IMG/VR virus record: IMGVR_UViG_3300025771_000186
Location: 1-23,949 of that record
From: a virus
Length of the DNA: 23,949 bases
Reading direction: 5' to 3' (one strand)
Part shown: piece after piece, positions 1 through 23,949 of the stretch
Position numbering within the stretch: position 1 is the first letter of the stretch
Layout of the letters: each line of letters opens with the position of its first letter
Made by a program: the position numbers and the translations under genes
The notes under the pieces: model-generated
Seen by the model: only the letters and a program-made list of their open reading frames with translations
What the model was told of the DNA's origin: nothing
Database searches by the model: none

Positions 1-28
1 AAACCAAGTTAAACTTAAAACCAAAACC

Positions 29-319
29 ATGACATTTTATTACAAAACCACATCGTGGAGTAATTCTTCACCTGTGAACCAAAAAACCGTTGATTTTTAC
101 AAGCATTTAGCCGATAAAAGCAACTGGCGAATTGTTGAACTACCAAATGGGTTCTTTCAGACCGAGTTTAAGGACATCGAAACACAGGAATGGCGTGATG
201 TTACGCGCCGGGAGTCCATTGAAGCCGCAGAACGGGCAATTGACAAGAGCATTGAGCACTATGAGTACAAATTGCAGTTTGTAAACGGACCAAAAGTGGT
301 AAAAACATTCGAAAAGTAA
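29..319 (+). CDS. Small conserved-looking phage protein of unknown function
   Basis: I do not recognise this 96-residue protein. It has no signal peptide, membrane segment or cysteine. The N-terminal 25 residues are polar (Ser, Thr, Asn, Lys). Residues 33-60 look like a short beta-rich unit with aromatic residues (WRIVELPNGFFQTEF). Residues 61-84 form a charged amphipathic helix (RRESIEAAERAIDKSIEHY). The start follows an A-rich leader, as elsewhere in this genome, and the gene ends 21 bases before groEL, so the two are probably co-transcribed. It might be a small domain acting with the chaperonins, but only position suggests this. Codon use and length fit a real gene. Confidence 0.7.
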   Translation: MTFYYKTTSWSNSSPVNQKTVDFYKHLADKSNWRIVELPNGFFQTEFKDIETQEWRDVTRRESIEAAERAIDKSIEHYEYKLQFVNGPKVVKTFEK

Positions 320-340
320 TTCAAATCAAAATTTAATTAA

Positions 341-1909
341 ATGGAATTTAATAATCCAAGCCTTATTGTAAAAGATTTGGCGTTTGGCAGTGATGCCAGA
401 GAGAAAGTAATTAGCGGTGTTACCAAATTAGCGCGCGCTGTTCGTTCAACCTTAGGAGCCTCAGGACAATGCGTTGTTTATGAGGATGCCATGGGCAATC
501 CGGTGATAACAAAAGACGGAGTAACCGTTGCGGAAAGCGTAGTCTTATACGATCCGGTTGAGAACATTGGTGCAACGCTTATAAAGGAAGCCGCAAAGAA
601 TACAGTGAAAGAGGCAGGGGATGGTACCACAACGGCTACTGTCCTCGCTCATTCACTATTAAAGAGTGCTAATTACGAATTAAAAGGCCATACCGTACGT
701 GAATTAAAAGACGGTATATATAAAGCACAGGACAAAGTATTACGGCTACTAGACAAGCACGCCATACCGGTCACCGGCGATATGCTTAACTCGGTAGCGA
801 CCATCAGCTGCAATAATGATGTCGAACTCGGCGCAGTAATAGGCGAGGCATACGCGAGAGTCGGAAAGGACGGAGTTGTGCTGATGGAAGAATCTGATAC
901 AGAAGAAACATACGTCGAGTTTGTCGACGGCGCCCAGGTTGAGTCTGGTTTAAAGTCACAACATCTGGCCACAGACAAAGACAAGGGCGTTTGCGTACTT
1001 GACAACCCGTATGTACTTATTGTTGATTCACCAATACCTAATATACGTAAAATACAAAGCGTATTAGAGTTTGTGATTAAGAATAACGCTTCATTGCTTA
1101 TTGTAGCATCGGTAGAACAACAACCAATGGCTACGCTTATTGCAAACAAAGTAAAGGGTAATATTAAAGTAAATATTATTGATCCTCCGGGCTTTGGCCC
1201 AACCCGTCGTGACACGGTCGAAGACCTGGCATTTTTGACGGGCGCCAAAATTATGTCGGAAGAGCTAGGTGATGATTTAGACCTCATCCAGCCAGATGTA
1301 CTTGGTAGAGTTACCAAATCGGTAACTGACGCTACAAATACGGTTTTACAGATTGATGACTTAGGTATTGATTTGGACGAACGTATTAAACTGGTTGAAG
1401 ACAGAATTAAAAACGAAACAAACGGCTATCTTAAGAAAAAACACGAAGCACGGCTTGCAATGCTCAACGGGGCAGTAGCGGTTGTAAAAGTATCAGGTCA
1501 ATCTAAGATTGAAATGAAAGAAAAGAAAGATCGTGTTGAAGATGCCATATATGCAGTTAAGGCTGCATTAAAAGAAGGTATTGTGCCAGGAGGCGGTATA
1601 GCGCTCTTAAATGCATCACTTAAGCTTAGCGATAGTAATATAGGTGAAAGTGTCTTAAAAGAGGCCATACGCGCTCCATTTGAGACCATACTAGCCAATG
1701 CTGGTTTGCCTGTGCCGGATGATGTAAACTTTGGTAAAAACAAAGGTATTGATGTGGTAAGTGGTAAAACCATTAATATGGTACGCCACGGAATTATCGA
1801 CCCTGTCTTGGTAACGAAGACCGCTTTAAAAAATGCAGTTAGTGTTGCTACAACTATATTGTCTGCAGATTGTGTAATTAATAACATGCGTTTAGATGAA
1901 AGCAATTAA
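341..1909 (+). CDS. groEL: Phage-encoded chaperonin GroEL (Hsp60, group I)
   Basis: A full-length 522-residue group I chaperonin that should form an ATP-driven folding ring in the host cytoplasm. The equatorial ATP site is intact: KDG at 58-60 (D59 matches E. coli D52), GDGTTTAT at 93-100 (D94 matches D87), D401 in RVEDA (matches catalytic D398) and a PGGG loop near 416-419. Several parts diverge. The normally near-invariant LGPKG segment reads LGASG at 38-42. The apical segment 201-209 replaces the E. coli substrate- and GroES-binding residues Y199, Y203 and F204 with L204, H208 and L209. The GGM-rich C-terminal tail is absent. The stop codon lies inside the start of groES, 14 bases overlapping, so the two are translationally coupled. 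The gene order groEL-groES is the reverse of the usual bacterial operon. The likely role is folding of phage virion proteins. The family assignment is certain; the clients are inferred. Confidence 0.97.
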
Positions 1910-2153
1910 TTATTACATAATAGTAGAGAAGATAAAAGAGGAGCCGAAAAAAGTAGGCGGACTCGAATTGACCGAATCACAGAATAGTGACATTAGGTAC
2001 TTAAAGGCAAAAGTAATTTCTACTGGTAATTTGGTAGAGGGTATTGCAGACGGCGATATTGTTTGGTATGACAAACACGCTGGGCACGGAATACAATTTA
2101 ACGAAAAACTTTATTATGTGCTAAAAGCAGGTGATATTGTAATTGTAGAATGA
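1896..2153 (+). CDS. groES: Phage co-chaperonin GroES (chaperonin 10)
   Basis: An 85-residue protein, shorter than the usual 94-97. It fits the GroES beta-barrel: an N-terminal strand, a mobile loop at about 15-33 with GGLEL at 21-25 (the GGIVL element in E. coli that docks on GroEL), the ISTGN strand-turn at 41-45, GDIVWY, and a C-terminal AGDIVIVE. Between STGN and GDIVWY only a few residues remain, so the roof hairpin that closes the dome in bacterial GroES is missing, as in phage T4 gp31. The docking triplet is L-E-L, with an acidic residue in the middle. The ATG lies inside the last codons of groEL and the stop overlaps the next start by 4 bases (ATGA). It should cap the upstream phage GroEL, and perhaps the host's. 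The assignment rests on the mobile loop, size and neighbour. Confidence 0.9.
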   Translation: MKAINYYIIVEKIKEEPKKVGGLELTESQNSDIRYLKAKVISTGNLVEGIADGDIVWYDKHAGHGIQFNEKLYYVLKAGDIVIVE

Positions 2154-2590
2154 GATTAACAGCTGATGACCTAAAAGAAATAAATCTATTTAAGTATTAC
2201 AGGCTCGTTAGAAAATGGGCCTGTAAAACTTATGGGTTAAAGGATGCAGATCTTGAGTTACTTATATTTTTAGACTGCCAAGGTCATTTTACAATACAAG
2301 GTTTTAAAGACGGTGAATATATACATTCATGGGATAAAAACCGCTGGGAGCGTCTCCGCCGCGATGGTTGGATAGATGTTTGGCGCCACCGGAATCGCAC
2401 TTCAATTAAATACAGTATATTCAAAACATCGTTCAAGTGTCAGCTTATGATAAAGCGTATTTACCGCATATTATTAGCTGAAGAAGATATTCCTACTACT
2501 GAATCAAACATTTTTTATAAGAACAAGACATATACGGATAAAGTCTTTAATAAGGCTATAGACGATATGATTAAAGACAAAAACAGATGA
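2150..2590 (+). CDS. Small protein with a possible winged helix-turn-helix fold
   Basis: This 146-residue basic protein starts within an ATGA overlap with groES. Residues 1-95 resemble a MarR-type winged helix: an N-terminal helix (INLFKYYRLVRKWACKTYG), a short helix (DADLELLIFLDCQG), a recognition-helix-like stretch (DKNRWERLRRDGWIDVWRHR), then a beta wing (RTSIKYSIF). The C-terminal half is helical and charged and ends in lysines. No membrane segment is seen. Proteins like this occur, from memory, in late-gene clusters of Bacteroidota phages, where it is unclear whether they bind DNA for regulation or for packaging. The fold is inferred by eye and the function is unproven. Its place inside the chaperonin operon argues for expression together with it. 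Confidence 0.75.
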   Translation: MRLTADDLKEINLFKYYRLVRKWACKTYGLKDADLELLIFLDCQGHFTIQGFKDGEYIHSWDKNRWERLRRDGWIDVWRHRNRTSIKYSIFKTSFKCQLMIKRIYRILLAEEDIPTTESNIFYKNKTYTDKVFNKAIDDMIKDKNR

Positions 2591-2835
2591 ACATTCCAAT
2601 TACATCACGTATTAAGCGCGCAGGAAAAAAAGGATGCGGCTGTGGCTGCGATTGCCAATGCGGAAAAACCCCTGCAAAAAAAGCATTAGTAGGTAACCAA
2701 AAAGAATTGCCTATAGCTATACAAGAAGAAATTCTAGCTGCACCGGAAACTGCTGCTAAAATGTGGGGACCTGCAAAACGCAAATATGGAGCTGACGCTG
2801 TTGCTAAAAAACGCGGCTGCGGTATGAAATATTAA
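2587..2835 (+). CDS. Cysteine-rich mini-protein (CGCGCDCQC cluster)
   Basis: This 82-residue protein starts in a 4-base overlap with the previous gene. A lysine-rich N-terminus leads to five cysteines at alternating positions 17, 19, 21, 23 and 25 (GCGCGCDCQCG). A sixth, C78, lies in a second GCG near the C-terminus (KKRGCGMKY). The middle, residues 38-75, is a helix-forming, Ala- and Glu-rich segment. Alternating cysteines with glycine suggest metal binding or cross-linking, but no named zinc-finger or ferredoxin spacing (CxxC) is present. No signal peptide is seen. It is probably a small virion or assembly protein, judging by location only. It is too small to name; conservation of the cysteine run in relatives would be the key evidence. 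Confidence 0.7.
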   Translation: MNIPITSRIKRAGKKGCGCGCDCQCGKTPAKKALVGNQKELPIAIQEEILAAPETAAKMWGPAKRKYGADAVAKKRGCGMKY

Positions 2836-2836
2836 T

Positions 2837-3223
2837 ATGTCGTTTAAGTTAAAGAGCAAAGGAGAAATACTCGGCATTAACGAAGAACTATCTACATATA
2901 ACCATCCGGTGTTTGAAAAAAACTTAGGGGAAAATATCATTGCAGAAGCCAACCGCGACGGCACCACATTTGTAAATAAAAATGCATCAATGGTACAAAA
3001 GCAAGATGCTATTGCTCATGAAAATGTTCATCATTGCCAAATGCAGCAAGGGCGCTTACAATATACAGATGATACCGTTATGTGGAAAAAAAATCCAACT
3101 GACCGTATGCGAGTATACCACAGAGACCAAGGCGTTTTAACCGAAGAGGGATCGCCAGCAAATAAAGAAATAGAAGGATCACCTGCTTTAGAATGGGAAA
3201 AAGAAGCAGATAAATTATCATAA
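2837..3223 (+). CDS. Putative zincin-type metallopeptidase (HExxH...ExEAD)
   Basis: This 128-residue protein carries HENVHH at 61-66, a match to the zinc-binding HExxH motif (H61, E62, H65) in a helix context (DAIAHENVHHCQM). At the C-terminus, 119-127 reads EWEKEADKL, which resembles the ExEA motif that supplies the third zinc ligand (E121 or E123) in compact zincins such as the DUF4157 and M78 types. Between them is a polar linker. There is no signal peptide. It begins one base after the previous gene and is followed two bases later by the next. Possible roles are a virion-maturation protease, a peptidoglycan-acting enzyme (no other lysin is visible beside the nearby holin), or an inactive structural relative. 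The motifs are seen directly; the activity is inferred. Confidence 0.72.
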   Translation: MSFKLKSKGEILGINEELSTYNHPVFEKNLGENIIAEANRDGTTFVNKNASMVQKQDAIAHENVHHCQMQQGRLQYTDDTVMWKKNPTDRMRVYHRDQGVLTEEGSPANKEIEGSPALEWEKEADKLS

Positions 3224-3225
3224 TT

Positions 3226-4188
3226 ATGGGAAGTAAACCAATTACAGCAATTGCTAAGATGAAAAGCTACGAAAACACTGTAGCTAAAAAACTAGGAGAT
3301 CCAACAGATCCGCCAAAATCTGTAGAAGAAGATGTGCGTGATGAAAACAGCAATGATTTATTGCGAGGAAGTGCATCATTTTCATTTGGCCCAGATAAAG
3401 TAACTATTGATCGCCAAGAAAAAACAAGAAATCTAAGGGATAGTGATGTTTGGAACACAAACAGAAATAATGTTCAACAAAAATACGCTGATTTTAAAAG
3501 TTATCAAACCGCTGCTGAAACATATAGAAATGAGCAGGGCGATTCTTTTACTCCTGCGCAAATCGGGACTGGCGAATTTACAGAAATTGTAAATAGACAA
3601 CCAGGCGATTTATTAGCTAAATATGCTTACAAGCCACAAGTAAGAGAAGCTGATACATTTACAATTCGCCAATCACGTAGACAAGACCGAGATGTTCGCG
3701 CTACTAAAAGAAGATTAGACAGAGCTATAAAGAAAGGAAGCCAAGCTGAAATTACTGCATTGCAAGCAAAATACGATAGAAAACTAAAAGAACAAACAGA
3801 AGGGGTAAATCCATATAATACAAGAAGATCAAAAGAAAATATAAAAGCACCAGAGGGAACCCAAACAAAGAGTGAATTTGAAAGCAGATTTGGTGGTAAT
3901 AATATGGGAATACAAGAAATTAAATCTTTTACTCCAGGCGATATAACTTTTTCTACGCCAACAATGCCATCATCAAACCGCACTGCTAGTGATTTTACAG
4001 GTAGCGGGTCGTATTTAAATAGAGGTGCGCGAGTAACTAACGAGCAGCAATTGCAGAATTTTTTTAACTTACACGATAGTGCTGTAAGCGGCAACGAAGG
4101 AAATTTGTGGAATCTTAAAGGGATGCCAAAGAAAGGTAATGTAAATCGTGGCTATAAAATGGGTGGCTACGGAACTAAAAATAAATGA
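3226..4188 (+). CDS. Unrecognised 320-residue polar, lysine/arginine-rich phage protein
   Basis: I do not recognise this protein. It is highly polar with little hydrophobic core: an acidic-basic N-terminus (1-50), a Gln/Asn/Tyr-rich middle (75-125), a strongly charged helix at about 150-192 (RRQDRDVRATKRRLDRAIKKG and onward) that could form a coiled coil or bind DNA, a Ser/Thr/Pro-rich region at 232-262, and a basic tail ending KMGGYGTKNK. No membrane segment, signal peptide or catalytic motif is visible. It is the largest gene in the cluster of small proteins before the holin, and its stop overlaps the next start by 4 bases. A minor virion or DNA-associated internal protein is plausible but unsupported beyond composition and position. 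Confidence 0.75.
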   Translation: MGSKPITAIAKMKSYENTVAKKLGDPTDPPKSVEEDVRDENSNDLLRGSASFSFGPDKVTIDRQEKTRNLRDSDVWNTNRNNVQQKYADFKSYQTAAETYRNEQGDSFTPAQIGTGEFTEIVNRQPGDLLAKYAYKPQVREADTFTIRQSRRQDRDVRATKRRLDRAIKKGSQAEITALQAKYDRKLKEQTEGVNPYNTRRSKENIKAPEGTQTKSEFESRFGGNNMGIQEIKSFTPGDITFSTPTMPSSNRTASDFTGSGSYLNRGARVTNEQQLQNFFNLHDSAVSGNEGNLWNLKGMPKKGNVNRGYKMGGYGTKNK

Positions 4189-4478
4189 TCATGGCTTACG
4201 AACAACTAAACTCACCGTTTCCAAAACTACGCAAAACCACTAAAGGTAAAGGCCGTCATTTCCTAACCGCCAAAGAAGGTGCTGGAATGACTGAAGCCGG
4301 GCGTAAAGCTTATAATAAAGAAACTGGCGGTAATTTAAAAGCGCCTCAGCCAGGCGGCGGAAAGCGTCGTACTTCATATTGTGCTCGTTCAAAAGGGCAA
4401 ATGGAGATGCACAATATTAACTGTAGTAAAACTCCAGACAAAAGAATCTGTGCGGCTCGTCGTCGCTGGAAATGCTAA
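4185..4478 (+). CDS. Basic DUF6321-like phage protein
   Basis: A 97-residue, very basic protein. Its signature is GAGMTEAGRKAYNKETGGNL at 32-51, then a glycine-rich turn, RRTSYCARSKGQM at 61-73, and a C-terminal RICAARRRWKC. The order TxxGRxAYN...G-x-LKAP...SfCARxxG...RRW-x-C matches, from memory, the DUF6321 family common in marine phages; this was not searched. Four cysteines (66, 80, 89, 97) could bind metal. The first ATG (4185) overlaps the previous stop by 4 bases; a second ATG at 4191 gives a protein two residues shorter and may be the true start. The function is unknown. Strong positive charge suggests nucleic-acid contact, possibly inside the capsid, but this is inference. Confidence 0.85.
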   Translation: MIMAYEQLNSPFPKLRKTTKGKGRHFLTAKEGAGMTEAGRKAYNKETGGNLKAPQPGGGKRRTSYCARSKGQMEMHNINCSKTPDKRICAARRRWKC

Positions 4479-4481
4479 ACT

Positions 4482-4913
4482 ATGAGTAAGAAACCTTTTA
4501 AAGAGACTGCGGTAGGTAAGTTTTTACTTAAAAAGCTACCAGGCGTCGTAACAGACGTATTACCAGATAAAGGTGTTCTCGGCATTGTAAAAAACCTTAT
4601 TGACAGTGATGAATCTATATCGTCTGAAGAAAAGGCAAAACTAAAAAAAGAATTGTACGAAATAGAGGTTGCTGATCGTGATAGTGCAAGACAAAGAGAA
4701 GTAGAGGTTAAAAAAGCCGGAGGCCAAGACTGGATGATGTTCATCACCGGTATTATTGGTCTTCTTTCTTTTGTTTTTATGATTTATGCCGTTGTATATA
4801 TTCCTTCGGTTTCTGAAAATGATTTATTTGTACATTTAATGGGAATGATAGAAGGGGTGGTCATTTCAAATATATTTGCATACTACTACGGAACCTCATC
4901 AGATAAGAAGTAA
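4482..4913 (+). CDS. Holin-like membrane protein
   Basis: This 143-residue protein has a long soluble N-terminal part, including an acidic/basic amphipathic helix (SEEKAKLKKELYEIEVADRD, 48-67). Two hydrophobic segments follow, at about 84-107 (WMMFITGIIGLLSFVFMIYA and onward) and 115-136, and the protein ends in YYYGTSSDKK. Its length, C-terminal membrane hairpin and 'YYxGSS' tail match a class of holins common in environmental phages, often grouped with 3TM or GTA-type holins. It would open the inner membrane at lysis. Its stop overlaps the first fibre gene by one base. No endolysin is seen in the window, so the lysis partner is either elsewhere or unrecognised; the HExxH protein at 2837 is one candidate. 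The name is based on topology and tail motif. Confidence 0.8.
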   Translation: MSKKPFKETAVGKFLLKKLPGVVTDVLPDKGVLGIVKNLIDSDESISSEEKAKLKKELYEIEVADRDSARQREVEVKKAGGQDWMMFITGIIGLLSFVFMIYAVVYIPSVSENDLFVHLMGMIEGVVISNIFAYYYGTSSDKK

Positions 4914-5626
4914 TGGCTAGAATAAGTACCTACGCAATTGACAATAATGTTACGTCCCAAGATAAGTGGATAGGTACAGACAGCAATGGAAGTGTTACTA
5001 AAAACTTCACACCGCAGGGTGTTGCTGATTGGATCAATGCTGCTGGTTCAGTTGGAGTCGCCGGGCAAATAACTTTTAGATTTCAGTCTGACCTTACTTA
5101 TGGTAGATCTAGTGGAACAATTTCATTTGATGCTGGTGGCGGCAATCTGACAAACTTTTCTGATGTTACAACATTAAAATTTAGCAAATATAACTCTGGC
5201 AGTGATATTGCTATTAATTTTTTAAATACGTTAATAGATGAATATGTTCTGCTGTGTAAAACAGATGATGTAAACAATTTTGGTATATACAAGATTACGG
5301 CAATTGATCCTGATCTGGATGAACCGGATTTTCATGATATAACGTTTACATTTATTGCAGCAAACGGCAATTTAGAAAAAGATGAATATTATTCTATAAT
5401 TGCATGGCCTTACAATAAAGGCGAAACGAACGATAAACATTATGTGCATAATCAAAATTCAGCCAGTATTGAGTGGCTTGTGACGCATAATTTAAATAAG
5501 TATCCATCGGTTAGTGTTACTTTGTCTACAGGCAGACAAGGTATTGCTGGCGTAGATTATATAAACGAAAACACATTAAAAATAACTTTAATTGCTGCTG
5601 AGAGTGGCAAAGCATATCTAAACTAA
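4913..5626 (+). CDS. Tail fibre or appendage protein with C-terminal GKAYLN domain
   Basis: A 237-residue protein that resembles short fibres of marine phages. The N-terminus (MARISTYAIDNNVTSQDKWI, 1-20, then GTD...TKNFTPQGVADW) matches a frequent virion-attachment leader. The middle is beta-rich and polar. The C-terminal 60 residues (about 177-237) form a recognisable small domain: HNQNSASIEWLVTHNLNKYP, a beta strand with SVTLS, a turn, then YINENTLKITL and the terminal SGKAYLN, which I know from many phage fibre C-termini. It should act in the virion as an adhesin or adaptor. It starts inside the holin stop codon and is followed after 6 bases by another fibre gene. Confidence 0.82.
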   Translation: MARISTYAIDNNVTSQDKWIGTDSNGSVTKNFTPQGVADWINAAGSVGVAGQITFRFQSDLTYGRSSGTISFDAGGGNLTNFSDVTTLKFSKYNSGSDIAINFLNTLIDEYVLLCKTDDVNNFGIYKITAIDPDLDEPDFHDITFTFIAANGNLEKDEYYSIIAWPYNKGETNDKHYVHNQNSASIEWLVTHNLNKYPSVSVTLSTGRQGIAGVDYINENTLKITLIAAESGKAYLN

Positions 5627-5632
5627 CAACAC

Positions 5633-7189
5633 ATGGCTATTCCCTTTTTAAATCACTTAGACTTACGCAGCGTATCGGAATTAAGAAACGCGCTGTTACA
5701 CTTAACAACAGAGGCATCTGCAACAGATGTAGAAGGTAAAATTATTTATGATACTGGTACAAACAGTCTTAAATATTATAATGGTTCTGTATGGGTTAAT
5801 CTTGATGGATCAGGTGATATATCTTCTGTAACTGCCGGAGCTGGTTTAACAGGTGGTGGATCAGACGGAGCAGTAACACTCAATGTTGGTCAGGGTAATG
5901 GTATTGTTGTAGCAGCGGATACTGTATCTCACGCGGATACTTCTAGCGTAAGTGATTTATCACCAAGCTCACGTACTTATATTACTGGGCTTACTTTTGA
6001 CACATATGGTCACGTACAAACCATTAGTACGGGTACAGAAACAGTTGTTGATACAGATAGATATGTAAATAGCGCTTCATTTAATACCGGTACTGGTGTT
6101 TTAACTCTTACAAGAGCTGGTAGTGATACAGCTACTGTTACAGTTGATTTAGATGGGCGTTACCAACCAGCAGGTTCATATGACAACTATGTATCTTGGA
6201 CAATTCAAGATGGCGATACAACGTCTTATCCAATTACTTCCGGTGATACATTACAAATTGCAAGCGGTACGGAAATTATTTCTAATTTTACTGCTGATGA
6301 CGTATTAACTATTAGCCACGCTAATGTTACGCGTTCAAATACAAGTGACAGCTCATCTCCAACATCTGGTGGTAATATTTCTGTAATTGATTCGATTACA
6401 ACAAATGCTCGAGGTCACGTTACGGCAGTTAACACAAAAACAATCACATTGCCGGTTGACGCTGATGTTGATGTTAGTGTATCAAACCTTGTAACTCGTT
6501 TAGGACAGATTACGGGCAATGCTACAATTGGGGGCGCTTCCTCAACTATTACAGTTCCTGGAGATTTAGTTGTAACAGGTACAACAACAACCAATAATGT
6601 TGAAGTTGTTTCTACGTCTAACGGTGTAATTTTTGAAGGTAATGCTGCTGATGAAAACGAAGGTACTTTATTAGCTGGTACTCTTACTGCAGATAGAGTA
6701 TATACATTACCCGATGCAACTGGAACTGTTGCTTTAACATCAGATATTGGTAATGGAACACTTACTGTTCAAGGCACAGGTGCTTTAGGCGGTACAGGAA
6801 CATTCACCGCTAATCAATCTGGTAATACTACAATTAGTATTTCTCACGACGATACCTCAACACAGGCTTCAGTAGATAACTCAGGGCTTACAGTTATTCA
6901 AGATGTAACTCTTGATACTTATGGTCACGTTACTGGTCTTGGGTCTGCTAACTTAACAAGTGGTATTGACGGCAGAATTACTGCAAGACAATATTCAGCT
7001 ACTATTACTGATACAGCTACAGTAACTCATAGTTTAGGAACTAGAGATGTAATTGTACAACTTTATGATGTAACAACTTATGATACGGTTTATGCTGGTG
7101 TAGAAAGAACTTCTACAAATGCAATTGATGTTACATTTGCATCAACACCAACAAACTCTATTAGAGTATTGGTACAAAAGATAGGTTAA
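5633..7189 (+). CDS. Tail fibre protein with DTYGHV repeats
   Basis: A 518-residue Thr-, Ser-, Gly- and Val-rich beta-structural protein. Residues 1-60 form a short N-terminal unit (MAIPFLNHLDLRSVSELRNA, then IIYDTGTNSLKYYNGSVW). After that come GDISSVTAGAGLTGGG and other fibre repeats. Two DTYGHV copies (GLTFDTYGHVQTIS and DVTLDTYGHVTGLG) plus a related NARGHVTAV copy mark a repeated strand-turn unit. A segment around 300-360 has the TLPDATGTVAL element common in fibres. The last 60 residues (TVTHSLGTRDVIVQLYDVTT and onward, ending LVQKIG) look like a compact C-terminal tip. No enzyme motif is seen. It is probably trimeric and involved in host attachment. The assignment rests on composition and repeats. 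Confidence 0.85.
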   Translation: MAIPFLNHLDLRSVSELRNALLHLTTEASATDVEGKIIYDTGTNSLKYYNGSVWVNLDGSGDISSVTAGAGLTGGGSDGAVTLNVGQGNGIVVAADTVSHADTSSVSDLSPSSRTYITGLTFDTYGHVQTISTGTETVVDTDRYVNSASFNTGTGVLTLTRAGSDTATVTVDLDGRYQPAGSYDNYVSWTIQDGDTTSYPITSGDTLQIASGTEIISNFTADDVLTISHANVTRSNTSDSSSPTSGGNISVIDSITTNARGHVTAVNTKTITLPVDADVDVSVSNLVTRLGQITGNATIGGASSTITVPGDLVVTGTTTTNNVEVVSTSNGVIFEGNAADENEGTLLAGTLTADRVYTLPDATGTVALTSDIGNGTLTVQGTGALGGTGTFTANQSGNTTISISHDDTSTQASVDNSGLTVIQDVTLDTYGHVTGLGSANLTSGIDGRITARQYSATITDTATVTHSLGTRDVIVQLYDVTTYDTVYAGVERTSTNAIDVTFASTPTNSIRVLVQKIG

Positions 7190-7206
7190 TAACCAAATAT
7201 AATTAA

Positions 7207-10200
7207 ATGGCAAATCGCTTTCTTAATAACATAAGAATAAACGATGAGTACACTCTGCCCTCAACGGATGGAGATGCTAATCAGATAATTCAAACAGACG
7301 GTGCTGGTAATTTATCATTTGTAGACTTAAGCGCTGTTGAAGGTGCGCAGTCAAACTTAGTATACTTTGATGTAAAGAACTCTTCTGGTTCTACTATAAA
7401 CAAAGGGAAAGGTGTGATGGCCGTTGGAACAGATGGAAACTCTGGTCATATTCTTATTGATGAGATGGTTGCCGATGGAACGGTAGAGCCTAAATATTTT
7501 CTTGGGGTCTTAGAGACAACGGTAGCTAACGGCGGTTTTGCTAGAGTAATATCATTTGGGCAGCTTGATCAGTTTAATACAACGGGTCAAAATGGCGAGA
7601 CCTGGAATGATGGACAAATATTATGGTGTGATCCTGATAGCCCTGGAGATTTTACAATAACAGAACCTGACGGCCCAAACGTTAAGATAGCTGCTGCCTT
7701 TATATTAAACTCGTCTACAAACGGAAAGATACAGGTAAGGGTACAAGCTAACGAGGGTATACACGACCTGCACGACACAAAGATAACGTCGCAGGTAGAT
7801 GGTGACGTATTAGTTTGGGATAACACTACAGGTGTATGGTTCAATGACAGTACGTTAAATGTAGACTATACTAATGGTAGAGTAGGTATTGGGACAACTA
7901 GTCCTGAAACTAATTTACAGATTGGTGAAGGCACTGGAACGCAAAGACTTTTACTTTATGGAGCTAATTCATTAAATACATCATCTGAAATAATACTTGC
8001 TGATGCAAGTATTGGTCCTGCTGTTTATAGGTACGGTGCAGGTATTCGATTTGATTCAAATAGCAATATATTATCATTAAGATCTTTTTTTGATGGATCT
8101 GCTTCTCAAGATGTTTCTTTTATTGATTTATACAGAAACACAGCTGTTGAAAACACTCCTATAAGAATTAATTACGACACTAGTTTTTCTGGCAACGTTG
8201 GCATCGGGACGACTAGTCCTAGTGCTAAATTAGAAGTTGATCTAAACTCATCAAATTCTTACAATTCTGCAACATTGACTACACCAGTTGTAGCTGTAGC
8301 TAACAGAAACTCAAGCAATGTAAACAATCAAGCTGCTGGTCTTCACTTGTATGCTACAGGTTGGGCTGGAAGTACAACAGGTGTTATTTCTTTAAATGCC
8401 ATTCAGATTGGTGGTAATTCTAGTACAGCTGACTTCGCTATTCAAACTAGGAATAATGGGACTTACGCTGAGAAGTTTAGACTTACAGCAGCAGGAAACG
8501 TCGGGATCGGGACGGCTAGTCCTGGGGCTAAGTTGGAAGTAAATACTAGTGTTGAAAATGACGGAATAAGATTAATAGGATCCTCAGTTAACACTAGGTT
8601 GACAATAGAAAATTCAGGGGCACCCACAGGTAATAGAGTTATGTCTATTACAAATAATTCTAGCGTCCCAGGGTTAATTATTCAAAGACTAAATAACGAC
8701 TACACTTTTTCTAGCAATTTATTAAGAATTACTCCTGACGGCAACGTCGGAATCGGGACGAATAGTCCGCAGGTAAAATTAGAAACAAGAGGAACCGCAA
8801 GTAATACAATTTCATCAACAACAGCTGTTTCTAAAATAGTTGGAAACGTTGGTGCAGGTTCTGTCGGTTTATATTCTGGCTCACTTGCTGGGTCTCCTAC
8901 TTATGGAACTTGGATTCAATCAATGAGAGAAACTGACAATTTAGCTTTTCAATTATTGTTAAATCCAAACGGCGGCAACGTAGGTATCGGAACGACTAGT
9001 CCTAATACTAAGTTACACGTAGCTGGGATAGTTCAAGTAACTGAAAGTGGAAATACTGCTTTTTATGGAGGTAATTACGTTAGAGTGTTTGGTGATCAAA
9101 ATTACGGATTTAGAAACACTGGTGGTGCTTACATAGCAAACATATCAATGAGCGGAAACTCATATTTTAACGGAGGCAACGTCGGTATCGGGACAACTAA
9201 CCCACAGGCTAAGCTTCAGGTTAATGGTATAACTAACAGTGTTGGTTTTCAAACGGAGCAATCAAACGCAACTTATAATCTGCTATCAAGAGATTCAGCA
9301 GGGAATCCAGCTCTTTATGTGCAGTCTGCTAATAGCGACACAAATCAACCTATAGCTAAGTTTTTTTCCGGCAACGCTAGTCCTAATCAAGGATCGTTGG
9401 TTCTTAATGTAGGTAAAGATAAATCCTACTTTACAAACACTAACGTTGGAATCGGGACTACTAGTCCTGAAAAAGACCTTCATATTTCTTCAGCAGAACC
9501 AACAATAAGACTTCAAGATTCAGATGGTTCCAATCAGTGGGGGCAAGTAAGACAAACAAATGCTAATTTAGTGTTTACTGTTAGAAACGGCACTTCTAAC
9601 GGTCAAATGAATTTCCAAACATTCGACGGAACAACAACAGTAAATACAGTAACACTTAAAACAGGTAATCAAGTACAATTTAATCAATACGGTTTAGGCA
9701 CGTATACAGGTACGGCGACACAGCGTCTCGCCGTAGACTCTAGCGGTAATGTTATAGAGATACCAATCGGATCAGGGCCAGTAGATGGAAGCGGTACAGC
9801 TAACTACGTAACCAAGTGGAGTGATGCTGACACGATTACAAATTCTGTAATTTATGATAATGGGACTAACGTCGGGATTGGAACCACTAGTCCCACGCAG
9901 AAGCTTGATGTTAATGGAAATATAAGACTATCTTCAGATGCTCCTACTATCGTCGCTACTTCAACTAATAATGCCTCTGGTTTAAGATACAATACAACAG
10001 GCACCGCTAGTGACACTCATAGATTTCAGTATAATGGAGCTACGCAATTAAACATAAAAAGCTCAGGCAACGTCGGTATCGGAACGACTAGTCCAGCGCA
10101 AAAGCTACACGTTGTTGGAAATGGAAGATTTACAGGTGGCTTTTTCGACGTAGGACACGGAGTATCAACTGAAGAAGTAGCCTTAAGCATAGGTAATTCT

Positions 10201-13200
10201 AGAACAGATAATGGATATGCATATATTGATTTAATTGGCGACACCACCTATACGGACTATGCCTTAAGAATTATTAGAGGAAATACAGGACCAAATACTA
10301 TTTCTCAAATTAATCACAGAGGTACTGGAGATTTTGAGATTAGAACCACAGACGCAGCAAATATTACTTTTGACACAGCAAGCTTGGAGCGATTGAGAAT
10401 TACTTCCTCCGGCAACGTCGGGATCGGGACGACCTCACCTACTACTAAATTAGATATATTAAGAGCAACGGGAGCTCCTAGTTTAACTGCTGATAATGGC
10501 GCTTTTACTATCTCAGATACTTTTGTTGGGGCGCAAATGGGTTCTATCCCTACATCACCGTATACGTTTTGGATACAAGGCAAGGATAGGAGAAATAATG
10601 GTGGGTCATTCCCAATTTCATTAAATCCAGTTGGCGGTAACGTTGGGATTGGGACGACTAGCCCTAGTGAGAAGTTAGAGGTTGCAGGAAATGTAAAACT
10701 CAACTCAGGAGCTTTGATTATATCAGGTACTCCTGCAGGCCAAGGTGCTGAAACAAGGTACATAAGTGGAGCAGCCACTACAAACGACCTTTGGTTTAAT
10801 GTACCTACTAATGGTAGATACAGGTTTGCTGTAGCGGACTCTCAAAAAGTTGAAATAACATCTGCAGGAAACGTCGGGATCGGAACGACTAGTCCTGCTA
10901 CTAAGTTACATGTTAACGGTGATATTGGCGCATACACTTCTGATTGGGTAGCCACTACTTCTGGCTCTAGGTTATTGATGAAAACGTTTGCTAGTACAGG
11001 AGACACATATTCATTAATTCAAGCACAAGATATTGGAGGTAACAGTAACAATGCTTTAGTTTTGCAGCCTTATGGAGACAACGTCGGTATCGGAACGACC
11101 ACCCCGGCACAAAAACTCCACGTTTCAGGTAATGCTAGGGTAACGGGTGCATACTACGATTCAAATAACTCTCCTGGAACTAGCGGCCAGGTTCTGTCTT
11201 CTACTGCCACGGGTACTGATTGGGTGTCACTATCTGAAATATCAGGTGTAGATGGAACAGGTACGGCTAATTATGTGGCTAAGTGGAGTGACACAGATAC
11301 GATTACTGATTCTGTTATTTATGACACTGGAACTAACGTTGGTATTGGGACGACTGTGCCCGATGCTAAATTACAAGTTGTACGATCTGCGGCGTTACCA
11401 AATGGCACAAATAGTGACTCAGGAAACTGGATAGAATCAGCGGCATTTAGGATAACAAGTGGTAATAATGGATTGTCTGTAGGTGTTGACAATGTTTCTA
11501 ATTCTAGAACATCGTGGATCCAGTCCGGGCATAGAGATACGCAATATGCATCCTCTTTAAGTGATTCAGAATTATTATTACAACCGCTAGGCGGCAACGT
11601 TGGGATTGGGACGGCTAGTCCTAACCAAAAATTACATATTTCGGGTAATGTTAGGATTGATGATGGATATACCTTAAGCTGGGGAGCTGATACAACTAAG
11701 ATAGCTGGGAACAGTTCAAATAATACTCTGTCTTTAAAAACATCAAGCACGGATAGACTTTATATAAATTCCTCAGGCAACATTGGGATTGGTACGACCA
11801 GTCCTGAAGAATTACTTCATATTAAAAATGGGGACGTTGGGGTTACACCTTATGATTTAGGAACAGGGCTAAATATAGAAGGCACAACCTCCAATGTTGG
11901 AATTAATATAATTTCTAGTAATACTGGCCAAGGAAGAATTTACTTTGCTTCGCCGTCCAGCAATACTGCGGGGGCTATAGAATATAATCATGACGCTACT
12001 CTTAGTAATGGTTTTATGAAATTTAGGACTGGCAATTCTGAAAGAATGCGGATTGACGGTTCTGGCAACGTTGGGATTGGTACGACTAACCCGCAAGCAC
12101 AACTACAAATAGATACACCTGAAACTAACGGCGCGGGTCAAGGGCTTAGAATTAATAGGCCATCAGCTGGGACTCATTATCACTCAGTAGAGTTTGCTAC
12201 AAATGGAACTGTAGATTGGTCTGTGGGTCAAAACAGTAACGATGCTTTTGAAATATATGAAGATGGGGTTGCTGTATTAACAAGATTTACTATAAAAGAA
12301 GGCGGCAACGTCGGGATTGGGACGACTAGTCCACAAAGCAGACTTGAGGTTGTAAGTACTATTCCATCATCTATACCTGCACTGGGGCTAGATTCTAATC
12401 TTTTTCAAGTAGGTGGAGGTACTTATGGAACAATGTTCGGGTCCATAAGTAATGGCAATGGTTATATTCAGCAGCAAAGATTTGATGGAACAGCCACCGC
12501 TTATAGTTTATTGCTACAGCCAAACGGGGGTAACGTTGGTATTGGAACACCTAGTCCTCAATTTAAGCTTGACATAGATGGTGGGGCAGCAGTCCCATTA
12601 AGATTAAATAGTACTGCTGATTATCAATTAAAATTAACTTCTTCTGATTCGTGGACAGGTATTGAGTTTGATGATGGAGCAGCGTCTGCAGCAGATCATA
12701 TTTGGCACAATGGGCAAAATCAAACTTTTGCCTTTGGAGGTGGAGGTAGTAATGTTTCTGGAAAAAAACTTCATGTACACGGAGCGACAACTATAGGTAG
12801 CGGTTTAGCATCAACAGCCGCTCCAACAAATGGTCTTTTAGTTGAGGGCAACGTCGGTATTGGGACTACTAGTCCTGGTTTTAAACTATCCGTTGCAATG
12901 GACGGGGATACCTATAGCGCAGACTTTTACCAAAGTAATAGCGGAACAGACAAATACAATGCCATTCGTGTAAGAGGTGCAATGACTAGTGCGGTTGGAT
13001 ACTATGGCATTGGTGGCTCGACTGCAGGCAATCCTGCATTTAGAGATGCCTTTGTAGTTGGAACGCAGTCAGCGCATAGTTTTAATTTAGCAACTAACGA
13101 TACTGCTAGAATGACTATTACTAGCAGCGGAAACGTCGGGATTGGAGAGACTAATCCTGGGGCTAAGTTAGAGGTAAACGGAAATATCAAATTAAGCAGT

Positions 13201-14163
13201 ACGGTTGGCTCTACAGCAACACCAAGCAATATCTGGTTAGGTAATGATTATAGTAATGGGCAAACTAGAGACAAATTAAAGATATATCTGTATAATTCTG
13301 GAACTGAACAATATGGGTTTTCTGTAGGTAACCAAGGAGATGTTCAATATCATTCAAATCAAACACACGATTTTTATGTAGACAATTCTTTTAAAGTAAG
13401 AATTGACTCTTCGGGCAACGTTGGGATTGGAACCACTAGCCCTGGGGCCAAGCTAACGGTTGCTGGTTCTGCTATTTCTATTTCAAATGGCTGGACAGGA
13501 AACCACGATATTTTATTTGTTGGGGGTTCAGCAAGTAGTACAGGGAGCGCTAACCAAACTGCCGCAAGAATTAGAAGTACAGCATCTGTTCCAGGCGGGC
13601 TCGCTGTTGGAGATTTGCTTTTTACAGTGAACAGCGGTGATGCATTTGTTGACGCATTATACATTAAAGAAGACGGCAACGTTGGGATTGGAACCACTAG
13701 TCCCGACCAGCTATTAGTAGTAGCTGATTCCTCAACAAATGCAGAAAGAGGAATTATTATAAGAAACTCTCATGGCGATACATCTGCAGACGCTTCTTTA
13801 CGTATAGATGGATACGCTGGTTCATTTATAGATTTCTATAGAAACTCTGGACTTCGTTGGAAATTTAATAGAGTAGCATTCTCTGACGACTTTAAAATCT
13901 CAGCCGCTGGAGCTGGCGGAGCTGGAGATGTAATGTATTTTGATTACAACACAGGAAACGTAGGTATTGGAACAACTACACCTTCATCTAAACTTCAAGT
14001 CGCTGGCGGTGTACAGATGGCTGACGACACAGATACAGCTTCGGCATCTAAAGTAGGGACACTAAGGTATAGAGCAGACGCAAACAATAGCTATGTAGAT
14101 ATGTGTATGCAGACTGGAGCATCGACATACGAGTGGATTAATATAGTACAAAACAACTGGTAA
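7207..14163 (+). CDS. Giant modular tail fibre / adhesin with 24 GNVGIGTTSP repeats
   Basis: A 2318-residue fibre-type protein. Residues 1 to about 220 are a unique N-terminal region (MANRFLNNIRINDEYTLPST at the start; a compact domain near 45-180), presumably anchoring it to the virion. From residue 225 on, 24 copies of GNVGIGTTSPxxKLxV occur every 61-142 residues, with variable beta-rich cassettes between them. Many cassettes end in MRI or LRITSSG, others in LLLQPxGG, directly before the repeat. The C-terminal cap (about 2270-2318) reads TASASKVGTLRYRADANNSY and onward, ending EWINIVQNNW. No peptidase S74 (endosialidase chaperone) domain is visible, although this repeat type often accompanies one. 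The likely role is a very long trimeric adhesin with exchangeable modules. The stop is directly followed by the ATG of a second fibre gene built from the same modules. The structural role is well supported; the receptor is unknown. Confidence 0.9.
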   Translation: MANRFLNNIRINDEYTLPSTDGDANQIIQTDGAGNLSFVDLSAVEGAQSNLVYFDVKNSSGSTINKGKGVMAVGTDGNSGHILIDEMVADGTVEPKYFLGVLETTVANGGFARVISFGQLDQFNTTGQNGETWNDGQILWCDPDSPGDFTITEPDGPNVKIAAAFILNSSTNGKIQVRVQANEGIHDLHDTKITSQVDGDVLVWDNTTGVWFNDSTLNVDYTNGRVGIGTTSPETNLQIGEGTGTQRLLLYGANSLNTSSEIILADASIGPAVYRYGAGIRFDSNSNILSLRSFFDGSASQDVSFIDLYRNTAVENTPIRINYDTSFSGNVGIGTTSPSAKLEVDLNSSNSYNSATLTTPVVAVANRNSSNVNNQAAGLHLYATGWAGSTTGVISLNAIQIGGNSSTADFAIQTRNNGTYAEKFRLTAAGNVGIGTASPGAKLEVNTSVENDGIRLIGSSVNTRLTIENSGAPTGNRVMSITNNSSVPGLIIQRLNNDYTFSSNLLRITPDGNVGIGTNSPQVKLETRGTASNTISSTTAVSKIVGNVGAGSVGLYSGSLAGSPTYGTWIQSMRETDNLAFQLLLNPNGGNVGIGTTSPNTKLHVAGIVQVTESGNTAFYGGNYVRVFGDQNYGFRNTGGAYIANISMSGNSYFNGGNVGIGTTNPQAKLQVNGITNSVGFQTEQSNATYNLLSRDSAGNPALYVQSANSDTNQPIAKFFSGNASPNQGSLVLNVGKDKSYFTNTNVGIGTTSPEKDLHISSAEPTIRLQDSDGSNQWGQVRQTNANLVFTVRNGTSNGQMNFQTFDGTTTVNTVTLKTGNQVQFNQYGLGTYTGTATQRLAVDSSGNVIEIPIGSGPVDGSGTANYVTKWSDADTITNSVIYDNGTNVGIGTTSPTQKLDVNGNIRLSSDAPTIVATSTNNASGLRYNTTGTASDTHRFQYNGATQLNIKSSGNVGIGTTSPAQKLHVVGNGRFTGGFFDVGHGVSTEEVALSIGNSRTDNGYAYIDLIGDTTYTDYALRIIRGNTGPNTISQINHRGTGDFEIRTTDAANITFDTASLERLRITSSGNVGIGTTSPTTKLDILRATGAPSLTADNGAFTISDTFVGAQMGSIPTSPYTFWIQGKDRRNNGGSFPISLNPVGGNVGIGTTSPSEKLEVAGNVKLNSGALIISGTPAGQGAETRYISGAATTNDLWFNVPTNGRYRFAVADSQKVEITSAGNVGIGTTSPATKLHVNGDIGAYTSDWVATTSGSRLLMKTFASTGDTYSLIQAQDIGGNSNNALVLQPYGDNVGIGTTTPAQKLHVSGNARVTGAYYDSNNSPGTSGQVLSSTATGTDWVSLSEISGVDGTGTANYVAKWSDTDTITDSVIYDTGTNVGIGTTVPDAKLQVVRSAALPNGTNSDSGNWIESAAFRITSGNNGLSVGVDNVSNSRTSWIQSGHRDTQYASSLSDSELLLQPLGGNVGIGTASPNQKLHISGNVRIDDGYTLSWGADTTKIAGNSSNNTLSLKTSSTDRLYINSSGNIGIGTTSPEELLHIKNGDVGVTPYDLGTGLNIEGTTSNVGINIISSNTGQGRIYFASPSSNTAGAIEYNHDATLSNGFMKFRTGNSERMRIDGSGNVGIGTTNPQAQLQIDTPETNGAGQGLRINRPSAGTHYHSVEFATNGTVDWSVGQNSNDAFEIYEDGVAVLTRFTIKEGGNVGIGTTSPQSRLEVVSTIPSSIPALGLDSNLFQVGGGTYGTMFGSISNGNGYIQQQRFDGTATAYSLLLQPNGGNVGIGTPSPQFKLDIDGGAAVPLRLNSTADYQLKLTSSDSWTGIEFDDGAASAADHIWHNGQNQTFAFGGGGSNVSGKKLHVHGATTIGSGLASTAAPTNGLLVEGNVGIGTTSPGFKLSVAMDGDTYSADFYQSNSGTDKYNAIRVRGAMTSAVGYYGIGGSTAGNPAFRDAFVVGTQSAHSFNLATNDTARMTITSSGNVGIGETNPGAKLEVNGNIKLSSTVGSTATPSNIWLGNDYSNGQTRDKLKIYLYNSGTEQYGFSVGNQGDVQYHSNQTHDFYVDNSFKVRIDSSGNVGIGTTSPGAKLTVAGSAISISNGWTGNHDILFVGGSASSTGSANQTAARIRSTASVPGGLAVGDLLFTVNSGDAFVDALYIKEDGNVGIGTTSPDQLLVVADSSTNAERGIIIRNSHGDTSADASLRIDGYAGSFIDFYRNSGLRWKFNRVAFSDDFKISAAGAGGAGDVMYFDYNTGNVGIGTTTPSSKLQVAGGVQMADDTDTASASKVGTLRYRADANNSYVDMCMQTGASTYEWINIVQNNW
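9784..9867 (+). repeat. Fibre module 'DGxGTANYVxKWSDxDTIT', copy 1 of 3
   Basis: This segment encodes DGSGTANYVTKWSDADTITN and a following VIYDNGTN that leads straight into repeat copy 8. The same protein module occurs at 11251-11334 in this gene and at 14308-14370 at the beginning of the next gene. The module is conserved in protein with many silent third-base changes, which points to older duplication or import rather than very recent copying. Confidence 0.85.
11176..11304 (+). repeat. Inter-gene paralogous segment, copy inside the 2318-residue fibre
   Basis: It encodes GTSGQVLSSTATGTDWVSLS, then EISGVDGTGTANYVAKWSD. The matching copy lies at 14233-14361 in the next gene and reads almost the same in protein (GTSGQVLSSTGTATDWVSLS, EISGVDGTGTANTVAMWSD). 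The DNA differs at many third positions but keeps the same length and frame. It links the middle of one fibre gene with the start of the next. Confidence 0.88.
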
Positions 14164-17100
14164 ATGAGTAAAAAATATATCACCGACGTTATAAAGATTG
14201 ACGGTCAACTACTAGACGGTAACGGCTCCGCAGGAACATCTGGGCAGGTTCTATCATCCACAGGCACAGCCACAGACTGGGTATCCTTGAGTGAAATATC
14301 TGGAGTGGATGGAACAGGCACGGCTAACACTGTAGCTATGTGGAGTGACTCTGATACGATTACAGATGCGCCTATAACCATAAGTGGTAATGATGCTACT
14401 TTTTCAGGGAGTGTAACAGCAGCAAATTTATTTTTAGGAAGTTCTTCAGTTAGAGTTTCACCGGGAGGAAGTGGTGAACTTGGATTAAATTATAATACTG
14501 GAGCAACTGGTAGTTTAGTTTGGTATGCTGGTACAACTTCTTCTAAGTTTAGTGTAACTAACGCAGGTAATGCAACTTTTGCAGGAACTATAGCGGTACA
14601 AGGTACGGGTGATTCTTATTTTACAGGCAACGTCGGGATTGGAGAGACTAATCCTTTGGAAAAATTACACGTTAACGGGGGGAATGTATTAATTCAAGGA
14701 GGTCCATCAACCACTTCTCAAAGTGAATTAGGGTTTACTAATGCTTTTGATACGGCATTTATTAGAAGTAGGTATACTAATCCAAGTGCGACTACGGAAA
14801 CATATTTAGCATTTCATACAAATACTGCAGGCGATAACAACGGTACAGTAGCGGAACAAATGCGTATTGCAGGTAATAAAGTAGGAATTGGGACAACTAA
14901 TCCTTCATATAAATTAGATGTAAAAGGGGGCGGTGGTTTTAACGATATATTAAACTTATCTGGAGCGCAGCCGAGGTTCCTGCTAATTGAAACTGATACA
15001 ACAGATACAAATTACGAAATATTAGTTTCAGGCGGAACTTTATTTTTTAGAACAACCAATGATGCTATTACAAGTTTTTCAAATAAGCTTTCTTTAACTC
15101 AAGCTGGAGTCCTTACTCTTAATGGATATGGTGCTGGTATTCTTACAACAAACGCAAGCGGACAAGTATCAGTAGATACTACTACGTATATTCCCACTAC
15201 AGATTACAATGATTTTGTAAATGTTGCTGGCGATACAATGACTGGCGTATTAACTATTTTAAATTCTAGCGATCCAAAATTAATACTCCAAACCTCTCCA
15301 GGAGATAGTAGCGATTGGAATTATATAAATTTTGTTGGCAGAGATACGGTTCGAGACGGGTATATTGGTACAGAATTCAGCGGAGATATGAGGGTGTATT
15401 CTGATAAAAATACTTCCAGCGTTGAATTAACCGCTAATGGTATTATTTTAAATGGTGGCGATGTTGGTATTGGAGCGACTAGTCCTGAAAACAAACTACA
15501 CGTTCAACAGCCTTCTGCATATACAGGCATACATACAACAGCGGGTATTAGAGTAAAATCAGATGCAGCTAGTTCTATTGGAAGTTATCACGGAACTATA
15601 GCTTTATCAAGGGGTACAGGTTCAGTAGCAATTTCAGCAGTTCAAGAAGCTACTGATAGTGACGTGATGGGTATGGCATTTTTTACACATCCATCAGCCA
15701 CAGGAGGCGATGCTTCTGTAGAGCAAATGCGTATTGACGCAGACGGCAACGTTGGGATCGGAACGACTTCCATAGACGAAAAATTGCATTTATATAATAA
15801 TGGGGATGTGGGAATAAGATTGCAAAATCAAGCCGACACATCTGGCAATACTTGGAGATTATGGCAGGACAACTGGAACGGGGCTAGTAGTTTTACATTT
15901 AATATAGATTATGGTTCAACCAATATTATTACTGCACTAACCAATGGCCGTGTCGGAATTGGGACGGATAATCCTGGGGCTAGACTTCAAATAGCCGGTA
16001 GTGACAGCTTTAATGCTCTTAAAATAACCGACTCAGGTAACGGTGACGGGTTCAAAGTCTCAAGTGTCACAACTCAAGGTACATATATTCAGGCGTACGA
16101 CGCCTCACATGTACAGACTATAAAGTTAGATGCTAGAACCGATAATGGAACAAGACACACCTATTTTAATGGAGGCGGCTACGTAGGGATTGGAACGACT
16201 GATCCACAAGAAAAATTACACGTAAATGGAAATCTTGGTTTAGGTACATCTCCTACAATTAAATGGACAAGTAATACTTTAAGATTTGAACCATTTGGAG
16301 ATTATATTCCTGTTGTTGTACTTGGCGGCACTACATCATATGCCCCAAGATTTGAAATAAAAAATGCAGGCGATGCAGCTACAGTAGTAATGTTAGATGG
16401 TTCTGGCAACTCTTATATTAACACAGGCAACGTTGGGATTGGAACTGCTAGTCCTGGTGAGAAACTTACAGTAAATGGGGCTATAGTATGGCAGGGAGCA
16501 TTAGTTTCTTCACAAACTAACAGCGGTGTTTTAGATAGGTCAGGTAATGATTTAAGAATTAGGGCTTATGGCGCAACCGCTGGAACTGGAAATTTAGTAT
16601 TTAGAACAGGTGGCGGTGGCGGTTCTGTTGATTCAGAAGCAATGCGCATTGATTCTAGCGGCGACGTAGGGATTAATGAAACTAACCCGTCTCAAAAACT
16701 ACATGTCAGCGGCAATTTAAGAGTAACAGGCTTTTACTATGACTCCACTAATTCAGCTGGGACTACCGGTCAGGTACTTCGTGTTACAAGCGGTGGCACT
16801 GGCTGGGATACATTAACCGCTTCAGACGTGGGGGCGGCTACAACTTCACACACCCATGCAGCCGCTGATATAACTAGCGGAACATTTGCAGACGCTAGAA
16901 TAGCATTAACTAACATTACACAACATACAGATCCTAAATATCTAAGAAGTGATGCATCAGATACTGCCTCCGAACTAATTACTTTCCAAAAAGGTATTTC
17001 CCAAGACGGTAATGCTAAATTCTATACCTGGAGAGCTTTAAACAATACTTCAGATACCTCTAATCAATATTATAGAATTGCTAGAATTACTAGTACACAG

Positions 17101-18681
17101 TCTTCTCGTTTTGCAATAGAATTAGCCGGTAGAAGCACCAGTTACGCTGATCCAAACATTCCTGCAATTGGATTTATTGTTGGGCAGTTAAATAATGATA
17201 ATGATTACGACATTGTATTCTATAACCATAGTACAGGTACAAGCGAAGTAGTATTAGAAGTAGGTCAAGTAGATGTTAGCACTACAGATACAGACATTTA
17301 TATAAGAACAATACAGTATGCTGAAATTTCGGCTACAGGACATATTAGTGATGGTTCTATTACAACTTATGGAGGAGATAATGCTTCAACAACTGAACCG
17401 GCCAATTACGTAGCAGCTACAGAAGTTACAGTATGGAACTCAGGAAACGACGGGTCAGGTTCCGGATTAGATGCTGACTTGTTGGATGGTAATCACGCAT
17501 CAGCATTTGCACTGTCTTCACACACACACGACGACAGGTACTACACTGAGACAGAGATAGGAAACTTCTTCTCTGGCACGACAGCGATAACAGGTTACAG
17601 TAAGACAAATTGGGATGCGGCTTACACATACTCTCAGGTAGGGCATCTGCCACTTACAGCCGGGTCAAGTTATCCTTTGACAGGAGCTTTACACTTTGGG
17701 GATGATTATAATTATATAGAAAAAAATGCAAGCTCTGATATGCTAATGGTAGCAAATAGGCATATTACATTTTCAGATGTAATAAGCGGTGTTGTTAACG
17801 AAAGAATGCGTATTGAAGAAGGCGGCAACGTTGGGATTAATGAAACTAACCCGTCTCAAAAACTACACGTCAATGGTAATGCAAGAGTCACAGGATTTTA
17901 CTATGACTCAACCAATTCAGCGGGTACGCCTGGATATGTATTAAGCTCAACTTCTGGTGGCACTGAGTGGGTTACAGCGGATTCTGTTATAAGTTATAAA
18001 TGGTATGCAGTGTCTGACGGCGGTTTAGCATCTGCTAGTATTAGCAATAGCACGTCTCTTGACTTCCAAGGCGGGACAGGTATATCTACCTCAACAAGCG
18101 GTTCTGGATCTGCCTACACAATTGAATTTACAAATACAGATAGAGGTTCGGCACAAAATATATTTAAAAATGTTGCGGGGCCAACAGGACAACCCACGAT
18201 TGTTGCAGCATCAAACAACGATACTGTAACGCTTAAAGACGATAGGTTTATAACTATAACAACAAACAACAGTACTAAGACTGCTCAGTTTTCTCCAAAA
18301 GCGTTAGAGGTTTGTGATTTTGTTTTAGCATTCAAATCGCCATCAGCGCAGACAAATTATTTAGTGTGGGTAAATGGTTCTTACCAAAGCACAACAGGCC
18401 TTGAGACATATAAGACAGCCTTGTACGCAGGGGAGATTGACGTGGTTAAAATAATATCAGATGTTACAGTATCAGGTGTATATATAGATGTATACGAAAC
18501 AGGAGCACCTACAACGCCGATATGGTCATCTGGTAGTACTAACTTGACAGCAAACACGCTTATGTCGTTTTCGCCATCAGGTGCCACGTTCTCATCAAGC
18601 GATCAGCTATATGCAACTATAGCGATACCGACAAGCGCAACCGTAGTTTATAGATTAGATTTTGGACTTTTATATAGTTAA
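14164..18681 (+). CDS. Second large modular tail fibre with 9 diverged GNVGIGTTSP repeats
   Basis: A 1505-residue fibre protein whose ATG directly follows the stop of the previous gene. After a short unique start (MSKKYITDVIKIDGQLLDGN), residues 24-66 are paralogous to the middle of the 2318-residue fibre. Nine repeats follow, less uniform than upstream: forms include GNVGIGETNP, NKVGIGTTNP, GRVGIGTDNP, GYVGIGTTDP and GNVGINETNP. Between repeat 8 and repeat 9 is a different architecture: ALTNITQHTDPKYLRSDASD, a beta-rich domain (about 970-1070), then GSGLDADLLDGNHASAFALS and SHTHDDRYYTETE, which are classic tail-fibre repeat motifs. The last 180 residues form a unique C-terminal tip domain (from about KALEVCDFVLAFKSPSAQTN to RLDFGLLYS) that may bind the receptor. 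No S74 chaperone domain is seen. It probably assembles with, or alternates with, the upstream fibre. Confidence 0.9.
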   Translation: MSKKYITDVIKIDGQLLDGNGSAGTSGQVLSSTGTATDWVSLSEISGVDGTGTANTVAMWSDSDTITDAPITISGNDATFSGSVTAANLFLGSSSVRVSPGGSGELGLNYNTGATGSLVWYAGTTSSKFSVTNAGNATFAGTIAVQGTGDSYFTGNVGIGETNPLEKLHVNGGNVLIQGGPSTTSQSELGFTNAFDTAFIRSRYTNPSATTETYLAFHTNTAGDNNGTVAEQMRIAGNKVGIGTTNPSYKLDVKGGGGFNDILNLSGAQPRFLLIETDTTDTNYEILVSGGTLFFRTTNDAITSFSNKLSLTQAGVLTLNGYGAGILTTNASGQVSVDTTTYIPTTDYNDFVNVAGDTMTGVLTILNSSDPKLILQTSPGDSSDWNYINFVGRDTVRDGYIGTEFSGDMRVYSDKNTSSVELTANGIILNGGDVGIGATSPENKLHVQQPSAYTGIHTTAGIRVKSDAASSIGSYHGTIALSRGTGSVAISAVQEATDSDVMGMAFFTHPSATGGDASVEQMRIDADGNVGIGTTSIDEKLHLYNNGDVGIRLQNQADTSGNTWRLWQDNWNGASSFTFNIDYGSTNIITALTNGRVGIGTDNPGARLQIAGSDSFNALKITDSGNGDGFKVSSVTTQGTYIQAYDASHVQTIKLDARTDNGTRHTYFNGGGYVGIGTTDPQEKLHVNGNLGLGTSPTIKWTSNTLRFEPFGDYIPVVVLGGTTSYAPRFEIKNAGDAATVVMLDGSGNSYINTGNVGIGTASPGEKLTVNGAIVWQGALVSSQTNSGVLDRSGNDLRIRAYGATAGTGNLVFRTGGGGGSVDSEAMRIDSSGDVGINETNPSQKLHVSGNLRVTGFYYDSTNSAGTTGQVLRVTSGGTGWDTLTASDVGAATTSHTHAAADITSGTFADARIALTNITQHTDPKYLRSDASDTASELITFQKGISQDGNAKFYTWRALNNTSDTSNQYYRIARITSTQSSRFAIELAGRSTSYADPNIPAIGFIVGQLNNDNDYDIVFYNHSTGTSEVVLEVGQVDVSTTDTDIYIRTIQYAEISATGHISDGSITTYGGDNASTTEPANYVAATEVTVWNSGNDGSGSGLDADLLDGNHASAFALSSHTHDDRYYTETEIGNFFSGTTAITGYSKTNWDAAYTYSQVGHLPLTAGSSYPLTGALHFGDDYNYIEKNASSDMLMVANRHITFSDVISGVVNERMRIEEGGNVGINETNPSQKLHVNGNARVTGFYYDSTNSAGTPGYVLSSTSGGTEWVTADSVISYKWYAVSDGGLASASISNSTSLDFQGGTGISTSTSGSGSAYTIEFTNTDRGSAQNIFKNVAGPTGQPTIVAASNNDTVTLKDDRFITITTNNSTKTAQFSPKALEVCDFVLAFKSPSAQTNYLVWVNGSYQSTTGLETYKTALYAGEIDVVKIISDVTVSGVYIDVYETGAPTTPIWSSGSTNLTANTLMSFSPSGATFSSSDQLYATIAIPTSATVVYRLDFGLLYS
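14233..14361 (+). repeat. Inter-gene paralogous segment, copy at the start of the 1505-residue fibre
   Basis: Partner of the segment at 11176-11304. It includes the third copy of the DGTGTAN...WSDxDTIT module. Because it sits right after the first 23 residues of the new gene, the second fibre may have been founded by duplication of a block of the first one, or the two may share a pool of modules. Confidence 0.88.
14626..17853 (+). repeat. Array of nine diverged GNVGIG-type repeats
   Basis: Copies begin near 14626, 14875, 15457, 15745, 15946, 16177, 16426, 16660 and 17824. The core VGI is kept in all nine, and GIG in seven; the last two read VGINETNP. Where the second residue is Asn it is again AAC. 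Spacing is again a multiple of three but more irregular, with a gap of more than 1.1 kb between the last two copies that holds LDGNHASAF and SHTHDDRY-type fibre motifs. Confidence 0.9.
16660..16785 (+). repeat. Duplicated NETNPSQKLHV...FYYDSTNSAGT block, copy 1
   Basis: It encodes GDVGINETNPSQKLHVSGNL, then RVTGFYYDSTNSAGTTGQVL. The second copy is at 17824-17949. The 35 bases at 16669-16703 are identical to 17833-17867, and the rest is near-identical, so this is the most recent-looking duplication in the fibre region. A more distant relative (YYDSNNSPGTSGQVL) lies near 11152. Confidence 0.9.
17824..17949 (+). repeat. Duplicated NETNPSQKLHV...FYYDSTNSAGT block, copy 2
   Basis: Partner of the block at 16660-16785. 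It encodes GNVGINETNPSQKLHVNGNA, then RVTGFYYDSTNSAGTPGYVL. It lies directly before the unique C-terminal tip region, so the two copies bracket the TNITQHTDPKYL to RYYTETE part of the fibre. Confidence 0.9.
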
Positions 18682-18686
18682 TAAAT

Positions 18687-19028
18687 ATGGTAACATTTAA
18701 TTGGGACTGCACAACCGTTGAGGTTATGCTAACAGAGGGAGACTTAAACAACGTTGTGTATAACGTAGAGTGGATACTTACGGGAATATCGGATCAGCTT
18801 GATACCGAAGGAGAACCGTACACCGCATTTGCTGAAGGACAGCAAAAATTAAACACAAGTAACATTACTGAATTCATTTCGTTCAATGACTTGACAAATG
18901 AAATAGTTACGCAATGGGTGAAGGATGCTATGGGGCCAACACACGTGTCTATCCAGGAATCTAATGTTAGAAATAATATTGAGGCTCAGATAAATCCTGT
19001 GACAGCCGTGATGAAAATACAAAATTAA
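18687..19028 (+). CDS. Small virion-type protein, first of a tandem paralogous pair
   Basis: This 113-residue acidic protein has no cysteine-rich, membrane or catalytic motif. It begins TFNWDC at 3-8, followed by a beta pattern (VVYNVEWILTGISDQLD) and a C-terminal half with a helix (DLTNEIVTQWVKDAMG). It aligns without gaps to the next gene, about half of positions identical by my count. Proteins with this FNWDC...VVYNVxWxLTG pattern occur, from memory, next to fibre and structural genes of marine phages, but I cannot name a function. The gene follows the large fibre by 5 bases. A role as a minor virion protein or fibre chaperone is inferred from position. Confidence 0.8.
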   Translation: MVTFNWDCTTVEVMLTEGDLNNVVYNVEWILTGISDQLDTEGEPYTAFAEGQQKLNTSNITEFISFNDLTNEIVTQWVKDAMGPTHVSIQESNVRNNIEAQINPVTAVMKIQN

Positions 19029-19070
19029 TAACTATCTTTACAAATAATTTTAACCTTAAAAAAAACAAAA

Positions 19071-19412
19071 ATGACAACTTTTAATTGGGATTGTAGAACA
19101 GTGGATGTATATCCAACAAGCGGCGACAACACAGATGTAGTATACAACGTGCATTGGCGCTTAACAGGTGTATCTGATCAGCTAGACGCGAATGATAATC
19201 CGTATTCGGCTACTGTAATTGGAACACAAACATTAAGTACAGAGGAGATTGTAGACTTTGTACCATTTGAAGACCTAACTCACGAACAAATTGTAACTTG
19301 GGTACAAGATGCAATTGGAGCTGAGCAGGTAACTCAAATGGAAGACAATGTAAATAATCAAATTGATAGCTTAATTACACCAACGTCTGTTACCAAAACT
19401 ATTGAATTGTAG
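19071..19412 (+). CDS. Small virion-type protein, second of a tandem paralogous pair
   Basis: Also 113 residues and collinear with its upstream neighbour. Shared elements are TFNWDC, VVYNVxWxLTG, SDQLD, PYxA, DLTxE and WVxDAxG. It differs mainly in charged surface positions and at the C-terminus. A 42-base A-rich gap precedes it (19029-19070), one of the longest non-coding gaps here, giving an A-rich leader just before ATG. Tandem duplication with divergence to about half identity suggests two related but distinct jobs, for example two positions in the same virion structure. The function is unknown. Confidence 0.82.
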   Translation: MTTFNWDCRTVDVYPTSGDNTDVVYNVHWRLTGVSDQLDANDNPYSATVIGTQTLSTEEIVDFVPFEDLTHEQIVTWVQDAIGAEQVTQMEDNVNNQIDSLITPTSVTKTIEL

Positions 19413-19435
19413 TAACATTCTTAAAAAACAAGTGA

Positions 19436-19454
19436 TTAATTAATATGTAATTAA
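19436..19454. other. AT-only inverted repeat in the leader of the coiled-coil gene
   Basis: The arms TTAATTA (19436-19442) and TAATTAA (19448-19454) are perfect inverted complements around a 5-base loop, in the 58-base gap 19413-19470. The hairpin is short and has no G-C pair, so it is weak as a terminator. It could be an operator-like site or chance in AT-rich DNA. Nothing else is recognised in this gap apart from an A-rich leader. Confidence 0.2.
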
Positions 19455-19470
19455 ATCAAATCAAAAAATT

Positions 19471-19734
19471 ATGAGCAAAGCAGAAAAAATTTCAGAAGAA
19501 CAATTACAAAAGCTTCAAGAATTTGTGAGCGTAGTTAACAAAGCCCAGAATGAACTTGGTGGTATTGAAATGCAAAAACATTCTTTATTGCATCAAATTG
19601 CCGCTGTTCAAGAAGACTTTGGTAAATTCCAAAAAGAACTTGAAGATGAGTATGGTAAAGTTTCAATCAGTATTGAAGACGGTAGTCTAAAACCACTTGA
19701 AGAAGAAACTGATGAAGCTAATTCGGAAGATTAG
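19471..19734 (+). CDS. Small acidic coiled-coil protein
   Basis: An 87-residue protein. Residues 5-62 are a continuous heptad-like helix (EEQLQKLQEFVSVVNKAQNE through to AVQEDFGKFQKELEDEYG). A short beta element follows (KVSISIEDGSLKPL), then a highly acidic tail (EEETDEANSED). The arrangement helix + 'SIEDGSL' is familiar from small proteins near terminase genes of several environmental phages, but I cannot attach a function. Its ATG follows an A-rich leader that shares an 11-base string with the leader of groEL. It is likely oligomeric and could be a scaffold- or fibre-associated protein; this is inference. Confidence 0.8.
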   Translation: MSKAEKISEEQLQKLQEFVSVVNKAQNELGGIEMQKHSLLHQIAAVQEDFGKFQKELEDEYGKVSISIEDGSLKPLEEETDEANSED

Positions 19735-19762
19735 TATAGGTAAAGATTATAAGATAGATGCA

Positions 19763-19930
19763 ATGCATTACTCCGTAGGCCAAGAGGTTTACGGAGGGCA
19801 TTGTATCTGTAATATAATTGAGGAAGAAGAAAAGTATTCCATATACATAGAAAAAAACAAAGAAGTTATTCTTTGGAAAGACTTTAATAAAAATATGGGT
19901 ATTGCCGTAGAGTATAATTTAGATTATTAA
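19763..19930 (+). CDS. Small conserved-looking phage protein, YGGHCICNI type
   Basis: I chose the ATG at 19763 (55 residues) because it leaves a normal 28-base gap after the previous gene. The ATG at 19697 would overlap that gene by 38 bases and add a lysine-rich leader (MKKKLMKLIRKISIG) unlike the rest. The protein (MHYSVGQEVYGGHCICNIIE and onward) looks like a small SH3- or KOW-like beta barrel: GxEVYGG, several short strands, then SIYIEKNKEVILWKDFNKNM and EYNLDY. Similar small proteins precede terminase genes in other Bacteroidota phages, from memory. The function is unknown. Its stop overlaps the next start by one base. Confidence 0.7.
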   Translation: MHYSVGQEVYGGHCICNIIEEEEKYSIYIEKNKEVILWKDFNKNMGIAVEYNLDY

Positions 19931-20523
19931 TGAGAAGTCTATATAATTTTATTGTAACACCAAAAGGTGATCGTACTACAAGTAAAACAGAAATAGACGG
20001 CAAAGAATTAATGCTAAATACAGAATTGCAAAATCATCAATATGTAAATCGTATTGGTGTTGTAATTGGCTCACCTATTATTGGAGAAACAGAAATAAAG
20101 CCTGGCGACGAAGTAATTGTACATCACAATGTTTTTAGAAGATTTTACGATGTACGTGGTAAAGAAAAAAACAGCAGCAGCTATTTTGAAGAAGGAATGT
20201 ACTTTGTAACTCCAGATCAATTATATGCGCATAAACCACCTGGTAGTATTTGGCAACCAACAGAAGGGTTTTATTTTGTAAAGCCACTAAAAAATAATGA
20301 AACGTTTGCTACAGATAAAGAAATAATTGGCAAAGGTGTTATAAAATTTGGCGATGAAAATCTACCGCCTGGCACATTAGTTGGCTTTAGACCAGGGTCT
20401 GAATATGAGTTTATCATAGACAACGAAAGACTATACCGTGTGCCACTACAATCTATTACAATTAAATATGAATATCAAGGAGACGAAGAAGAGTATAATC
20501 CAAGCTGGACATCGGGCAGTTGA
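19930..20523 (+). CDS. Tandem GroES-like (chaperonin-10 fold) protein
   Basis: A 197-residue protein that appears to hold two GroES-type beta barrels. In the first (about 1-100), YNFIVTPKG is the opening strand, GKELMLNTE at 24-32 lies where the GroES mobile loop GGIVL would be, RIGVVIGSPI at 41-50 matches the GxVxxVG strand, and KPGDEVIVHHNVF at 57-69 matches the VKVGDxVxF strand. DQLYA closes it. In the second (about 112-182), GFYFVKPLK opens, GKGVIKFGDENLPPGTLVGF follows, then IIDNERLYRVPLQSITIKY. No docking tripeptide is visible in the second barrel. It might be a second co-chaperonin for the phage GroEL, or a virion protein that reused the fold. It lies between small late genes and terminase. 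The fold is inferred by eye, with moderate support. Confidence 0.7.
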   Translation: MRSLYNFIVTPKGDRTTSKTEIDGKELMLNTELQNHQYVNRIGVVIGSPIIGETEIKPGDEVIVHHNVFRRFYDVRGKEKNSSSYFEEGMYFVTPDQLYAHKPPGSIWQPTEGFYFVKPLKNNETFATDKEIIGKGVIKFGDENLPPGTLVGFRPGSEYEFIIDNERLYRVPLQSITIKYEYQGDEEEYNPSWTSGS

Positions 20524-20746
20524 GGAATTAATCAAGGTGGCGGAAGAAAAAATTATAACCAATACCGAGGACGACGTTTCTGCAGATAGATTAAAAAACG
20601 CAGCGGCAACTAAAAAGCTAGCAATCTTTGATGCATTTGAAATATTAAATCGCATACAAGAAGAAGAGCGTATTTTAGAAAACAAACCTAAAGAAGACGA
20701 CACACAAAAAGCTTTTTCTGGTTTCGCCGAAAGAAGGTCTAAGTAA
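20468..20746 (+). CDS. Putative terminase small subunit
   Basis: Position just before the large terminase, with a one-base overlap, is the main evidence. The protein is helical and charged: GHRAVEELIKVAEEKIITNT, then DDVSADRLKNAAATKKLAIF, DAFEILNRIQEEE, and a basic tail (FAERRSK). Small terminases of this kind bind the packaging site as an oligomer. I chose the ATG at 20468 (92 residues, 56 bases overlapping the previous gene). An earlier in-frame ATG at 20438 would add ten residues and more overlap, and a GTG at 20537 would avoid overlap but cut the first helix. The ADRLKNAAATKKLAIFDAF core is, from memory, well conserved beside terminases of flavobacterial phages. The name is an inference from context. 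Confidence 0.7.
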   Translation: MNIKETKKSIIQAGHRAVEELIKVAEEKIITNTEDDVSADRLKNAAATKKLAIFDAFEILNRIQEEERILENKPKEDDTQKAFSGFAERRSK

Positions 20747-22965
20747 TGTACGAGCAAACGTTATTTAAAATCATAGAGCCTATAAAGCTAACCACAATTA
20801 ATAGATTAAATAAATCTAAGAAGTGGGATTATGGTTATAATAAAGAACACGACGTTATTGTAATTAGCAAGACAGGTCAGATAGGTGATATTGTAGAAAT
20901 ACAAAACCTACGTATCGCATTGCCGAAAGAGCCAAAGTGTATAGCAAAAGGCGAAAACAAATGGACGCCACAGGAGTATCCTAAGGAGCTTAAAAATATT
21001 AAGACTATATTCGACTGGGAAACATATCCGGATGAGTTTAAGGACACCTGGGGAGCTTATATTGATGAAGAGTTCACACGACGCGATGAAGGATATTGGT
21101 TTTATAGTAATAATGTACCAACTTATATAACCGGAACGCATTATATGTACTTGCAATGGAGCAAGATTGATGTAGGTAAACCGGATTATCGTGAAGCAAA
21201 CAGATTATTTTTTATATTTTGGGAAGCTTGTAAGGCGGACAGCAGGTGCTATGGCATGTGTTATCTTAAAAACCGTCGTTCTGGTTTTTCATTTATGGCT
21301 TCTGGCGAAGTTGTAAATCAAGCTACAATTACAAGTGATGCTCGTTTTGGTATATTATCTAAGTCTGGTGCCGATGCTAAAAAGATGTTTACCGACAAGG
21401 TTGTACCAATATCCGTAAACTATCCTTTTTTCTTTAAGCCAATACAAGACGGTATGGACCGTCCAAAAACAGAATTAGCATATCGCGTACCAGCTTCAAA
21501 GCTAACGCGTAAATCAATACAGTCAAAAGAACAAAGGCAACAGCTAGAAGGTCTTGATACGACAATTGACTGGAAGAACACAGGTGACAACAGTTATGAT
21601 GGTGAAAAGCTAAGACTGTTAGTGCATGACGAATCTGGTAAGTGGGAAAGACCTGACAATATATTAAACAACTGGCGTGTAACAAAAACAACACTTAGAC
21701 TTGGTTCTCGTATTATAGGTAAGTGTATGATGGGTTCAACCAGTAATGCGCTTGATAAAGGTGGTGACAATTTTAAAAAGTTGTATTATGATTCAGATGT
21801 TACCAAACGAAACGCCAATGGACAGACTCGCTCGGGATTATATTCTTTGTTCATACCTATGGAATGGAACTACGAGGGATTCATTGATACTTATGGAGTA
21901 CCTGTATTCAACACACCGGACGAACCAGTCGAAGCGCCAGATGGAACATTAATAGAAGTAGGTGTAATTGATTACTGGCAAAATGAAGTAAGTGGATTAA
22001 AATCTGATCCTGACGCGCAAAATGAATTTTATCGTCAGTTTCCGCGTACAGAAGAACACGCATTTCGTGACGAAGCAAAGAACAGTATATTTAACTTAGT
22101 TAAAATACACCAGCAAATAGATTACAACGGTGATATAAGATATAATGCGCCGACAACACGAGGAAGTTTTCAATGGAAAAATGGTGTTAAAGACAGTGAA
22201 GTAATATTTAGTCCTAACCCACAAGGTAGATTTAATATAAGCTGGGTACCACAAAGAGAATTACAAAATAAACAATTTGTAAAAAACGGATTAAAATGGC
22301 CCGGTAATGAGCACGTTGGAGCTTTTGGGTGCGACAGTTACGATATATCCGGTACAGTTGGTGGTAATGGATCAAAAGGTTCATTGCACGGACTTACAAT
22401 ATTTAGCATGGAAGATGCGCCGCCAAATACATTCTTTTTAGAATATATTGCAAGACCGCAAACAGCGGAAATGTTTTTTGAAGATGTACTTATGGCATTA
22501 GTATTTTATGGCATGCCGCTGCTCGCTGAAAATAACAAACCTAGGTTGTTATATTATTTAAAGCGCAGAGGTTACCGTGGTTATTCAATGAATAGACCAG
22601 ACAAAATTTGGAATAAGTTATCTGCTGCTGAAAAAGAAATAGGTGGTATACCAAACTCTAGTGAAGATATTAAGCAAGCGCATGCTGCTGCAATAGAATC
22701 GTATATTGAAAAACACGTAGGATTAAAAGAAGATGGTACCTATGGTACTATGTATTTTAATGATACATTAAATGATTGGGCAAGGTTTGATATAAATAAT
22801 CGAACAAAATTTGATGCTGCAATCAGTTCAGGGTTGGCAATAATGGCTTGTAATAGACATTTATACCGACCAGTTGGTGAAATACAAACGCAAAAGTTAA
22901 ATATAAATATAGGCCGGTATAATAATAACGGTGGAAGATCAAAAATAATAGAGCATTATGGCTGA
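20746..22965 (+). CDS. terL: Terminase large subunit (packaging ATPase-nuclease)
   Basis: A 739-residue, long form of the phage DNA-packaging motor. The N-terminal ATPase has an atypical Walker A at 175-182 (KNRRSGFS), then Walker B LLVHDE with D295-E296. The C-terminal RNase H-like nuclease starts with AFGCDSYD at 526-533 (D530 the likely first metal ligand), a possible second acid in LLAENNKPRLLYYLKRRG, and a final acid in TKFDAAISSGLAIMA. The enzyme translocates DNA into the prohead through the portal and cuts concatemers. The segment GYWFYSNNVPTYITGTHYMY and the block SKSGADAKKMFTDKVVPISV resemble, from memory, TerL of crAss-like and other Bacteroidota phages. Its ATG is inside the stop of the putative small subunit, and its stop overlaps the portal start by 8 bases. 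Confidence 0.95.
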   Translation: MYEQTLFKIIEPIKLTTINRLNKSKKWDYGYNKEHDVIVISKTGQIGDIVEIQNLRIALPKEPKCIAKGENKWTPQEYPKELKNIKTIFDWETYPDEFKDTWGAYIDEEFTRRDEGYWFYSNNVPTYITGTHYMYLQWSKIDVGKPDYREANRLFFIFWEACKADSRCYGMCYLKNRRSGFSFMASGEVVNQATITSDARFGILSKSGADAKKMFTDKVVPISVNYPFFFKPIQDGMDRPKTELAYRVPASKLTRKSIQSKEQRQQLEGLDTTIDWKNTGDNSYDGEKLRLLVHDESGKWERPDNILNNWRVTKTTLRLGSRIIGKCMMGSTSNALDKGGDNFKKLYYDSDVTKRNANGQTRSGLYSLFIPMEWNYEGFIDTYGVPVFNTPDEPVEAPDGTLIEVGVIDYWQNEVSGLKSDPDAQNEFYRQFPRTEEHAFRDEAKNSIFNLVKIHQQIDYNGDIRYNAPTTRGSFQWKNGVKDSEVIFSPNPQGRFNISWVPQRELQNKQFVKNGLKWPGNEHVGAFGCDSYDISGTVGGNGSKGSLHGLTIFSMEDAPPNTFFLEYIARPQTAEMFFEDVLMALVFYGMPLLAENNKPRLLYYLKRRGYRGYSMNRPDKIWNKLSAAEKEIGGIPNSSEDIKQAHAAAIESYIEKHVGLKEDGTYGTMYFNDTLNDWARFDINNRTKFDAAISSGLAIMACNRHLYRPVGEIQTQKLNINIGRYNNNGGRSKIIEHYG

Positions 22966-23949
22966 ACCAGTTGTAAAAAGTTATTTTCCAAGCCAAATCG
23001 CTAGTGATTTAGAAAAAATTACGCCTGAGTATGGACTTAAGGTGGCTAAGGCTATAGAGCACGAGTGGTTTAAAAGGGATTCCGGTACTAATCGGTATTA
23101 TAACAACCAAAATACTTTTCATCGCCGCAGATTATATGCGCGTGGTGAACAATCAATTCAAAAGTATAAAGATGAATTATCTATTAATGGTGATTTGTCT
23201 TACCTTAATTTAGACTGGAAGCCTGTACCAATTATACCTAAGTTTGTAGATATAGTTGTAAATGGTATGTCAGACCGTGTGTTTGATATTAAAGCATATT
23301 CGCAAGATAGTATCGGGGTTAATAAAAGAACCAAGCATATGAAATCCATATTAGCAGATATGGAAATGCGAGATGTAAATAATCAAATACTAGAATCATT
23401 AGGCATTAATCTATATAAAAACGATCCTAAAACCTTACCTGAAACTTCTGAGGAATTAGATGTATATATGCAAATGTCATATAAACAATCTATTGAAGTC
23501 GCTGCTGAGAAAGCTATTAATAATATTTTAGATAATAATAAATATGATTTAACACGTCGCCGATTAATGTATGATTTAGTTACTATCGGTATGGCTTGTG
23601 TTAAAAATAATTTTTCTACTTCAACAGGAGTTACTGTAGAATATGTTGACCCTGCTGATCTTATTTATTCTTATACTGATTCTCCATATTTTGAAGACAT
23701 ATATTATATTGGTGAAATTAAAACAGTTCCAATTAATGAGCTTAAAAAACAATTTCCTAATTTAACAAATGAAGATCTTGAAGAAATAACAAAGCAAGGT
23801 ATTCAAAATACGGATTTTTATCATAGAACAATGGATGAGACAAATAACATTGACTCAAACTCTGTTCAAGTATTATACTTCAATTATAAAACATATATGA
23901 ATGAAGTATATAAAATTAAAAAAACGGCTAGTGGTGCTTCAAAAGCTTT
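22958..23949 (+). CDS. Portal protein, 5' part (runs off the window)
   Basis: An open frame from ATG 22958 to the window end (330 codons, no stop). It starts MAEPVVKSYFPSQIASDLEK, overlapping terL by 8 bases. Next come RRLYARGEQSIQKYKDEL, LNLDWKPVPIIPKFVDIVVN and GMSDRVFDIKAYSQDS, then a helical part and TVEYVDPADLIYSYTDSPYF, EDIYYIGEIKTVPINELKKQ. This order, an N-terminal 'YARG' helix, 'KFVDxxV.G..DR' and later 'VDPADLIYSYTDSPYF', matches portal proteins of Bacteroidota phages as I remember them. Directly following terL is the classic portal position. It forms the dodecameric ring at the capsid vertex. The C-terminal part lies outside the window. Confidence 0.88.
   Translation, partial: MAEPVVKSYFPSQIASDLEKITPEYGLKVAKAIEHEWFKRDSGTNRYYNNQNTFHRRRLYARGEQSIQKYKDELSINGDLSYLNLDWKPVPIIPKFVDIVVNGMSDRVFDIKAYSQDSIGVNKRTKHMKSILADMEMRDVNNQILESLGINLYKNDPKTLPETSEELDVYMQMSYKQSIEVAAEKAINNILDNNKYDLTRRRLMYDLVTIGMACVKNNFSTSTGVTVEYVDPADLIYSYTDSPYFEDIYYIGEIKTVPINELKKQFPNLTNEDLEEITKQGIQNTDFYHRTMDETNNIDSNSVQVLYFNYKTYMNEVYKIKKTASGASKA

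Follow-up and report, generated by a model that had tools for sequence, protein, structure and literature searches.

Organization of the locus

The window, meaning the whole 23,949-base virus record IMGVR_UViG_3300025771_000186, has a groEL gene followed by a groES gene, the two being intact, co-directional, and overlapping by 14 bases, and carries a second gene of the GroES type ahead of its terminase gene. The features to which the text refers are as follows.

341..1909, + strand: groEL, 522-aa group I chaperonin with intact catalytic aspartates, matched in Pfam and PHROGs
1896..2153, + strand: groES, 85-aa co-chaperonin with one domain, a GGLEL mobile loop, and a shortened roof loop
1896..1909, + strand: overlap of groEL end and groES start, 14 bases
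14164-18681: tail-fibre-like gene, 1505 aa, with matches to tail fibre families
19930..20523, + strand: tandem (two-domain) GroES-like protein, 197 aa, phrog_13932
20438-20746: 102-aa ORF with GTG as first start, between the tandem GroES and terminase genes
20746..22965, + strand: terminase large subunit, phrog_6681 (1.4e-168), the usual neighbour of the tandem GroES gene
22958..23949, + strand: portal protein, phrog_6547 (2.2e-62), cut off by the contig end

The end of groES in turn overlaps the start of the next ORF (2150) by four bases. Virion, lysis, and packaging genes had been predicted downstream of the pair; terminase, portal, and tail-fibre-like genes are indeed present, but no lysis gene was confidently identified among the 20 ORFs compared with PHROGs, of which 10 were compared with Pfam as well. 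The window contains no tRNA, and its first 3 kb hold no inverted repeats and only short two-copy repeats.

The terminase matches 87 phage records, specifically 68 of Flavobacterium, 15 of Cellulophaga, two of Tenacibaculum, one of Maribacter, and one unassigned. A related terminase, a portal of phrog_6547, and a tandem cpn10 gene before the terminase are traits that the window shares with Pervagoviridae and Pachyviridae. The window derives from a Pervagoviridae/Pachyviridae-like tailed phage, to which no family rank is given here as the contig is fragmentary, and the host of this phage is probably a member of the Bacteroidota.

The GroEL barrel

The groEL product is a full group I GroEL with intact ATPase residues, in agreement with the original prediction. 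Specifically, the Pfam Cpn60_TCP1 domain spans residues 30-515 of 522 (E 3.3e-54), the protein matches phrog_5725 'chaperonin groEL' (9.4e-132), and its best sequence matches in the PDB are group I GroELs. The window GroEL has D52, D87, and D398 (E. coli numbering) along with the DGTTT motif at 87-91, all of which also occur in 100% of 83 sequences of its clade. Among 17 ATP-site positions checked against E. coli, 15 are identical, the differing ones being P33A, a change found in 83/83 clade sequences, and N479D, found in 81%. GroEL genes are, as had been supposed, uncommon in phages, occurring in 271 of the 50,697 records of the phage collection, some of which bear bacterial names.

Several residues associated with the bacterial protein have been replaced. 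R197 and E386, each present in 100% of 44 bacterial sequences, are mostly S/C and K in the phage clade, and the window GroEL lacks the C-terminal GGM tail of the E. coli protein. Eight sites assigned to the contact between rings were considered, five of which are conserved in bacteria (at least 85%). None of these five is kept as the clade majority, compared with 74 of 123 conserved equatorial sites (hypergeometric 0.009, alignment columns being taken as independent); K105 and E461 nevertheless remain more frequent in the clade than any other residue at their positions (40% and 30%, respectively). Loops near 433 and 461-467 are shortened as well. The loss, at these sites, of residues that bacteria conserve suggests that the phage barrel may operate as a single ring or through an altered ring-ring contact.

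The surface on which a lid would dock is also of interest. Structural work describes contacts from the IVL loop of GroES to L234, L237, and V264 of GroEL (PMC3514286). At these positions the phage clade has Q234 in 100% of sequences (83/83), L237 in 100%, and A264 in 66%.

The GroES lid

That a GroES gene adjoins groEL is borne out by a full-length Cpn10 fold in the adjacent 85-aa product (PF00166, E 1.2e-09), by a match to phrog_3188 'co-chaperonin GroES' (1e-12), and by an AF2 model (pLDDT 89.0) for which Foldseek returns Cpn10 chains and T4 gp31. A tblastn search of the phage records with the window GroES gave nothing at E 0.01; since the GroES of relatives is recovered by profiles, this empty result reflects sequence divergence and not absence. 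Across the clade the mobile loop reads GG-[LI]-x-[LIM], with G22 in 100% of 92 rows, and the middle residue of the loop triplet is E in 72%, mostly as L-E-L, where E. coli has IVL. Nine alignment positions are missing from the window GroES where E. coli has a loop. This missing segment is taken to be the roof hairpin, and by analogy with T4 gp31 the shortened roof would give a more open dome.

Co-variation between GroES residue 24 and GroEL residue 264 was considered as evidence of contact and set aside: E pairs with A/S/T in 65/67 cases and I/L with M in 14/16, but the two traits need just 3 and 4 changes on the tree, so that the pattern is lineage-bound and amounts to only 2-3 independent pairs.

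Pairing, order, and ancestry of groEL and groES

A linked phage GroES had been expected to be rarer still than a phage GroEL. This expectation is not borne out here: among the best matches listed from related IMG/VR loci, every distinct GroEL with a length of at least 480 aa (82/82) has a groES gene downstream and on the same strand, and cultured relatives carry one too; each IMG/VR scan gave the best 80 of a larger number of matches, and the counts cover close relatives. Among these 82 relatives the two genes overlap by 14 bases, as predicted for and found in the window, in 37, by 1 base in 19, by 4 in 9, by 17 in 9, and by 20-31 bases in 6, with no overlap in one and a 254-base gap in one, all overlaps being upper limits given that the ORF caller starts at the first start codon. 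Within the lineage of the window the groEL-groES pair is thus the rule, and the two genes are probably translationally linked.

The order is, as originally proposed, the reverse of that in bacteria, for which groES-groEL was found in 49 of 49 loci returned by the search, a subset of all GroELs found. Other phages vary: groES-groEL occurs in immuto, DAC16, and a faecal phage, groES-ORF-groEL in Cellulophaga phage phi38:1, and in Vibrio phage 207E48.1 no GroES was found within 800 bases of GroEL. Locus L281, a 439-aa partial GroEL from a Maricaulis bin with no adjoining groES, was left out of both the order counts and the tree, and L262 and L280 have no GroEL row in the order survey.

Phylogenetic analyses place both proteins in phage clades and not within one bacterial genus. 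The window GroEL falls in a clade with 99% SH-aLRT support composed of 23 rows, 17 from phage or viral contigs and 6 from bins that resemble stray phage contigs, while 49 bacterial GroELs, with DAC16 among them, fall outside it (93 rows, 16 viral-contig rows having been sampled from 88 distinct GroELs; quick method, several long branches). The GroES tree (48 rows) similarly separates the phages with GroEL before GroES, together with phi38:1, from bacteria, immuto, DAC16, and phi18:3 (95/99), on a short alignment with long branches for which the AU test does not reject a single bacterial clade (p 0.44). GroELs of the phage type are also found in bins labelled Alphaproteobacteria, Maricaulis, Rickettsiales, Euryarchaeota, and others (L247-L253, L266, L267, L269-L279); these are most likely viral contigs that were assigned to bacterial or archaeal bins. 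The phage-encoded GroEL-GroES pair is probably functional.

A second, two-domain GroES-like gene

The gene at 19930-20523, missed in the original prediction, matches phrog_13932 'co-chaperonin GroES' (2.1e-14). Searches with phrog_13932 also match 9 of 14 control bacteria, and the tandem gene was scored only by a frame of ~190-220 aa. By this definition it precedes the terminase gene in 73 of the 79 distinct terminase genes among the best matches listed in the terminase scan; the six without a call have less than 400 bases of sequence upstream. All three scans together give 121/127 among the matches listed; as 48 of these terminase genes entered through the tandem query, the 73/79 from the terminase scan alone is the unbiased figure. 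Spacing is similarly regular, the tandem gene sitting 200-249 bases before the terminase in 118 of the 127 distinct terminase genes listed.

Among 46 whole records selected for their length or interest, 36 contained Cpn60, 38 Cpn10, and 42 a member of the tandem family. Considering the 38 IMG/VR records by the scan that found them, the tandem gene is present in 14/14 from the GroEL scan, and GroEL in 10/15 from the terminase scan and 6/9 from the tandem scan, the remainder consisting of 31-53 kb fragments. In each of the 30 IMG/VR records (at least 30 kb in length) that contain GroEL as well as tandem GroES, the two genes share a strand, with the tandem gene downstream of GroEL in 27 and the other three fitting a circular genome cut elsewhere; assembly chimerism, which was looked for, was not seen in these records.

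An AF2 model of the tandem protein contains two GroES-like barrels (mean pLDDT 83, pTM 0.74). Its best match among solved structures is chloroplast Cpn20 chain 7ekq_R (Foldseek E 5.2e-04; Z 9.1 over 153 residues, rmsd 3.6), domain 1 matches single GroES chains at Z 5.5-7.8 and dehydrogenases score under 5, with the caution that a Z under 8 can reflect merely a common arrangement; in the viral structure library the phi18:3 cpn10 protein ranks second. Like Cpn20, the protein has two GroES domains per chain. Unlike 7ekq_R, in which the GGVLL loop occurs in both domains, it shows a segment resembling a mobile loop solely in domain 1, where the triplet is mostly hydrophobic in the window clade (L-[IL]-L), and no mobile loop is seen in domain 2 of the alignment. 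As the Cpn20 trait of one mobile loop per domain is lacking, the protein is not classed as a Cpn20. An HHNVFRR segment and the tail YEYQG..E.YNPSW are near-invariant in the tandem clade, the tail being absent from MW202828, Elemovirus, and Panino. A comparison of the tandem profile with that of the single GroES family gave 40.8% probability (E 0.00028), and the sole match of the tandem profile among PDB sequences, a weak one to an acyltransferase (E 0.036), was taken as chance. The tandem protein would represent a second, separately placed lid usable with host or phage GroEL. A simple division in which the tandem loop is of the type suited to host GroEL and the single loop of the phage type was considered but not retained as a general rule, the tandem loop reading L-E-L in phi18:3 and M-A-V in phi38:1.

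Relatives and known chaperonin systems

Several named phages share part of this arrangement. In Elemovirus (Flavobacterium phage vB_FspP_elemoF_6-3D, NC_055853), groEL is followed by groES on one strand with a 1-base overlap, and a tandem GroES gene lies directly before the terminase, with the portal next; its GroEL is, however, 37% identical to that of the window, its groEL-groES strand is opposite to that of the terminase, and the terminase is longer, with no separate ORF between it and the tandem gene. Closer in layout is Caudoviricetes sp. ctfjg026 from Manatee Spring (MW202828), in which groEL, cpn10, structural genes, tandem GroES, a small ORF, terminase, and portal follow one another on one strand except for one intervening ORF. 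Its terminase is 66.5% identical to that of the window, whereas its GroEL is only 37% identical and its tandem protein lacks the YEYQG..YNPSW tail. Phage phi38:1 (Callevirus, Pervagoviridae) likewise has GroEL, a single GroES, and a tandem GroES before the terminase, but in the bacterial order groES-(ORF)-groEL and with its chaperonin genes on the strand opposite to the terminase.

A different state is seen in the Cellulophaga phages phi18:3, phi46:3, phi19:3, and phi13:2 (Pachyviridae), four closely related cultured genomes that encode a single GroES and a tandem GroES, with one small ORF separating the tandem gene from the terminase, and in which no GroEL was found. The lid genes can therefore be retained where a phage barrel is missing. 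In phi18:3 the loop triplet of the single GroES is I-I-I, and this protein falls with GroES of the bacterial type; I-I-I is the commonest triplet in bacterial GroES (14 of 43 rows, 9 rows being unmatched by the pattern), as would be expected if this lid caps host GroEL. Two GroES genes are already annotated in the GenBank and RefSeq records of phi18:3 and Elemovirus. In Tenacibaculum phage Gundel_1 (L256), with a related terminase, a profile search recovered neither GroEL nor Cpn10 nor tandem GroES, and the system is thus dispensable for that body plan.

More distant systems offer functional parallels. T4 gp31 is a phage co-chaperonin of GroES fold without roof loops, an absence proposed to aid the folding of a large capsid protein (PMC6318259). 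The window GroES is also shortened at the roof, yet T4 uses host GroEL and the window encodes its own, and the likeness is one of working and not of membership. The giant phages EL, OBP, and AR9 resemble the window in encoding GroEL: EL double rings are described as splitting into single rings with ATP, and those of OBP and AR9 as single rings, in two reports (PMC7185714, PMC9598537). These chaperonins are there described as working without a co-chaperonin, in contrast to the GroES linked to groEL in the window and its listed relatives.

Proposed function and alternative explanations

Starting from gene identity, catalytic residues, conserved pairing and order, and phage ancestry as observed above, we infer how barrel and lid might cooperate, when, and on which clients. 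The explanation that we consider probable is that the phage uses a group I chaperonin of its own, a GroEL barrel with a cognate GroES lid, to fold virion proteins during infection. Coupled translation would ensure that GroEL and GroES are made together, the barrel would take up unfolded virion proteins, and ATP and the GroES lid would shut the cage, from which folded subunits would then be released. By analogy with T4, the most plausible client would be the major capsid protein. The tandem lid, made from a separate site near the terminase, may cap either the phage or the host barrel. A study of phi38:1 reports mass-spectrometric detection of its GroEL protein both in infected cells and in samples of free virions (PMC13288928). 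General late co-expression across the wider group is argued against by Elemovirus and phi38:1, given the opposite strands of their groEL-groES and terminase genes.

The original idea of a self-contained folding machine is, on these sequences, plausible but incomplete, because the genome has a further gene, that for the tandem GroES-like protein, and because both lids are retained in related phages that have no GroEL.

With respect to the tandem protein, it is possible, if doubtful, that it is not a lid at all and instead takes part in head assembly or packaging, its GroES fold having been borrowed, an explanation compatible with the one proposed for the pair. Its nearly constant site before the terminase, the lack of a mobile loop in domain 2, the near-invariant C-terminal tail and HHNVFRR segment, and the profile comparison with single GroES are all consistent with such a role. 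Against it stand the mobile-loop-like segment kept in domain 1 and the match of the two-domain fold to Cpn20; moreover, in phi18:3 MS/MS is noted for four virion genes, with the tandem gene noted by similarity only.

A less likely explanation holds that both lid genes serve mainly to redirect host GroEL, in the manner of T4 gp31, with phage GroEL as an accessory or regulatory barrel. The four Pachyviridae that hold both lids without GroEL fit this proposal, as does the mostly hydrophobic triplet that the window clade has in its tandem loop. The loop of the single GroES is, however, mostly L-E-L, phage GroEL has Q at the L234 contact throughout its clade, and GroEL and GroES are kept together in all 82 relatives among the matches listed. 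Comparably unlikely is a more elaborate scheme in which a reprogrammed single-ring GroEL works with two lids, one a private single-domain lid fitted to the phage barrel and the other a tandem one-loop lid that can also cap host GroEL and maybe forms a taller cage of two tiers in which capsid or packaging proteins would fold, in a lineage that would be widespread.

Finally, a recent bacterial gene capture or an assembly chimera is highly improbable: similar GroELs do occur in bins with bacterial or archaeal labels (7 loci), but 4 of the 6 searchable bin genomes also hold an ordinary groES-groEL GroEL, the tree joins the window GroEL with viral contigs, and GroEL and tandem GroES share a strand in every record of the 30 holding both.

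Implications

The phage GroEL-GroES pair is itself already known, the cultured relatives Elemovirus, phi38:1, and Panino carrying both genes. Chaperonins of the virioplankton are reportedly treated in work by Marine et al. from 2017. GroEL has been reported from 36 genomes in a marine group of the phi38:1-like kind (Nishimura et al., 2017; PMC5332604), and the core proteins listed for Pervagoviridae include chaperonin cpn10 (PMC8776804). Other papers report GroEL and GroES in Panino (PMC11590407), methylation of phi38:1 GroEL (PMC13288928), and homologs of both GroEL and GroES in some phages (a 2020 paper; PMC7185714). No discussion of a two-lid arrangement was found in open-access titles, the beginnings of abstracts, and passages. 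In the literature found, phage chaperonins are represented by T4 gp31, a lid only, and by giant-phage barrels said to need no lid. The present lineage, with many viral-contig members, adds a barrel with two types of lid, and among its cultured relatives are genomes that naturally have lids and no barrel. Cultured Cellulophaga and Flavobacterium phages allow direct tests of how lids and barrels are matched and of whether single-ring GroELs with lids evolved in phages.

Additional features of the window

The small ORF between tandem GroES and terminase is common to the window, MW202828, phi18:3, and Gundel_1, and the terminases of Elemovirus, Panino, and phi38:1 are ~140 residues longer, the extra part being N-terminal. 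Fusion of the 102-aa ORF to the N-terminus of these longer terminases was examined as a candidate, but colinear matches were weak (E 0.59 to 4.1) and it was not adopted; a split or fusion of a packaging protein is possible.

Elsewhere in the window, the ORFs at 7207-14163 (2318 aa) and 14164-18681 (1505 aa) are very long and contain an NVGIGTTSP-type motif in many copies. The 97-aa protein encoded at 4185-4478 matches, at its C-terminus, eight phage families of unknown function, the match falling at the very end of the profile in seven of the eight, and several of these families consist of much longer proteins. Lastly, two adjacent genes (18687-19028 and 19071-19412) encode 113-aa proteins that each match phrog_7802, a family of unknown function.

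Follow-up and report, generated by a model that had tools for sequence, protein, structure and literature searches.

Invertible tail-fibre segments and shufflons need inverted sites together with a dedicated recombinase; with Mu Gin, P1 Cin, p15B Min and the shufflons, repeats of ~19-26 bp within fibre or pilus coding sequence serve to swap ends. The locus described here, a phage tail-fibre gene in which 30-base islands recur between cassettes, differs in that we saw neither inverted island copies in 120 loci (34 with two or more copies) nor, in five larger related contigs that may be incomplete, a resolvase/invertase, a tyrosine integrase or a reverse transcriptase, the last being the criterion for a diversity-generating retroelement.

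In the T-even adhesin Gp38, recombination between conserved motifs swaps specificity (Tetart 1998; Trojet 2011, both cited after PMC12529663 and PMC6851490). As in Gp38, conserved motifs here stand between hypervariable segments of a receptor-binding protein, and modules switch at these motifs. Each Gp38 protein has 5-10 motifs, all of them short polyglycine stretches, whereas here a 14-residue loop occurs 24-31 times between cassettes of 61-142 aa, and silent homogenisation has been measured across many genes. The fibre works like Gp38 yet is not a member of that group, its motif being plainly different (NVGIGTTSP) and its ports many more.

According to PMC10769870, a capping loop of 14 residues (R656-H669, F752-H765) limits each beta-helix cleft in the MAT fibres of Bdellovibrio bacteriovorus, with a consensus V-G-G/N-..-P-X-X-X-L that seems one symbol short as printed. 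In a search of solved structures, the MAT fibres 8OND (E 4e-9 over the repeat), 8OML and 8OJN aligned through our motif, the common element being a loop VGIGTxxPxxxLxV, also of 14 residues. All 31 copies in the DNA studied here fit [VI]GI[GN]xxx[PI]xxxL and agree with the capping-loop consensus VG.(G/N)...P...L. Since NVGIGTTSPxxKLH matches the capping loop in length and pattern, a structural boundary would explain the conservation at the protein level, and the repeat would be the capping loop of a beta-helix fibre that is presumably trimeric; the single-chain fold prediction of one fragment was of low confidence (pLDDT 47). Unlike the fibre here, the MAT fibres sit on the surface of a predator and are shown with one or a few loops, and neither DNA-level conservation nor exchange junctions were found for them in the passages searched (PMC10769870).

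The relaxed recombination of phage Rad52-like proteins (Redbeta/Erf) likewise uses short or diverged homologies and produces mosaics, and the pairing segments of 23-34 bp given there match the 30-nt island; it is described mainly for temperate phages of the lambda type, which have no dedicated repeated ports, and phage genomes are usually without repeats (PMC3945230). Adhesin swapping at conserved motifs is known; for a DNA-level signature with sharp 30-nt limits no description was found in the literature searched, where neither VGIGTT nor NVGIGTTSP was found either.

A repeat with codons of its own

The window, i.e. the whole stretch of DNA analysed (23,949 nucleotides, positions 1 to 23,949 of IMGVR_UViG_3300025771_000186), is a 23.9 kb virus record and a fragment, and carries groEL/groES, small genes without assigned function, three fibre-type genes side by side and a large terminase (Table 1). 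The terminase shares 45% identity with Flavobacterium phage terminases and also matches those of Cellulophaga, Tenacibaculum and Maribacter phages, which makes a flavobacterial host likely; its top match is an uncultured Caudoviricetes (66%). The phage-encoded GroEL (Cpn60) and GroES (Cpn10) pair lies upstream of the fibre genes (341-2153), with a small Cys/Gly/Lys-rich protein (CGCGCDCQCGK) in between (2587-2835), and two tandem DUF7936 paralogues (18687-19028 and 19071-19412) stand directly 3' of the fibre genes. An Rfam search of the window gave no match. Of the fibre genes, fib2 matches tail fiber phrog_9942 (E 8e-97) and phrog_18345, and a C-terminal S74 autoprotease/chaperone domain had no Pfam match in fib1-3, so that the fibre is not filed in the S74 subfamily.

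Table 1. Fibre genes, islands and shared cassettes in the window
Feature	Position	Strand	Basis or remark
Three adjacent fibre-type genes (fib1-3)	5633-7189, 7207-14163, 14164-18681		
Tail-fibre gene fib2	7207..14163	+	ORF, 2318 aa; 24 islands, 23 cassettes of 61-142 aa; motif scan
fib2 N-terminal domain	7207..7872	+	62-90% aa identity in close relatives; unrelated sequence after island 1
Second fibre gene fib3	14164..18681	+	ORF, 1505 aa; 7 further islands
Island 1 (RVGIGTTSP)	7876..7905	+	motif scan; switch point in relatives L130, L131, L136, L137, L138
Island 2	8191..8220	+	motif scan
Island 3	8494..8523	+	motif scan
Island 4	8740..8769	+	motif scan
Island 5	8974..9003	+	motif scan
Island 6	9175..9204	+	motif scan
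Island 7	9439..9468	+	motif scan
Island 8	9865..9894	+	motif scan
Island 9	10066..10095	+	left edge, cassette common to L137
Island 10	10411..10440	+	right edge, cassette common to L137
Island 11	10636..10665	+	motif scan
Island 12	10867..10896	+	motif scan
Island 13	11077..11106	+	motif scan
Island 14	11332..11361	+	motif scan
Island 15	11593..11622	+	motif scan
Island 16	11776..11805	+	left crossover, 97% identical cassette common to L143 (alignment)
Island 17	12064..12093	+	right crossover, cassette common to L143 (alignment)
Island 18	12304..12333	+	motif scan
Island 19	12529..12558	+	motif scan
Island 20	12847..12876	+	motif scan
Island 21	13129..13158	+	left edge, cassette common to L020
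Island 22	13414..13443	+	right edge, cassette common to L020
Island 23	13675..13704	+	motif scan
Island 24	13954..13983	+	C-terminal segment beyond it common to L286, L230
Island 25 (fib3)	14626..14655	+	motif scan
Island 26 (fib3)	15457..15486	+	left edge, stretch common to L326
Island 27 (fib3)	15745..15774	+	right edge, stretch common to L326
Island 28 (fib3)	15946..15975	+	motif scan
Island 29 (fib3)	16426..16455	+	motif scan
Island 30 (fib3)	16660..16689	+	motif scan
Island 31 (fib3)	17824..17853	+	motif scan
Cassette common to L137	10096..10410	+	94% identity (interior)
Cassette common to L143	11806..12063	+	97% DNA identity; neighbouring L143 cassettes unrelated; found in one contig only
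Cassette common to L020	13159..13413	+	81% identity (interior)

A preliminary description had reported 24 repeat copies with unusual codons at 7879-13983, which we confirmed in the ORF at 7207-14163; it had missed the same core in the next gene, where the peptide (G)NVGIGTTSPxxKLxV recurs in 7 more copies, and the known structural role of this peptide. As it had stated, Asn is always AAC (27 of 27 Asn copies, P ~4e-14 at the gene's own 32%), Ser is mostly AGT (17/21, background 19%) and the first Thr is frequently ACG (14/24 copies in fib2, 16/26 overall, background 11%). The second Thr is ACT in 22 of 25 copies against a background of 35%, Val is GTC in 13 of 30 (5%) and Ile is ATC in 11 of 31 (4%). 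The repeat as a whole is indeed unlike its surroundings, with a GC3 of 0.44 compared to 0.255 in the rest of the genes and to 0.23 expected for the same amino acids, and the hexamer ACTAGT, said to be carried by many copies, is found 13 times in fib2; outside the two fibre genes the window has none. Codon context was rejected as the cause of the bias, as the next base had no effect on codon choice.

Third-position entropy, the check that had been proposed, was lower at G-1, N0, G2, G4, T6 and S7 (numbered from the Asn) and marginally so at I3, but unreduced at V1, T5 and P8. V1 and T5 vary, yet their codons differ from those of the gene at large, and P8 lies near background; at these three sites there may be a shift in codon preference without fixation. 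Third-position variation in the repeat was not equal to that of conserved codons elsewhere in the gene. Silent variation was not reduced at the downstream Leu, Lys and Val of the repeat, and the Leu twelve residues after the Asn, conserved in 31/31 copies and written with five codons at background-like entropy, provides a clean internal control.

Tandem duplication of whole modules was rejected, as TRF found no tandem repeats in the window and the fib2 cassettes are mostly unrelated to one another. There is a second, longer repeat (TANYVAKWSDxDTITxSVIYD...) at 9781-9888, 11185-11355 and 14242-14367, with 77-80% DNA identity, which lies ahead of an island at two fib2 sites and is found once more near the start of fib3.

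Silent likeness within ten codons

Viral contigs were fetched with a fully degenerate pattern that allows any codon for the peptide and is blind to silent bases. Loci fetched with silent bases fixed were left out of the dialect, codon-extent and exact-run tests, and kept for the exchange tests and, with class-matched controls, for the comparison of cassette sharers. In the codon-blind viral sample every third position varies between genes, and copies agree only within one gene: there are AT-rich genes that read AAT GTA GGT ATA GGT ACT ACA TCA CCA and others that read AAC GTC GGG ATC GGG ACG ACT AGT CCT. The silent bases are thus a per-gene 'dialect' and not one universal DNA target. In AT-rich viral genes the motif Ser is enriched in AGT as well as TCG relative to TCA/TCT, and AGT is still preferred over AGC in GC-rich ones.

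Among the 62 genes with at least three copies, within-gene silent identity was above that given by the gene's own codon usage from G-1 to P8, with nine of the ten codons at p<0.05 (I3, p=0.09) and excesses of +0.26 at G2, +0.30 at S7 and +0.23 at T6. There was no excess at L12 (-0.03) and V14 (-0.01), and the flanks, seven codons upstream and thirteen downstream, were about at expectation, position 10 being marginal. The island of ~30 bases proposed earlier therefore corresponds to the ten codons of GNVGIGTTSP, 30 nt. Mean silent identity of the core was 0.562 within a gene, 0.382 between GC3-matched genes and 0.397 by expectation (52 of 61 genes), beside 0.37, 0.38 and 0.42 at control Lys/Leu/Val positions. 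As the within-gene excess is limited to these ten codons, the 30-base island is real, general and gene-specific, and protein constraint does not explain the silent likeness.

Exact runs of at least 23 nt, a length that falls in the 23-27 bp given as the minimal pairing segment for Redbeta and short of the 31-34 bp for RecA (PMC3945230), were found in 42 of 1201 within-gene island pairs compared to 1.3 after silent recoding. In the window only 0.65% of island pairs have such a run, so that most of its islands would recombine as imperfect homology. Phages sharing a cassette were more alike in the silent positions of their other islands than matched non-sharers (0.510 vs 0.438, 37 pairs, p 4e-5), with the reservation that this and the other p-values are optimistic because contigs share sequence and gene pairs are phylogenetically non-independent.

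The motif was seen in viral contigs of very different GC, in Bacteroidota, Patescibacteria, Omnitrophota and Bdellovibrio relatives and in archaeal MAGs. A core excess of similar kind, though weaker (0.459 vs 0.369), is also seen in motif-bearing cellular genes, and the effect is therefore not purely a matter of phage ERF. Among cellular MAGs the motif is widespread (loci L335-L414), including Patescibacteria, Omnitrophota and Woesearchaeota.

Cassette switches at the islands

The preliminary description had suggested looking for recombination junctions within the repeat, and cassette switches do coincide with islands. The clearest case is 11785-12080, which is 97% identical to phage contig L143 inside and 25-50% immediately outside, with both junctions inside an island: the match takes in the 3' half of the first island and the 5' half of the second, and the outer sides are unrelated. 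Other shared stretches are bounded by islands at 10066-10459 (L137), 13129-13445 (L020) and 15463-15768 (L326). At the start of the repeat array, the N-domain (aa 1-222) matches 17 relatives and cassette 1 (aa 239-328) none at E<=0.01, and five relatives aligned on island 1 have 67-97% DNA identity before it and 27-38% at 45 to 105 bases after its start. Relatives whose N-domains are 62-78% identical cease to match just past island 1.

Across loci, BLAST HSPs contained one island where 26.6+-4.0 were expected at 65-75% identity, and one where 19.6+-3.3 were expected at 75-85%, while HSP ends fell in islands more often than by random placement (76 vs 27.9, and 36 vs 7.7 at 85-95%). Because the conserved motif may draw in BLAST extension, a second version of the test compared cassette interiors alone, stripped of their motifs. 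Matches then reached the island side at 26/26 ends at >=90% identity, a class of few exchanges (13 pairs), and at 49/60 ends at 80-90%, whereas below 80% identity ~44% of ends lay inside cassettes. On 45 of 50 sides, the cassette next to a shared one was unrelated. Pooling silent divergence over all HSPs mixes terminal islands of unrelated partners, and the result was not taken as evidence of constraint; islands inside homologous stretches amount to 6 cases, too few for use in silent divergence, a scarcity that is informative because homology rarely spans an island.

Probable homology ports and competing explanations

We consider it probable that the islands are homology ports for fibre module swapping which also encode the capping loop and are homogenised by recombination. 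In a long tail fibre of trimeric beta-helix/beta-prism type, the repeat would encode the loop that closes every module, and its first ten codons (30 nt, GNVGIGTTSP) would double as a common homology port at the DNA level. In a mixed infection, or on encounter with related prophage DNA, an ERF-type single-strand annealing protein or the host RecA would recombine two fibre genes inside two islands, and the cassette between them would be exchanged in frame with the fold boundary kept. Repeated crossover and gene conversion through the 30 bases would homogenise silent positions within a gene and among cassette-exchanging phages, the outcome being a dialect per gene or exchange community that is unlike the codon usage of the cassettes. 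An ERF annealase was found in 5/5 related contigs >50 kb (52-69 kb; E 1e-30 to 1e-33), which suggests ERF as the agent of exchange; none was found in eight smaller related contigs, which may be incomplete, and RecT was not found in the 13 related contigs. In recombining DNA of 78% identity, a phage Erf equals lambda Red (PMC3945230). Among the functions that had been offered for the islands, homology for recombination or gene conversion is thus well supported, by the cassette switching, by the homogenisation confined to 30 nt and by ERF in related contigs, and modules are probably swapped at the islands by homologous recombination. Recent spread accounts for the islands at most partially, because cassette-sharing phages share the dialect only moderately.

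The position of the junctions might also reflect selection at the fold boundary, if recombination were illegitimate and struck anywhere, only joins at the capping loop gave a protein that folds, and the silent likeness were a by-product of the loops having a common ancestor. In the solved relatives the loop marks a structural boundary, and folding would filter the products of any mechanism, but such selection does not predict a sharp ten-codon limit beyond which the Leu and Val of the loop, though just as conserved, drift freely. Moreover, most cassettes of the window are unrelated to each other, so recent whole-module duplication did not spread the loops. We regard this explanation as unlikely and infer that island homology, not fold-boundary selection alone, places the junctions. 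Inheritance of one GC-richer ancestral loop sequence that spread and has not yet ameliorated would account for the tilt towards AAC, GTC, ACG and AGT seen across GC classes, and for the positive linkage among silent sites (mean phi 0.143 vs 0.053 shuffled); the over-use of AAC, ACG, AGT and TCG across many lineages is not predicted by per-gene homogenisation alone. We nevertheless hold such inertia very improbable as the explanation, since in most gene pairs the cassettes beside the islands have diverged beyond alignment, the codons further down the loop itself now look like background and homogenisation within as opposed to between genes is clear, although a mixture of the two may apply.

A role in translation, with rare codons at module ends slowing the ribosome for folding or trimerisation, or accurate codons at critical residues, would fit the rarity of GTC, ATC, ACG and GGG in fib2; it is highly unlikely, given that genes with common codons are equally homogeneous at the same sites (e.g. 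L025, with a within-gene silent identity of 0.74 vs 0.44) and that cassette switching is left unexplained. Finally, the strong bias in the window, with ACTAGT in many copies and the palindrome GACTAGTC in 5, could point to a fixed DNA target, i.e. a binding or cleavage site for a nuclease, an invertase or shufflon-type recombinase, or a packaging or regulatory site. The protein or nuclease target suggested in the preliminary description is disfavoured and largely contradicted by the silent differences from gene to gene in the codon-blind sample, and the lack of inverted copies and of recombinase genes in the loci and contigs mentioned above also speaks against it; we give this explanation hardly any credence.

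Beyond homology ports as such, it is conceivable, though we hold it only tentatively, that second-order selection keeps the silent positions of the capping loop identical, so that standardised 30-nt ports are tuned to the minimal pairing length of the annealase and the dialect sets the trading partners for host-recognition modules. The findings connect fibre module swapping in environmental phages with a specific sequence of 30 bases concealed in silent positions, and make the cause of the strong mosaicism of receptor-binding genes testable. From the within-gene dialect it may be possible to read which phages exchange fibre parts.
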